DNA of 64,000 bases from Isoetes taiwanensis. Its lineage: Eukaryota > Streptophyta > Lycopodiopsida > Isoetales > Isoetaceae. Within the stretch, counting starts at the first letter, position 1. Each line of letters opens with the position of its first letter. The position numbers were made by a program, and so were the translations under genes. The stretch spans positions 18,109,556 to 18,173,555 of the forward strand of contig JAJEKV010000026.1 in assembly GCA_021234155.1 (NCBI GenBank). The letters run 5' to 3'. The notes beneath the pieces were generated by a model. That model saw only the letters and a program-made list of their open reading frames with translations. It ran no database searches and was not told where the DNA came from. This document shows, piece after piece, positions 1-64,000 of the stretch.

Positions 1-1029
1 TTTTTGAAGGATGAGATTAAGTAATATTAATATAGAGTAAGTACAAGAAGAGCGATACTAGGGTGCCCCTGCCCAAACATGGGCGAGCACCCACATATTT
101 CCCTTTATCTTCATTGTCTAATTTTGTTTCTCTCCTTTATTATTTTTGAATTATATTGCCTTATCATGTTTATCTAGTCTCTTGTTTTTTATTTTTACTT
201 TGTTCTCTTTCCTCTTTTCACAACTTTTTGATTTATTTCCGTTTTTCCATTTGTCTTAAAAGCTTTTTGTTCTTGACCCGTTTTATACTTGTTTGTATTC
301 CTGATTCTTGTACTTGGCTTTTCCCTTATTTCTTTCAAGTTTCCTTGTCTTGTACCTTCACATCTATGATTTATTAGTTTTATTTTTTGGTAACTACTTC
401 TATGTTTTCCCCTCCATTTGATGTATAGTTTTCTTTCAGTATTTTTGTTTTGTTCTACCTTGTTTCCTTCCCTCTCTCTACCAATTTAGTTTAAGTTTAT
501 TCTCTTTTCCTTGCGCTCTTAGGCTCTTAAATCTTTCTGTTCTGCTTTGCATTCATAAGTCTTCTTTAACTTGCTTTTTCCTTTTTTATCCTTATTTGGT
601 TCTTGTGTTAACATTTCTTTATGGTTGTTTTTTACTGATTTTCTATACTGGTTCGACTTCTATCCTTTTTCTACTCTTTTGTTTGATCCTTTTCAAGGCC
701 TGGATAGGTTTTAAGCACCTTAATCTATCTAGGGTTGCTCTTGTATAGGCTTTTCATTCCAAATGGGATGTCTGGTCTTAAAAGTCTGAGTATCTAGTCT
801 TAGACTTGTTTATTTCAGACTGGTTAAAAAGTTTTTTTTTTTTTTTTTTTTTTTGAGAGCAAGATATTTATATTTTATTGATGATATAGTATGTGTATAC
901 ACATATATTCACAGGTCCAAAGCCAAATAACCTAAACAGTTCATCGCGATTTTTCCTAAAGTGTAGAGAAAAGGCAAAAACACCAGAATAACAGTCCACC
1001 TCAATGAGTGACCTCAATATAGCTGAAGA
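1..1029. other. Gene-free pyrimidine-rich stretch with poly-T run
   Basis: No coding region is recognised here. Positions 100-700 are strongly T/C-rich on the + strand. A 22-nt T run at 833-854 is followed by unrelated sequence, as at the poly-A end of a minus-strand retroposed copy, but I see no target duplication. A small dyad (GGGTGC ... GCACCC) lies at 61-92. Confidence 0.5.
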
Positions 1030-1905
1030 TGATACCCCTTTTAAGTTCCACCACCGAAAGTGCAAGGGACATGAGCATAGAAGTAGAAGCTTCATCCCTC
1101 GCCTTAACTCGGCCCATACTCTATCTACACTCGAGTACTACTGGAAGAATAAAAATCATTTCTGACTTCTTGTACTTAGAGAGTATATTCTCACCGTCTT
1201 CCTATGAGCACAGATATAAAGGCCTCCCCCTAATGGGGTGGTCCTCATCCACCTCCCTCGCCCATGAAGCTCATTCAGATTGCATCTCCCCTCCAGCAAT
1301 GAGAACATGTGGTCCTCATATCCATTGTCTCATGGAATCAATCACTGTGGTAGAGTTATTATTGTGGTGCAGATTCTGAAAGTCTACACCTCCTTCTAGT
1401 TGGGATGGAAGAGGGCTAACATAAAATAGAAAACCTCCCTCCAAGTTGCAAGTGCTACAAATCAGTTCAATCATGGCTAAAACATGAACGGGACCGCACT
1501 GCCACAAAGCATCCAAGCTCTCCACAACTATATAACATTACTCAAGCTAAAGCCTCCCTGCTTGAGAAGCTTCCTTTGTACACCCTTAAGTAACCCCAAA
1601 ATATTTCACACAAGGGTGACTGCTCAAGAACAAAAAACTAAATATATCCCAACTTTATTCAACCATCAGATACACCACTGCAATTATAGCGTCCTTAGAT
1701 GCTAACTAAATAAATCCAGTGCTCTCTTCTTGAGAACCAACCTGTAGCAAATAGAACCATGATATACCCGAAGCTAATCTTAGTGCACCAGTGAACACGG
1801 GTAATAGAATTGCACAAAACCAGCTCATGCTTGCCCCATCTAGATACCAATGTAAAAACACTCTACCTTGAAAGAAAGAACCTTTTCCATGTTTAGATTG
1901 CATCT
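1030..1905. other. No recognisable gene
   Basis: Only short open frames occur here and none matches a family I know. The composition is mixed, without clear exon structure on either strand. It may be a degenerate transposon fragment, but no diagnostic motif was seen. Confidence 0.4.
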
Positions 1906-2455
1906 CATTAGGGATTTTTTGAGATCATAAAAGGGCCTTCTAAGAACTGCTGACTAAGCTATATGAACTACCAATCAAAAAACAGAACTGGTAATCCAGT
2001 CAGCAAAACAGTTATAACTAACTCACTGTATCACATTTTCTAGCATAATTGTTGATAGAAAAGTCCAAATGAGCTCTTGTTTGGTGCAATAGATAGATCT
2101 CATTGAGATCTTTCCAACCTTGGGTGGTTTGCATATCTTTCAGCCACATAGGATAGTAAAAAATGGTAAAAACTATATTTTTTGGAGTTTTCACAATCAT
2201 AAGTGGTTAAAATATGTGCAAAGCACTTAAGGTTGGAAAGATCTCAACGAGATCTACCTATTGCACTAAACGAGAGCTTATTTGGACTTTTCTATCAATA
2301 GTTATGCTAGAAAATGTGATCCAGTGAGTTAGTTATAACAGTTTTGCTGACTGGACCCGTCAGGCTCTGATTTCTGATTGGTAGTTCATTTATCTTCATT
2401 TGGCTTAGTTGGCATGTTTTGAAGGCCCTTTTTTAATCTCAAAAAAACCCTAATG
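1906..2455. mobile_element. Fold-back (long-TIR) non-autonomous transposon
   Basis: The left arm begins CATTAGGGATTTTTTGAG and the right end is its inverted copy, finishing CTCAAAAAAACCCTAATG. The complementarity runs inward for roughly 230 bp per arm with scattered mismatches, for example TTTCTAGCATAA near 2036-2047 against TTATGCTAGAAA near 2301-2312. The central unpaired part is short. There is no coding capacity. The terminal CATTAGGG and the following AAAA-GGCC spacing resemble the ends of the 12.6-kb element at 22097-34661, so both may belong to one superfamily (inference). I could not identify an unambiguous target-site duplication. Confidence 0.8.
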
Positions 2456-3944
2456 CGTGCAGCAGACCCATCCTTCATTGTTTGTTGCAAGAGTGGTTGA
2501 TACTAGGCCACTGGCTTCTACATTCTGTTGTTTTCTTGCAGAGTTGCGAGTAGGGTTCTGCACGCTTCTAATCTTGTCGTAAAAGGTTCTTTCTTTGGAG
2601 CGCGCCTTAGCTTTTGAAGAAGACCTTCAACGCAGGATTTATGGTCAGAACAACTGCTTCTATGTATTCTAGAATAGGATTGTCAGTTGACCTTGCACTC
2701 TTATGCTATTTCACAATATGACCTTGCACTTTACGCTACTCTAGAATACAAATCGAGAGCTATATTTTGAATCACCTGCACCACACCTTGTGTTTAATTA
2801 GCCATCCCTCATGTCAAATCTTGCTTAGATATGAATGTAACATGTCAAATCTTGCTTAAATATGAAGATAGCATCTAATGCATGCCAAAAAGCATGTTTG
2901 TGTGCGTTCTTAGTTCAGACAAAGTATGGAGATCAGATTTGGTGTTCTAAAGTCTTTTTCTTGATGTTGTGGGTTGATTAAAGTCCGTTGTGGTACTACC
3001 ACTGAAAACACCATATATGGTATCCAATATTCGATGTGCAAGTCATCTAGGAAATTTTCAAATATGAATATAAATGTTCAAGCTTTTGACATACTTTAAA
3101 TTCTCTTACAAACATCAATGACCTTTTCAAGAATGTGTGTGCATCAGAGTTGATTGTTACATTATAGGTCAGTAATACTTTAACAATTGTAATTGCACAA
3201 ATGTGAAAATCATGTACAACCACAACTTTTATCCCATTCATAAGCAGGGAGGAAATTTTTTATAAATTTAGGATTTAATGCACAGAACTTTAAACTGAAT
3301 ATTGAATTTCTTGTAAAACTCTGCAGACATTGATCTTGAACTTGGAAGGAATTGCTAATGGTCAAAGTTGTCCACTTCTCCCCCATCTCTAAGGATGGGA
3401 AGGATTCTTCTTCATGAACCTATATATTCATTGGCAATATCTAACGAATAACTCCAAAAGGCCATATGAGTCTAAGCAAGTAATGACCCAGGACAACACA
3501 ATCTCACAATGACTTTGTTTAGCATAAGGTTGCATATGACTTTGCCCAACATGCTCAATCTCACAATGGTCATGCTTGTGCCAATACTCAAAGCCATAAG
3601 TTTTCTTTCACAGGCTCAAAGTTATTATCATGTAAATCGCCTTGTAAACAACGATATCCACATAATTTGAATGGAGATCAAAGCACAAAACTGCATGGCA
3701 CATGGAAATCAAAATTACCCATACGCACAAATCTACACACATATATTCAGGACTATTTTGATGTGGATTTTGTACTTGCTTGGGTTAGCAGATTCATGAA
3801 CCTTCATCTTTGGCATCAAATTGCTCCATGACTACAACTTTACCATGAAGTTCGACAAAGTATAATGGATTCCTGTCTTGTAGAAGGGAAAGAAAAACAT
3901 TATGTCTTATAGAACAGAAAGGAAGACTAGTACGTATTATTTAC
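2456..3944. other. Intergenic; possible decayed 3' exon of acid phosphatase
   Basis: No complete gene is seen. On the minus strand around 3560-3640 a short frame with KHDHCEIEHVG resembles the GHDHC metal-binding block of purple acid phosphatases and could be a degraded continuation of the exons at 3945-4538. The rest is AT-rich and unassigned. Confidence 0.3.
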
Positions 3945-4538
3945 TTCTAGTATGGGAAGAACTTGCTGAATAAGCTTCTTGGAATTGCCATGGCGACCAA
4001 AACTGTAAATTGTATGATGTCCTACAACAATCTTCCAGGTTGCTTTGAATATATGAAGTGCCGTCTCAAGGTTCTGTTAGGAAGATCATCACATTAGATA
4101 CAAACCAGGTTTCACACCAAAATGAAGATCAGAAGTAACTCTCACCTGTAGTTGTATTTGAAGATACTCTGCTCGAGGAGCCAGGTCTCTCCAGTCAAAA
4201 GTTTGGCTAGAAGGCACCCAATACTTGTCTATAAATGGACTCGTATCAATAAAAACGAATTCCATGTTGTGTCACAAGGCCCTGAATAAGAAATAAAGTG
4301 GTTAGTATTGAGAAGTAACTCAACTAGAACAAAAAATGCTAGCTTGATTGATACTTCTAGATTTAGTAAAATATTTCAACAATGATAAAAACGTTAGAGA
4401 AAAATACCACTGTGGGAAGGCGAGCAAAGCGGTCTCGTTAACTGAACTCACGATGGCATATCCATCTAGGATCGAGGTTAACCATGGCTACGTTTAACTG
4501 AGCGAATGCATCTTCCATAAAGTCATGATTTCCCATCA
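3945..4538 (-). pseudogene. Purple acid phosphatase fragment (three exons)
   Basis: Three consecutive minus-strand exons with plausible splice sites are present at about 4538-4452, 4281-4146 and 4073-3945. They carry, in order, MGNHDFMEDAFAQ with DPRWICHR, then EFVFIDTSPFIDKYW with DWRDLAPRAEY, then WKIVVGHHTIYSFGRHGN with LIQQVLPILE. These match the order of low-molecular-weight plant purple acid phosphatases. GNHD and GHHT are metal-ligand motifs of the Fe-Zn/Mn metallophosphoesterase centre. These secreted enzymes release phosphate from phosphomonoesters. The N-terminal exons (signal peptide, GDWG block) are not found upstream to 5100, and the C-terminal GHDHC block is only doubtfully present, so the copy is probably truncated. 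The exon-intron identification is fairly certain; loss of function is inferred. Confidence 0.75.
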
Positions 4539-6009
4539 CTGCAAGGAAGTGTCAGACTCTTCAATCTAAAATTGCGACAAGCAAAAAAATGCAATAAATG
4601 TGTACCATGTTTTCTGTAAACTTAGAGCAGTATATATGTTTGTGTAAGAAGTAAAGAACTTGTCATCATTAACTCCAGTTAAAGCTTCAAACCTATCTGT
4701 AGAACGCATCTACAGACCCATATGTAGAACTGATCTGTAGAACCCATCTGTAGAGCCGAAAAACTTTTTATGTTTGCCAATTTTTTAATCAAAGATGAAT
4801 AGCTTGTAGGGCGAATTAGGTACCTGAATAGTAACTTCATATCCCACCAAAGTCCATGGGTTTGCCAAGTAACTTCCGATCTTGAGCTCCAGTTTGCAAA
4901 CCTAAACCTGATCTGGAGACAAGAATCATTTTCAAAGTTCCTTAATTGTATACTTTCGTTGTTGCAACCAGCGCCAGAGGTTAATTTGTAGCTAAAACCA
5001 ATGCCAAAACCATCGTGAGACTGAAATGGTAGCAGGAGGTCCCCAGAGAAATATCGCCAGAGGAAAATCGGCAAGAAAAAACACGTCTTTGTCTCTCTGA
5101 AAAAAAAAATGTATTCTAGAATACAAAGTACATTTCCCTATTTTTGTTTTGAACCATCATCCAGTATCCCCTTTTTATACTTCAAAATCATCCTGTATCC
5201 CAGACATTTTTTTTATGAGTTTCCGCGAATTAGGCATTCTCTATTTATTTCGATGACCTTACAATTTTTTTTTTTTTTTTTAATTGTTTTGTAGTTCATG
5301 AAATGTTAATGGAAATTCACCACAAGGATGTAACCCTATGGGCCGAAAAACCTAGTTGATGTTGCTTTTTTTTCCCTTTCGCTACTCCACAATAGGAAGT
5401 GTATTTCAGAATGCAAAAACGGTTTGATTTTTTTTTTTCCGTTCTGCTATTCCGGAATAGCAAGTGTATCCAGAATACAAAAAGATCTCACTTGGTTCGA
5501 ACATATTATCCGTTTTTCGCTACTATCTTCCAACTTAAACAAGAGAAATTTGCTAATTACTAAAACACATGAAAATTCAGATATTTAGTGGCACTTTTAG
5601 ATCGAAGAACTCCAATCGTTGTTTTTTGTTTCCTTTCGCTAAAGTGTAATCTAGGACAAAAAAATGTTCTACCACTCTGAATCCTCTTTTCGCCAGTATC
5701 TCGATATTTTAGAGAAAAACAAATAGGCTACAATTTCAGTAACTACTATTTTCGGTTAAAAGGTTATGTTCTCTTAAAACAGGAGTTCTCTTTAAAAGTA
5801 TACTTCAAGAATATTCTAATTGATTGAAAAAGTGTCACTTTGACATGGTGAATCTTCTCTTCGCACAAAAAATTAAGCTATTTTTTGGGGTGCAAAATAC
5901 AGTTTTATGTCTTCTTCTTTTTTACCTCAATTTAGCCCCTTCTTTGGAGAAAAAAAGGAATTTTTGAAAAATATTTCTTTTGCTCCCGTTAAGATGATTT
6001 GCTGCCGTT
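4539..6009. other. AT-rich region without recognised gene
   Basis: An open frame at 4679-5074 (-) matches nothing I recognise. Between 5100 and 5500 a diverged unit recurs: a short CTATTCC/GGAATAG-type palindrome followed by AAGTGTAT and CAGAATACAAAA (about 5378-5420 and 5446-5482). Poly-T runs are common. This looks like decayed repeat DNA. Confidence 0.4.
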
Positions 6010-7003
6010 TAATACACAATAGTGTGTAATATGATTTTTGCAGTCCTGAAAAAGAAGGCTGAACCTGCATCATCCATCTCATTGATATACTTACATCTGC
6101 TCTTGACAGCCAGACTTTTAGCCTCTGCTTCTTCTATTTTCTTGACTTTAGCTTCCATCTCAAATTCTTTTTCCTGCCAATATCCTGGAACAGTAACCTC
6201 CTTATTTCCCTCATGGCCTCATAAACATCCTGTTTTTCTTTTTTCTTCTTAAGATTCCATTCCTTACCCCATACCTTAACCCATGATTTAACTAGCTTCA
6301 GCTTATGAATAAAAGAATTCATGGATTCCATGAGAGGAACCTTAGGAAGTTGACTGTAAAAATCTGTGAAGGCCTCACAAAAAGTTTTATTCTGTAACAT
6401 CCCTGTGTTGAATCTAAAATGGAGTGTTTATTTCCCACTTCTTTGGATGTGCCATATTCCCCAGGAATTGAGGGTTGTGATCACAGATAGAATTACCCAC
6501 ATCACACGAGGTAACCAAGTCATCCAAATCCTCCAAATCAACATTACATAAGTAAAATCTGTCCAGAAGACAGTATGTTCTTTGGTCTCCCTTTCTCTTA
6601 CTGCACCAGGAATACTGATATGTGGAGGATGGAGGGATATAAATGAAATTAGACATCAAAGCATCCCAAGCCAGTCTTTCACCCTTAGACATGTTCATTT
6701 GCTTACCAAGTTTTTGGTCCCAAACAGGTGTATTGTTGAAGTCTCCTGCCATCAGCCAATTCTTGATATGGTGAGCTTGAATCCAATTATCAATTTGCTG
6801 TCATTGCTCCTCCCTTTTAGCTGGCTCTGTTGAGGCATAGACATTAATTATGCCTATGACATTGTTACCTTTTTGTAGTACTGCCTTGTCCACCTGCCTC
6901 CACTGTGACTATATTTCTCAAGTCATTTGAAGCCCTTCCAGACCATGCAATTACCTCCTTTAGTTCCATCTGCTGGGGCCCAGACAAAATCACTATTTGG
7001 CAT
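6010..7003 (-). mobile_element. LINE fragment: endonuclease domain and linker (downstream half)
   Basis: The minus strand encodes the C-terminal half of a plant L1-type LINE apurinic-like endonuclease. VIGIINVYAS and MAGDFNNTPVWDQK correspond to the conserved NVYAP and GDFN blocks; TYCLLDRFYLC and CDHNPQFL match the LDR and SDH-type catalytic end. A basic linker follows (about 6400-6060), including MREIRRLL. The reverse transcriptase that should follow is absent: similarity stops near 6010, so the element is 3'-truncated, which is unusual because LINEs normally lose their 5' end. The N-terminal half of the same domain continues at 20031, on the far side of the Ty3 insertion. Confidence 0.82.
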
Positions 7004-8559
7004 TGTGACGTCCCCTACTCGTATACGGTGCCCTCACCGTATACAAACAGGAGTTCTTCCCCACACCAGGCTCCATCGCGTCACGGGGCCCTCCACGTAT
7101 CCTTTGCACTCGTAACGAAGTCCCGGTGGGAAGAGTGAAGGTGTCATTCTACCCCGTCTCCCTCGGGGCCTACCTAGGCTGGAGCGTAAACATACATGTC
7201 GATTACTCAACATAATCCTCCATCCACCCGGAAGGGTGGTATATCAACATCTGCATAGACAATGGTCGGCCCCATCATATAGGAATCCTACCCAAGGCTC
7301 GAGACTCAAAGGGATGATCAGCGGCTTGGGTCTCGAGTTCATTGCGAGGCGAATTCATGGCAATGGATTTGGTCAGCATAGGAACATGGCATAGGGTTGT
7401 CCACTCCATCCGCCCCTCCTGTGCACACTTTGCGAGTAGGGTGAAAGATGTAGGGACTGACCAGAGCTCACGGATGCATAGCCGAGGGGCTATTCCCGGG
7501 GTCATCATCCCGCCCGATGGGGCGGTAGGGATCACTCCCTCCGTGAGATCTACATGTCGATTTCAAGGTGACTAGAGGGCCACTACCCGTTCCGGACCAA
7601 CCCACTGGAAAGTGTACACCACTTCATCGTTATTAGAGCCCATGCCTTACCCACACTCGGGTAAGCCATTAGGCCTAGTCACAATGATCCCCGGTAGGCT
7701 TTACACACCGAGGGATCGCTCAAGAGTCGTACATGAACCTCCTTCTCCGGCCGGTCGGCCCCTTCACCCACAACCGGTGTGGCTCTTGTACCAGCCGAAT
7801 CTCTGAAGTGTGCTAGAGAGGCTACTCTAGGAGCATCAACTACAAGCTTTAGGGCCTCTACCCCCTTCCCAATACAAGGAGTTCCTGAGAGATACATCAT
7901 CCAAATACATCACGGAAGAACTAAAGAACTAGATCTAATCATAGAGTTAGGTTCTTTTTAGTTAGTGTCCCAGATCTAAGATCTAGATAGGCTGCTATGG
8001 GCAATTTAATAGTCTAAACCCTCTTTGATTCTATGACTAGAAGAGGCGGTTTAAGCTATTAAATTGACCAAACTCTGATCCTTGAGTGGCTCCTCGACTG
8101 AGTTCAACCATCCTCACGGGCTGATCGATTCAGGGGCTGATGGCGCAATTCGCCAGGCGTGCGTCGGGAGGCGGTTTTGGCTCTGGGGCAGCCAAAACCG
8201 AGCTCTAAAACCCCTAGGGACGAAAAACTAGCAAGCTAGGGTTTTCCTACCCTAAATAGACATGGGGTTTAGGCTAGGGTTTCCAATTACCCATTTTGGC
8301 ATGTGGGATAATTGGAAAGGCCCCACTTGCCTTTAATGGCTAGGTGGCAAAATATGCCAACATGGAAAGGTGTGCCCATATATTAATGTGCACATGTGCA
8401 CATTAATAATATATGAACACTCCTAGCATGTTGCCCCTAGGGCTACTTACACCGCTATCCGCTTGGCGTACACGCCGGCCGGAGGAAAGTGTAATGCGGC
8501 GTGGACGGGCAAAGACAAAGATACGCCCTAGGACCCTATCTTGTCTTTGGAACGTCACA
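7004..8559 (-). repeat. 3' LTR of Ty3 element (1556 bp)
   Basis: Bounded by the perfect terminal inverted repeat TGTGACG/CGTCACA. It aligns along its whole length with 18479-20025. The part near 8220-8450 is almost identical between copies, whereas the CG-rich parts differ by clustered small replacements and indels. The GGCAT duplication lies directly outside at 6999-7003. Confidence 0.93.
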
Positions 8560-8572
8560 TTCTCCCCACCTT
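8560..8572 (-). other. Polypurine tract
   Basis: On the minus strand the 13 bases abutting the 3' LTR read AAGGTGGGGAGAA. A purine run at this place primes plus-strand DNA synthesis in LTR retroelements, and it fixes the element's orientation. Confidence 0.85.
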
Positions 8573-9480
8573 GAAATGATGTCGTCCCGGCAAAGATCGT
8601 GGGTCTCCCCACCTTGGGATCTTCCTAATGCAATCCGCAATCAACGTGATGCATACAATATAATAGTTATACATTTACCCGTGATTACCCTAAGGTAATA
8701 TTTTTAAAACATTATCACGTCATCATACTATGGAATACTTAACAATTCATAACATCATTAAACAAGGTATTCGCTATCTCGAGCTTATTATGACATTAAG
8801 TTATACAAAATTTCAACATTTCATATCTATAATTATTGTTCGAGGTACTCTTCGCTCCTTGCACACATTCCAACAAAATTTGTGTTGCAAGTCTTCGTGC
8901 TTCGACCTCCTTGCCCCTCAGCTCGCCTGCAGGTCGACACTCGTTAGTACCGTTTTTAATTATTTAATAAATTTTTGGTTATATGGTGACCCCCACCTAT
9001 CTACATGGATGCATGGCTAATCTCCATTAGGAAGAGGGTGAATCTTCCATTATGGCCGTGGAGAGGCATACTATATGCCTATATGCCGCTCATGCCTACA
9101 CCCTAGTTGCCCAAATGGAGGATAGGTCCTTCCCAGTATATGGGGCGTGAAGGCCCTGATTCCTCCTATCAAAGCATATATGGGGCTAGAGGTGCTTTTC
9201 CTATCGAGGCATTCCTTAATGACCTCTTTTCTCGAGGGTCGCCTACTTCGTGGGGACAAGTAGACTTTCTAATCTACCTTCCACTCGCCCAAGCTTAAAA
9301 CGCGGTCATGCCTCGTTGACATTACACCACGCCCTAGAGATCACCGTAGTGGTCTCATCATTTCCAACAATGCATGCGACCCATACCAAGCATAGGTGGC
9401 ATGCGTAGATTAATCCTAACTACACAAGAATTAACCTACACAAATCGACATGCCCCGAGGCGATTTCTTCTGGAGATGAC
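8573..9480. other. Non-coding 3' internal region of Ty3 element
   Basis: Between the polypurine tract and the end of pol I see no coherent reading frame on the minus strand. The sequence is AT-rich around 8640-8760 and mixed elsewhere. It is probably the 3' untranslated internal part of the element. Confidence 0.5.
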
Positions 9481-12400
9481 CTTGTCAGTCCCCATTGCTC
9501 CATAAACCGTGGGTACTGTTTTCTAAATCCCTCTTAAGTACCCATGTCGCGTCTTCCAGCGCAAGTGTTTCCACTTGACCAAGTATTGGAGGAACTCCAC
9601 CTCCTTGTCTTCTTGAAAGCTTTATCAAGAATCATTTCGAACTATTTCCGGTTGCTCCTCCGCCATTTCCAACAACGTTGGAGTGTCCAAGACTTCGTGC
9701 GGTTTGGAGTATGCTTCTTCAACAAACTCACGTGGAAGACCTTATGAATCTTTAGGTGTCTTTGGCAAATCCAACTTGTAGGATTGATTACCTACTCTCT
9801 TGATTATTCTCAAGGGTCCAGGCCCACCTTGGAGCAAGCTTCTTGCAATTGCCAATCGAAGCCGCCGCTTCACCTTTATCTTGAGCCATACATCATCTCC
9901 AACTTTGAACTCTCGACTGCTCGATGCTTGTTGCGGCGATGCTCTTCTCGACGACTTCTTGTCGCTAGCGTATAACCTCGAACTTCTTCCACGAAGCCGC
10001 TGCATATCGGGCCAACATCTATCTGAAACTTCTACTTTTTGACACGGGTTGTGCCAAGTGTCCGGAGTTAGGCACCGATAGCCATAATTGATCATAAATG
10101 GCTTACATTTGGGGGACGATTCCTTTGGTGCTATTGTATGCAAACTCCATACTTTGCTTATTCCGCATATAGTTTAGCATGTCTTCTAAGATCCCGCTGG
10201 TCCGCCCCGGCCCGCCATCCGGCTCGAGGATGATACCGCGCTCATGGATAGCTTGGTCTGCGAATCGTCGCGAAAGAGGTCTTGCCAAAAGGCACTCATG
10301 AACTTCGGATCCCTATCGGATATAATCTCCTTGGCATGCCATGAAGCCCTCGAAGATCTCTTTTGGTGAAGAGCTTTGGTCGTATCCATAGTCAGTATCT
10401 CTGTGGTCTTGCAAGGCACAAAGTGTGCCATCTTCGACAACTTGTTTCCACCACTACCATCAAGGCATCCTTCCTCTTACCGTCCTTGGGAGCCCCGTGA
10501 TGAAATCCATGTTGATCACCTCCCACTTAGCGCTTGGCACCGCTTAGTGGCTCTAATGCCCCCTCGAATTCAAGTTGCCTCCGCCGCCACCTGGGCATAG
10601 CCGACATTCCTTGATGTAGCGAAGCTATTTGCTTCTTCATTCCTGGCCAATAATAGCTGCCACAAGACTTTGAAATATGTTTTCATGAATCCCGCATGGC
10701 GGCTATTGGGTGTTGCAGCGTGTCATGGAGGATCAACTTTCTTACACCCTCGATGATTCGGTACGCACAACTTGTTCTTATGGTATAACAGGTTGCCTTC
10801 CTTCTTATAATGCTTGAAGGCCTCCCGCCTTTATCCGTTCTAGCCTCCTTAGAGAGGCTTGCCCATACTTCCTGAAATCCACATCCGCTGGCAAGGACTC
10901 TTCAATCTTCTTACCAAAGTCGCCGGAGAGCGCCGAAATTGCATTGCAATGCACTCTAGTTGTCGCGGGATGTCTTGAAAGTGCATCTCGCTACCACATT
11001 GAGCTTCCCGCTTGTAGACTATAACAAAGTCATATTCTTCGAGGAACTCCATCCACCTCCGCCGCCTCAGATTAAGGTGTGGTTGCGTGAATACATACCG
11101 GAGGCTCTCGATGGTCGGAGATCCAATTGGAACTTCCTTCCCAAGAGGTAGTGCCTCCATATTCTTAATGCGACAACCGCAAGCAATTCCCTCGATCGTG
11201 GCGTAACGCCGCCTCTGGCGGCGCTCATCTTCCTCGAATCATATGCTACCACGCTCTTCTTGCATAAGCACCGCGACCGTAGCTATCTTACCGCGAGAGA
11301 CTGCTGCAAGCTTATCTTTCTCCGGTCCCAAGCAGGTCAAGATAGGCTGTCGCCGAGCTTCTTTCAACAATTCAAACCCCTTTTGGGCTTTCTTTGTGCC
11401 AATGCTCTACCCAATCTTTCACCTTCGCCTCGCCGTTCATTATCCGGCTGCTATCTTAGCAAAGTTCTTCACTAACTTCCTGTAGTACTCGCTAGACCGA
11501 AAAAACTTCACCTCGTGCACATTCTTCGGGCGCCGCCACCGAATCACCGCTTCAATCTTAGCGGGTCCGCTCGAGATGCCTTCTGCCGAGATCACATGAC
11601 CGGGTATTCCACCTTCTCTCAAGGCGGCGGCACTTCGACAACTTGGCGCATAACCGTGCCTCTTCAACTTCTCTAGCACCCTTCTCAAGTGTTGCACGTG
11701 CTTTTTCAAGGGATCTCGCTATACACCAAAATGTCATCAAAGAAAACAATCACAAAGGTGTCTAGGAACTCCCTGAAGATATCGCTCATGAGCCTCATGA
11801 ACGCTAAGGGGGCATTTGATAAGTTTCAAAGGCATTACCGTGAACTCATAATGCCCATACCGCCCGTCCTGAAAGGCGGTCTTGTGGATATCTTCCTCCT
11901 TTATCCGTATCTCGATGATAACCCGACCTTAAGTCGATTTTGAGAAGATCTTTGCTCCTTGAAGTCGATCCATCAAGTCGCCCTGATCTTGGAAGCGATA
12001 CTTTGTTCTTAATGGTGTGCTTATTCAACTGCCTATAGTCTATGCACATCCTCAAAGATCCATCCTTCTTCTTGACAAAAGAATGGGCGCCCAAACGGCG
12101 ACACTAGGTCTAATGAAACCTAGGTCGAAAGCAGCTCCGCAAATCGCTTCTTCAACCGGACAACTCCTGCGTTGTCATTCTATATGGAGCCTTGCTTGTT
12201 GGCTTTTGTTCCTGCTCGAAAAGCTATCTCGCACTTTCGACTCCCCTATAAGGAGGGAGCCGCTTGATCTCATCCGAAAGAGATCGTGGAACTCCGTGAT
12301 CAACTTAGCTATTTGCTTCGCAACTTGTCGAAGCATCTTGTCTTCTTTGCTTCCTTCCAATTCGCTCACTAATCTCAAGCTTGAAGATGTATGCCACTTG

Positions 12401-14190
12401 CTCACTCTTGATGCACTTGAACAAAGCATTTAGAAGACATACACCGCATGATGGGAACAACTTCTTTACCCTATATCTCAATGATCTTGCCGCCGGGTGC
12501 CGGGAAGGTCACCTTCCGCTTCCACAATCAATAATGGCCCCTCGCTGGTCCAAGGTACTCCATACCTATTATCAAGTCGATTTGCCGATGCCCATTACTT
12601 CGCCCCCATCCGGATCTTAATCCCGGCAAGTCGATGTCAAAGTTGATTCTTTTTTACCGCCGCCGCCTTCATCGCCCCACTTGCTAAGACAACGGGCCTT
12701 GGTTTTGACTTTAATGGTTTCAACTTCAACATTTGAACCATTCCCTGGGGATGCAAAGTTATGGCTACTTCCCGAATCTATCGTGACTATAAATGACTTG
12801 GCCTTGGCCTTTCCCAATCGCGGAAATTACTTTATACCGGGCTCTTTGCTCAGATCTATTGCGGCAAAGATATGACACTCACCCCCGAATGTAGTCGCTG
12901 GGCCTCCTCGGCCGCCGCCGCCGCATTGCATGTCCCAATCTCCCAACTCGCTAAGCGCCGCACTCATGACATATGGGCGTTCACGCCCTATGGCCCGGGC
13001 TGAAACACCAAGCAAAGCCGCTTTTCTATGCACTCCTCTCTCTTTTCCTTGGGCATGGCCTGCGAAAGGATCGCCTTTGCTTTGGAGTAGTTTGACCCTT
13101 CCCCGCTTGTCTTTGAAAGACACCGCTTTTCTCCTCGCCGCTTTCCCTTGATTGCCACTATATGGGGCTCTAGCTGGTCCTGGGCTGGCTGTCCTCGGCT
13201 AAAACCGCCTCACGCCTTTGCCTTTATCTTGGTAATACCGCCGCCTCGCCTCGCTTATTCGAGGTCCCGCTCTTGCAAGCTTATTGCCTTGGACTCGCCT
13301 CGATCTCGTTCTAGGGTTTATTGCCCTTACAAGCTTATGGATCTCCTCATTCGGACCTTCAATGTAGCTTTCCACCGCATGCTTCTCACCTAACTTTGGC
13401 ACATACACCCTTAGCCTCATAAATTCCTCCGTATTTCTCAGATCGACTTGTTGCCTTTGCCGCAACTGTAGAAGAATCTTGCATCATCTTGGACTTGTGC
13501 TCTCTTGGAACGTAATGGCGCTTTGAAGGCTTTTAGCAAACTTCTTGAACCGCAAGCATCCCCCGCTTAAGCCATGAGCCTTGGCATAGCCTTCCACCAA
13601 ATTTGCTCCGCCCTTCAGTTCATTGCCACCACCGCCTTTATCCTTATCCTTCATACCATAGGCATTGCCGTGATTCGCTCATCTCGTCAAGCCAAACCTC
13701 CCATGCCATGCGACCTGTTTTCTTTGAGAATTGCTCGAGCTTCCGGCCTTCCAAACATTTCCCAATCACGAAGCCCACTTTCTTACCGGTAGTCGAGGTT
13801 CTTGTGTCCCTTTGTCGTCCGGGGGTGTTCCTCGCCTTTAAATGCATTGACTTGGTTACGCCCTTCTTCTTCCTCGAATCGAGTCACGAATCGAAGCTTG
13901 AGTCGGAGGAGTCCCGGAGCCGGGGACCTTCCTCTTTGCTCCTCTTCTTGTCTCTACTGTTCTCCGAAATGATGCTTCGCGCGCTTGAGCGTTACCCACC
14001 TAACCTGCTCCTGCTTGTGCGGCTAGCAAAGCCTTTATCCGCTCGAGGTCCGGCCTCATTTGGAGATATTTCTTCTTCCGGGGTCATTTGTCCAAATTCT
14101 TCAAGCAGGTTCCTTGCCGGCGCGGGCCTCGGCGGACTGTTCCTCTATAAGTTCCCGCAGCTTGTCGCTCTCCTCCCGCTTTAGGCCTCT
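9481..14190 (-). pseudogene. gag-pol polyprotein of Ty3 element (frameshifted)
   Basis: The domains lie in Ty3 order on the minus strand but in changing frames. Gag: a coiled-coil start near 14180 (REESDKLRELIEEQ) and a capsid-like block at 13465-13199 (FMRLRVYVPKL). Protease: IVTIDSGSSHNF near 12790 (DSG active site). Reverse transcriptase: [20 protein letters not shown] near 12070, DLRSGYH, then FDDILVYSE near 11730 (catalytic DD). RNase H tail: FTQPHLNLRRRRW with EFLEEYDF near 11080-11020. Integrase: WPGMKKQI near 10660, WEVINMDFITGLPRT near 10540, ISDRDPKFMSAFWQDLF near 10310, FAYNSTKG near 10140, and the GPY-type end FKVGDDVWLKI with GPLRIIKRVGNQSYKLDLP at 9960-9770. A chromodomain-like remnant (ILDKAFKKTRR) follows near 9630. 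Gag normally packages RNA and pol copies and integrates it. No single frame is intact. Confidence 0.88.
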
Positions 14191-14377
14191 AGCCGCATAC
14201 ACAAGTGGTTCATAGCTACATGGTTAGTTTTCCTTGTTTTCTTGCATTATTTATGTTTGTTGGCATGGTTGGGGACACAAAATATATCAACAAAACATTT
14301 ATAGTGCAAGAGAATATTATATTTATATTTTATATTACACTAATACAAAAATTACAACTACGGCTAATCATTTTACC
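14191..14377. other. AT-rich spacer between ORF-B and gag
   Basis: About 190 bp of much lower GC content than the flanking coding sequence separates ORF-B from gag. It may be an intergenic spacer or promoter for gag-pol. No TATA box as clear as those before ORF-A and ORF-B was found. Confidence 0.5.
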
Positions 14378-15862
14378 TCATTGTCGCCGGTAAGATGGAT
14401 TATCCTCCGAAACTTTTTCACTGGTCGTTCCCCGCCAATGGCCTAAGTTCCTAAAGACATTGGTGGAGATCCACCTTGTAATGCTCTTGCCAAATCTTTC
14501 TATTCTGATTGGGAGGTATAAGTCGCCGCCATCGATCTTACTCGCTTGCTTGAAGGTATGGCTACGGTCGGCGACGCCGAGTGCTACCGCTCTCTTCACC
14601 GTGATTGCATACCGATTTAAGGGGTAACCGCTTGCCGGCTTCAATCCCCGAGTGCAATCAGCAACGATATCTTCCTCGCCTCGGGGTGAACTTGGCGATG
14701 GATAACCGCTATTCTTCCATCCATCGGCAAGATTGGCGTAATACCGTAGTGACTGGTTGCTTCAGTGCGGATGGGCCACTGCATCAATGCAGGTTGCATT
14801 CAAGTCATCAACCTCCACCGTGGTGAGCTCCCCAGAAGTCTCTCGGGATTTGTTGCTAAAGCCCTCCCCGAGGTCGAATTACCGTCCTCTCGGGAGGTGT
14901 GCCGCGGACGAGCTTGCCGTTAGGATGTTTGAGGTCGACATAGCGGATCCCCATCTGCTCCTCAAGAGCAAGGAACTCTTCCTCCGCCGTAGCTTGTTCT
15001 CCTCCTTTGTTCCGCCCATAACCCGCCTGATGTTGCTGTAGGCTTGATGCCTGAGGTAAACTCTCCCGTAAGTGTCGGCTTCCCCTTACGTGGAGGGGAA
15101 GTCGGATTCTCCTGACGATGAAGTCGCCCAAGTCCGCTTCTTCGAGTTGGTGCAGCAACTCTTCAGGTCGGTACTCCCTTTCCCTCGCTCCGAGGTTTTG
15201 AATGTCGCTAGGAGCAGAAACTCCTCACCTTCGACAATAATGGGAGCTAGGCTTGTGATGCCTAACCCGAGGGGTGGCGCGACTCGAGTCTCGCCGCTTT
15301 TCAAGTCTTGCCACTCGCTTCGTTGTCGCCGCTCTTCCGCTGGTCGAGCTCGACATAGTCTTCCTCTTCTTCTCCGATTCCTGTTCATCCGAGTCTTCTT
15401 CCTTCCCTTCGCGCTCCCTGCTCATACCGCGGTGAGGAGCCGCGTTCTCACAAGCTATGGCCAATGGGTCCACGCCCATGGGGGAATGGAGGTTTCCCCA
15501 CGGTGTTCTCGCACGGGTGAGAAAGATTGCCGTGGCAAGTTGAAAGAGAAGTACTTGGTCCCGCTGACAGTTAGGACCATTGGCTCGTGTGCGGTGCCTT
15601 GTTTGTGAGGTATTTGGCGATGTTCGACATCGCTCTAATGCCGCCCGCAGGACCTGCCTAGGAACAAAATAGCCTACACAAGGGGAGTTGCACTAGCACT
15701 GGTTCTACCCTAGCTTGGAACTCGGTCAAGACTCTACTATAAGCCGGGTCGCGGTTGCTTGCTTGACATCTACCTCCTTCCCAAGATCTGGAAGATTTGG
15801 TCGACGCCGGCCTCAGAAGATGAGCGCCGGGCGCTGTACCATCTGTGGAAATCGGTTGCCAT
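14378..15862 (-). pseudogene. ORF-B: unknown accessory protein of Ty3 element
   Basis: I do not recognise this protein. The ATG at 15862 opens MATDFHRWYSARRSSSEAG, about 110 bp downstream of a CTATAAATAG box at 15982-15973. Further on come an acidic/basic stretch (KEEDSDEQESEKKRK near 15400), the block APIIVEGEEFLLL near 15240, EELLHQLEEADLGDFI near 15150, EEEFLALEEQMGIRYVDL near 14980, and TTVEVDDLNATCIDAV near 14800. The blocks fall in different frames, so the copy is broken or mis-sequenced. The gene at 24209-25593 in the other large element shows the same pattern: F-x-x-WY start, acidic run, ITPILVEGKEYLLL, then WEVDD. It lies directly downstream of the H3-like ORF-A, as its counterpart does there. 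Function unknown; a partner of the H3-like protein is only a guess from gene order. Confidence 0.6.
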
Positions 15863-15972
15863 TGATTAATTGCGTAAGAGGGTAACAAACGGTTGCAAGA
15901 GCCTCAGGAGTTGAGAAATCGGCTAGAAGGGCAGGAGCAGATTTGTAGGGTGCTATCCGAGAAGTGAGGGGT

Positions 15973-15982
15973 CTATTTATAG
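15973..15982 (-). promoter_or_regulatory. TATA box of ORF-B
   Basis: The minus strand reads CTATAAATAG, the same 10-mer as before ORF-A. It lies about 110 bp upstream of the ORF-B ATG and downstream of two dyad modules. It implies that the accessory ORF has its own transcript independent of the LTR. Confidence 0.65.
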
Positions 15983-16168
15983 AAAAGGGGAAAACCCTAA
16001 TTTTTGGATGACTTGAAAATTTTCCTAGGGTTGGGTAATTCTAGCCTATCCGAGGTCAAAATGGGAGTTTGAGGACTATATGGGATGCTTGAACAAGGCT
16101 AGATTACCTAAAAGATGCTATGCAATAGGTTGAAGGTGACTTTGACAAGTCCCGTGAAGAAATGGTAG

Positions 16169-16232
16169 AGGTTCACAGCCATGCCGCTCAAAAACTAACT
16201 TTTAGTTCTTTTGACCAGTAGAAATGTGAGAC
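16169..16232. repeat. Dyad module A1 (64 bp)
   Basis: The outer arms are GGTTCACA-like (left) and TGTGAGAC (right). Inside is CAAAAACTAACTTTTAGTT, itself a near-palindrome, followed by TGACCAG. It sits in the spacer between ORF-A and ORF-B. Confidence 0.65.
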
Positions 16233-16363
16233 ATCAGTCTCATTTCGATCAAAAGGTGTCTAATTTGGGTAAACTAATGGTGTAAGGGTGATGGGCTCAT
16301 CAAATCAGGCAGAATTGACCCCTTATTTGGCCGATTTGGAGCTGTTTTGGTCAAGTTTAGCGA

Positions 16364-16428
16364 GGTCTCATACTATACCGCGCAAAAACTAACTTTTAGT
16401 TTTGCGACCAGGCGCGAGCTGTGAGACA
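16364..16428. repeat. Dyad module A2 (65 bp)
   Basis: The arms are GGTCTCA and TGTGAGACA around CAAAAACTAACTTTTAGTTTTG and GACCAGG. It has the same layout and length as A1, A3 and A4 and lies 130 bp from A1. Confidence 0.7.
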
Positions 16429-16574
16429 TCATGTCTCTCGGCTTGCAAATGTCCTATTTCACTGAAATAAAAGCTAAAACTTATTAATTTGCTCTAATTA
16501 ACCAAGTTTATGTCATCAAGGTACACAAAATTGCTCTATATTACAAAATTTTTAATTATTTACAACAAAAGTTT

Positions 16575-17802
16575 CTAAGGCCGTTCTCCCTTTATGCGGG
16601 TCGCAAGACGCATGTCTTGTCGCATTAAGGTTACCCGCTTGGACGCGGGGCAGGCTGTTGAATCTTCAAAATGTTGCACTATCTTTGCCTCACCGCCTTC
16701 TTGCATTGCCAGCAATCTTCGTCCGTGGACTCTAAAAGTCCGTTCAGAGGGCTCGCATCACTTCTCGACCAACCGAGCGAAGGGGCACGGGAATTAGGAG
16801 ACCAGAGCTGCTACTGAAGTGTCTAATCTTCCTTAAGCGCTCTTCTCTCCACCTCCTTTCTATCAGCTTTCTTCTTTGGTGGTGGCTTGGGGAACCTTGG
16901 GCCGTGGTGGCGGCTTTAAGGTTTGTTTTGCTTGGTTGGTCGCCTCCTCGATGAACCTGACCTCGCTTTTCTTCATAATACTTGGTCAGAGGCCTCCCAC
17001 TTCTTCATATATGCTTCGCGGTCCCTCATCTTCCTTTCATAAATCTTCACCTGCCGGTGACGAGGGCTTCCCGCAGGTCGTGGTTGCTTCTTTCTATCCC
17101 ATGCCGGCACTCGTGGGGTTTTCGACTTGGTCTTGCTTGGTTTTGCTTTCAGTGCCGCCGCTCGTGCATTCCTCGCCGTTGGTTCTGGTGCTTAGAAGAG
17201 CTCCCACCTGCAGCATTAGGGTTAAAATCTTCATCAGAAGAGTCGTCGGAGGGGTTTGGGGGTTCGTCGGGTTGCCGCTCCTTGATGACGATCTTGGGGT
17301 TCGGCCTCTTCCTTGGCGGGCAATCCTTCGTCCTCCTTGTGCCAGCCACGAACTTCCCTTTCGCCTTCTTCTTCTCTTCTGCTGCCTTTTGTTCCTCTTC
17401 CTCCCTTTTCCTCTTTTTGTCTTCCTTTCTCTTACACAGATTTCTACTGATGAACCTTCTAAGGTTACGCTACCTCTATTTGGCTCGGACACCACTTGCT
17501 CATATCCCTTTCGAGGATCTCTGTGGGTCAAAGGTCTTCGCTTGTTCCTGCTGCGGATCTCCTGCTCTATTTCTTCATACACCTCCTCGCCTCCTCGTCC
17601 ATGGAGTTCGGTGATGTGGCCTCGTCACCCTCACCGGGCTTGGTTGAAGACATCAATCGATCGGGCGTGTCTTGCTCCTCGTCCGTGACGACCCCCTCGC
17701 GAGCCTCTCACGAAGCATCTTAGGAATGATCTCCGGCTCCCGATGGCTGGTGGTTTCGGGCCTGGCGGCGCTTCCTTGGCGGTCTATTTGGTTCGGAGCC
17801 AT
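16575..17802 (-). pseudogene. ORF-A: histone H3-like protein with long charged tail
   Basis: The ATG at 17802 lies about 105 bp downstream of a TATA box and opens MAPNQIDRQGSAARPE. About 320 residues of K/R/E/D-rich, low-complexity sequence follow (for example PNPSDDSSDEDFNPNAAGG near 17240). The C-terminal ~95 residues are a histone H3 fold: KIRHFSSSSGLLIP (compare the H3 EIRKYQKSTELLI block), VGREVMRAL (helix 1), FRVHGRRLLAMQEGGEA (loop 1 and helix 2), FEDS, then KRVTLM, DMRLATRIKGER and a stop at 16575. Conserved H3 positions are kept throughout the fold. One or two frame changes interrupt it. Canonical H3 is about 136 residues, so this is a divergent variant with a greatly extended tail. 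A role in packaging element DNA or marking insertion chromatin is inference. It is clearly not gag. Confidence 0.8.
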
Positions 17803-17905
17803 GCTTCTTGGATCGTCAATCGGATAAAAGCGGCCGAAAGATCTCGCCCTAAGTTGGGAAGAGCGGATTTCTAGGGCTTGACCTAAAAATGAGGGGGTTC
17901 TACAT

Positions 17906-17915
17906 CTATTTATAG
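17906..17915 (-). promoter_or_regulatory. TATA box of ORF-A
   Basis: CTATAAATAG on the minus strand, about 105 bp upstream of the ORF-A ATG and identical to the box before ORF-B. Dyads A3 and A4 lie just upstream. Confidence 0.65.
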
Positions 17916-18016
17916 CTTGGGGAATTTTAGGTCAAAACTCAAGTTGCTCTGCTTAACATGCTAAGGCACCAACTTAGTTAAAACTTATACTTATTTCGGA
18001 CTTTTTCTACCTATTG

Positions 18017-18081
18017 GTCTCACACGTTGCCTTCGCTCCAATACTAATGTTTAGTTTTATGCACCAGGCCGCTGTGAGATC
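18017..18081. repeat. Dyad module A3 (65 bp)
   Basis: The arms are GGTCTCACAC and TGTGAGATC around a diverged inner ACTAATGTTTAGTTTTATGC, followed by ACCAGG. It lies upstream of the ORF-A TATA box. Confidence 0.65.
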
Positions 18082-18202
18082 TCATACATTTCTAGGGTTT
18101 TTAGGTAATTAAAACATGCTATTCTAACTAATTCCTACCTTAGAATTAGCCTTACCACATTATTTTTCTCAAATTCATCATGTTTTGGTGTTCTTGGCTC
18201 GA

Positions 18203-18269
18203 TGTCTCACCAGCTACCCTTGCCGCTCAAAAACTAAAATTTAGTTCTCATGACCAGGAAATGTGAGAC
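18203..18269. repeat. Dyad module A4 (67 bp)
   Basis: The arms are TGTCTCAC and GTGAGAC around CCGCTCAAAAACTAAAATTT and TGACCAGG. It is the outermost of the four A modules, between A3 and the primer-binding site. Confidence 0.65.
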
Positions 18270-18464
18270 CACCTCACTTGGAAAAAATTTTGGCTCATTC
18301 TTTTTAATCTTGTTAAATTCCAATTCACTTAATTGTTACTAGCTTAGCATAAACTACAAAGATGTGAGAAAAAAAAATTTCCCACTTTTCGAGGCTTGAG
18401 GATCCTATCAAGTTAGTACTACTCGGAACATGGTCAAGGCTTGCTCTTGGTCTCCAAGAACATT

Positions 18465-18477
18465 GCTCTCGATACCA
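18465..18477 (-). other. Primer-binding site (tRNA-Met type)
   Basis: The minus strand reads TGGTATCGAGAGC one base inside the 5' LTR. This is one small change from TGGTATCAGAGC, the complement of the initiator tRNA-Met 3' end used by most plant Ty3 elements. Confidence 0.8.
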
Positions 18478-18478
18478 T

Positions 18479-20025
18479 TGTGACGCCCCTACTGTGATAC
18501 GGTGCCCCTCACCGTGATACAAACAGAGTTCTTCCCCACACCAGCCCCATGCCGATCTGGGGCCCTCCACGATATCACCGCATCTCCGTGAACGAGTCCC
18601 AAAGTGGGAAGAGTGAAGGTGTCATTCTACCCCGCTCCTCGTGGCCTACCTAGCCGCAAGCTGTAAACATACATGTCAGTACTCAACATAATCCTCCATC
18701 CACCCGTAAGGGTGGTATATCAACATCCGTGATAGACAATGGTCAAAGACATCATATAGGGAATCCTACCCAAGGCTCGACTCAAAGGGATGACTCGACG
18801 GCTTGGGTCTCCGTGAGTTCATTGCGCATGTAATTCATGGCAATGGATTTGGGCCGCATAGAACATGGCATAGGGTTGTCCACTCCATCCGCCTCTCCCC
18901 GCGGCACACTTTGCGTGAGTAGGCCAAAAGTGTCTGGACCTCGATCAGAAGCTCACGGATGCATAGCCGGAGGGGCTATTCCCGGTCATCATCCCAGCCC
19001 CATGGGGGGGTAGGGATCACTCCTCCGTGAGATCTACATGCTGACTCAAGGTGACTAGAGGGCCACTACCCGTGATTCACCGAACCCACTGAAAGTGTAC
19101 ACCACTTCACATGCAAACGAGCCCATGCCTTACCCACACTCGGGTAAGCCATTAGGCCTAGTCACAATGATCCCTGTAGGCTTTACACACCGCAGGGATC
19201 GCTCAAGAGTCGTAACATGAACCTCCTTCTCACCCGCCTGGGCCCTTCACCCACAACCCGGTGTGGCTCTGCACACAGCCGAATCTACAAGCAGCTAGAG
19301 AGGCTACTCTAGGAGCATCAACTACAAGCTTTTAGGGCCTCTACCCCCTTCCCAATACAAGGAGTTCACAGAGATACATCATCCAAATACATCACGTAAG
19401 AACTAAAGAACTAGATCTAATCATAGAGTTAGGTTCTTTAGTTAGTGTCCGAGATCTAAGATCTAGATAGTTATGGGCAATTTAATAGTCTAAACCTACC
19501 GATTCTATGACTAGAAGACGGTTTAAGCTATTAAATTGACCAAATACCCGATCCTTGAGTGGCTCCTCCTGACCCGAAGTTCAACCATCCCCGCCGCTGA
19601 TCAATTGTGGGAACCGATGGCGCATTCGCCATGCATGCTCGGGAGGCGGTTTTGGCTCCGGGCAGCCAAACCGAGCTCTAAAACCCTAAGGACGAAAAAC
19701 TAGCAAGCTAGGGTTTTCCCCTACCCTAAATAGACATGGGGTTTAGGCTAGGGTTTCCAATTACCCATTTTGGCATGTGGGATAATTGGAAAGGCCCCAC
19801 TTGCCTTTAATGGCTAGGTGGCAAAATATGCCAACATGGAAAGGTGTGCCCACATTAATGTGCACATGTGCACCTTAATAATATATGAACACTCCTAGCA
19901 AGTTGCCCCTAGGGCTACTTACTTGCTATCCGCTACGCATTAACGCCGGGCCGAGTGGCGGTACGCTGCACAGATTGGGCAAGATCGATAATGCCCCGAC
20001 CCCCTATCGTGGCCGGAACGTCATA
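18479..20025 (-). repeat. 5' LTR of Ty3 element (1547 bp)
   Basis: Begins TGTGACGCCCC and ends CGTCATA on the + strand. It matches 7004-8559 over its full length with the same terminal inverted repeat except for one substitution. The GGCAT duplication lies immediately outside at 20026-20030. Confidence 0.93.
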
Positions 20026-20030
20026 GGCAT

Positions 20031-20510
20031 TATCCAATTGCCAAGATTGGATGTTTCAAATTCTGGCAGTCTGTGTTCCTGTAAAAGGATTATGTCTGAC
20101 TTCATATCCTTCAAGGCAATTAAGGCCCTTTTCCTCTTGAGAGGACCTTTTATTCCTCTCATATTCCATGTTGTGATCCTCCTTGAGCAAACAACTTCTT
20201 TTTGCCTTGACTCCTTAGATTCAAGGAAGGACTGTTTTCAGACAAATGCACCATTTTGGTCCCCTTTTTCCTAATATGAGGAGTGTAGAATTTGTCTTCA
20301 TCACCCTCTTTCCCCTTATCAGCAATTTGTTGGTTTTCTTTCCCTTTCAGCTTTTTGCCAACCAAGATATGCCCAGATGGGCTTACTGGCCTATTGTTCT
20401 GTTCCAAAGAAACAATTTCCAGGCCAGATGGTCAGGCCAGGTGGACTTATTGGGCTATTTCCCAGCTTCAGAGGGTCAATTCCCAGTTAAATGCTAGTCA
20501 GTAGTCTTTA
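20031..20510 (-). mobile_element. LINE fragment: start of endonuclease ORF (upstream half)
   Basis: Reading the minus strand toward the Ty3 junction gives NMRGI, ALKDMKSDIILLQEHRLPEFE and NLGNW, the conserved N-terminal WN-RG ... LQET block of LINE endonucleases. The downstream half of the domain resumes at 7003 (VWAPADGTKGGNCMVW). Upstream, 20407-20159 is a basic, Lys-rich stretch typical of the region before the endonuclease. The two halves join cleanly if the Ty3 element and one GGCAT copy are removed. Confidence 0.8.
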
Positions 20511-21031
20511 AGAAACTTTATAAGCTGTATAGCTATAGCAGACTAAGATTCTATATTTTCTCGCATTAAAAAGACAGAGATGTGGTTATGCTTGATAATT
20601 TTATGTGCTCAAGCATTTCGACCTACATATGCATTGCTTGCCAAAATTGAACTGGAGCTGTTAGTATATTTGATCAAATCATTTAATAAATTTGCCCATG
20701 CAATATGATGTAACAACAAAAAACCTAACTAGTCATAAATCTGCCCATGCAGTATGATGTAATAACAAAAAATAAGCAAGCTGAAGTGCCTCCCCCCCAA
20801 AAGCTTGACAAAGGTGGCATAGGCTATCACGAAGGGGGATGGGGAGAATCAAAGCTACGATAAAGCAAGGAGGGAGGTAGGAAATTAGAAATCACAAACA
20901 TGGATGATTTGGATAGGCGGGAAAAAAAATAGTTTGAATGTTAAGATGTTAGTGGTCAAGCCCTCCACGACATCCCACTCATTGCTCTTGCTTTGTCACT
21001 CTGGCAAATACGGAAGTTAGAATTCCAAGAT
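20511..21031. other. No gene seen
   Basis: AT-rich sequence between the LINE and the 16-kb inverted-repeat element. A phrase containing GCCCATGCA.TATGATGTAA.AACAAAAAA occurs twice (20694-20720 and 20743-20771), a minor direct repeat. Confidence 0.4.
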
Positions 21032-22096
21032 TAAGGGTCTATTCAGACCCGTGGTTAAGTTAAGTTAAGTTAAAAAAAAATTAACTAGCTAGTTTAACTT
21101 AACTATAATAATTGTATTCGCACCCAAAAGGGTTAACTTTCTATTAAAATACTAAACTTAACTAGGACAAGCAAAATATCTTCGCACCCACCATAGTTAA
21201 GTTAATAATTTTAACCTAACTAAACAACATGGGTTGTTGTTCAGACATTGTCCTATTAGGTTAGTAGTAACCGAAATGCCTTCACACACGCCATTAGTTA
21301 AGTTACAACTTTAACTTAACTAGAACGCCTGAATTCATTCTAGTTAAGTTTATTATTTTAAACTTAACCAATTGCCCTCACACATGTTCTAGTTAAGTTA
21401 TCTACCTATTTCAAAGATTTTGCTTTATTTACCTACATTTAGATATAAAATTACAAATAGTATAAAGTCTATATGCCAAACAAAATACACCATACTACAG
21501 TTTGAGCATACTAAAGAAATATAGATATCTTTCTATGGCATAAAGTTATGATCATATGAGTTAGCATACAATTACAATGAGTTCGTATGAATTTAGTTGC
21601 AATTGATAACCCTCGCAATGTACCATACATTCAGGGGTTGCAAAATGGCCTGGGGCAAATCCTTTGAATGGTGCTTGGATCTAAGGAAGGACATGAGCAG
21701 GCTATGCATGGAGGGCATAAAATTGCAAAACAACTTCATACGATAGTTTAGAAAATTGCAAAACGAGTGTAAGTGATCAAATATTTTTTGAGATTACATA
21801 TCAAATTTAAGTTCCAAATTCAAACCTCTAAAGCGCACTTCAACAAAATGATGCAATACTATGTAATGAATAATTTACAAGCTTGGTGAATATTTTATGC
21901 AATAAATCGACTCTATTATACAATTACAAAATCCCTTAACTTCTGATTCTCGTGTCAGACAGTATTGTTGTGATTGGTCATGTCTTCCAATTGCTGGCAC
22001 TGGAACAACCTTGCCTCAATTGGCATTCTTTAGCTTGGGTAGAGAAGTGTAACTGAGCCTCAAAAAAATGCTTTTTATGTGACTTTCTACTTTGCT

Positions 22097-22128
22097 CATT
22101 AGGGCGGATTTGGGGTCTGAAAATGGCC
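22097..22128 (+). repeat. Left 32-bp terminal inverted repeat
   Basis: Identical, base for base in inverse, to 34630-34661. The sequence immediately inside diverges from the right end, so the TIR is short and sharply bounded. Confidence 0.92.
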
Positions 22129-22786
22129 CTTATCTTGGGCTAAAGATTTCCACGCCGATTCGGCCAGACCAATCGTTTTTCGCCTTTTTTCGAAAAGTCG
22201 ATATACTTGGGTGTAGAAGGATGAGCAGGCTTACTTGGCATCCACATGGCGATTTTCATGGGGGATGCCCGCGCTTTTATTGCAAATCCATTTTAATGGC
22301 CCAGATTTTTTTCTGAGTCGCCTTAACGCTTCAAAAATAATGGTGACTTTGACCGCCATCATCAGCGGCCACCAACTCCCTTTGTCAAATTTTGGCCCAA
22401 ACTTGCAGATCATTACTCCGCGCCTCTACGCATCCTCTCCGCCTTCACTCCTCATCCGCAATCCATGTCTCCCCGCCAATTTTCGTGTTTCTTGCCCCAT
22501 TTACGTAACTCCCAAGGTCAAGACGGGGGAGGTTTTGTCTCAATAGGTTCAGGGTGAGTATGCTGCCATCAACGAGGGGCGAAGCATAGAGTTAAGCGAC
22601 AAAGGCGATCAGACGGCGGACACATTGATAGGTAGGATAAAAGAGTTCAAGCTGAATTCTAGCGCCTGAAAGTGGAAAGTATAACAATACGACATGCATA
22701 TACCCCTTCCTCGATATGGCCAAAGAGCTAATCTCCACCAAAAACAGCTTCCCAAAATTGCCCGCAAATGGTAACCATTTTAAACG
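22129..22786. other. Left subterminal region of 12.6-kb element
   Basis: No recognised gene. It contains short open frames only. It does not match the right subterminal duplication. Confidence 0.4.
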
Positions 22787-22853
22787 GATCACACGCGACG
22801 CCAAGCTAGCTGTCACTACTTAATCTGCGTAGATAGTTTCGCGTCGTGTGATC
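22787..22853. repeat. Dyad module B1 (67 bp)
   Basis: The arms are GATCACACGCGACG and GTTTCGCGTCGTGTGATC around a non-conserved core. It lies about 150 bp upstream of the H3-like ATG. Confidence 0.8.
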
Positions 22854-23002
22854 TTCTTATCTTTTAGGGTTCCGTACAATTATTTAAAAACGTTACCATC
22901 ATATTTTACTTTAACTTCGCTTTTTTACTATTTATCTCCCCGCCGCCAGTTGTCTATTTTGTCAGTGTTCGTAGAGTATAAAGCGCCATCCGCCGAGAAG
23001 CC

Positions 23003-23890
23003 ATGGCAAGAACTAAGCAAACCGCAAGGATCCATCCGGTGGTGTAAGGCCAGGGTGATTACATTAGTCCGCCTTCTTCATCCGACTCGTCTCTCGATAG
23101 AGATTCTCCTCCTCCCACCATGCCTAATGTAAGACCCGGAAAAGAAATCCGCATGACGCATCAACGAGAAGCAGCCCGAGTAAAGTAGGGAGGTGCACTG
23201 CATGTTCGAGACGAGGATGAAAATGTGAGAGACCGGGCGAAAAATATGATGCCGGATTAATATTGGGCAGCCGCTTCTTGTGCTCTTCCTGCTCCTGCCT
23301 CCTCCCGTCTCCGTGGAGGTGCCGAACCTTCAAATCGTAGAGGAGGCCCAACGCCGTTTTGTGAAGGCTTAATTTTGGAATGTGAGGAGACGGCCGGGAA
23401 GAGTCACCGAGGAAAACCGGAGATGCCGGGATAGAGGAGGCGGCCTTTAAGAGTCTCCGAAAGCAACAGCTCCAAATGCTGGGTGGGTGAGGGTAGAGGC
23501 CGGAAGCGAAGACGGGCTCGGTATTAAAGAGCTTTCGAGATTAAGAAGTATCAGAAGAGCAATCGAGATGGTCATTCGCCTCCCATTTGCCAAAGCTCGT
23601 GAGAGAGATTCCCCGCAAGAGTGTGGTGCGATACATCATACCATTCTAATTCAAGCAAATCGCCTTTAAATGCTCTTCAAATGGCTTCGGAAGCAGTTGG
23701 TGTCGGTCTGTTCGAGGACTCGCAGCCTTTGCAATACATGCATTGCGGGTGATCATTGCCCAAGGACATGCGCCTTTTCACGATAAGGGATCCCGAGTAC
23801 TATGGTCAAAATTTTATGGTTGAATACAACAAGAAGAAAAGACCCCTTAAAAAAGGCCGAAGTGCCTTTGTGTTTTTTTCATATGTATAA
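23003..23890 (+). pseudogene. Histone H3-like gene of 12.6-kb element
   Basis: The ATG at 23003 opens MARTKQTAR, identical to the first nine codons of canonical H3, including Lys4 and Lys9 context. The next ~35 nt still match the KSTGGKAPR coding sequence if four small indels are allowed. A Ser/Pro-rich insert follows (SPPSSSDSSLDRDSPPP near 23065-23115), then VRPGKEIR. The histone fold lies at 23528-23850: IKKYQKS and EMVIRLPFAK, LVREIPQE, LNALQMASEA, VGLFEDS, IMPKDMRLFTIRDPEYYGQ, with a basic C-terminal extension (YNKKKRPLKKGR). These match H3 helices N to 3 in order but in shifting frames. It is longer than the 136-residue canonical H3. A TATAAAG at 22977 is only 26 bp from the ATG, so the true start of transcription is unclear. 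An H3 variant is well supported; whether it is functional is not. Confidence 0.82.
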
Positions 23891-23993
23891 TATTTCTTAA
23901 TGCAATGGCTTTATAAGCTTAATCTCTTAGTCCATTTCTTTCTTAGAAGCCTAGCTTCATATTTGTATTTTTTTTTTTTAATGTTATACGTGA

Positions 23994-24062
23994 GGATCAC
24001 ACGGCACGCCAAACAAGCATTGTGCTTTTTGTTGCACATAGTAGTCTTCGGCCGTGTGATCC
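23994..24062. repeat. Dyad module B2 (69 bp)
   Basis: The arms are GGATCACACGGC and GCCGTGTGATCC around an inner GTGC...GCAC hairpin. It lies between the H3-like gene and the ORF-B-like gene and directly abuts a short (CCCTAA) array. Confidence 0.8.
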
Positions 24063-24090
24063 AACCCTAACCCTAACCCTAACCCTAAAA
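24063..24090. repeat. Interstitial (CCCTAA)4 array
   Basis: Four tandem CCCTAA units, the complement of TTAGGG, start at the last base of dyad B2. Most land plants have CCCTAAA telomeres, so this is a short interstitial microsatellite rather than a chromosome end. Confidence 0.8.
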
Positions 24091-24208
24091 TGTACGGACA
24101 AATCTCCCCACAACGGCCAGGTCCCTTTCATAATCGACAACGGCTACTTGAGTTCAAAAGTGATTTACCGCTCCTAAACATCTTCTTGTTTTCGTCGCTT
24201 GCTTCGCC

Positions 24209-25593
24209 ATGGATTGTTATGTGAAGTTCCCGGAATGGTATGCATCCGCCCCTCATGACAACGAGGAAGTTGCGCCGATCAAGCGATTTATCCGCTCTAT
24301 TGCAAGGAGTTGGACATCATGGCAAACAGTAGCGAGCTTGATGCTATCGCCGAGGTTGCTTTTTGTAGCTTTCACCTGCACAGCTTTTGGTCTCAGCAAG
24401 ACGCCCTTTGCGTGCATGTCCCCGCTCGTGGATTCCAAAACCAGCTCTAGAGGAGGCGGCTTCCCATTTGCAAACAGGGAAGATGTTTTTCAAGAATGTT
24501 AGGCGAACGGGCCCTCCTCGGGAACAAGTCCTTGTGCTTAAGAAGGTATCTTATTTCTCTTTGCCGCTTGCATTTGCTAGTTATTGCATTCTGCCGCCAA
24601 ACCGAAGATACACCGGAAACAATGAAATCTTTAAGCTAAGGGGGTCGAGTTATGTGTGATGATGCTGACTATGACGAGAAATGGAGATAGATCTACAAGA
24701 AGAAGAGCAAGAATGTAGGAGTTTTAGCTTCGACGACTGGCCTTGGGTGAACCGTAAGAGGGAGATGATTCAAGGTGATGAGGATGGGGATGAGGATGAA
24801 AAGAAGTTGTCCGACATAACGCCAATTTTAGTGGAAGGCAAAGAATACTTATTGCTAAGTGATATACCGAGGAACCCGCCTATGTTACTTAATGTGTGCT
24901 AGGGAAGACGAGCTTATCAAGATGCTTGGGTCAATGGGTAAACTTAGGCCTAGATTTTGAAGAGGATTTGGACAAAGAGATGTTTGAAGTATCTAATTAT
25001 ACCGGCAATGCTATAAAGCTTAAAGAAGCATATGAGAGGTCGGAGTCTCGATTTGCTCAAGATGAGGCTTAATCTACCAACTAAGAAGAATTCCAGCGCT
25101 CCTCCGGCAAAGTCGCCATAAGATCTACTGTGTTTGTGCCCTTCACCAATCAAGCAAAGATAAGCCCGTAGATGAGGATAAATGTGAAGAAGATAATCTT
25201 GAGGGTTCTTATTTGTGGGAAGTAGATGATTTTTCTTGCCTTACATGCACGCTGGGGACAGGAAAAGATTGAAGGACTCTACATTGTTAAGATATATCTC
25301 AAGATTCGCTAATGGGGAGATAATCGCCTTCAGCCAGAACTTTCAGTCAAAGGGTGCAGAGTTTGTCTATTACCTCCGCATTATGCATGTTCGAACCATT
25401 CCCAATTGGCATCAAACACCGAAAGGGTGATAGCAATTCTGGATGTTGTGTTACAATATTTTGACGACACTGCCGGGTCTGCGGGCGAAAGCAATATGTT
25501 AAATTTTTTAGCTGCCGGGCTTGACTCACCCAAGGTTGGAAGCCGGGTCGATAACATGGAAGTCATTGCCTTGTTGGATCAAGGCGTGGATTG
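24209..25593 (+). pseudogene. ORF-B-like gene of 12.6-kb element (unknown function)
   Basis: Not a family I recognise. The ATG at 24209 opens MDCYVKFPEWYASAPHDNEE. Later blocks, in differing frames, are FKNVRRTGPPREQVLVLKK near 24490, an acidic run (GDEDGDEDEKK near 24770), DITPILVEGKEYLLL near 24815-24860, DLDKEMFEVSNYTGNA near 24965, YLWEVDDFSCLTCTLG near 25215-25260, and a C-terminal TERVIAILDVVLQYFDD near 25420. ORF-B of the Ty3 element (14378-15862) shows the same succession: FHRWYSA, acidic run, APIIVEGEEFLLL, VEVDDLNATC. An AATAAA-like signal lies near 25695. As in the Ty3 element it follows the H3-like gene. One small intron after about 24545 (GTATCT) is possible. The homology to ORF-B rests on short blocks. 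Confidence 0.6.
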
Positions 25594-25721
25594 AAAGAGC
25601 ATGAAATTGACGACGGCTTGAGAAATTGGAAGTTATATGTTTTCCAACTTGTATCGGTAAAATTATTTATGTACGTATTGTCCTTCCAAATTCCTAATAA
25701 AAATTATTTTATTTGTATTTA

Positions 25722-25791
25722 TTCACATCACGCCGTAAATACATCACCGATTTTTCTCGTCATATCTAGGTTTTCGCTATCGTGTGATATC
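25722..25791. repeat. Dyad module B3 (70 bp)
   Basis: Degenerate copy: TTCACATCACGCCGTAAA on the left and TTTTCGCTATCGTGTGATA on the right. It follows the poly(A)-like signal of the ORF-B-like gene. A lone half-site CTCACACGACGCGA follows at about 25842-25855. Confidence 0.65.
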
Positions 25792-25875
25792 TATCTCAAG
25801 AAATGAAATATTATTGAAAAAGACAATTAATTTATTTATTCCTCACACGACGCGAGAAGCAACTCGTGACTCATG

Positions 25876-25885
25876 TTATAAATAG
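25876..25885 (+). promoter_or_regulatory. TATA box, cassette 3
   Basis: TTATAAATAG, 96 bp before the ATG at 25972 and 20 bp after a CTCACACGACGCGA half-site. Cassette 4 repeats the arrangement of half-site, TATAAATAG and ATGGCATC. Confidence 0.65.
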
Positions 25886-25971
25886 AAGACCGATGTCCAC
25901 GCCGACCTCCGACGCCTTCGCCTTCTCGCCATCTTTCTCTACTTCCGGCCCCACCTTCCACCTTCGCCCCG

Positions 25972-26372
25972 ATGGCATCATCATCTTCCTCTAGCAAGCG
26001 ACCACGCCAAGATAGCACTCCCCCAGCCCCCAGAGCGGGACATCACCCTTTGCAGTGGTGATGAAGAGATTCAAGGAGATCCATGATGAAAACAACCGCC
26101 CTGCCGCCGGTGAACAATGAGGCGGTCGGCTGACGATTAGCCTTCACGAGGGAGCCGCCGCGACGAAGCAGACGCTGAGCTCGTGGAAACATTCGCCATG
26201 TACCAAGAGGCTTACGAGCCGCAGGTTTCAGGCAGCTTGAAACTGCCACATGATTTCGCAGCAGCCTTAGAAGATATGGAGAAGAAGCCCGAAATGCTGA
26301 GGATGAGAACGCAGCCTTTACGGCTTCACCGCAGGATTATGAAAATCAGCTAGAGGATCATGAAGATCCCTA
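25972..26372 (+). pseudogene. Cassette 3: Ser-rich/coiled-coil protein gene
   Basis: The ATG at 25972 opens MASSSSSSKRPRQDSTPP, a serine run then a basic patch. Across frame changes follow VMKRFKEIHDENN and blocks resembling ELVETFAMYQEAYEP and FAAALEDMEKKPE, predicted amphipathic helices. The DNA matches cassette 4 (26890-27250) through most of its length, including the 3' end with TTTGCTTCAAAGAAAA and the following dyad, so the two are tandem paralogues. Frames are broken in this copy. Function unknown; the charged heptad pattern suggests a coiled coil. Confidence 0.55.
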
Positions 26373-26472
26373 GCCGCTGTATCTATCTATTTTTTGCTTC
26401 AAAGAAAAGTTTTCTATTTTTGCTTCTATCTATCCTGTTTGTTCCAATGTATGTTCTGCTTTATTAGGGAAA

Positions 26473-26537
26473 TATCACGACGCGAAATGCCTTGCTTGCA
26501 ATTAGGTAGCAATCAATGGATTTCGGCCGTGGTGATC
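26473..26537. repeat. Dyad module B5 (65 bp)
   Basis: The arms are TATCACGACGCGAAAT and ATTTCGGCCGTGGTGATC, with an inner TTGC...GCAA pairing. The core GCAATTAGGTAGCAATCAAT is shared with B7, showing that the dyad was duplicated with its cassette. Confidence 0.78.
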
Positions 26538-26642
26538 TCCATGCCGCTTCTATTTTGCTTCAATGAGAAGTTCTATCTTTAGTTATGTATCAGAAAAATT
26601 ACTTATGTATAGATTGTATCACCGAAATTATCAATAAAAATT

Positions 26643-26710
26643 ATCACACGAAGCTTTCGAAGAAAAGACGCTTAGAAGAAGTAACGGTCCTTTTTCCTCA
26701 CACGACGCGA
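26643..26710. repeat. Dyad half-sites B6
   Basis: ATCACACGAAGC at 26643 directly follows AATAAAAATT, a poly(A)-like signal, and a second half-site CTCACACGACGCGA lies at 26697-26710. Both are in the same orientation, unlike the complete dyads. Confidence 0.5.
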
Positions 26711-26782
26711 GAAGTAACGGTCGATTTTCCCCGACCCACGGCATCCTTCACGCGTGACTGACCTGCTACTACGAAATCCCCG

Positions 26783-26792
26783 TTATAAATAG
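26783..26792 (+). promoter_or_regulatory. TATA box, cassette 4
   Basis: TTATAAATAG, 107 bp before the ATG at 26890. Followed by a pyrimidine-rich leader, as in cassette 3. Confidence 0.65.
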
Positions 26793-26889
26793 AAGACTTT
26801 TCTATCTTGCCTTCGACCTCCGATCCTCTTCCGCCTTCCTTCTTTCTGCTCATCTTCCCCCTTCCGCTTCTTTCCTTCCGCCTCCTCCG

Positions 26890-27250
26890 ATGGCATCTTC
26901 ATCCTCCTCCAGTTAGTTTACCGCGCCCCAACTGCTTCGCGGACATCACCCCTTTGCTGTGGTGATGAAGAGATTCAAGGAGGTTCACGACGAAAAAGCC
27001 GCCGCCTCGTCGCCGAGAAGATGGAGGCGGTGGACAGGTTAGAATTACTAGGGGTTGCTGCATGAGCGACCTTGAGCTCGCAGCAACATTAACCAGGTAC
27101 CGAGAGGCCAATAGCAGAGGGTCGGTTTGCGCTTTTAATCGCACACAATATTTCGCAGCGCTAGAAGATATGGAGAAGAAGCTTCGAGCCGCGGAGGATG
27201 AGAACGCAGCCTTTTTTCGGCCAAATACGATGATCATGAAGATCCGTAGC
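26890..27250 (+). pseudogene. Cassette 4: Ser-rich/coiled-coil protein gene
   Basis: The ATG at 26890 opens MASSSSSS and is followed by a stop in this reading; the next frame continues GHHPFAVVMKRFKEVHDEKAA. Downstream, 27062-27250 reads SDLELAATLTRYREAN and FAALEDMEKKLRAAEDENAA, strongly heptad-like. It is a tandem paralogue of cassette 3. No catalytic motif is visible. It lies between dyads B6 and B7. Confidence 0.55.
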
Positions 27251-27335
27251 CATTGTATATATATTTTTTGTTTCAAAGAAAAATTTGCTCTATTTCTTGC
27301 TTCTATCCGTTTCTCTTGTTTTGTTTTATTAAAGA

Positions 27336-27400
27336 TTGACGACGCGAAAATGCCATTCTTGCAATTAGGTAGCAATCAATGGATTTCGCGTCAGATGATC
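27336..27400. repeat. Dyad module B7 (65 bp)
   Basis: The arms are TTGACGACGCGAAAAT and ATTTCGCGTCAGATGATC. The same core as B5 and exactly the same length. Confidence 0.75.
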
Positions 27401-27764
27401 TCCACAACGCACACCTCGCTGTATGTATAAATTCATAATTTATTAATGGAAAAGTGTATGTAACACAAATATCTAGCTAGATTATGTGATATAACTTGCG
27501 TGTAAATGCTAATTTGCATGTGGATAACAACGCCTATTCACATATACGGCTTTTGTGGATGACAACGCCATGCTGCTGACGGCATGCGCCGCCACAATAA
27601 CACTGTCATTTGTACGGCCTGCATACAAGACGCTAGGATATGACGGATCCCATGATGCTAACATAGGCTACCGCTGCCTAATTGCATGCTATAATTTCGC
27701 CAGAGGGATTATTACACAACTTTATCGGTACTGCGAACCGTAGATTCCAACGTATTCTAGTTTC
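27401..27764. other. Spacer upstream of cassette 5
   Basis: No gene recognised. It ends at a TATATAAAA box (27765-27773). Confidence 0.4.
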
Positions 27765-27861
27765 TATATAAAACGCCGAGGCCTTTGTCTTCTCCTATCC
27801 GCCATCTTCTTTCTACCACATCCGCCCTCAGCCATCACTCCTCGCTCTCCCATCACTTTCA

Positions 27862-28274
27862 ATGGCCTCCAGCTCCTTCCATCCCCGGGCCGAGATCTTG
27901 TCTCAAGTTTTGGTCAAGGAAATTGTAACATTCGCTATGAAGGGAACGGATCCGCCTTCTAAAAGAAAAGAATGATGAAGACGCCGCCAAGCTGGTTGCG
28001 GCAGAGGAAAAGGCCGCCTTCTGGCTGTGGAGGTGATTTTAGTGCGCCGACAATCAGCGGGCCGCCTTTTAGACCGCTAATTGCGCTACCACGAGATATA
28101 ACCTCCAAGAGAGGCTTAGGGGCCGCAATCGGCTTTGAGAGGTTGCCCTTGCCCAACTCGATGAGCGGGAAGATAAGGTTGCGGAATATGAGAACGGGTT
28201 ATGGGCGTGCAATCATGTTGGAGGAGCAAAAAATTATCACCGCCCTCCGTGAAGAGCTTGCCCGGCGATCATAG
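27862..28274 (+). pseudogene. Cassette 5: Ser-start/Ala-Glu-rich protein gene
   Basis: The ATG at 27862 opens MASSSFHPRAEILSQVLVKE about 90 bp after a TATATAAAA box. After a frame change come LKEKNDEDAAKLVAAEEKAAFW and, near 28140, LAQLDEREDKVAEYENGLW, again helix-forming and charged. It belongs with cassettes 3, 4 and 6 by position, MAS-Ser start and coiled-coil character, though DNA similarity is weaker. No known function. Confidence 0.5.
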
Positions 28275-28421
28275 GCATCGGGCCCTCCTAGAGGGGCCCG
28301 CTTTTTTTAATGTTTGTAATTGGTTTTATTTTTCAATGGGAAAAGTTTTTGACAAATGTACCGAATATTACGCTTCCTATTTTTAATTTTCAATATCCGT
28401 GGTAGAGAGAATGATAAGACG

Positions 28422-28487
28422 TATCACACGGGCGAAACCCTTCATAGGGTTTTAAAGCTCGTGGTGCATATTTCGCGTGGTGTGATA
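28422..28487. repeat. Dyad module B8 (66 bp)
   Basis: The arms are TATCACACGGGCGAAA and TTTCGCGTGGTGTGATA, with an inner AACCC...GGGTT hairpin. It lies between cassettes 5 and 6. Confidence 0.78.
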
Positions 28488-28718
28488 TACAGTGTAGTTA
28501 GAATAGTTATTAATGTGTTCCAAATGACAAGACATTAATGTGTTCTAGCGACAACCGATGAATCCGCCGACACGCGTGCGGCAAAGAAATGAAAGTGTGT
28601 TTAATATGTTCAAGCGCTTAATATGTATAAATTGAGGTCCTTGCATTGTGCTCCTTCCGCCGGTTAGAGTCTTTGCTCCTCACTTCTATAATCTTAACGC
28701 CCCTCCCATTTGTCATCT

Positions 28719-29184
28719 ATGGCCTCCACATCCTCAACCGCCGATAATGGAAAACGAAGAGGATAGAACTCCCTTCCGACATAGTGTTGGGTGTTCTAAT
28801 GAAGAGGTTGAAGGAGCAAGATGATCTTCTAAAGGAAAATGCCGCTACAATTCAGCAGAAAGAAGAAGAGAATGAATTCAACCTTCTCATGCTTCGTGAG
28901 CCGAGAGAGGCAAATCAGGCGGTTGAATAGAAGGTCGACAGATGACATGCCCCAACAACCGCGACCGAGGTGGTTATGACGGCAACGAGGATGCTAATTC
29001 AGCGTAAGAACACGCTGTGCTATTGGGACAGGAGGGACATGTACAAAGAGATGGTGGACGATTGGAGGAACGCTTGGATAGGGTGATTGCTCGCTTGAGG
29101 GGAAGAGATGAAGACGAAGACGAGGACGGAGCTGATGATGATGATGAAGATAATGAAGAAGAGCTCGCGACCGAGCAACAATGA
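28719..29184 (+). pseudogene. Cassette 6: coiled-coil protein with acidic tail
   Basis: The ATG at 28719 opens MASTSSTADNGKRRG; the next frame gives ELPSDIVLGVLMKRLKEQDD and KENAATIQQKEEENEFNLLM, parallel to the MKRFKE.HDE block of cassettes 3 and 4. The C-terminus is strongly acidic: GRDEDEDEDGADDDDEDNEE then ELATEQQ and a stop at 29184. Acidic tails of this kind occur in histone chaperones, which is suggestive beside an H3 gene but not proof. Confidence 0.55.
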
Positions 29185-29264
29185 GTCGTTGTATTTTGTT
29201 TTTCAATGTAACATCTTTCACAACTTTAATCAAAAGTAACCCTTTTTATTATTATCTTGTAAAG

Positions 29265-29333
29265 CTTCACACGACGCCGAAGCCACATAAATGCAAGCAA
29301 TAGCTTAACTCCAATCGTTCGCGCCGTGATGAT
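29265..29333. repeat. Dyad module B9 (69 bp)
   Basis: The arms are CTTCACACGACGCCGAA and TTCGCGCCGTGATGAT. It directly follows cassette 6. Confidence 0.65.
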
Positions 29334-29341
29334 ACAAATAA

Positions 29342-29408
29342 GATCACACGACGCCGGGCTACAGCCAGTAAAACAAGGTTGGAGGCAAGTACTTCGGGCC
29401 GCGGTGAA
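29342..29408. repeat. Dyad module B10 (67 bp)
   Basis: The arms are GATCACACGACGCCGGG and a diverged CTTCGGGCCGCGGTGAAC. It is placed head-to-tail 9 bp after B9, at the boundary between the plus-strand cassettes and the minus-strand transposase-like region. Confidence 0.6.
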
Positions 29409-29439
29409 CATGCTACACATTACAAGTATACTTTACCGA

Positions 29440-31760
29440 TTCTTTGTCTCTTAGATCTCCACCGCGATGCTAGTGGGGCCCTAGAATTTTGCCAAGCAAC
29501 TTTTCCGCTTTTCTCTTCAAATTATGCCAATGGTGTTTACGACTTCGGGTTGCTCCTTAAAGCCACCTTCTTGTCGTATTTAGCCATCGCCTTCTATAAA
29601 ACCACTCACATCATCTGTCTTAGAGGGTTGGTTCCCACATTTCCACCCCCTCTTTGAGTGTTACGATGAAAGGCTATTTTAGCTTGTTTATGCGACTTCT
29701 CCATGCCTTGTGCACTCCACAATCGCTAGGCTTCCATACTTCCTAAAAACCAAGGTGCATGAGCCCAAAAGATGTGCAAGTAGTGCGTGACTTCACTCTC
29801 TCCCCATGCGCCTATGAAAGCTTTAATAAATTTGTTATTCGCTTGCACGAACATTTCGCATCTTCTCTTGTGAGGTCCATTCTCCTCAATGTATGGGAAC
29901 AATCCAGACAATGCATCCCATGCTTTTTTTCCTCAATGCCGAACGAACGCCATCTCATCTTGGTCCTGCGCCCGCGATCAACCACAATTTTCCAAATTCA
30001 TAGACCTTTTCTCCCATCCGGTTTCCGCTCGTAGCCTCTCTATGATTCTTTATGAAGCGCCGAAGCCATCCCTCCAATTGACACCTTTACGAGGCACACT
30101 TGTTCTTCCCCGCCTCGCTTCTCATCGAGCTCTAATCTTACATTGCCACCATGCAAACCTCGCTTCTCGATAGAACATGTTCAACTCTACGAATTCCTTC
30201 CTCTCTTCTTCTTGTCTCAAATGTTCCACACGAATCGCTCAAAAATATCATCTTGTCGATGATTCTCACAAAGCCGCGGTAAAGTGCGATATGAACCCTC
30301 TCTAATGGAATGGGGAAAATGCCATGGAACTTGGGATCTTCTTCTCCTCTATTAGGAGCATTTGCTTGGTTAAGGGACAAGGTTGAAACAGCCTTCCCAA
30401 AGATTTTGACTTCCTTGCATGATTGCAAAGATGCATACAACTTTTGCATGTTCCTTGTCCTCCTCCACTTATGTTGTACATTGCTTTCTCGCTTTTTAAA
30501 TCAGACGCCAAGTGAAAAATTACTTTGTAAGATCCATAGTGATCTACTTGCAATTTTTCCCTCCCTCGAATCTAGATATTAGACTCGGATGTCGGTTTGA
30601 TTGAACACCCATTTCAAAACCTCGTGGGTTTCTTTTTCGAACTTTAAAGAGGCCTAACCACCGTGTGTCATCTTGATTGACATGAGAACCATTTTTCCGC
30701 ACGCTTCTTCTCCTCGTCTCACCTCTACATCTTTTTTTGTTATTCTTGTTGCTCTTTTGATTTAGCATGTGCAATTGCATTCTCAATTGCTCTATTCATG
30801 ATGACAACGGATACCCTCTCATACTTCTCAAACTTGGTCGGGTTCCATTTCATCCAATTTTATGCAAACTTCAATCTCACCATTAGTTTCTCGCGGAATC
30901 AAGTAAGTCATAATATTTGACAAGGAATTGTAAGAGAGTAACCGTGTCAACCCAAAGATTATTATGCTCATTCATTCCAACTATATCACAACAATCCTTG
31001 CCATTCTTATCTTTTATGGCTATGGCAGGACCAGCACATTCAACGTGGTGCATCTCTCCTAATATGGCATACACCATCTTTGTCCTAGTAACCCTTGTAT
31101 TCTCGACAATTTGTGGACGGGAGCTAATACTTTTTTGTGCCCATTCTTTTCAACGCTCGTGGAATGGCTTGAATAGAGAACGGTAACCAAGCCTCCACCG
31201 ATGCCTACATCATCACAAACACCCAGACATCCGCCGCTTCTAACTTCTTGTAGATCTCCCCTAGTACCATTTCCAATACCATCTTCTTGAGAGGAGAGTT
31301 GTAGGGCTGACAAATCATGTCCACTATCTCCCTGTTCGTCGCTAGGTTCTTTCACTACGTAACCAAGATTGCTTCTAGTTTCCCCAGATCTTAACCGCCT
31401 TTGCTAGTGTTGTAAATGGACCTTTGTGGTCGCGGACCTGGGCGTCCCGAATGCACCTGATCCAAACTTCAGTTCCTCTATCGGTTGATAATGCTTCTTC
31501 CTTTCTCAAGTAGCCAAGGGGTGTTTTCTTCAAATTCTTTAACCTACATTGAAGCCCAAAGTTTGCTCTTTCGAGCTCTTGGATCTTTTCTTGCAGCTGC
31601 CCTATCACCAATTTGGACTTCTCCACTTCGTATCTCAAAGAAGTTTCCCTCCCCAAGCCGTCATTCCTTTCCTTCATCACAGTGGAGTAATGAAGCGAGA
31701 GAAAAAAGAGCTGCTGGTTTAAGTTATAATTCTCTTGTGACAATCGGAAGCAGCTCATCT
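29440..31760 (-). pseudogene. Transposase-like protein of 12.6-kb element (broken)
   Basis: The N-terminal frame 31758-31375 is a coiled coil (KSKLVIGQLQEKIQELERAN) followed by EVWIRCIRDAQVRDHKG. Later minus-strand blocks in changing frames are PLKKMVLEMVLGEIYKKLEAA near 31280, AIKDKNGKDCCDIVGMN near 31015, FHGIFPIPLERVHIALYRG with VRIIDKM near 30300, and LLAHLLGSCTLVFRKYGSLA near 29730. The LERV...LH-like and KYGSLA blocks recall uncharacterised plant and animal transposon proteins, but I cannot name the superfamily. It is the only candidate for the enzyme that moves this element. Many stops and shifts; exon structure unresolved. Confidence 0.45.
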
Positions 31761-32054
31761 CAAGGAATCAGATTCGATTCAATGCCTTCATCCTCTCTCA
31801 ATCTCTCACAATATCCCAAGAGGCCGGAGTTACCGCCACCACAAAATCGGACTAAACTTGAAACGCCCGAAATGACGGTTTCCTGCCACTCAACGGATCC
31901 AATGGATATAAACTGCCATCCGCCCAGATGTCGACACTTTTTGAGCCTGCAAGGCGCAACATGTCGAGGTCTAAGTTCTTATTTTTTAGACCTCTTTTTT
32001 TGCGATTGAAGACTGGAGCATATTCCCCGAAGTCGGATCCTTATCCACACATCA

Positions 32055-32665
32055 TTTGAGCTTCCATATCAAGGTGGATCGCACGGGCGCCAAATGAATG
32101 TGTACAATTTGTATGCCCCAAAGACACCCGCTTCGCTTGAGGCTCAAATCCGTTTTAACCTCGCTTTTGAAATTTGCAACGCAGCATATGGAAAAGTCCA
32201 TTCTCCTACAATCCATGCTTTTATACAAAAGCAAATTCAAAATTGAATTGTAGGGGGCGGAAGCCCAGATTGGGATGAAGTAAAGATCCCTTCATTTAAC
32301 TTTAAGGCGCAATCGCAATAAAAAAACGAAAGTCTAATACAAAGCTTCAACCTACACATTCAAATTTTGAAATGTAGAAGGGAATGGACTCTAAATGAAA
32401 ATAGGGCAAGACAAGAATCGGTGATGCGATGATTGGTATCCGACAAACCAAGAGACACCGCCATGAGTTGCCTTCAGATGCTATAATGCAAGTGGCTTTT
32501 TAGAAGCGCCCCACGTGTTAAGGCAATCTGTCGACAACAAGAGAATTAAATACATATGGCATATAGATATGCGATTCCCTTATTCCGAGAATATTCCAAG
32601 CAAATCGGGACGGAAAAAAAGGGGCGAAATATGACGTGGAATGGTCGATAGGAGGCCATTTTAGT
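32055..32665. repeat. Subterminal direct repeat, inner copy
   Basis: Matches 34050-34641 in the same orientation over about 0.6 kb, sharing for instance AAAAGTCCATTCTCCTACAA and ATATGACGTGGAATGG. It ends with GGAGGCCATTTT and then loses the rest of the terminal repeat, so it is a truncated duplicate of the element's right end. Confidence 0.8.
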
Positions 32666-32770
32666 TCATAAAACATAATATAACTTGGAATGATAGATAT
32701 TTTATATGCAAATGGGAGACTATTGACGAGGACTTGTGTTTAGTTTTAATTTGACAACAAATAAGAAAGT

Positions 32771-32838
32771 GGATCACACGATGCGAATTTAGTGTGTTCC
32801 ATTTTTGTTGCATATGTACTATTCGCTTGGTGTGATCC
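32771..32838. repeat. Dyad module B11 (68 bp)
   Basis: The arms are GGATCACACGATGCGAAT and ATTCGCTTGGTGTGATCC. It is the rightmost complete copy, 4 kb from B10. Confidence 0.78.
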
Positions 32839-33123
32839 TTGAAAAATAATATGCTCTTTGAAAAGGGATGATGACTTATGTACTTAAGAGTGATAACACA
32901 TGTACAGTAAAAAAAAAGTTAGGTATTCAAATGGAATTAGAAGCAAAAACTTTTACATTCAAAATTTTTATGGCCGTATGGCTTTACATCATTTTGTAAA
33001 TTTAAATGCCCGGAGGCTTCAACTATTCACAACAAAAAAGCCCGGAGGCTTGCAGTCATATGGTAAGAAGCTGGAGGCAAGCTCGACTAAGAACAAGGAA
33101 AAAAAAATAAGAGGTGCTCTGCC

Positions 33124-33564
33124 CTAACAAATTTCATTCATCTGCTTCATCATCTGCAAAAAAAAAAATAAGAAATAACCGTTAGTTGAATGCTTAAGAA
33201 AAGAAAAGAAAACATGCATGTACCATGAACTAACGCCATGAGCTCCTCGGTCGCCAGATTCGCCTTCAACTTCTTCATCTTCTTCATCATCTTCGCTTCT
33301 TCTCCGCCCGTAGACCACTCATTTTCTCAAGAATCTCCTATCCAAATTTCTTCAAGAACACTGTGATGAACTCCTCGCTCCGAAATTTCCTCTCGATTCC
33401 TCATTCTCTGATTCCTCACAAAGGAATCGAGGAATCGTGAGGAATCGAGGCATTCGAGCAAGAACCGTGGGCAGCGGAGGGAACTGCGGAGGGAACACCT
33501 CTTCCAGCCGTAATAGGCGCCTCTTGGAGGACACCTCCGGCTCTTCCGTAGCTGATCTCTTCAT
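33124..33564 (-). CDS. Small charged protein gene with one intron (unknown)
   Basis: The minus-strand ATG at 33564 opens MKRSATEEPEVSSKRRLLRL, then PPQFPPLPTVLARM. After a frame problem near 33360 an acidic part follows (RSEDDEEDEEVEGE near 33300). A GTACATG...TTTTTTGCAG intron with a long pyrimidine tract separates it from a last short exon ending at 33124. Not recognised. It lies between the two subterminal repeats of the 12.6-kb element, so it is probably cargo. Basic start and acidic end recall a small nuclear protein (inference). Confidence 0.4.
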
Positions 33565-33755
33565 GGCGGACTAGAGAAATTGGGCTGAGGATCTAGCAAA
33601 GATTGGGCTGAGATTGGGGAGAATGGGCCCAATCTAGGCTGGAATAGATATAGGGTCGGATTAGACGTGAAAATCGTAGGAATGATTCGTATTCCAGTCC
33701 TATCAACCATCATTACATGCCATTATGTGCATATCTCGAAATTTGAGCCATATCT

Positions 33756-33863
33756 AATATCTTCCTTTTTTAACCTTATACCTAAATATCCAATATCTTC
33801 CTTTTTTAACCTTATTCCTAAATAGCCAATATCTTCCTTTTTTAACCTTATTCCTAAACCTAT
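33756..33863. repeat. 36-bp tandem repeat, three copies
   Basis: Units at 33756, 33792 and 33828 each start AATATCTTCCTTTTTTAACC; the third diverges after CCTAAA. Located in non-coding sequence near the right end of the 12.6-kb element. Confidence 0.85.
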
Positions 33864-34049
33864 ATGATTTGAGTTTAACCTGAAAATGAACACCGATATA
33901 ATTCGAATTTAACATACTATTTAATACCAAGATGCTACGTCACACTATGTCGATAATTGGGATTTAAAAAAAAAACACTCCAAACCCTCCTCGAGAAAAC
34001 CACGTAAGTGCCGACCTCACTTGTGTTTAAGTTTAATTTGACAACAAGC

Positions 34050-34641
34050 AACTTCCATACTGTGTAGATCGCATCTGCGCAAATCAAGGTGTGGTATTTT
34101 TATGCCCCAACACAATTCGCCTTCGGTGAGCCGAACGTCCGCACTAACCGTTTTGAAATTTGCAACGTGCATATGGAAATCGAAAAGTCCATTCTCCTAC
34201 AATCCATGCTTTTATACATTAAGCAAATTCAAATTTGAATTGTAGGGGCGGAAGCCCAGATTAGGATGAAGTGAAGATCGGTTAAAGAAATGTACCCTAA
34301 ATACTGAAATGAAAGTTTGATCTGATACAAAAAGCTTCAACCTACACATTCAACTTTTGAAATGTAGAAGGCTGGACGCCGCGACGCTTACAAGAGACAA
34401 TCGGCCATGAGTTGCCTAGATGCTATAATGCAAGTGGCATTTTAGAAGCGCCACGTGTTGCATCAGTCCGTCTGACAACCAACAGAATTAAATACATATG
34501 GCGCCATGAATGTGCAATCCCCCTTATTCCGGAAGAATATTCCAAGCAAATCTGTAATTATGAGAGTTTGGTATCCTAGGTGGCATGGGAAAAAGGGAGC
34601 GGAAATATGACGTGGAATGGCTGATAGGAGGCCATTTTCAG
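34050..34641. repeat. Subterminal direct repeat, outer copy
   Basis: Copy of 32055-32665 that runs directly into the right terminal inverted repeat. Differences from the inner copy are scattered substitutions and small indels. Confidence 0.8.
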
Positions 34642-34661
34642 ACCCCAAATCCGCCCTAATG
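34630..34661 (-). repeat. Right 32-bp terminal inverted repeat
   Basis: Exact inverse of 22097-22128, ending CCGCCCTAATG. Outside it the sequence returns to the older 16-kb element. Confidence 0.92.
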
Positions 34662-36521
34662 GCAGCAACAAGAGCTAGTCATGCTGCTGTGAATGCACTC
34701 AACAATGCTCCAAGCTGCAGCTTCTCACTTGGCCCAAATGCAAGCCGATACCTATTATGTAGTTCAAAAACACATGAGTGAAACAAGGCAAACTTTTAAC
34801 TTTTGCTCTGTAGATTGCGGGCGACTACTGAAAAAAAATCATAATATCCACTAATTCTGTACATATTTCCGTTCCTATCCTTTTAAATATTTGCATTCCC
34901 ACTATGCTTGTTTCTGACATATTAAGCACAAATGAGTCATTCAAGTTTTTTAACTGTTACTCAATATCTGCAAGGGATTCACATCCTCTAAGATGCGCAC
35001 AGGATCAATACGAATTTTTTCTTTCCATATGCTTATAGAATCACTGTTATGCAACTCCATCACAACATAATTAGCTCCAGTAACCGTTCCATAATGTGGA
35101 AGGGATATTTTGACAACAACGACCCCTTTGCGTGATCCCACAGACTCATTTGAGTGTTCACTAGGTATTGCATGCTTTGTGTTTCAGCTGTACACTTTGC
35201 AGCACACATATTGAAGAGTACTTGCTAGTGAAGCAGCTAGGATTGGCGAGGATATTCAAGAGACTCGATGCAACAAAGACAAAGACATCAATATCTTGTC
35301 CCCGGCAGGATTATAATGGTTGTTGGCAAGGTTATTGTAAGGCTCCCACTTAATAGTTAACTGAATGCTTAAAATGGGCAATCGCCAATGTAAAGATGCG
35401 CAGTTCTAACAAGATGCATTTTCCGGTACCATTTCCTTCCTTAGGAGTGATCATAAGAGGGCCCTCGCACCAAATGGGAAGGTTCCTATAGTCCTTGTTC
35501 TCAGATAGGAATGCACTTCCACTTCTTTCAGTGAACCTCCAAGGACTTCAAACATACAAAAATTCGGAGAAGGATATTTCATTTCTAAGAAGGGGAACAG
35601 GGAGGTTGATGATGACTATTTACACAGATTTTTTTGGAGGAGGGAACAACAAGCTACATATGGGTAAAGCGGAATATTTCCCACCTTGGTCAAGCATTGC
35701 TGCCTTTTGCATACTTAAAATTCTTTTGGAGGAAAGGAACAGCCAGCTACATATGGATAAAACAGGATTCTCCCACCTTGCTTAAATCTTTTCTATAGCC
35801 AAATTAAACCATGCTAATTCTGATCTAAATAAACCACTCCCCCCCTATAACGCAAATCATTTTGCGAGGGCAAATCTCAAGTTCTTACCTTCTCTAGAAT
35901 TGGTACATGCTCACGTGATGTCTCTTCTACATTAGTGAATAAAGAAGCTCTAAAGGAGCAAAGAGGATAGAACGTAACTTAGAGTCTGGTCCATTAAAAC
36001 TCACATGATCGCAAAAGGAAATAATACCGTAATGAGAGAGAGACGAGAGAAAGGCCCTTTTTGTTCGGAGATTCACCTCCAATGGCGGATGAACTTCTTG
36101 TTGCCTTCCACATGAATACAAGCCACCCCGCACCAATGCATACCGCCAATAAATCATATTAGGTAACTAAAGGGGAACCTTGAAATATTTAAGAGAGATA
36201 TCTTACCCCTTTCTACTAGGCTGCTTCGCCATGATCAAACGTTTCTCCACCGGTTCTCGCCAGAAAATCCACATCCGTCATAAGCTTTCCCTCTCGTACA
36301 AGATCCCGGGTATAGGTATTCAAGATCGTAACCTCTATTCGTGAGGTTTGTGAACTAACAAATTTAATGAATTGCATTATTCCACACCTTAATAAAACTA
36401 CTTTGGTATCGCAAAGAATTGTAGCTAGTTTTACTTTTGATTTCTGGTAAAATCACAATGTAAGCTACAAAAGAAAATCCATTGTCGAATGAAACATTGT
36501 AACATTCAAATCTTTCAACAA
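34662..36521. other. Interior of 16-kb element; no recognised gene
   Basis: Several short open frames occur, including a minus-strand frame 35141-34950 (GSRKGVVVVKISLPHYGTV) that looks protein-like but that I cannot identify. A diverged duplication lies at 35637-35693 and 35732-35788, each with AGCTACATATGG and TCCCACCTTG. Confidence 0.4.
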
Positions 36522-36809
36522 TTAGGTAAAGAATTCATACACCAAAGTCCGTTGTAAAAACCAAGTATTCCTGTAATTGACTCTGAGGCACTGCAAGGCG
36601 AAAGGGTCGACCTCCATAGCCGCTGCTTCGTTCATCCTGCAAAGTTCAGGAAGGCGGGAAGTGGTGATTCGGCATGTCCCAGAAGCTATAAGTGGCCGCT
36701 CCTGATTAACACATCGTTTAAGAAGCTTGGAAAACCCGGCATTGGCTATGGCGCCCGTGATGGCCCAGACAGTATGATTGTCGCGGCGATAAAAGGAGAA
36801 CTCCGGCAT
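36522..36809 (-). CDS. Hypothetical 95-aa protein near right end of 16-kb element
   Basis: An intact minus-strand frame with ATG at 36809 opening MPEFSFYRRDNHTVWAITGA and a stop at 36522. I recognise no domain. It starts 17 bp inside a perfect 11-bp-stem hairpin (36826-36854). It could be an exon of the element's own protein or a chance frame. Confidence 0.3.
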   Translation of the reverse strand: MPEFSFYRRDNHTVWAITGAIANAGFSKLLKRCVNQERPLIASGTCRITTSRLPELCRMNEAAAMEVDPFALQCLRVNYRNTWFLQRTLVYEFFT

Positions 36810-36825
36810 CGCTAATTAACTGGAG

Positions 36826-36854
36826 TTAAAGTGACCTCGTCGGGGTCACTTTAA
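36826..36854. other. Perfect short hairpin
   Basis: TTAAAGTGACC and GGTCACTTTAA separated by seven bases. It lies at the start of the right subterminal region of the 16-kb element. Confidence 0.6.
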
Positions 36855-37529
36855 TTTTTTAGATTTCGTAGTGAATTTTAACGGTCTAGTTAATTTTGTG
36901 TTAACAGCATATTAACTGCGATGTTGAGTGTGAAAGAAGGTTTGGTTAAGGTTTTCCGTTAAAAAAAAAGTTAACCACCACTAACTAATATTATGCTAAC
37001 TTAACTTGTGGTGTGAAGAGTGTTGTGGTTAAAAATGCTAACTTAACCTAACTTAATGGCTGGTCTGAATAAACCCTAAATATAAAAAATTAATTTTTAC
37101 ATGTCTAAAACGAAGTTCCTTTTGATTTAACATAAGCCTCTTTTGTAGCAAGTTGGACAAAAGAAATGTTTGTGAATTGCTTGTAGTATAATTTGGTTAC
37201 TATTTGGCGGATTAAAGGCACCATTTACGAAGAAAGAATCGATAAAACAGCCTAGCTAGGACTTCAATTGTGACGTGCACGGTGCAGCCGCAACATTTGG
37301 ATAAGAGGACAAAACAAAATGACCTGACGGTCTGACAAAGTCGAACAGTTACCAGTTAGGCTAATCCAATGGACGTGCATCCAGGAAATTGTCCTCATCT
37401 TCATCCATACCGTCGGATGAGCACGTAATTCAAACAGCAACGGTAGGGATATTTCATACTCGGCAATGGCGACGTTGCTTGGAGCTCAATGCGAGTAAGG
37501 AAAATGCTCTAATTCCAGCTCTAGGGTTC

Positions 37530-38048
37530 ATGGAGAAGGGGAAAAAACTTGGGAGATTTCGTTTATCCTACGGTGTTAGATCTTCTGTAGTGGTGGATGC
37601 CTCCATATCTACAGCACTTATAGTTTATGGGGATGGTTCTTCTCAAGAAGTAGTCACACCTGTTACGGCAGCTGAATTGATGCTTGAAAATCCCGGCCAG
37701 ATCGTCTCGGCTGCTTTGGTTATCGCCAGCAAACAAGGTCTTTCTGCCGATACTCAGCTTGAGCCAGGTAAGGTTTACTTCCTTCAGCCTTGGGGTTCTC
37801 AATCATTTGCTTCCATGGGAGAGGAGAAAGAAAAATATGTTATGAGCAAAGAGTACTTAGAAGATATTGTTAAAAAGGAAACAGATGTTCGAATGAGTCT
37901 GGCTAATTTGTTACTTCAAGATATGGAAGAAGAATTTCAGGAATTAGACATTGCAGAGGAAGATGCTTTTTTCGCTAACCAAGCACATAGGATTCGTAGA
38001 ATCAAATGGCTACCTAATTTGGCAACTATTGAAGAAGACAGTGGATAA
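37530..38048 (+). CDS. DUF4228 (PADRE) domain protein, 172 aa
   Basis: The first ATG in frame is at 37530 (MEKGKKLGRFRLSYGVRSS); the open frame upstream has no ATG. Residues 20-90 match the plant-specific DUF4228/PADRE domain: VVVDASISTALIVYGDGSSQ, TPVTAAELMLENPGQ, then LSADTQLEPGKVYFLQPWG. The C-terminal half is acidic and probably disordered, typical of the family, with ANQAHRIRRIKWLPNLATIEE at the end. Members are around 150-200 residues and are induced by pathogen and abiotic stress in known plants; molecular function is not settled. Single exon, no frame defects. It converges on the ABCG gene, with about 350 bp between the stop codons, and sits about 450 bp from the edge of the 16-kb transposon. 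Confidence 0.85.
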   Translation: MEKGKKLGRFRLSYGVRSSVVVDASISTALIVYGDGSSQEVVTPVTAAELMLENPGQIVSAALVIASKQGLSADTQLEPGKVYFLQPWGSQSFASMGEEKEKYVMSKEYLEDIVKKETDVRMSLANLLLQDMEEEFQELDIAEEDAFFANQAHRIRRIKWLPNLATIEEDSG

Positions 38049-38400
38049 GATCAATTATTGCAGTTAAAATTGAGCGACCATCTCAATCATGGGTTTCAAG
38101 GTCGGAGTTCACAGCACCATGCATTTCAATGTCATCCTTTTCACTGTACATATGGTATTGCTCAATACAAAGAGCATAATGCAATCACAACGTTGAGTGC
38201 TGATCTGAACATATGATATTGCTCCGGCTCAATGTTTGAAATATACAGAGCTTTGCTTTGAAGTAAATCACGGAATAGAATTTATAGACATTTGAATTAT
38301 GTACATTCTTTGAAATAGCAATCAACACTTTTTTGTCTTTTGAACTGGCAAAACAGAATTAAAATTCCATGCCAGTTCTGCGAGGTATGGTGAATACTCA
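38049..38400. other. Convergent 3' spacer
   Basis: About 350 bp between the PADRE and ABCG stop codons. It should hold both 3' UTRs. No other gene is seen. Confidence 0.6.
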
Positions 38401-41400
38401 TCATCGCCGCTGGAAGTTTAAATATCTTATGCAGAATGCAAACATGAAGGCGAAGAAGACAGAAAACCCAACGAGAACTCCTCCAACAATGGGAAGAAAG
38501 TCATGTCGATATCCAAAATAATCAAGAAGAAATTGCTTAACTGGCTTTTCAGATTGACCAGGTATCTCCAGAAGAGAATCTACATCTCCGTATTGGGAAG
38601 TGATAAGACCATAGACTGTATATGCTACCGGACAGATCCAGAAGTACCATTGCCACCATTTTGGAATTTTCTGTAGAAATCCAAATACATTTGTTATAAT
38701 TTTCCTTTCTTTAAAAACAGTAGGAATAAATGTTACAAAAGAGTATCTTACTGGTCTAGGAATGAGGAAACCAGAAAAGAGATTGAACCACGAGTAAAAT
38801 GCTGATGCCATTATAGAAGCTATTTGGTGGTTTGGTGTTATGGCAACTGTCATCATGCCATAGTAGGTGAAGTATAGGAAGGTAAAAAACATAATGAATA
38901 TATACCAAAAAAACTTGGCCACTGTCCATTCAAATTGGATCATTGCATATGTGATAATACCATACATTAGGGTCTGCACAAAAATATATGGTATCTCCAC
39001 AACGACCTATAGGGGACCAAAATCCAGATAAGTTACATATGGACCTTGAAGATTAAACCCAAGCTAGAAAGATATATTACCTGTGCCAAAGCATATGGTA
39101 ATGCAGAGTACATTCCTGCAGCTTTCTCACGGTAGAATACGGTCCGTTCTGTGTCCACTATAGGTTGGACAGTGGCACAATTATTAACACCAAGAAATAT
39201 GACAGCACCATACATGGAGCCCATTACGTTTAGTAGATCTCCCTGCTTTGTACTGTATTATTGAGATTAAAATAAATTTGAGAAAGTTTAGTTTTGTGAT
39301 GAAGTCTGGAACTGCTATAGTTGAAATACTAACCGTTTCAGTCCCAAATGCCAAAATATAGTACCAAAGAGCACTGCAGAGACTAGTGTAAAAAACAATC
39401 TCACGCAGTTGTACTCCGGACTGCGCCAATATGTCCAATACTGTTTCCAAAGACATGCTATAAATTGGGCAAACATGCTCTGAGAGAACCCCTCGGTGAA
39501 ATACAGGTCTTTAGCACCAGGTGATGGCATGCTTAGTTCCTTCACAAGAGCGCTGTTTTTTCTGAATTCAGTAATAAAAATATAAGGTTTGCCACAAAAA
39601 CCAGAACAGTAAATCAAACTTATCAGTGCTTACTGGGAGAGAGTTGAATTTTTATAGAGGAGAGCAAAATCTATGCCAAGTGTGTGCTCTGTTGTAGGTG
39701 AAGTCACTTCCAGCATCCATGTAGCAGGGTTGTATCTGTTTTTGATTTTAGCAATACCAGGGATGGCCTAAAAGGTTTCTAGTTGGTTATATGTAATAGG
39801 ATCTATAACCATACACATAAGAATAGTTAAATACCTCAAGATATTCAATAAGTTTGCGTGAATTTCTTCCAAGCGGACCAGCGTAAGTAACTTGTCCTCC
39901 CCGCTTGAGTAGAAGTAACTGTAGATATTAAGACACAATAAGTTTCATGCCTTCCAATGTAATTAACCATAGTTTGCTAGATTGCTTGCCTCATCAAAAG
40001 CTTCGAATATATCGATGCTTGGTTGGTGAATGGTACACACGACTGTACGACCTGTGTCAACTGTGTTCCGAACTGTTCGCATGACAATAGCTGCAGCCCG
40101 TGCATCAAGGCCAGATGTTGGCTCATCCATAAAAATAATGGAAGGATTTGCCACAAGCTCAACAGCAATTGTAAGGCGTTTCCGTTGCTCTGTAGATAGA
40201 CCAGTGATGCCCGGGATGCCAACAAGCGCAGAACTAAGGGAATCAAGTTCCACAAGATCCACAACCTCATCTATGAAAAGCTGCAAAAGGATAGTAAAAT
40301 AATGAGCGCCACATGGCTGTTGGTTAAAATATTCTGCTAAGGGAGGGAGGGAGAGACCATCCTGTCTCTGTCGCTGATTTCCCTTGGAAGCCTAAGCCAA
40401 GCAGAAAATATCAAAGACTCTCTCACAGTGAGCTGCGGAGAATGAATATCAGTCTGTTCACAATAGCCTGAGATTCTGGCAAAAGATTCTTGCTTCTTAG
40501 GATAGCCAGCTATCCATATCTCACCATCCACTTTCCCACTGGTTTTTCTTCCTGCAAGAACATCCATGAGAGTAGTTTTTCCAGCTCCACTGATACCCAT
40601 CAAAGCAGTAAGGACACCCGGTCTGAAGGCTCCAGTAATGTTGTCTAAAAGTTTGAGCTTGGTTTCTGTTATCCCTTGACCTTTCATTTCCTGCAAATTC
40701 TCATGAAATGTGAGTTATTTATCGAACAAATACGCGAAAATGCAGTCAGCCTTACAGGTGGCATGTCAACGTAATAACTGATGTCTCGAAATGACATTGA
40801 TAATGGCTGAAAAGGAAGAATCATTCCTCTTTTACGAGGTTCCTGCAGTGAGGTTCCATTATCAACTGATTCTTCTTGATTACAAGAGTTATTGATGACT
40901 TGTTGCGCTTGTAAATCACCTGGTTCCAAAACATAGTCAATATATATTTCACCACATAATTGAGAGCGAATTAATAAGGCAAGGAAAAAAAAATATGTCT
41001 TACTATGCGTATCAATGACAGAATGCATGAAGGGCAGTTCTGAAGCTGACTTCAAATTCATGTCTCTGGTTTCATCGCTAATCTCAGTAATGTCCTTTTT
41101 AGGCACAAATATCTGGTGCTTACCAATAGCTGTCAGAACATAAGACCAAAATAAATTCTTATAGAAGCATAAATATGAAAGTATGAACCAAAAGTATTTA
41201 TAAGGTGTAACAGCATACGATTGAGATAAGCTAAGGCCAATGTGAAAAGCACATTGAACATGAGAACAAATCCAAGAAGAGCTCCAATACCAATCCAATA
41301 CCAGTATGCTTCAGTGTATAAACCACGATTTTTGAGCACTACATAACCAAGACTTCCATTGCCTTGTGCCTTCAGTAAAGAAGAAGGAAATGACTTAAGA

Positions 41401-44400
41401 AGCAACTCAAGAGTAGTTTACTTTAGCAAGTTTAATCTATCTAATAACTACAATAAAATTATCTTATGATGCAAGCTTTTTATAAAATATCATACCTACT
41501 GAGAAAAAAATGAAAATACCTGGTTCCACTGGGGTGAAAGCATTTCGTTCACACTTATTGCGTTTTCAGCATACATAAGGGGGGACACCCAATATCCCCA
41601 AACCCACCAATTAGGTATTCTTTCTGTGAAAGCGTTCCAGAATTAGCACCTAAACTTCGATTTGGATTGTGATCATTATACTCACCTCTTGGAATGATAA
41701 ATCCCCCTAACATGAATATTATCAGAAGTGCAAATGCACCACCAGTATTTGCTATAACCATAGTGCGGCAGGCACCAGCTATTAGACGAAACATAGAAGA
41801 TGACATTTGATGCAGAACAAAAAGCAGTAAAAATTGCCGAAAGAACCTGTCAGGTGGAAAGCTTTTGAATAAGAAGTCTGAATTATATTTCTTATGAAGT
41901 TGAACACAACTCGGCATTATATCAACCTGGTAATTGCTGGTGCTAACCCCATCACATAGTATGTCATGCCGACATACAGAGTTACCTCCACTATAGACAT
42001 AGGTATCCTTGACACAAACATTGGCAAGGAAAAGGCCCAAGTTGGATAAAAGAGTAGATCTCTCTGCTTATAGAAAATTGGTAGGCGTACTATAGTCATA
42101 GGGAGTTCTCCAAAGCCATTAAACATGATCATGATGAGTGTAAAGAAAAGAGCCTCAAGGTAATAAAATCCATCTTGAATATTCTCACGCTTCATCCATG
42201 TGCGCACGTAGACGGTCATTCCTATGAAAGCCACTATCAACACCTGCAGATGAAGTTAGAAATTCTTTCATGTCAAAGTTCACTGTCAATATATCTACAC
42301 ATGATGATTCAATTCGAGGGCAATACATACACTAAATGGTGTTACCTGTGTCAATTTGAACACATAGACAAAGGAATTGCGCTTTACAAGCAGCCATTCC
42401 CTTGCAAGGCAGACTTGGAATATATCCCACCTCCTAACAGTATATTTATTGAATTCTAATGCTGCACTGTCACTTTTCTCAGATGAAAATGAGAGGTCAT
42501 CCATGAGCTTCTGGCCTACGTGAAATTGCATGAACTTCCTAGAGAACTCCTTCACAGGAACATGGTGATAGGCCTCATTTGGATTACACCAATATTGTTT
42601 CTGGTCCTTTTCAGATGTCACCTGCAGCAATGCAAGTTCATAAAATATGAGTTAAAGGTAGTATGCACTTATTGTTAGTTTCTGCTACCTCTTGAAGAAA
42701 ATCTGCTATTCCTTTCCGTTCTGGACATTTAAAGCCACAGCTTTCAAAGAACTCCAACACATTGTCACAGGGGCCATTGTAGACAATTTTGCCCTCCGAA
42801 AGCAAAATTACATCATCAAACAGCTCAAATGTCTCTGGTGCTGGCTGAAGAAGTGACATCAACACTGTACTTTGCATGAGATGGACAAACTGTTGGAGAC
42901 ATTTAACAATTTGATACGTTGTAGAGCTATCCAAACCAGTTGAAATTTCATCCATAAACAGAGTTCTGGATGGACCAACTATCATTTCCCCTGTAGACAT
43001 AAAAGAAGGTGGAGCATTATTGTGTTACCATTACTGTGTGTGTCAACAAGGAAAAATTGGTTCCTCTTTGTGTTGCTGTACCAGTTGTGACTCTCTTTTT
43101 CTGGCCACCGGAAATTCCTCTGCGCATATCATCTCCAACTAGAATGTCGGAACAGAAGTCAAGGCCAAGTATCTGGTTTGAAAAAACTAAGAGATATATT
43201 AGTTTGTGTCCGCTGCTTGAAAAAAAAGCAGGAACCAACCTTCATAACATATTCTGCAATGACTTTGCTATGTATACCTTCAATAGCAATGGCCTGTGCA
43301 AAAAAAACAGAGTAAAAGAAATAATAAACATATGATATGATTGACCAGGTTAAAGAAATGTTGCATGCAATCAACTAGCAGTTACTTACTTTCATAAAGA
43401 AATCAATATCACCCTCTGGAAGTATTCCTGCCTCCCTCTCTCTTCTTGCTAACTCACTCATCATTTCTGAGAAGACAGATGACACTATATGTGAGACACC
43501 ATTCCAGATAATAATGAATACTATTACTGATAAATGCATACTATATCGTGAGCCGATCCCCTGGCATTTCGAAGAGAATTCCAGTGTCTCCCTTACAGTC
43601 AATTCTCCAAGATGAAAATCATGCTGGTTTATGTACACGGAAGTTCTCTGTGGGACGAATTCATCCAAGGCGTGTCCATTATATTTTATGTTTCCTTCCA
43701 CCTGTAAAGGACGATAGAATGCATCATTCCGAAGGACAAAGTAACCTTTCCGACAATGCCTCTACCTTCAAGTTACGGCCAAGCTGCCCTGCAAGCGCTA
43801 AAAGAAGGGTGGTCTTTCCCGAGGCTGGTGGACCAAGCAACAGGGTCATCCTGCGCATAGAAATTGTAAGGATAAAAACATTTAAAAACAATTCTCATGC
43901 TAGTTTACCTTCCAGGCTTGATGAATCCGCTCACATCATCAAGTATTGTGTAATTCGTCTTCTTCATTGGTAATAACCTCATGCTGCCTAGGAATCCCTT
44001 CAATACAAAGCAAGATAAATCGGAATCACGGCCACACATATTATCGGCATTCATTCTTATAAGATAAATACCTCGATTACGTTTCTGGTGGCATTCAAAA
44101 GAGTTGGCAAAGCTCTATCTCCAGTATAGCATTTCGCTTGGATATTCAAATTATCATAACGCACTTCCGTTTTCGGCACAAGAATTCCAACTCTGCAATA
44201 CACGCAAACACAATTAACGATAACGCAGAAGATCATCCAGAATTTTCTCTTTTTTTTCACCTGTCCATTCTGGTGCGTATTCTAAGCAAGAACCTTTCAT
44301 TGTCTTCTTCAGTTACCTGCAAAAGCTTATTAATGAAGCTCTGCACCTGGGCAGATCCAGTATGTTTAATATTAATAATCTGCGGATAAAGCTGCGTCTC

Positions 44401-44532
44401 CATTAGAATGCTTGTGCTCATTCTCTGAATAGCGGACCATTTAAGAGCTTCTTCATCATCATCTAGCTGCTCCGGAACAACGGTAGCACGGGTTTCTTGA
44501 TTGTCTGAATGCCGGATCTCGGAATGATCCAT
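38401..44532 (-). CDS. Full-size ABCG/PDR transporter (about 20 exons)
   Basis: The ATG at 44532 opens [18 protein letters not shown], followed by [17 protein letters not shown] and [17 protein letters not shown], the usual N-terminal block of plant PDRs. First nucleotide-binding domain: GPPASGKTT (43840), [11 protein letters not shown] (43110), [12 protein letters not shown] (42950). First membrane domain: about 42590-41220, with [18 protein letters not shown] and LGGFIIPRG. Second [12 protein letters not shown] (40590), [33 protein letters not shown] (40180), [13 protein letters not shown]. Then [11 protein letters not shown] and the second membrane domain to IRYLNFQRR and a TGA at 38401. 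Introns are about 70-150 bp with GT-AG borders; the first exons are 44532-44261, 44192-44072, 43997-43909, 43851-43766 and 43701-43542. The full PDR order and roughly 1400 residues appear present. Such pumps export secondary metabolites, hormones or lignin precursors across the plasma membrane. The substrate cannot be told from sequence. Confidence 0.93.
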
Positions 44533-44852
44533 GATAGTTGGTGCGAAAGAACAGCAATCGCATTACCAGAAGAAGACCTTCAACTAGTTCAGGATGAAAA
44601 CGAATTTCTATGCCGAGAGCCTAAATCGGGGCGAGATCAAACATAAAAATAGAGAGGCGCGATAATATTACATACTCTTTGCATGGGTACGTGATCGGGG
44701 CTAAAAAGGGATGGAATATCCAACTAGAGCTGACGGTATATCCGTCAGGCGTGATCGTTAATTTAGATCGTGTCCTTTACCGCTTCCTTTGACCACATTG
44801 GGTTTGCCTTTTTCTTTCGGCCATTTTATTGGCTCTTCTGAGCAACCAGGTG

Positions 44853-44938
44853 ATTGGCATAAGCCAATCTGCCATATGTCAATAAGTGGATTGGCTTATG
44901 CCAATCCTTCAAACCATAGTGGATTGGCTTATGCCAAT
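44853..44938. promoter_or_regulatory. Three ATTGGC/GCCAAT dyads upstream of ABCG
   Basis: ATTGGCATAAGCCAAT at 44853-44868, ATTGGCTTATGCCAAT at 44890-44905 and again at 44923-44938. Each is an inverted pair of CCAAT boxes; the first is the reverse complement of the others. Spacing is 37 and 33 bp. They lie 320-410 bp upstream of the ABCG ATG, a fair place for NF-Y-type binding (inference). Confidence 0.6.
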
Positions 44939-45021
44939 GCAATGTAGTGCTATGCTTGATGGATCGGCCGTTCCGTACGATCAAATTATCTACGCTCGAA
45001 TTTGGTTAGACTCTTAAGAAT

Positions 45022-45112
45022 GGAAACCTCCCCAATTTTCCCACATGGAAACCTCCCGGGCTTTCCATGGAAGCTTGGGAAGGTTCTATATAGGAAAATT
45101 AGGGAGGTTTCC
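45022..45112. repeat. 91-bp inverted repeat (20-bp arms)
   Basis: GGAAACCTCCCCAATTTTCC on the left and its near-perfect inverse GGAAAATTAGGGAGGTTTCC on the right, with a further GGAAACCTCCC copy inside. Contains TATATAGG at 45088. It may be a miniature transposon or the core promoter of the fragment that follows. Confidence 0.65.
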
Positions 45113-45539
45113 ACTTTTCTATTTGGGGCTTTTCAACTTCCTTTTCTGTAGAAAGAGAAGCGCGAAAAGCTCTTGATGCCGAAATCGAATTTGGAGTTTT
45201 TACAAATTTGATCTTCTGATTCATGTTGGATGATCTAAATTTTGCATTTTTGCATGGCAGAAATTTGTATTTAGAGCTCTGAAGCAAGCTCTAAAGCAAG
45301 CGGCAAGAGAAACCGTGATCAAACCCTTCCGGAATTCGACCTGGTATTCTTCTGTAACCGTGAATATTCTTCTGTATATTCTTCTGTAACCGTGTATTCG
45401 TGGGTATATCTTTTAGAAATAGAAACCGGACTTTTGCTTTCGAAGCAGGCGAGGTAGAGATTCAAGAATCAGGAGAGGCAGAGATTCTGCTCCTTTTGTT
45501 TTTATGGGCAAATATCAGCCTTATTGAGCACCTTAGAAT

Positions 45540-45767
45540 CGTTACCATAGTTTGGGTATGCTTCAAAACCTTGAAATCCTGCGAGCATGGGATAATCAAA
45601 TCAATGGAAGCTTGCCAAAATCAGTAGGAAATTGCACTTCATTGATGGTTCTAGGCTTGTCGACATGCAACTTGGCTGGAAACATCCCACCGAAATTAGG
45701 CAGGCTGAAGAACTTGAAGGTTTTGTATTTGCAGTATAACAATATAAGTGAAAAGATACCTCGTTAG
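45540..45767 (+). pseudogene. LRR receptor-like protein fragment
   Basis: About 75 residues with the plant extracellular LRR pattern: NLEILRAWDNQINGSLPKS, CTSLMVLGLSTCNLAGNIPP, LGRLKNLKVLYLQYNNISEK, then IPR and a stop. This corresponds to three repeats of a class XI-like LRR receptor kinase. No signal peptide, membrane helix or kinase follows; the next 300 bp are unrelated. A truncated or transposon-captured copy. Confidence 0.8.
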
Positions 45768-46084
45768 ATAATGGAATGTTCAGAGCCTACAGGCTCCTGG
45801 AGGCGAGAACAATCTCCTCCGCCACAGGGGGACAGATTGAAGGATTCAACGAAATTGGATTCGTTGGAAGCATCCAAATCAAAATTTACAAAACGATCGC
45901 CCATTTCTGTTGAATTCGATCCACCCTGCTTGAATCCAGTTTCTGTCGATTTTGCAGCCCTTACAGAGGCCTTTAAGATCTGTTTTGTTTCTAGTACTGT
46001 TTTTCTGCCCTTTGAAAACTCTCTTCATACCCAGCATCCTTGTACAGAGGAGGTTCTTCACAATCATGTAATGGATTAGTCCGG

Positions 46085-46584
46085 CAGGGCTGCATCCAAT
46101 ATCTCCATAATCCAGTTTTCATCTCGTCGCTTTTACCGTAGCCAGAATTTTTTGAACCTCTGAATGACATGCTAAAAGAACTGCCGTAGCTTGGCCTAAC
46201 CAGTGTAAATTCAAGAAACCACCTTCTTCATGCTCAATTAGGGCTTCCATTCGAAGAACAACAGAATCCTCACCGCCATAATCGTTGCCATCATTTAGAG
46301 AAGCTCGATGTAATCTTCCTCAACAGATGTACTTTTTTTTCCCTGTTCTGATCTTCCCCCTTTTGGTTTTGAACCCTTTTCACTGCCTTAAGCTTTCTGT
46401 GAAGATCATCTGCAAAAATTCTTGTGCCTGGCAAGAGATAATCTCGCATTGAAGCAGTTCCTCTGTCTAATGTTCCATATAATAACCAATACCCAAACTG
46501 GACTTGGGGATTCTGTTTTTGCTGCCTAAACAGAGGAGAATCTAAGCCCCATTCTACTGGGCCACTTTTGATGTTTCTGAACAA
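46085..46584 (-). pseudogene. Unrecognised protein-coding fragment
   Basis: Two protein-like blocks in different minus-strand frames: 46575-46350 (VEWGLDSPLFRQQKQNPQVQ, then GYWLLYGTLDRGTASMRDY, LPGTRIFADDLHRKLKAVKR) and about 46310-46120 (NDGNDYGGEDSVVLRMEALI, then EHEEGGFLNLHWLGQATAVL). The composition is that of a real cytosolic or nuclear protein and not of a repeat, but I cannot name it. It may be a captured gene fragment inside the transposon-rich 45-48 kb stretch. Confidence 0.4.
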
Positions 46585-46909
46585 GCTTCTGAAAGTTAAA
46601 ACTTATCTTGCATTAGATTGGCCAGAAGTGGAGGCAGAGGCAGAGATGCATGCAGATCCAGGTGACATGAAGCATCATATGAGCATGCATGGACTTGTCA
46701 GGCCATACCCCCCTTGGCAGAGGATTGGGAAGAGCTCACAGAGGAGGAGTGGGTGTTTGACAGGGCTCGAGGGCATGGCTTTATCTTTCCTTCTTTGCTA
46801 GCGAGATTTTTGTCCCCTTGCATGGATGAGTAAGTGAGAGAGGGGGAGAAGCCCGTGCACCTTTTGGTTGAACATTCCGACAGATCTCAGGCTCGAGGAT
46901 TGGTTCTGG

Positions 46910-47960
46910 AGGGTTGCATACGAGGTATCTTCGGGATACCAATGGGAGGCACATGGGTATTTGTATCACGTCGTGCAGCGAGGTGTATTGGAACAGATGG
47001 GTGTACATATCAGGTCTAGCCTCTGCCCGCAGTCATTGGTTGAGATCACGACTCACGAGTGACTTCCTAGATGATGCTATAATGGAAGATGTGGAGACTG
47101 GCATATACGCATCTATATTATGTGAGTCTCTTGGAAACACTTAATATTGTATTATACTCTTGTCTAATGCTTCATATCATTTGCGTCCCCATAAAGGATT
47201 ATCAGGCACATGTTGTCTGAAGAGGACCGAGGGCGTGTGCTTTTTGTAGACTCCACTTATTACACGCATGCCCATCCCTTTTGTACAGGGTCTCCAGGGA
47301 GTGACGCAGCATCACAGTTGACTCCCGTATTTCGGGACGACTATGGACCCAGAGTGCGGTGGAGCGACGTACGTGCAGTGTTCTGGCCTGTCGTGCACAA
47401 GTGAGTGATGTTATTAGTTCATACGCACTATCTATTTTTATTGCTATGTATTTTCACCATCTAAATTGTTACAGCGGACATTGGTGGTGGTACCTCCTTT
47501 TGTCGGGCATGGATATTGCTGAGCACCTCGATATTGAGGAGGACGTGAGCACATCGTGGTTATATTTTGATTCCATGGTCGAGGGGTCCCATGGCGAGTG
47601 CCATAGCGTGGTAGAGTTGAATAGGTAAGTTGACCATCATTGCTATTCGCATGCACTTAAATAGTGAGGAGAGGACGGTTCTTAATACTCGCACAACATG
47701 CAGGATATATAGGCTTTATATGCAGATTAGAGGAGCGCCTGGGGATGTGAGAGGCGGTTGCGCCCCCTCTTCATTCGTGATATGGATGCGCCACATCAGA
47801 GGGATTCGGATAGTTGTGGTGTGCATGTGGCTTTGTTGATGCGCATGTTGGCGGATGCCTCTATTCGGGTCCCCTCGAGACGCGGGTGGCAGAGTGCTTC
47901 AGATAGAATGAATAACCGTCTGATGTTTAAGAATTCGCTATTTAACTTTGTTGTGACATT
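46910..47960 (+). pseudogene. Ulp1-like (C48) cysteine protease, four exons
   Basis: Exons are at about 46910-47120, 47197-47400, 47475-47624 and 47704-47960 with GTGAGT/GTAAGT donors and AG acceptors. The catalytic set of a SUMO-type C48 peptidase is visible: VFWPVVHN then GHWWWYLLLSGMDI (His), LYFDSMVEG (Asp), and PHQRDSDSCGVHVALLMRM (Gln and Cys). These proteases remove or process ubiquitin-like modifiers, and in plants they are frequent passengers of MULE and other DNA transposons. The last exon is out of frame with exon 3, so the copy is broken or mis-spliced here. It lies opposite the minus-strand gene set at 48.9-54.3 kb, and both may belong to one large element (inference). Confidence 0.72.
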
Positions 47961-48340
47961 CCACATATTTATATGCCTTTTTGAGTATAAATACATGACA
48001 CGTCACTATGAAACCATCATTCAATTAAATTGGGATTATGTCTATTCCAAAATTGCACCGTATAAGCCTTTTATTGACCATTATATTGAATTAACCACAC
48101 TTTTGCACTGTGTTCATTTTCGGGCTAGGAAGATGCATTTTATGTTGAAATGCAAAGGCATTCAAATATTCGATGCAAATCACCCATATTATGACAGAAT
48201 GTTGGCAATAGAAAAAGCAAGAAATTGCTTATTAATTCGTACATTCACGGATGGCAACTAAATCTAAACATTGAAATTGTAATGCTTTACGGATAAATAA
48301 CAGCAAGCAAGTTGCTACAAAACAGAGATTTTCGTGGTTC

Positions 48341-48361
48341 AAATCGCGCGTGGCGCGATTT
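48341..48361. repeat. 21-bp palindrome C1
   Basis: AAATCGCGCG T GGCGCGATTT, one of about ten copies of the family consensus AAATCGCGCC T GGCGCGATTT found from 48.3 to 53.4 kb. Confidence 0.8.
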
Positions 48362-48901
48362 TCTTGGCATAAATAACGCATTATAATAGAACATAAACTT
48401 AAAAAACTAATCCGATTCATCGTCGGCCAGCGACTGCAGCGATCACGAGATCTGTCGATCATGAACAAACCATGCTCCGGATTCCATATAAGATGGATTA
48501 CAACATCAAAGGGATCAGGATAGAAGCGGGGCGTGATTCATAGCAACGACATCAAGCCGATCCTGAAGTTCTATTTCTAGCTCATGCACCTTTTCTGCGA
48601 GGTCCGCATGGTTCATCGTGCAGGTAATAGAATGTGCCATAATAACAAGCAGAAGGCGGAGACCGAAGCCGATGGTTTGCCAATTTCATGCTAAGGGATT
48701 TATACACACCTAAATTATTGATGGTATATACATACAAATTATTGCAAGTATAGCAAACCGTACACATAATATAAAAACAAATCGTTACCTGAGAACCAAT
48801 AATGCTGATATAAGAACACAATATATATTCAAAACCTTTCGTGTAAAGTATATTTCATATTCAAAACTTTTTGGAAAGTGTATTTCCTGTATACATATAT
48901 A

Positions 48902-49481
48902 TCAAAAAAGTTCTCTTTCTAGAACGATTTTCTCAAGGTCCCTGTCAATTTCCCCTGTCCGATCAAGTTGCGGGTATAGTGTTTGTATCTCTTCGACCGT
49001 TTTTCCTGAAGCTATTTCATGCAAGACACTAACAAAAGCGAAGCAGAAGTCATCTTTGTCAAAATCTTGAGGATGATAGGGGCGGGGATTCAATGGCTTG
49101 TGGACTGATTGAAGCAACACTTTAAAAAGCGTCATCATCCACAATGATCATGCCTTCCTTATCCTCAACACCTAGGGCATCCATCATGTTGCACAAGCAT
49201 TTCACAAATATCTTTTTACATGCCGGTTCTTTAGGGTTTGTGAATGAAGCACATTTGCTTTGATCCCGATGGGCCTTAATCTCTATTTAGCTTCGAGCAC
49301 TACTTTCAAAACATCCCTGTATATTTCTATGCTTCATAGATGACCAAATTACTGTAAAAGCAGTGAAGGCCTGGTCCAACATCTCCTTCGGATAAGGGCG
49401 CGGGTAAACATATTTGGTACGTGTCTCAAATGGTTCTTGCGCATACCATGACTTTTCAAACGTTGCTTTAGGTAACGTCAT
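48902..49481 (-). CDS. Two related short exons of unknown protein
   Basis: Minus-strand frames 49481-49287 (TKYVYPRPYPKEMLDQAFTA, then FTVIWSSMKHRNIQG) and 49144-48902 (NPRPYHPQDFDKDDFCFAFV, then SVLHEIASGKTVEEIQTLYP) share a PRPY-x-P...D-x-x-F-x-x-F block, so one looks like an internal duplicate of the other. They follow the acidic gene upstream (49.6-50.8 kb) on the same strand and may be its last exons. No known family recognised. Confidence 0.4.
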
Positions 49482-49635
49482 TCAAATCAAAGACCAGTAC
49501 TTTTGGGGAAGCCAAATCATTTCTGTAAGGAGAACAATAGCGTATGAGATAAAAGAAATGGAAAACAGCAACGCCGGCGCGATTTCATGAACGATGCATG
49601 TCAACATAATTTAAAAATATGATCTCTAGGAAACT

Positions 49636-50822
49636 CTAAATCGTGCCAGGCGCGATTTCTATATGCTTGTAGTTTGTAAAATGCATGGATATAAAAAAAG
49701 GAAAACTGTTACGATACCTTTCTTCTTCTTCATTCCCCGTGGTGTTTTCTTCCGTTGCATCCTTATTCTGAGTTGTCTCCGGTCTGATAGAAGCACCAAC
49801 CACATCAGTTGAGATGCATGCGATGTGAACTATGCTTGATAGTTCATTACTCTTTACGCTAACCTGGCTAGTGTTTTCAGATTTGGAGTCTTCTTCATCA
49901 CCATTATTGTTATTATCATCATCCTTGTTATCTTCAACCTGTTCTATATTTTTAGGGTCAAGGATGTTCACAGGGATGTCGACAGGTACTTGGTAATCTG
50001 GCTGATCTTCGGTTTCATCCATGATGTTGTGGCCAACGAATAGCTTTCTCAATCCTTCCCGTTCCTTAAGCAAATCTGCAGGTATTTCGACCTTAGAGGT
50101 AGAAGCGTTGTTTTTTGCACTGCCGATTGGTCCCCTAGGTGCTTCCTCTAGTACTTTCTCAAAGAAGAGGTCCAAGAAATTTTTGGCTCGATCATCGGAG
50201 AGGCGGCCTCGACATTTCCTTGCTAACTTCAAAGCTTCTCTACCGATGTAACCCCCAACGTGAAGTTCCCAACAAGTTGTTCCCAATGGACAAAATGCTT
50301 CAATGAGATACTGGGAAAGAACCATAGAGAACCCGCTCTTGTTTAGCTTACCCTTATGTGAAGTTAGGAGCTCATACTTAATGTGGCCCACAAGAATTGG
50401 GTCGTCCTCGTTTTCATCCTCTTCTTCCTCTTCTTCCTCTAACTCTTCCACGACCTTGACACCCTTCCCCTTGTCTTCTTACTCCCGATAGAAGACATTT
50501 CGCGATATCGTTCATCTAGCGATAACACTTGCCATGCTAGCTTGTCTCCGTCTGGTTTTCCCTTGAGCCTTTCATATTCCTTATCATCCATCATGGCTAT
50601 CATAATTATAAGCACATGAGAAATTTTACTTGTTGTGCTGAAGTCACTGTCCCTGTTTTCATCTATGAGGATCGCCTGTCGGATGACTTTCACGCATTCA
50701 AGGTCATTTGCAGCACTTAGAGCATATGCATAGGACATGTCGGAGGGACATATAGTGACAATTGTGTAGTTCATCTCCGTGGTGAAACCATTGCATATGT
50801 TGAAGAGCGTTATTATAGTCAT
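49636..50822 (-). CDS. Acidic protein of unknown function (two frames)
   Basis: Frame 1 (50822-50439) reads TIVTICPSDMSYAYALSAAN, DLECVKVIRQAILIDENRDS, and MMDDKEYERLKGKPDGDKLA. Frame 2 (50451-49636) starts with an EELEEEEEEEDENEDD run, then GHIKYELLTSHKGKLNKSGF, ELHVGGYIGREALKLARKCR, RAKNFLDLFFEKVLEEAPRG, and a second acidic stretch (EDNKDDDNNNNGDEEDSKSE). The two frames overlap where the acidic run begins, so a one-base shift or a very small intron joins them. Probably nuclear given the charge pattern. Unrecognised; likely transposon cargo because palindrome C3 lies within its 3' part and more C copies follow upstream. Confidence 0.45.
49638..49658. repeat. 21-bp palindrome C3
   Basis: AAATCGTGCC A GGCGCGATTT, one mismatch from the consensus. 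A half copy (CGCCGGCGCGATTT) lies 60 bp upstream at 49571. Confidence 0.8.
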
Positions 50823-50977
50823 CAGCGACCATCGGTGCCTCGGCTATCAAGCGAAGAGTGTGATATCATGGGGACCTGCACCCACTTCTGGCAAGGCACA
50901 CTTGAAACCAGTGGACACTTGATAAAAAAAAGTGGATTCCGTCTCCGGAGTCTGCTTCACCATCGCGACTTTTCGTT

Positions 50978-51707
50978 TCAAGTCGGATGCAACTTTAGTG
51001 TGAATCCCAATCGATCTTTGCAGCGTTCTTCAACCTGGCTGCTTGACAAAGTCCTTGGACCAGAATACCTACCTACTTCTTTAGGTCGTGGTTGGGCGTT
51101 ATACTTTTGCATGAGTCCTAACTCCGACAACGACCGACCACTCTCCTGTAAGCCTTTGTAATTCCTCACCAACCGCCTTCTTGAGCACTCTAATATTCTT
51201 CAGCTCGTCGCGCGATGCGCATCTTCAAATGATTCGAGCCTTTCTTTGCCGGGGTTTTCTTGTAAAGAATTTCCTTTCGATTAACCTATCCAGAATCGGA
51301 GATCAGCTCTTGATCGTCAATCCTGAGCCTTCCTCATCTCTCATTTATATGTATATCAAAATTGATGTGTCAACGGAGGAAATCTTCCTTGTGAATCGGC
51401 AACTTTCTTCGGCGTAGGCATCCCGAAATTCATTCCATTTCTCCCATACCAGATCTGAAGCAAATACTATCTTGCAGGCATCCTTGGGCACAGTTGGTTC
51501 CTCGGAAGCATCACCCTTTTCATCTCCTTTTTTTTTCTTTGATCTGGTGCTCTTGGTTTTGTCCTGTATTATCGTCTGACTAAGCGTCCTCTCCAACAAC
51601 TTGAATTCAGCGCTTTTGGACTGGCCATGTCTGGTTGGCATTGGCTTCCCATATTCAATCCACTGGTTCCAAGCATGCCGAAGTTGCTCTATATAGGGAC
51701 TGCAAGG
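50978..51707 (-). CDS. Lys/Glu-rich exons of unknown protein
   Basis: The exon near 51695-51345 begins after a TTGCAG acceptor with PYIEQLRHAWNQWIEYGKPM, then KLLERTLSQTIIQDKTKSTR, SKKKKGDEKGDASEEP and DLVWEKWNEFRDAYAEESCR. A second block near 51172-50978 reads NYKGLQESGRSLSELGLMQK. Both WN/W-containing segments suggest a helical protein. They lie on the same strand as the acidic gene downstream and the exons upstream at 52.8-54.3 kb, so one long multi-exon gene is plausible. No family assigned. Confidence 0.4.
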
Positions 51708-51758
51708 AGCAACCTTGTTAGCTTCATAATCGTAAATAAAATAAATTCTTCTAGTTTA

Positions 51759-52127
51759 AAATCGCGCCTGGCGCGATTTCATATTAGAAAGCAAATCGCG
51801 CCAGAAGAGAAAACGCTTCCTGGATTGGTAGCCGTTTCTCGTCAAACAAGTAAATCGCGCCTGGCGCGATTTCATATTAGAATGTAAATCGAGTCACGCA
51901 AGAATTGCCTAGCCTGAGGAGACTTGGCTATTAGACGGATAGCCTTTTCTCCTGAGGGTAGGCAAGTCCCGCGTGGGGCGTTTAGCATTCTGATATGAAA
52001 TCGCGCGAGGCGCGATTTGCTTGTTTGAGGAGAAACGACTACATTCCAGGAAGCCTTTGCTCTTTAGAGTGGGCAAATCGCGCCTGGCGCGATTTGTCTT
52101 CTGATATGAAATCGCGCGGCGGCGCCA
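51759..52127. repeat. 370-bp fold-back built from nested palindromes (C4-C9)
   Basis: The two ~180-bp halves are inverted copies: the left reads palindrome, CATATTAGAA, half palindrome, CTTCCTGGA, TTTCTCGTCAAACAAG, palindrome, CATATTAGAATG; the right is the same in reverse. Palindromes sit at 51759-51779, 51852-51872, 51998-52018 and 52075-52095, and half copies at 51793 and 52109. The centre near 51910-51965 pairs too (CCTGAGGAGA ... TCTCCTGAGG). A transcript would form a very long hairpin. Confidence 0.85.
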
Positions 52128-52814
52128 AAATCTGAAAATGAAACATAAGGGAAGAGAATTACCTTTTTGTATAAGAATGTTTTCCCATGTCATTCGAGGT
52201 CGCTTATTTCTAGCTTCGGCGGTGTTGTTGATCCGGCCGAACCGGCGGTTCTGCCGAGTATACGTTTATAGAACAAGCGATGCCCGGTATCTTTGTGCCT
52301 TCGATCGGGAACCTTCCGGGCCTCTATTGAATCTTTGGCCATCTATTATCATAAAATGTATGTCGATTCTCGATGAAGTCCTCCGACTTGCTCCACATGA
52401 TTACCTTCCTGGATTACGGTATCGTGCGACACTACATCTGCGGGCATTGGCACTTGCCCGGATTTTCGATCATCTTTGTTCACTATCTCCAATGAGTCTT
52501 TTTTGTCATATCTTCTACCGATATAAATGGCTTTAGTGGACTGAAAAGCCTATCCACGGAATTTGGATGGGTGAAGCTTCGAGGCCCACTAGATACTTGT
52601 CGACATATTTTTTGAGCTTGCTCATCGCCTCCAACGCACGGCCTTGTCATCGTCACTTGTAAGGGCTGCCGTAAACTTCAATGGTTTCCACCTTTAGAGC
52701 TTTCTTCTTCCTTATCCCTCATTGCCTGTAAGTAGACCTTTGCCGGGGCCCTCGTGCTAATGGCTCGTCGAGCAGGTAAAGCCCCTCACATATTCTTTTA
52801 GGAGTCAATGGCTG

Positions 52815-53265
52815 CTAACCGTGTCGACCAAATTTGAAGAGGTTATCGGCCATGTCGTCTGATCTTAATGCAGTCTCTTTAAAAGAGCTAGCACTGCATC
52901 GATTGATCTTCTTTAGGCTCTTCTTATGTTCTTGGCCCACTTCAACTAGCATAGAACAGAAAGAATCGTCCTGTACTTCACATGTAATAAGAATTCCCTG
53001 CTTCTTCATTTGATCAGTCTCTCTTACCCTTGACATGAAGATGAGGTCTGTCTTCCCACCAGTTTTGAATATCTCCACATACCATTCTGACCCCTCTATA
53101 AGATCTTCTTCTGGACATGGAGGTTCCACCTGAGCCTTTATTATTCCAGATGTATCTTCTAACGTCAATACATGCTGCAGGTCTGTAACAGTAACATCTT
53201 CATCTGTCCTTTGCTTTTTCTGTGCTTGTTCCTCCCTCTTTTGCTTGTCTTTTGTGATCCTGTGA
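52815..53265 (-). CDS. Exon 2 of minus-strand gene (unknown)
   Basis: A TTTCACAG acceptor at 53265 precedes ITKDKQKREEQAQKKQRTDE, then TVTDLQHVLTLEDTSGIIKA, EGSEWYVEIFKTGGKTDLIF, VQDDSFCSMLVEVGQEHKKS and SDDMADNLFKFGRHG. It joins in phase to exon 1 at 54271-54147. No domain recognised; the N-terminal part is highly charged. Downstream frames (about 52700-52200) look protein-like in fragments, such as RICEGLYLLDEPLARG. Confidence 0.5.
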
Positions 53266-53327
53266 AATTACAGCACATGGGTAATCTTTTAATGCTAAAA
53301 TATATGCTATGTCGAAACATATGCAAC

Positions 53328-53416
53328 AAAAACGCGCTTGGCGTGACTTGAAAAGAATAAAGAGCAAGTCCATTTACTTAATTGGAGCTAACAAAAACGC
53401 GCTTGGCGCGATTTGA
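53328..53416. repeat. Two palindromes C10 and C11 in intron
   Basis: AAAAACGCGCTTGGCGTGAC at about 53328 and AAAAACGCGCTTGGCGCGAT at about 53394, each followed by TTGAAAAGAATA. They form a 66-bp direct repeat within the intron between exons 1 and 2, a diverged branch of the C family. Confidence 0.7.
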
Positions 53417-53824
53417 AAAGAATACAGAGCAGGTTCATTTACTTAAAATGTTCAGGACATAACTAACTATAAAAAATACAACTTAAATTGTCGAATCTTC
53501 ATCTCCAAATATAGAAACTAATGTAATGCCTTATTCAACTGCGGCTTTGACACAAATAACTATAAACACCACAACTTAAAGAGTTGAATCTTCATCAGAG
53601 GACAGAACTAACTATAAAAAACACAAGTACCTACTGAATACTGTTTAGCCACACATTAAGCATTTATTTGCATACATTTTTGGGACATATGAACTCTAAT
53701 ATTAGAGGACACATGCTTCTTATCGGAGAATGACTCTATTATTACAGAAAAACATCCTAAAAACCTAACAAAAAAAGGGACACAGAACATCAATTACAGA
53801 ACAAAAACAGATCAATTACCTGAG

Positions 53825-54146
53825 GGGGTAAAAGCATGTTAGGGTGTCCCTTAAAAAGTATTATTTAGTGACCAAAAAAGTACCTAAAAAGGTACCCAGG
53901 ACTGGGTACTGGGTAGCCGTGTAATATCTCAATAAAAGTTACATTTTAGAACTTTTATATATATTTTTGTCTCCGGTAGCATTATCTTTATCTTAACTTT
54001 GAATATTAATGCGTCCTTGACTTTTATTTTGGACCTTTGTACTAGTTTTAATGAAAATAAAAATGAGAAAGTACCCAGTTCTGAAGTACCTAGTGTATGT
54101 ACTTTTGCAGGTTCCAAAAGTGGTACACCCTAACATGCTTTTACCC
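53825..54146. mobile_element. 322-bp MITE inserted at a splice donor
   Basis: The ends are GGGGTAAAAGCATGTTAGGGTG and its inverse (trimmed by mismatch), flanked by GAG on both sides (53822-53824 and 54147-54149). Subterminal AAGTACC/GGTACC motifs are mirrored. Removing it restores CAG|GTAATT, a splice donor for exon 1 of the minus-strand gene. Family not assigned; a 3-bp duplication is compatible with several superfamilies. Confidence 0.75.
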
Positions 54147-54271
54147 GAGGCGCTTGTTGGATTTGTGCTTTCTGCTTGTTCAGCAGCCTCCAGGCTTGGG
54201 ATTTGTGCTTTGGGCTGTCGCCCACCTCTACCTGCGCCTCGGCCGCGGCTGCCAGATCCTCTAGACGCCAT
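54147..54271 (-). CDS. Exon 1: RG-rich N-terminus of minus-strand gene
   Basis: The ATG at 54271 opens MASRGSGSRGRGAGRGGRQP, then AQIPSLEAAEQAESTNPTSA. The RG repeats resemble RNA- or DNA-binding RGG tails. The original donor was split by the 322-bp MITE, so splicing here is probably impaired. It pairs in phase with exon 2 at 53265. Confidence 0.55.
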
Positions 54272-54530
54272 AGAACTGCAAGTGCAGATAATATGAGACT
54301 GGGGTTTTGGTTTAAACTTATATGTATGCGTTCATAATCTAGGCCGTCAGATTTACAACCGTAAATTCAAATTCGCGTCCTTTTTAATTTATACCGCCTT
54401 AATTAACCGCCCGTCCCGCTCATTTACAAATTTAAATTGTGTTTTTCTTTTTAGTGCAATTTCAAGATAACAAATAATTATTAATTTCAAGAAACGCATA
54501 TGTGGCAATCTACTACCACCTAATCGGCCA

Positions 54531-54613
54531 CCTACTATCAGAGCACCCAAGATCATTCCTACTATCAGAGCGCCCAAGAACAATCGACTATCAGAGCGCC
54601 CAAGATCTGTCTA
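54531..54613. repeat. Short tandem repeat, three units
   Basis: CTATCAGAGC[AG]CCCAAGA occurs three times at about 27-bp intervals. A second doublet, CCTTCAATCCCATTCGAT, follows at 54628-54661. Confidence 0.8.
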
Positions 54614-54673
54614 CAAGGCCTTCAATCCCATTCGATCGAGCCGCCTTCAATCCCATTCGATGTCTGCTGAACT

Positions 54674-54982
54674 ATGGTGAGTGTGATTCCATTCCGAATG
54701 CATTCTCTTGTTCTCTATTTTTCGTCCTCTATTTTTTCCAATGCATTCGGTTTCTTTATCAGTGTCGGAGAAGAATGCTATCTTTTAACAGCAAACTTGA
54801 AGCGCCGAGTAGGATTGTGTAAAATCGAAGATCTGAATCCATGTTCTATGTGTCATGGTGTTCCTCTTGGAAAAAGTTTCTGTAAGATTTCCATTATAAA
54901 CTGCAATTATGAAGATGAGGCTCTTCCAAGAAGACATCCGGGGTGGCGTCTACGGTTGGTGGTGGCGTGGGCACATTTGTAG
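54674..54982 (+). CDS. Hypothetical cysteine-containing protein fragment
   Basis: A 102-residue frame, probably joined from exons, containing TANLKRRVGLCKIEDLNPCS, then CHGVPLGKSFCKISIINCNY and EALPRRHPGWRLR. The cysteine spacing hints at a small zinc-binding fold but does not fit a family I know. The first part (FRMHSLVLYFSSSIFS) may be intronic. Low certainty. Confidence 0.3.
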   Translation: MVSVIPFRMHSLVLYFSSSIFSNAFGFFISVGEECYLLTANLKRRVGLCKIEDLNPCSMCHGVPLGKSFCKISIINCNYEDEALPRRHPGWRLRLVVAWAHL

Positions 54983-55077
54983 CATGGCCAAAAGAACGTC
55001 TCCGAAAAAAGGTATGTATATTTGGATATTAAAAAAAAATGAATATATCATAACATCTCTGGCGTGATGTTGTGAAT

Positions 55078-55196
55078 TTTGGATTCTTTGATGTTCTTTA
55101 GCCCGTCATATCAACCCCATGAAACTACACATTAATGAAAATATGTAGTTTCTTGGGGTTCAGTCCTCTTAGGCTGGAGGGCATCAAAGGATTCAA
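55078..55196 (+). ncRNA. Candidate microRNA precursor hairpin
   Basis: The 5' arm TTGGATTCTTTGATG-TTCTTTAGCC and the 3' arm GGCTGGAGGG-CATCAAAGGATTCAA pair over 25 bp with no mismatch once G-U pairs are allowed: every one of the six differences between the arms is wobble-compatible. After an internal loop a second stem pairs AACCCCATGAAACTACA with TGTAGTTTCTTGGGGTT (one mismatch). The 119-nt length and long basal duplex fit plant pre-miRNAs. I do not recognise a known miRNA family. Confidence 0.55.
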
Positions 55197-56099
55197 TGTT
55201 TTCGACATTGCATATAAAAAACATAATAAACTAATGACATAAAAGTATAGTGCAAAATTGCACCAGTAGCGAGTTGTATTCATATTCCAAAAAGTATATG
55301 TACATTTCTTCTTACGCAAAAATGCACCGGTAGCAAATTCTTTCTATCTCTACAATATGTCACATAGGCCCACTTCATCCATTAATACCGTCCCCCACGA
55401 ACCACTCGATATGACGGGATCCTCATCTTCCCTCTTGAATGTCGAGTCTCCAAACCGTAAAGGTTGTATCGATCATTGATACTATAAATCAAATCCTCGT
55501 TACTTATTTGTTGGCATGAGCCTTACTAAGAGCATGAGGAGCCGCATATGTCCGGAGATCGCGATGGAAGTGTTCCCATGGCCCCCGTCTGATGGTATCT
55601 AATGGATTCTCCAACTCTCTTTGAATGTTTTGAACAAAGCACAATCAAGTAATATCTTGTACGGGGTCCGGCATTGATGGTCATCCGGGAAGTGTATTTG
55701 AACTAGAACCCGGCCGGTGTATTTTGAACTAGGGGCGACCAATGTATTTGCATAAGGAAAATCCATGGCACTAGAGCGAAGAAATTAAGTAATTAGCAAA
55801 TGATATATTACAAAAACGATTACGAACATACATAATTCAAAAACGCCGCCAGCGGTAGCGTTTTTTTTTTTTTTCACGGATCTATTTCACACGCAGCGCC
55901 GCGATTTGTATAGAACCGTATGAAATAGAAAAGCCAAACTAAAAGCAGCGCTGGCGCTTTGGTTAACCTAGTGGAAAATCGGAACCCAAAATCGCCATTC
56001 TAACATATTATTCTAACGAGAATGCATAATCACGAGAATTCAAAATATGAAGCCCGATGAATATGAAGGCGATAAAATAGAATAGAATAGAATGAAGGC
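55197..56099. other. Repeat-rich spacer with CG-rich dyads
   Basis: No gene seen. A 47-bp dyad lies at 55882-55928 (CTATTTCACACG ... CGTATGAAATAG), and AGCAGCGCTGGCGCTTTG at about 55943 and AAACGCCGCCAGCGGTAGCG near 55847 are further imperfect CG palindromes like the C family. Confidence 0.45.
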
Positions 56100-57130
56100 G
56101 GATAGAAGCGGATATATAATAATAATACTTCTTGTTTAGTTCATTGTTTTAGTTCATTATTTAGAAGCGGATAGAGGAAGAGCTAGTGAAATAGAATAAG
56201 AGCGGTCTGACAAAATCATATAAGCAAGATCATAGAGCGAGATAGATCATAGAGCAAGATCATATAGGCAAGATCATAGAGGAAGATCATAGAGCAAGAT
56301 CATATAAACAATAGAACATGTTTATGAGCAATAAATCATATATGAAGGTGCTAGGGCGCGGTTTAGGGCCCGATGCATGTAAAAGTCTAAGACAGAAAGC
56401 ACTCCCCTTGATTAACCCCAAGCTCATATAACGGATAAAGAACGGATAAAGCGGATAGAAACGAGAACTTTCAAATACTAGAATAAAAACAAGAATAAGA
56501 TAAATGTGACTTTAAGTAAAGAACATGAAATGCTAACCTCTGAATACGACTTTAATATGAGAAGCCGAGAGCTTTGTAGAAACCTTTAGAGCGAATAACC
56601 AAAAGCGTAAGATTGTAGAAGCCAAAAAGCCAGAAGAAGCCAATAGCGGATGATTTCAGCCGAAGAAGCCAATAGCGTGATGATTTGAGCCGAGAAGAAG
56701 CCGAAACCTTTGAGCCGAAATCAAAAACCCCGGCCGAAACCTTTGAGAAATCAAAACCCCGAAGCCGAGAAACCTTTGTAGAAATAAAAAACCCCGAAGC
56801 CGAGAAACCACAGAGAAAAGCAGAAGATTGTAGAAGACAAAGCAGAAGATTGTAGAAGCCGAAAAGCCACAGAGAAAAAGCCAGAAAAAAGCGGAGAAAA
56901 GCCGAAAACTCGAAGCCTAAGCCGGAAGCCGGGTTTAAAAATTACTTACCGAAAGCTCGAAATGCTTTGGATGAAAGCGCCGAGAAGCGCCGAAAATCAG
57001 AGAATGTGGAGAGATTGCCGAGAAGCACACCGTGATTGTAAGCGCACACCGTGATTGTAAGCGCATGCACCATGATTGTAGAGAGAAATCGAAAAGCAAA
57101 CTCGAGATAGAAGAGAAAAGTTCGAAATCG
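56100..57130. repeat. Degenerate short tandem repeats
   Basis: Units of AGATCATAGAGCA recur at 56220-56310; GAAGCC[GA]A-containing units (GAAGCCGAGAAACC, GATTGTAGAAGCC) recur at 56560-57000. No coding potential recognised. Possibly a decayed satellite or transposon edge. Confidence 0.6.
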
Positions 57131-57227
57131 CATCAAAAGCTCGAAAGGGAGTGTAAACTGAATGTAATAACTACTTTAAAAAATTCGTACCGCGCCATAA
57201 TAACTGCCGTGAAAATTTATTACAAGG

Positions 57228-57665
57228 TTTAGAAGTTTTAAGTTCTAAAACTTAACTTTTAACCTTAACTTTTAGCCTTAATACTTTTAACCTAAACTTT
57301 TAAGCTTAGTACTTTTAACCTTAACCTTAGTACTTCTAACCTTTAACTTTTAAGTTTTAAGTTTTAAGTTTTAGAAGTTTTAAGTTTTAGAAGTTTAAAG
57401 GTTATATTTATTTAAGGTTAGAAGTTTTAACCTTAGAACTTCTAAAACTTAACTTTTAACCTTAATACTTTTAACCTAAACTTTTAACCTTAACCTTAGT
57501 ACTTCTAACCTTAACTTTTAACCTATAATAACCTACCTTAAAACTTCTAACCTATAATAACCTATAATTAACTTCTAACCTAAAAATTGCTAACCTATAA
57601 TAACCTCAAAAGTTTTTTCTAAGGTTACAACATTTAAGGTTATTATAGGTTAATATATTATAGGT
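57228..57665. repeat. TTAACCTTA-type simple satellite
   Basis: About 440 bp made almost wholly of permuted AACTTTTAACCTTA and AAGTTTTAGAAG units on both orientations, ending just before the transposase ORF. It may be the subterminal repeat of that element. Confidence 0.75.
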
Positions 57666-57738
57666 TAACTCATGCTAGGGATATGTTATTTGGATATGCT
57701 AACTTACTATATGTTTTTATGCATTTTAGGTCAATGGC

Positions 57739-59526
57739 ATGCAAAATGCTAAATCCCCCAAGGCCCCCAATGATGCTGATCAAGGCAAGGAAAAATCCCC
57801 AACTAATGAAGATGACAAAGATGATGGCAAAGGAAAGGAAAAGACCAGAAATGAAAAGGATGATGCCAAAGGAAAGGAAATTGTACTTTATACTTGGGTC
57901 GATTGGAAAAACAAAAAGGTCAAGATATTGCATGCATGCAACAGAGAGGCAGTAGGAGAAGGGATTATTGTTCTAGCAGATCCTATCAATGCAGTGAATG
58001 ATGAAAGATTAGGGGAGGACAGGTTAGGTGTGGCAATCTCAAAATTATATGACAATTGGAAGGAAAAGGGTTCAGGCAAACAAGAATGCCTTGCTTGTGT
58101 GAAGCAACTAGAGGTTCCAACTATTGTTGCATGGCCTAGGGACAGTATTCAACTGGAGGGGAACTACACGTTTCCTATAGATGTAGAACCATTGTCAATA
58201 ATGTTCACACAGTGTAGCAAGAGGCCACTTCCAACTTTCAAACATTATCCCACCAAAAGATGTAAGTCAGATTATGATTGTTCTCCTGAAGCCCTGATGC
58301 AGGTTAGAGGAAGTGAATGTTGTTGGGCCTCCTGTATTAGAATGTTCACAATAGAGGAGATGGTGGTAGCAAGAGCTACATATCAGGAACATAAGTGTGA
58401 TAGCAGGAGGAATTTCATGTACACCATATTTGGCTATGCAATTCAGGATGAAAGATCAAAGAAGAAAAGATTCCCATTGAATGGAAAGTGGATATGTTCA
58501 AAAGCATGGATGGCTATACATGGAATTCCAACCTCTTCTTGGCACAACTGGCAAAAGAGACATGAAAATGGTAGTAAAATTGCATTGCATGGGAACACTG
58601 GCCTTGTAAGGCCTACCTCAAGAACTATAGCTGCAAAGGAAATATTTGAAAGATATGTGGATTTCAATCAGTAAAACATGCCACACAAGAGTAAGAAGGA
58701 TGAACAGGGGTAGAGTTATTGTTGAAAAGAGATTGCCATCCCATTGTACCCGAAGAAGAGCATATTAGAGGAAATAAATGCATTGCTTCGGGAACTTGGA
58801 GTGGCCTCTATATCCCAGCCCAGTTTTAGTAGGCTATGGAATAAGCATTTCAAGCATGTGACCATAGCAACTTCAAACAACTTTGCCAAGTGCAATTTAT
58901 GTGCTAAGGCTGAAGGAGACACTAGATAAGGCCCCGTGCAACCAAGTCTAAAGGCAAAGATAAGGGAACATATGAAGGACCATATGACAGATCAACTATC
59001 ATGTAGATCAACTTATTGGATGTGGAGGACCTTATCTGCAATGGAACCTAATAACTATCTATGTATTATACATGATAAAATGGACCAACAGAAGACTTGT
59101 CTTCCACAATTCAAGTACATTCCTAAGTCATGTGGAAGATCATACCCTTTGCAGATTTCAATGACTGGGGCAATATTGCATGGGCAGTCTCAGACCTATT
59201 ATGGCCATTTCAGTTTAGAGTTGTGGAGTGATGGTCCAGATTTTCACATTGGGAGTATCATGAGGTGTTTAAGAAACTATGAGAAGGGTTACAATGGTCA
59301 CCTACAGGATCCTACAGCTAGCCAGGCACTACATAGTGCATTGTTGGATGGAACCCCTAATAGTATTGAAAAGTTTAGCAAGGCAAGGTTTAGGAGGAAT
59401 GGACCTAATGAACATATTGGAGCTTCAACATCTCGTGCTAAACCTCGAGATCTGCCCAGAAAGCTCCTCTTGCAACTAGATAATCACAAGGCACCCAAAA
59501 ATTTAACCACTGTAATGAACCGCTAA
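57739..59526 (+). pseudogene. DDE-like transposase with four in-frame stops
   Basis: A single 596-codon frame with ATG at 57739, an acidic/basic start (DDGKGKEKTRNEKDD), then WVDWKNKKVKILHACNREAV. A CSKAWMAIHGIP...HGNTGLVRPTSRT block is followed by FAKCNLCAKAEGDTR (zinc-like CxxC), IIHDKMDQQKT and LLQLDNHKAP near the end; the two D-containing blocks would be catalytic in an RNase-H-like fold. The frame is never shifted, but stops occur at 58672 (TAA), about 58711 (TAG), about 58723 (TGA) and 58927 (TAG). All are reachable by C-to-T changes from Gln or Arg codons. I believe it is a transposase of a widespread but to me unnamed family. Probably dead. Confidence 0.65.
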
Positions 59527-60280
59527 AAAACCACTATAGATGTTGCTTTTTATGATAAAATTTTTATTCTTAGTAAGAATCACATAACATAGTGGTTTTC
59601 ATAACGAGTACGTGGTTATTAATGTTGATTTTTATGTTATAATGTGGTTTATTAAAATCAATATTAGTTTATTACATGGCTTCTAGCATCAATGGTGGTC
59701 ATTGATGTTGGTTTTCTAACTTAGTATGGCTTATTAATTCAATCGTGGTTTGTAATATGGTTTTCAGCATTACTTTAAATATGGCAATGGTTTTTTATGT
59801 TGGTTTTGTATTGCAATATAGCGTATATAAGTTGAGTTAGTTTATGACATGGTGTTTTATACTAATTTAAATGCCATAGTGGTCATTCATGCTAGTTTTC
59901 TATTATGACAGCATATGATATAAAATCGTCATGGTTTGTAGCATGGTTTTCAATACCGAGTTAATTGTCATGGTAATTATTCATAGTTATCACCTAAAAG
60001 GATGTGGCTATTCATAGTGGTTACTCATAAGGCACCCAAAAGACTATTGTCATAATTTACTGCTATCAAACCACTATAAATATGGTCTTTTGTAGTTTTT
60101 GTTTTTTGAAGGATGCCGGATTACTCAAATATCAAGAAAACCAAAACATGTGAAAGCTCAAAGGCATCTTTTCTAATCTGCATATCCCTCAACACCATAC
60201 TATAAACAAGAAAGCTAGGCTCATAATACAAAATATACTTCCTTAGGGGTCTCATAGTTCCATGCGGATCAGAAGTTATC
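59527..60280. other. TG-rich degenerate repeat downstream of transposase
   Basis: Loose repetitions of ATGTTGGTTTT and GTGGTTTATT. The stretch CA[CT]AAGGCACCCAAAA...AAACCACTATA occurs at 59487-59547 and again at 60029-60082, a diverged duplication. No gene. Confidence 0.5.
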
Positions 60281-61477
60281 AGAAGAGGATCCGCCTTCCA
60301 TAGCCGCAGCTATGGCGGATTCCTTGAGCTTCAACATTCTCTGTGTAATTGCCAGGATGGAGGTCTGGTCCTTCCGAGCTATGGGTGCCACTTTTTCCTC
60401 TGCAATTTCCTTATGCGATTTCCTGCCCTAGCAAAAAAGGGAGATGAAGGGAGATTCGGCAGAAGGGAGATGAAGGGAAATGAAGGGAGATGAGCGATGA
60501 AGGGAGATGAAAGGAGTTGAAGGACAGATCGTTGTCAGGCAGGGTCTGCGATGCTCCTTGTTCACCATTACAATTGTGTGGCAAGGGTTAGATCCGAAAT
60601 CAGGTTATTCACAATATTGTTAGTAACACAGGGTTTTAAAATGTAAATGATAGAGAGGTATGCTGGCTATGCGAAAGGGAAATAAAAGCTAGTAAAAACT
60701 AAACCTACATAGTGCAAAATCCTTCTGTTCTTGAGTAAATCTAAAATCAAGAGAAAACATTGGAAGAATGGAAATCTAAAATCAAGAGAAAAAATATGGA
60801 TACACTCAAGACAAGAAACACTAAAGGCAAAAAAAGGAAAGAAAAGAAAGAAGGAGAGAAAATGTAACTAACCATGGGACTCTATTGAAACAACAAGGAA
60901 AAAGACTAATAAGAATGTTATTCCAACACAAGTCCTACTATTTAAAAATATCGGGCTATTCCATTTACCTCTAAATTTTAAACCAAACATGCAACTACTT
61001 TTAACATTTGAAGTCTGTTATGCATTAAGGATTGGCACATATTAAAAGGGAACAATGTTAAAAGCTTAAGCTAAGAATGACAACTTTAACATTTCGATCC
61101 CATTTTTCCTTCAATATTGTACGTCATTTATGACATCCAAGTATCTTTTACATAAGGTGTCTTTTGCATCCAGCTGACCAAAAGATATGTTCGCGGCGGC
61201 CTTGACCGTCGCGATAAATTTCTTGTAGATATAAGAATGTGGAGCTTCATGCGAAATAAACAACTATTAATGTGAAAAGATACGCACTAGGCACAAACTA
61301 GAAAACTCTAGTTTAGTATATGATGCAAATAAGATGGGTGTAGGATACGAAATATTATGTGCCAAACATGCGCCCATGCACGTAAAGGAAGTAACGACAT
61401 ACATGCATCAACTAGAAGATGGTGAGTAGAAAGATGGCCCGAAGCGTCGGAAGCCGGAGGCCGAATTGTCCCACCGT
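60281..61477. other. Intergenic; GA-rich tandem block
   Basis: GAAGGGAGATGA units recur five or six times at 60440-60525. No gene is recognised in the remainder. Confidence 0.5.
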
Positions 61478-61747
61478 AAAAACAACCCAACAAGCTTTTG
61501 GCATAATGGAAAAACCATTGGGCTTCATTCTGCCTTCCCATCCAATCTTATTACGACACGTGGCAGGTTTTCTTTATTTGAAAGTCGAGCAAGAACAGCG
61601 ACATATTTTTACCTTCCTTCATCGATTTTATCCCTCTCGGTTCATGGATCTTACCACGCATTCGGTCGATCTTACCTTGCATTCGCCAGCCAGAATGAAG
61701 CCCAATGGATATTTTCCATTATGCCAAAGGCCCGCTGGGTTGTTTTC
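61478..61747. repeat. 270-bp fold-back element
   Basis: About 56-bp arms: AAAACAACCCA...TTTGGCATAATGGAAAA..CCATTGGGCTTCATTCTG on the left, and its inverse at 61691-61747, separated by 158 bp. A third partial copy (AATAGCCCAGCGGGCCTTT) lies at 61806-61823. A non-autonomous inverted-repeat transposon is likely. Confidence 0.7.
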
Positions 61748-62262
61748 TGATCGGTCAAGCTAACCTCCACGCTCCATGCGTGGGCCATCTTTTTCGGCTA
61801 GAAAATAGCCCAGCGGGCCTTTCCCTTGTACGGAAAAAAAAAAAATTACCTTCAATTCTGCGACCAGATTTTGAGGTAGAATCGGTAGAATCTGGGGTAG
61901 AAATAGGCGAATGCACGAGTAAAAAGCGGCAGAATGCATGGTAAAATCGTGTAAAACAACAAAGATGCGAGATGTTGAGTTTTGTATTTTTAGGATAAGA
62001 AACACGGACGTGTCAAAGGCGCTATTGACGGCAAAAAAAATTAAAGGTAAGGATTCGTTTCGGCATGCAAAGAATGCCCCTTCTTCCAGAGGTTCTATTT
62101 TTATACCTTCACTTAATTATTCAAAAGCTTCTTTCTTGCTTCAAATCTATGATTTAGAGAACGAAATTAAGAGTAGTGGTTGATAACGGAGACGTTATCA
62201 CCAAAACCAGAAAGTAGAATGGTAACCCTATGAACGTAGCCCTAACGGCGTGAACAGAGGAT

Positions 62263-63530
62263 ATGGCGGCCAAGGCGAGGAGGCTGGATTTGATGCGTCA
62301 AAACCTCTTTCGGATGCTTATCGTTCTTTTCTTATATTTTTCAGTTTATCAGGTGATCAAGCCTTATGTTCTTGAGCTGTAAGTATTTCCTGTCTCTCGT
62401 CGTAATGATCTAGCATTCTGAATCTATGGATCAAGATATTCTTGCCATAGTTTCCAATTACTAGCAGATCCGCGGCCAGGTTTTGCAAACCATGGGCGAT
62501 TTAATTCGTTTTGTGATGGAGCTCAAAGCCATATTACCTCGCAATTTTGAACCCATATCCGTAGCCGTATTCTGCAAGGATTCACCACCAAATTCCAGCA
62601 GCTTAATTGTGGGAATGCCTATGCATTCTAGATATGCTCTGCCATTGGTATGTGAAAATCTTAGATCTGGCAACACAGGTAATTGTTGAAGCATTAAAAA
62701 GCTGTAAAAAAATGGATGCCCAGGCAGGATGTAAGAGATGCAGCTCGAGTTTACATTGGTTGTTGGGTTTTGTGCTTAAATCTTTGAAAAATTTGGTTGT
62801 TGGAGACCATGTAGTACGCAGAGTTGTAATTACTAAAGTGTTAGAATATTGCCTTGAGCATGTAAATAGGTTGTGCTGCAGCGGCAATTCAAATCATAAG
62901 GATTTAAAAAACTCAAAATCTGAACATATTTCTTATCTAAACAGTGCAGATATTCTTCAAAGTAGTGTCTACCTGTACAAGAATGTTTTGGAGAATAAAA
63001 GACCTGCCAGAACTTACTATCTTATAGAAAGTGATCCCTATGAGGTTTAATATTACTTCTATCACTTTTAGATCTAATTATCATGCTAACACAGAAATTA
63101 TGCCATATGCCATTAAGGTTGGCTATGTCACGATTTTCTTATGTCTATTTCTTTATTAAGTTGTTAACTTTTGCCAATGTTTCTAGCAAATCAGGTTACT
63201 GCAGGGTTGTAGATGCAACTTCCATCAGGCAATTGAGGGAATGGAAGGCGCCATCTGGTATTTCAATTAGCGAATGCCTCACAAGATTATTCTGTATCAT
63301 AGACTAGTATTTCTGCATTTATGTTGGAAAACAAGTTTTTGTTTGAAGATTTTATTTGCAACTCGTGGTGGTAATCTTGTATATGGAGATCCGGCAAGGA
63401 ACTTTGTCTTAGGTGAAACATGTGCAACTGGATTATGAAATTTCACGTTTCGATATAAATCTAATTGAAAATGATCTTGAGCGCAGTCAATTGGCTGCTA
63501 CATTATGCAGCTTTATAGTGAGCATCAACC
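62263..63530 (+). CDS. Unrecognised multi-exon host gene (partial)
   Basis: The ATG at 62263 opens MAAKARRLDLMRQNLFRMLI and an aromatic stretch (VLFLYFSVYQVIKPYVLEL) up to a GTAAGT donor at 62379. A later exon from about 62468 reads QVLQTMGDLIRFVMELKAIL, PRNFEPISVAVFCKD and GMPMHSRYALPL, then GTATGT. The next exon (62672-62990) reads VIVEALKSCKKMDAQAGCKR, WLLGFVLKSLKNLVVGDHVV and RRVVITKVLEYCLEHVN. Further exons lie near 63195 (GYCRVVDATSIRQLREWKAP, GISISECLTRL) and 63415-63517 (VQLDYEISRFDINLIENDLE, then a GTGAGC donor). Exons are clean with plausible splice sites, like the ABCG gene. I do not know the family. The exon 1 to exon 2 phase does not join neatly with the acceptor I chose. Confidence 0.5.
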
Positions 63531-63710
63531 TTTTTAATTTGGAAATTTCCGGCATGGCGGAAAAGTTTTTGGTTTTTTTTCTTAATCGATTTTACTAAGA
63601 TTTTTAGGTATTTCGTTGCCGAAATTTTTTTCCGTTACTCTAAAAATCGACTATTGGGAAGTGTTGAAGGGTTTTTGGCCTTCCGTCCATGCATGTTGGA
63701 GGATTTGGCC

Positions 63711-63785
63711 CACGAATCCAAGTCCTGATTTGGCCTACGAATCCAAGTCCTAGGACGTTTTGCTCCACGAATCCAAGTCCTAGGT
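63711..63785. repeat. Short tandem repeat, three units
   Basis: CTACGAATCCAAGTCCT or CCACGAATCCAAGTCCT appears three times at 63712, 63738 and 63766, twice followed by AGG. No gene is recognised from here to the window end. Confidence 0.75.
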
Positions 63786-64000
63786 GTCCAAGGAGTGGCG
63801 ATTTTCAGGTGTAGAAGGCCTGCCATCCGAAATTAATGCCGATTGTATAAGAGTGAGTGAGAATCGAAAGTGATCAGCAGTAGAATTTGAGATTGGAGGT
63901 GAGTATAGTTTTGAAAGTTTTCGATTTTTAGAATGGCTGGCAGTTCTGATGTGCAATCTTTTGATAATGTTCCTTGCTCTTCTTTTCGGTCTTCTGGTGT

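Follow-up and report, generated by a model that had tools for sequence, protein, structure and literature searches.

Two unrelated mobile elements adjoin one another in a window of 64,000 nt from Isoetes taiwanensis (the whole stretch of DNA analysed, whose first letter is position 1 for all coordinates given here): a Ty3 LTR retrotransposon and a 12.57-kb element bounded by terminal inverted repeats (TIRs). Each carries a gene derived from histone H3 followed, in the same orientation, by a second gene, ORF-B, the pair lying on the minus strand in the Ty3 element and on the plus strand in the TIR element (Table 1). The original prediction had placed this order of genes in both element classes, and it was confirmed at both loci, with a likeness between the ORF-Bs that extends past the short blocks; the pair is represented by two cases only, both from this one window.

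Table 1. Features of the two elements and of their gene pairs (window positions).
Feature	Position	Strand	Remarks
Ty3 LTR retrotransposon	~7001-19955	minus	
3' LTR, Ty3 element	7001-8484	minus	ends approximate; pairs with 18476-19955
gag-pol region, Ty3 element	9500-14200	minus	RNase H recognised, also the integrase end with a chromodomain-like end; gag by position only
ORF-B, Ty3 element	14378-15862	minus	frameshifted
TATA box, Ty3 ORF-B	15972-15981	minus	119 nt before ATG
Dyad block(s) upstream of Ty3 ORF-B	16179-16403	minus	homologous to those of Ty3 H3 gene
ORF-A, H3-derived gene, Ty3 element	16575-17802	minus	frameshifted; stop placed by eye
TATA box TATAAATAGA, Ty3 H3 gene	17905-17914	minus	112 nt before ATG
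Dyad block(s) upstream of Ty3 H3 gene	18040-18268	minus	repeat family D16; dyad AACTAA with TTAGTT by eye
Probable primer binding site, Ty3 element	18465-18477	minus	tRNA-iMet type, one extra base; read by eye
5' LTR, Ty3 element	18476-19955	minus	ends approximate; pairs with 7001-8484
TIR element	22097-34661		unclassified; 12.57 kb; 32-nt perfect TIRs
Left TIR	22097-22128	plus	32 nt, perfect
Dyad upstream of TIR-element H3 gene	22791-22851	plus	left arm imperfect
H3-derived gene, TIR element	23003-23805	plus	frameshifted; end approximate
Dyad upstream of TIR-element ORF-B	23993-24088	plus	23993-24006 with 24050-24063, plus 4.3 AACCCT units
ORF-B, TIR element	24209-25594	plus	frameshifted; stop checked
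Four short genes in series, TIR element	25843-29183	plus	coiled-coil/acidic-looking; ATGs at 25972, 26890, 27862, 28719
Right TIR	34630-34661	minus	
Long reading, possible transposase, TIR element	29500-31900	minus	frameshifted

The first element has the LTR pair of a Ty3 chromovirus, identical at 1319 of 1519 alignment columns, and its gag-pol region has the reverse transcriptase/RNase H part, as shown by an RT_RNaseH match in Pfam (2e-7; 31.6 bits against a cut-off of 24.8) and a reverse transcriptase motif of 13 residues recognised by eye. The integrase end gave matches under the Pfam cut-offs to SH3_Tf2-1 (0.025) and Chromo (0.012; 15.9 bits against 25.1), and the single frame submitted for gag gave no Pfam match. 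The probable primer binding site was called against TGGTATCAGAGC, which we take to be the plant consensus, and the two-gene cassette sits between this site and gag. As for the TIR element, two pieces of its long minus-strand reading gave no hAT transposase match in Pfam; one of them gave bZIP_2 below the cut-off (0.014) and the other nothing. By eye, its flanks show no 8-bp target duplication, which base errors could mask, and at most a duplicated TA, assuming that the repeat begins at GGGCGG. The TIR pattern had no match in viral contigs and a single 21-base match among prokaryote genomes, in a Verrucomicrobiia bin, that we judge to be chance; one piece of the minus-strand reading found no relative among the viral contigs, and Rfam returned nothing at its gathering score.

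The histone genes were recovered by translated search with a hand-typed canonical H3 query, run with composition correction and the low-complexity filter off, at E 9.8e-12 for the Ty3 element (16784-16581, minus strand) and 3.65e-4 for the TIR element (23384-23776, plus strand). Composite readings, in which the frames of the frameshifted genes are joined, matched H3 chains in the PDB (4.2e-10 for Ty3, 4.8e-9 for TIR) and the Pfam Histone family (6.7e-5 and 1e-5; 23.6 and 26.2 bits, just below the curated cut-off of 26.4). The TIR-element gene begins with an exact MARTKQTAR, followed by about 0.5 kb that is either an insert or an intron and then by the histone fold. In the Ty3 gene about 1 kb, an extension or an intron, lies ahead of the fold, and the start reads MA/RTK-stop-TA/RK, that is, with two frame changes and a stop; this N-terminal match is weak, being equalled by 10 of 500 shuffles and tied for ranks 4-5 among 2713 60-mers that begin with ATG. 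Compared with each other as composites, the two H3 genes show only a weak likeness, with 42 of 500 shuffles scoring as high, while for an anchored chain over the raw last 480 nt none of 300 shuffles did so under either of two settings. Each element H3 resembles canonical H3 more than it does its counterpart in the other element.

A histone carried by a chromovirus could be of the CENH3 type and mark centromeric chromatin for integration, a reading to which the weak chromodomain and the IRHF, LLIP and RVTLMR of the Ty3 gene, as in Arabidopsis CENH3, would lend themselves. Against hand-typed H3.1 and Arabidopsis CENH3 references, however, in-frame scores were 159 against 130 for the Ty3 gene and 132 against 56 for the TIR-element gene (0 of 200 shuffles reaching either H3.1 score), and the histone cores alone gave 151 against 121 and 118 against 56. 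Nor does the Ty3 copy have a loop 1 insertion relative to H3.1, though the alignment reads through a stop there. An earlier comparison, whose back-translated query had admitted off-frame letters, had the same outcome as the in-frame repeat. On these comparisons canonical H3 is closer than plant CENH3 to both element H3s; the CENH3 identity was dropped, and centromere targeting is very improbable.

ORF-B was originally described as a fixed order of blocks, F-x-x-WY, an acidic run, [IT]PI[IL]VEG and EVDD. The order and positions hold in both copies, but the Ty3 copy reads A-PIIVEG in place of I/T-PIIVEG. The F-x-x-WY, VEG and EVDD blocks lie at 15850, 15235 and 14818 in the Ty3 element and at 24227, 24831 and 25216 in the TIR element, with spacings of 615 and 604 nt between the first two and of 417 and 385 nt between the last two, respectively. 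A six-frame scan of the window gives five occurrences of F..WY, three of the VEG pattern and two of [VLIW][EQ]VDD, both ORF-Bs being included each time; these patterns were composed after the blocks had been seen.

The proposed check by frame-tolerant alignment of the two ORF-Bs succeeded with an anchored chain of blocks, which goes beyond chance, and not with the plain local version, which recovers the VEG block only. The plain alignment scored 55 (mean 39.6 and maximum 51 in 200 shuffles) over one block of 18 residues, and since several unrelated slices of the window score 55 to 64 in it, it proves nothing alone. The two H3 genes, run as a control, also failed (53; shuffle maximum 63), and because a homologous pair thus goes undetected we judged this test too weak and replaced it by a chain of blocks anchored at the start and computed on the raw DNA in every frame. 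For the ORF-Bs the chain scored 205, compared to 136.9 +/- 15.5 and 142.4 +/- 15.2 in two sets of 200 shuffles, none of which reached it; across five settings 0 of 400 shuffles reached the score in each, and of 678 real slices of the window none or one did (one in four of the five settings). When the TIR-element ORF-B was slid along both strands (2034 places outside itself), the two in-register places in the Ty3 ORF-B ranked 3 and 4, and rank 1 also overlaps the Ty3 ORF-B, with the register shifted by 138 nt. In the reverse direction the TIR-element ORF-B came only at ranks 7 and 9 of 2038, below six places inside the Ty3 element itself.

That last result, together with the single plain-alignment block equalled elsewhere, would suit a reading in which chance and shared composition account for the likeness of the ORF-Bs and only the H3 genes are common to both elements. 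We consider this distinctly unlikely in view of the block positions, the anchored chain, the TIR-to-Ty3 sliding ranks and codon usage: at 14 of 19 identical residues in five chosen blocks the codons differ (12.6 expected for random codons), indicating that the likeness is old and lies in the protein. The two ORF-Bs are probably homologous, descended from one ancestral gene. Their composites matched nothing in Pfam at E up to 1, the plant mobile domain (PMD) included, and nothing in NCBIfam, and the viral contigs scanned yielded no relatives.

Dyad repeats had been predicted upstream of both gene pairs, and they are real. Ahead of both Ty3 genes a 51-nt block recurs at 80%, the dyad blocks of the two genes aligning with a score of 45 (13.9 +/- 1.9 in 300 shuffles, maximum 21), and the TIR-element dyad TCACACGACGCGA, allowing up to two mismatches, has nine matches in the window against 0.42 expected, all nine inside the TIR element. 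Dyads as a class mark of these two elements were rejected, as dyads also cluster at 44851-44939 and at 51759-52119; in a dyad scan the TIR element stood barely above shuffles (4 against 1, 2 and 2), and 10 of the 12 Ty3-element dyads sit in the LTRs. The TATA box and leader of the Ty3 ORF-B can likewise be aligned with their counterparts at the Ty3 H3 gene (core 20 against 9.6 +/- 1.6, 0 of 500 shuffles), so that, with dyad and TATA together, the two Ty3 genes have homologous internal promoter-like regions. The TATA word itself occurs four times in the window (0.30 expected), preceding the two Ty3 genes and two of the short TIR-element genes, and no copy of it was found ahead of either H3 or ORF-B in the TIR element. 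Past this word the Ty3 and TIR-element promoters showed no clear likeness, for in seven of eight pairs between 48 and 200 of the 200 shuffles scored as high; in the remaining pair, the Ty3 H3 gene with the second short gene, 7 of 200 did.

All four cassette genes are frameshifted. This would be expected if each element had independently taken up a host H3 gene together with its neighbour, in the style of Pack-type elements, as functionless and decaying cargo; plant elements are documented to capture genes (review, PMC13317346, to the extent of its available text), and in the accessible part of PMC6710886 most of the H3-like sequences that hAT elements carry in Pseudocercospora fijiensis are truncated. 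The frameshifts, however, are not specific to the cargo. The Ty3 LTRs differ by 74-106 gap columns and 81-127 substitutions across five alignment settings, with transversions exceeding transitions in all five, and because of these many indels and this excess base-call error is a likely cause of the frameshifts; the LTR pattern looks more like read error than decay. A claim that indels outnumber substitutions in the LTR pair was withdrawn, as the outcome varies with the alignment settings. Passive capture also leaves aside that order, orientation and ORF-B family are all repeated in the second element, that the protein likeness of the ORF-Bs persists with codons randomised, and that homologous promoter regions precede both Ty3 genes. 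We regard it as rather unlikely.

We rate as an even call that the two elements share a two-gene accessory cassette, an H3-derived variant then ORF-B, with ORF-Bs that descend together and have long been kept at the protein level. The original suggestion of a transferable pair is supported as to the shared order and the ORF-B family, and is not supported as to movement between these elements, with codons near random and each H3 nearer to canonical H3. An accessory chromatin module composed of a histone variant and a partner is fairly well supported and its role is probably anti-silencing, while expression of the pair, partnership of the proteins and their effect on chromatin are what we infer. 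Silencing in plants works partly through tail marks on histone H3. As a tentative mechanism, element-made H3 with an enlarged N-terminal tail would pair with host H4; ORF-B, which bears an acidic run, might escort or place it; nucleosomes with altered tails on or near element DNA could then resist host silencing marks and keep the element expressible, with the dyads ahead of the genes as possible sites of shared control. Alternatively, a long-tailed element H3 might alter host expression genome-wide, by analogy with bracovirus H4, with ORF-B unrelated to it; this would leave the recurring pair of H3 and ORF-B unexplained and seems highly unlikely.

The closest precedent, as far as the available portion of PMC3538342 goes, is the hAT elements of Pyrenophora tritici-repentis, in which an H3-like gene (H3L) with N-tail insertions lies beside an ORF of unknown function. 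We find the same arrangement here, although what reads as an insertion may be an intron; the Pyrenophora elements differ in being fungal, 5.6 kb long, equipped with a hAT transposase and confined to one element class. The hAT elements of P. fijiensis and relatives likewise represent H3 captured by a TIR element, but with an 8-bp target duplication and, in the part of PMC6710886 available, no other domain identified by its authors. Accessory ORFs in unrelated classes are described in the accessible text of PMC5408684 for bdelloid rotifers, whose ORF3 types are common to LTR and Penelope-like elements; there both classes are retroelements, and the ORFs are single genes for enzymes (GDSL esterase/lipase, DEDDy exonuclease), not a pair. 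In plants, PMD occurs in both Gypsy and MULE elements, hence in class I and class II as here (cited in PMC9289625, seen in part), a histone-free case, and the ORF-Bs have no PMD match. The VANC anti-silencing proteins of VANDAL elements are element-coded and act by way of motifs in non-coding parts of the element (available text of PMC5735166); they involve no histone. A screen of 121 angiosperm genomes found 15 extra domains in elements, and the nine named in the available part of PMC9289625 include no histone. Among the matches listed, with subscription journals and preprints outside the scope, no title or abstract opening announced that an LTR retrotransposon or a plant TIR element carries a histone gene.

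If the pair works as proposed, an altered-tail H3 and partner supplied by the element would counter silencing directly at the nucleosome, and with the pair recurring in elements of class I and class II, defences of this kind would be a resource common to mobile DNA. The fullest form of this reading, a transferable anti-silencing module kept by selection in a plant retrotransposon and a DNA transposon, with the Ty3 genes on internal dyad/TATA promoters and not the LTR and with the elements rewriting silencing nucleosomes, is doubtful. The Ty3 element also offers a case in which the use of internal promoters by an LTR retrotransposon can be tested. Of the four short genes of the TIR element, three were submitted to Pfam and gave no match. 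A copy of the dyad arm (up to two mismatches) lies within 250 nt upstream of all but the third of these genes, and the promoters of the first three are mutually similar.

Both mobile elements, the LTR retrotransposon (Ty3 element) and the element bounded by terminal inverted repeats (TIR element), carry a histone H3-derived gene followed in the same order and orientation by a second gene, ORF-B, and the original prediction that this second gene is common to the two and conserved is probably borne out. Canonical H3, compared in frame, scored 159 against the Ty3 H3 (200 shuffles 39.9 +/- 5.3, maximum 62) and 132 against the TIR H3 (200 shuffles 33.6 +/- 4.0, maximum 51). Arabidopsis CENH3, treated likewise, scored 130 and 56, each below the canonical value, and back-translated queries gave 165 and 134 for canonical H3 and 142 and 61 for CENH3. 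The TIR H3 begins with an exact MARTKQTAR; the Ty3 start reads MA/RTK-stop-TA/RK across two frame changes, a weak match that 10 of 500 shuffles reach and that ties at ranks 4-5 among 2713 ATG 60-mers. Between N-terminus and histone fold lies a long stretch (~1 kb in Ty3, ~0.5 kb in TIR), which we read as a putative tail extension; an intron is the alternative reading of the same stretch. The hand-joined readings of the two H3 genes show little special likeness (score reached in 42 of 500 shuffles), and their raw last 480 nt are alike (0/300 shuffles), as expected because both are H3 folds.

Features of the two elements and the adjoining readings (window positions)
Feature	Position	Strand	Remarks
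Ty3 element LTRs	~7001-8484 and ~18476-19955	minus	pair flanks the element
Probable tRNA-iMet primer site	directly after 5' LTR		read by eye against the consensus
Ty3 H3 gene	ATG 17802	minus	between primer site and gag-pol
Ty3 ORF-B	ATG 15862	minus	between primer site and gag-pol
TIR element repeats	22097-22128 and 34630-34661		32 nt, inverted, perfect; enclose 12,565 bp
TIR H3 gene	23003		first in gene order
TIR ORF-B	24209	plus	second in gene order
Four consecutive short genes, TIR	25972-29183	plus	follow ORF-B; readings share pieces, e.g. MKR-x-KE
Long frameshifted reading, TIR	29500-31900	minus	last in gene order; N-terminal coiled-coil look; C-terminal stretch HYLHIFWAHAPWFL
PADRE-domain reading	37389-38048		beside the elements; Pfam 6.9e-15
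ABC-2 transporter piece	38401-39000	minus	beside the elements; Pfam 1.3e-22

ORF-B has no family match in Pfam or NCBIfam. Hand-joined composites of its two copies align over ~400 residues (z 4.3 with BLOSUM62, 3.2 with BLOSUM45; 1/500 shuffles each), a result on which we do not build because the frames were picked by eye. On raw DNA, aligned blocks were chained in every frame from the two start codons (the TIR anchor one base off). The expected alignment beyond short blocks was recovered: the chain score of 205 (band 75, cost 15) was reached by none of 400 dinucleotide shuffles and by 1 of 678 other slices of the window; four further settings gave 0/400 shuffles each and 1, 1, 1 and 0 of 678 slices. 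The chain contains FP[QE]-WY, PI[IL]VEG[EK]E[FY]LLL, EVDD together with TC, and LRY together with A[DN]G. When TIR ORF-B was slid across the window in 60-nt steps, the two positions that match Ty3 ORF-B in register, offset by -42 and +18 nt, ranked 3 and 4 of 2034; first came one overlapping Ty3 ORF-B 138 nt out of register, and second an unrelated one at 11401 plus. When Ty3 ORF-B was slid instead, TIR ORF-B came 7th and 9th of 2038. All six higher-ranking places (14761+, 17920-, 14701+, 18160-, 8380- and 13720-) fall within the Ty3 element; beyond that element, no place in the window matches better than TIR ORF-B.

In five blocks chosen for likeness, and for those blocks only, codons differ at 14 of 19 identical residues (M and W excluded) against 12.6 expected if random, and since this is about as random, the likeness there is, as far as codons indicate, protein-level and old. 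Such likeness argues for long selection on ORF-B. The pair recurs in two element classes; the codon differences argue against recent transfer between these two elements.

In the Ty3 element the TATA word TATAAATAGA precedes both extra genes, 112 nt (H3) and 119 nt (ORF-B) from the ATG. Their upstream regions share a dyad block (45 vs 13.9 +/- 1.9; 300 shuffles, maximum 21) and a TATA-plus-leader core (20 vs 9.6 +/- 1.6; 0/500 shuffles), and on this comparison are homologous to each other. Because each gene has the TATA word and homologous upstream regions, the two appear to be independent transcription units whose duplicated control regions lie within an LTR retrotransposon. The 3' half holds RT_RNaseH (Pfam, 2e-7); matches to the SH3 end of an integrase and to a chromodomain fall below the curated cut-offs. 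In the TIR element all nine window copies (at most 2 mismatches; 0.42 expected) of the word TCACACGACGCGA form dyad arms near several genes. Dyads upstream of the genes were recovered in both elements; other strong clusters lie outside them, at 51759-52119 and 44851-44939 (AAATCGCGCCTGGCGCGATTT; GGCATAAGCCAATC).

TATAAATAGA precedes two short genes of the TIR element and, in a window scan, is absent before its H3 and ORF-B. The short genes have a coiled-coil or acidic look by eye, the promoters of the first three are related, and all four probably form a local gene family. The long minus-strand reading, two pieces of which gave no informative Pfam match, may be a transposase. By eye, the flanks contain no 8-bp target duplication, and a TA duplication fits if the repeat begins at GGGCGG. 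The element's last 500 bases (34140-34638) are repeated directly ~2 kb inward (32150-32662), where the match breaks off within the terminal repeat. A telomere-like array (AACCCT, 4.3 units, 24063-24088 plus) lies directly upstream of ORF-B, in promoter position.

H3 and ORF-B are frameshifted in both elements (4/4), as is pol. The LTRs were identical at insertion; across five alignment settings they now show between 81 and 127 substitutions, 74-106 gap columns and, in every setting, more transversions than transitions (transitions:transversions 36:45 to 46:81). Their longest identical run, 132 bases, exceeds all 1000 random placements (maximum 120), and the 185 bases in runs of at least 40 fall inside the random range (mean 44, maximum 238). 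Two host readings nearby stay open for 600 and 660 bases. Numerous indels without a transition bias are generally better explained by base-call error in methylated repeats than by decay, and we infer that such error is the better account of the frameshifts.

An acidic run lies upstream of the VEG block in both ORF-B copies, and such runs are frequent among histone-binding proteins. Even with its putatively enlarged tail, the element H3 should be able to pair with H4. ORF-B would escort or place this H3 and the altered nucleosomes would hinder silencing, a combined proposal that we consider rather doubtful. Precedents for parts of this come from published work: fungal hAT elements that join an H3-type gene (H3L) with N-tail insertions to an ORF of unknown function, with ESTs (PMC3538342); anti-silencing proteins coded by elements, with their own target sequences (PMC5735166); a viral histone acting via its tail (PMC9145170); accessory ORFs common to different element classes (PMC5408684); and the plant mobile domain, an accessory shared across classes (PMC9289625). 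Histone H3 in TIR elements (fungi) and accessory ORFs common to element classes (rotifers) are already known. Among the matches listed from the open-licence literature there was no histone gene in an LTR retrotransposon, no H3 and ORF-B pair in two element classes and no internal promoters for such a pair; these, the promoters being putative, are what may be new here.

With the PADRE and ABC-2 readings adjoining the elements, the window resembles nuclear DNA of a land plant. It yielded no tRNA with ARAGORN and no Rfam match. An open reading at 58936-59526 plus, which matches DUF7869 weakly and falls just short of the cut-off (2.7e-5), is possibly another mobile element. At 1995-2355 an inverted repeat of 178 nt, its arms 87% complementary and 5 nt apart, is perhaps a small foldback element, and the AT-rich stretch left of the TIR element (21035-21400), with several inverted repeats of the TTAACTTAAC type, is perhaps a MITE.
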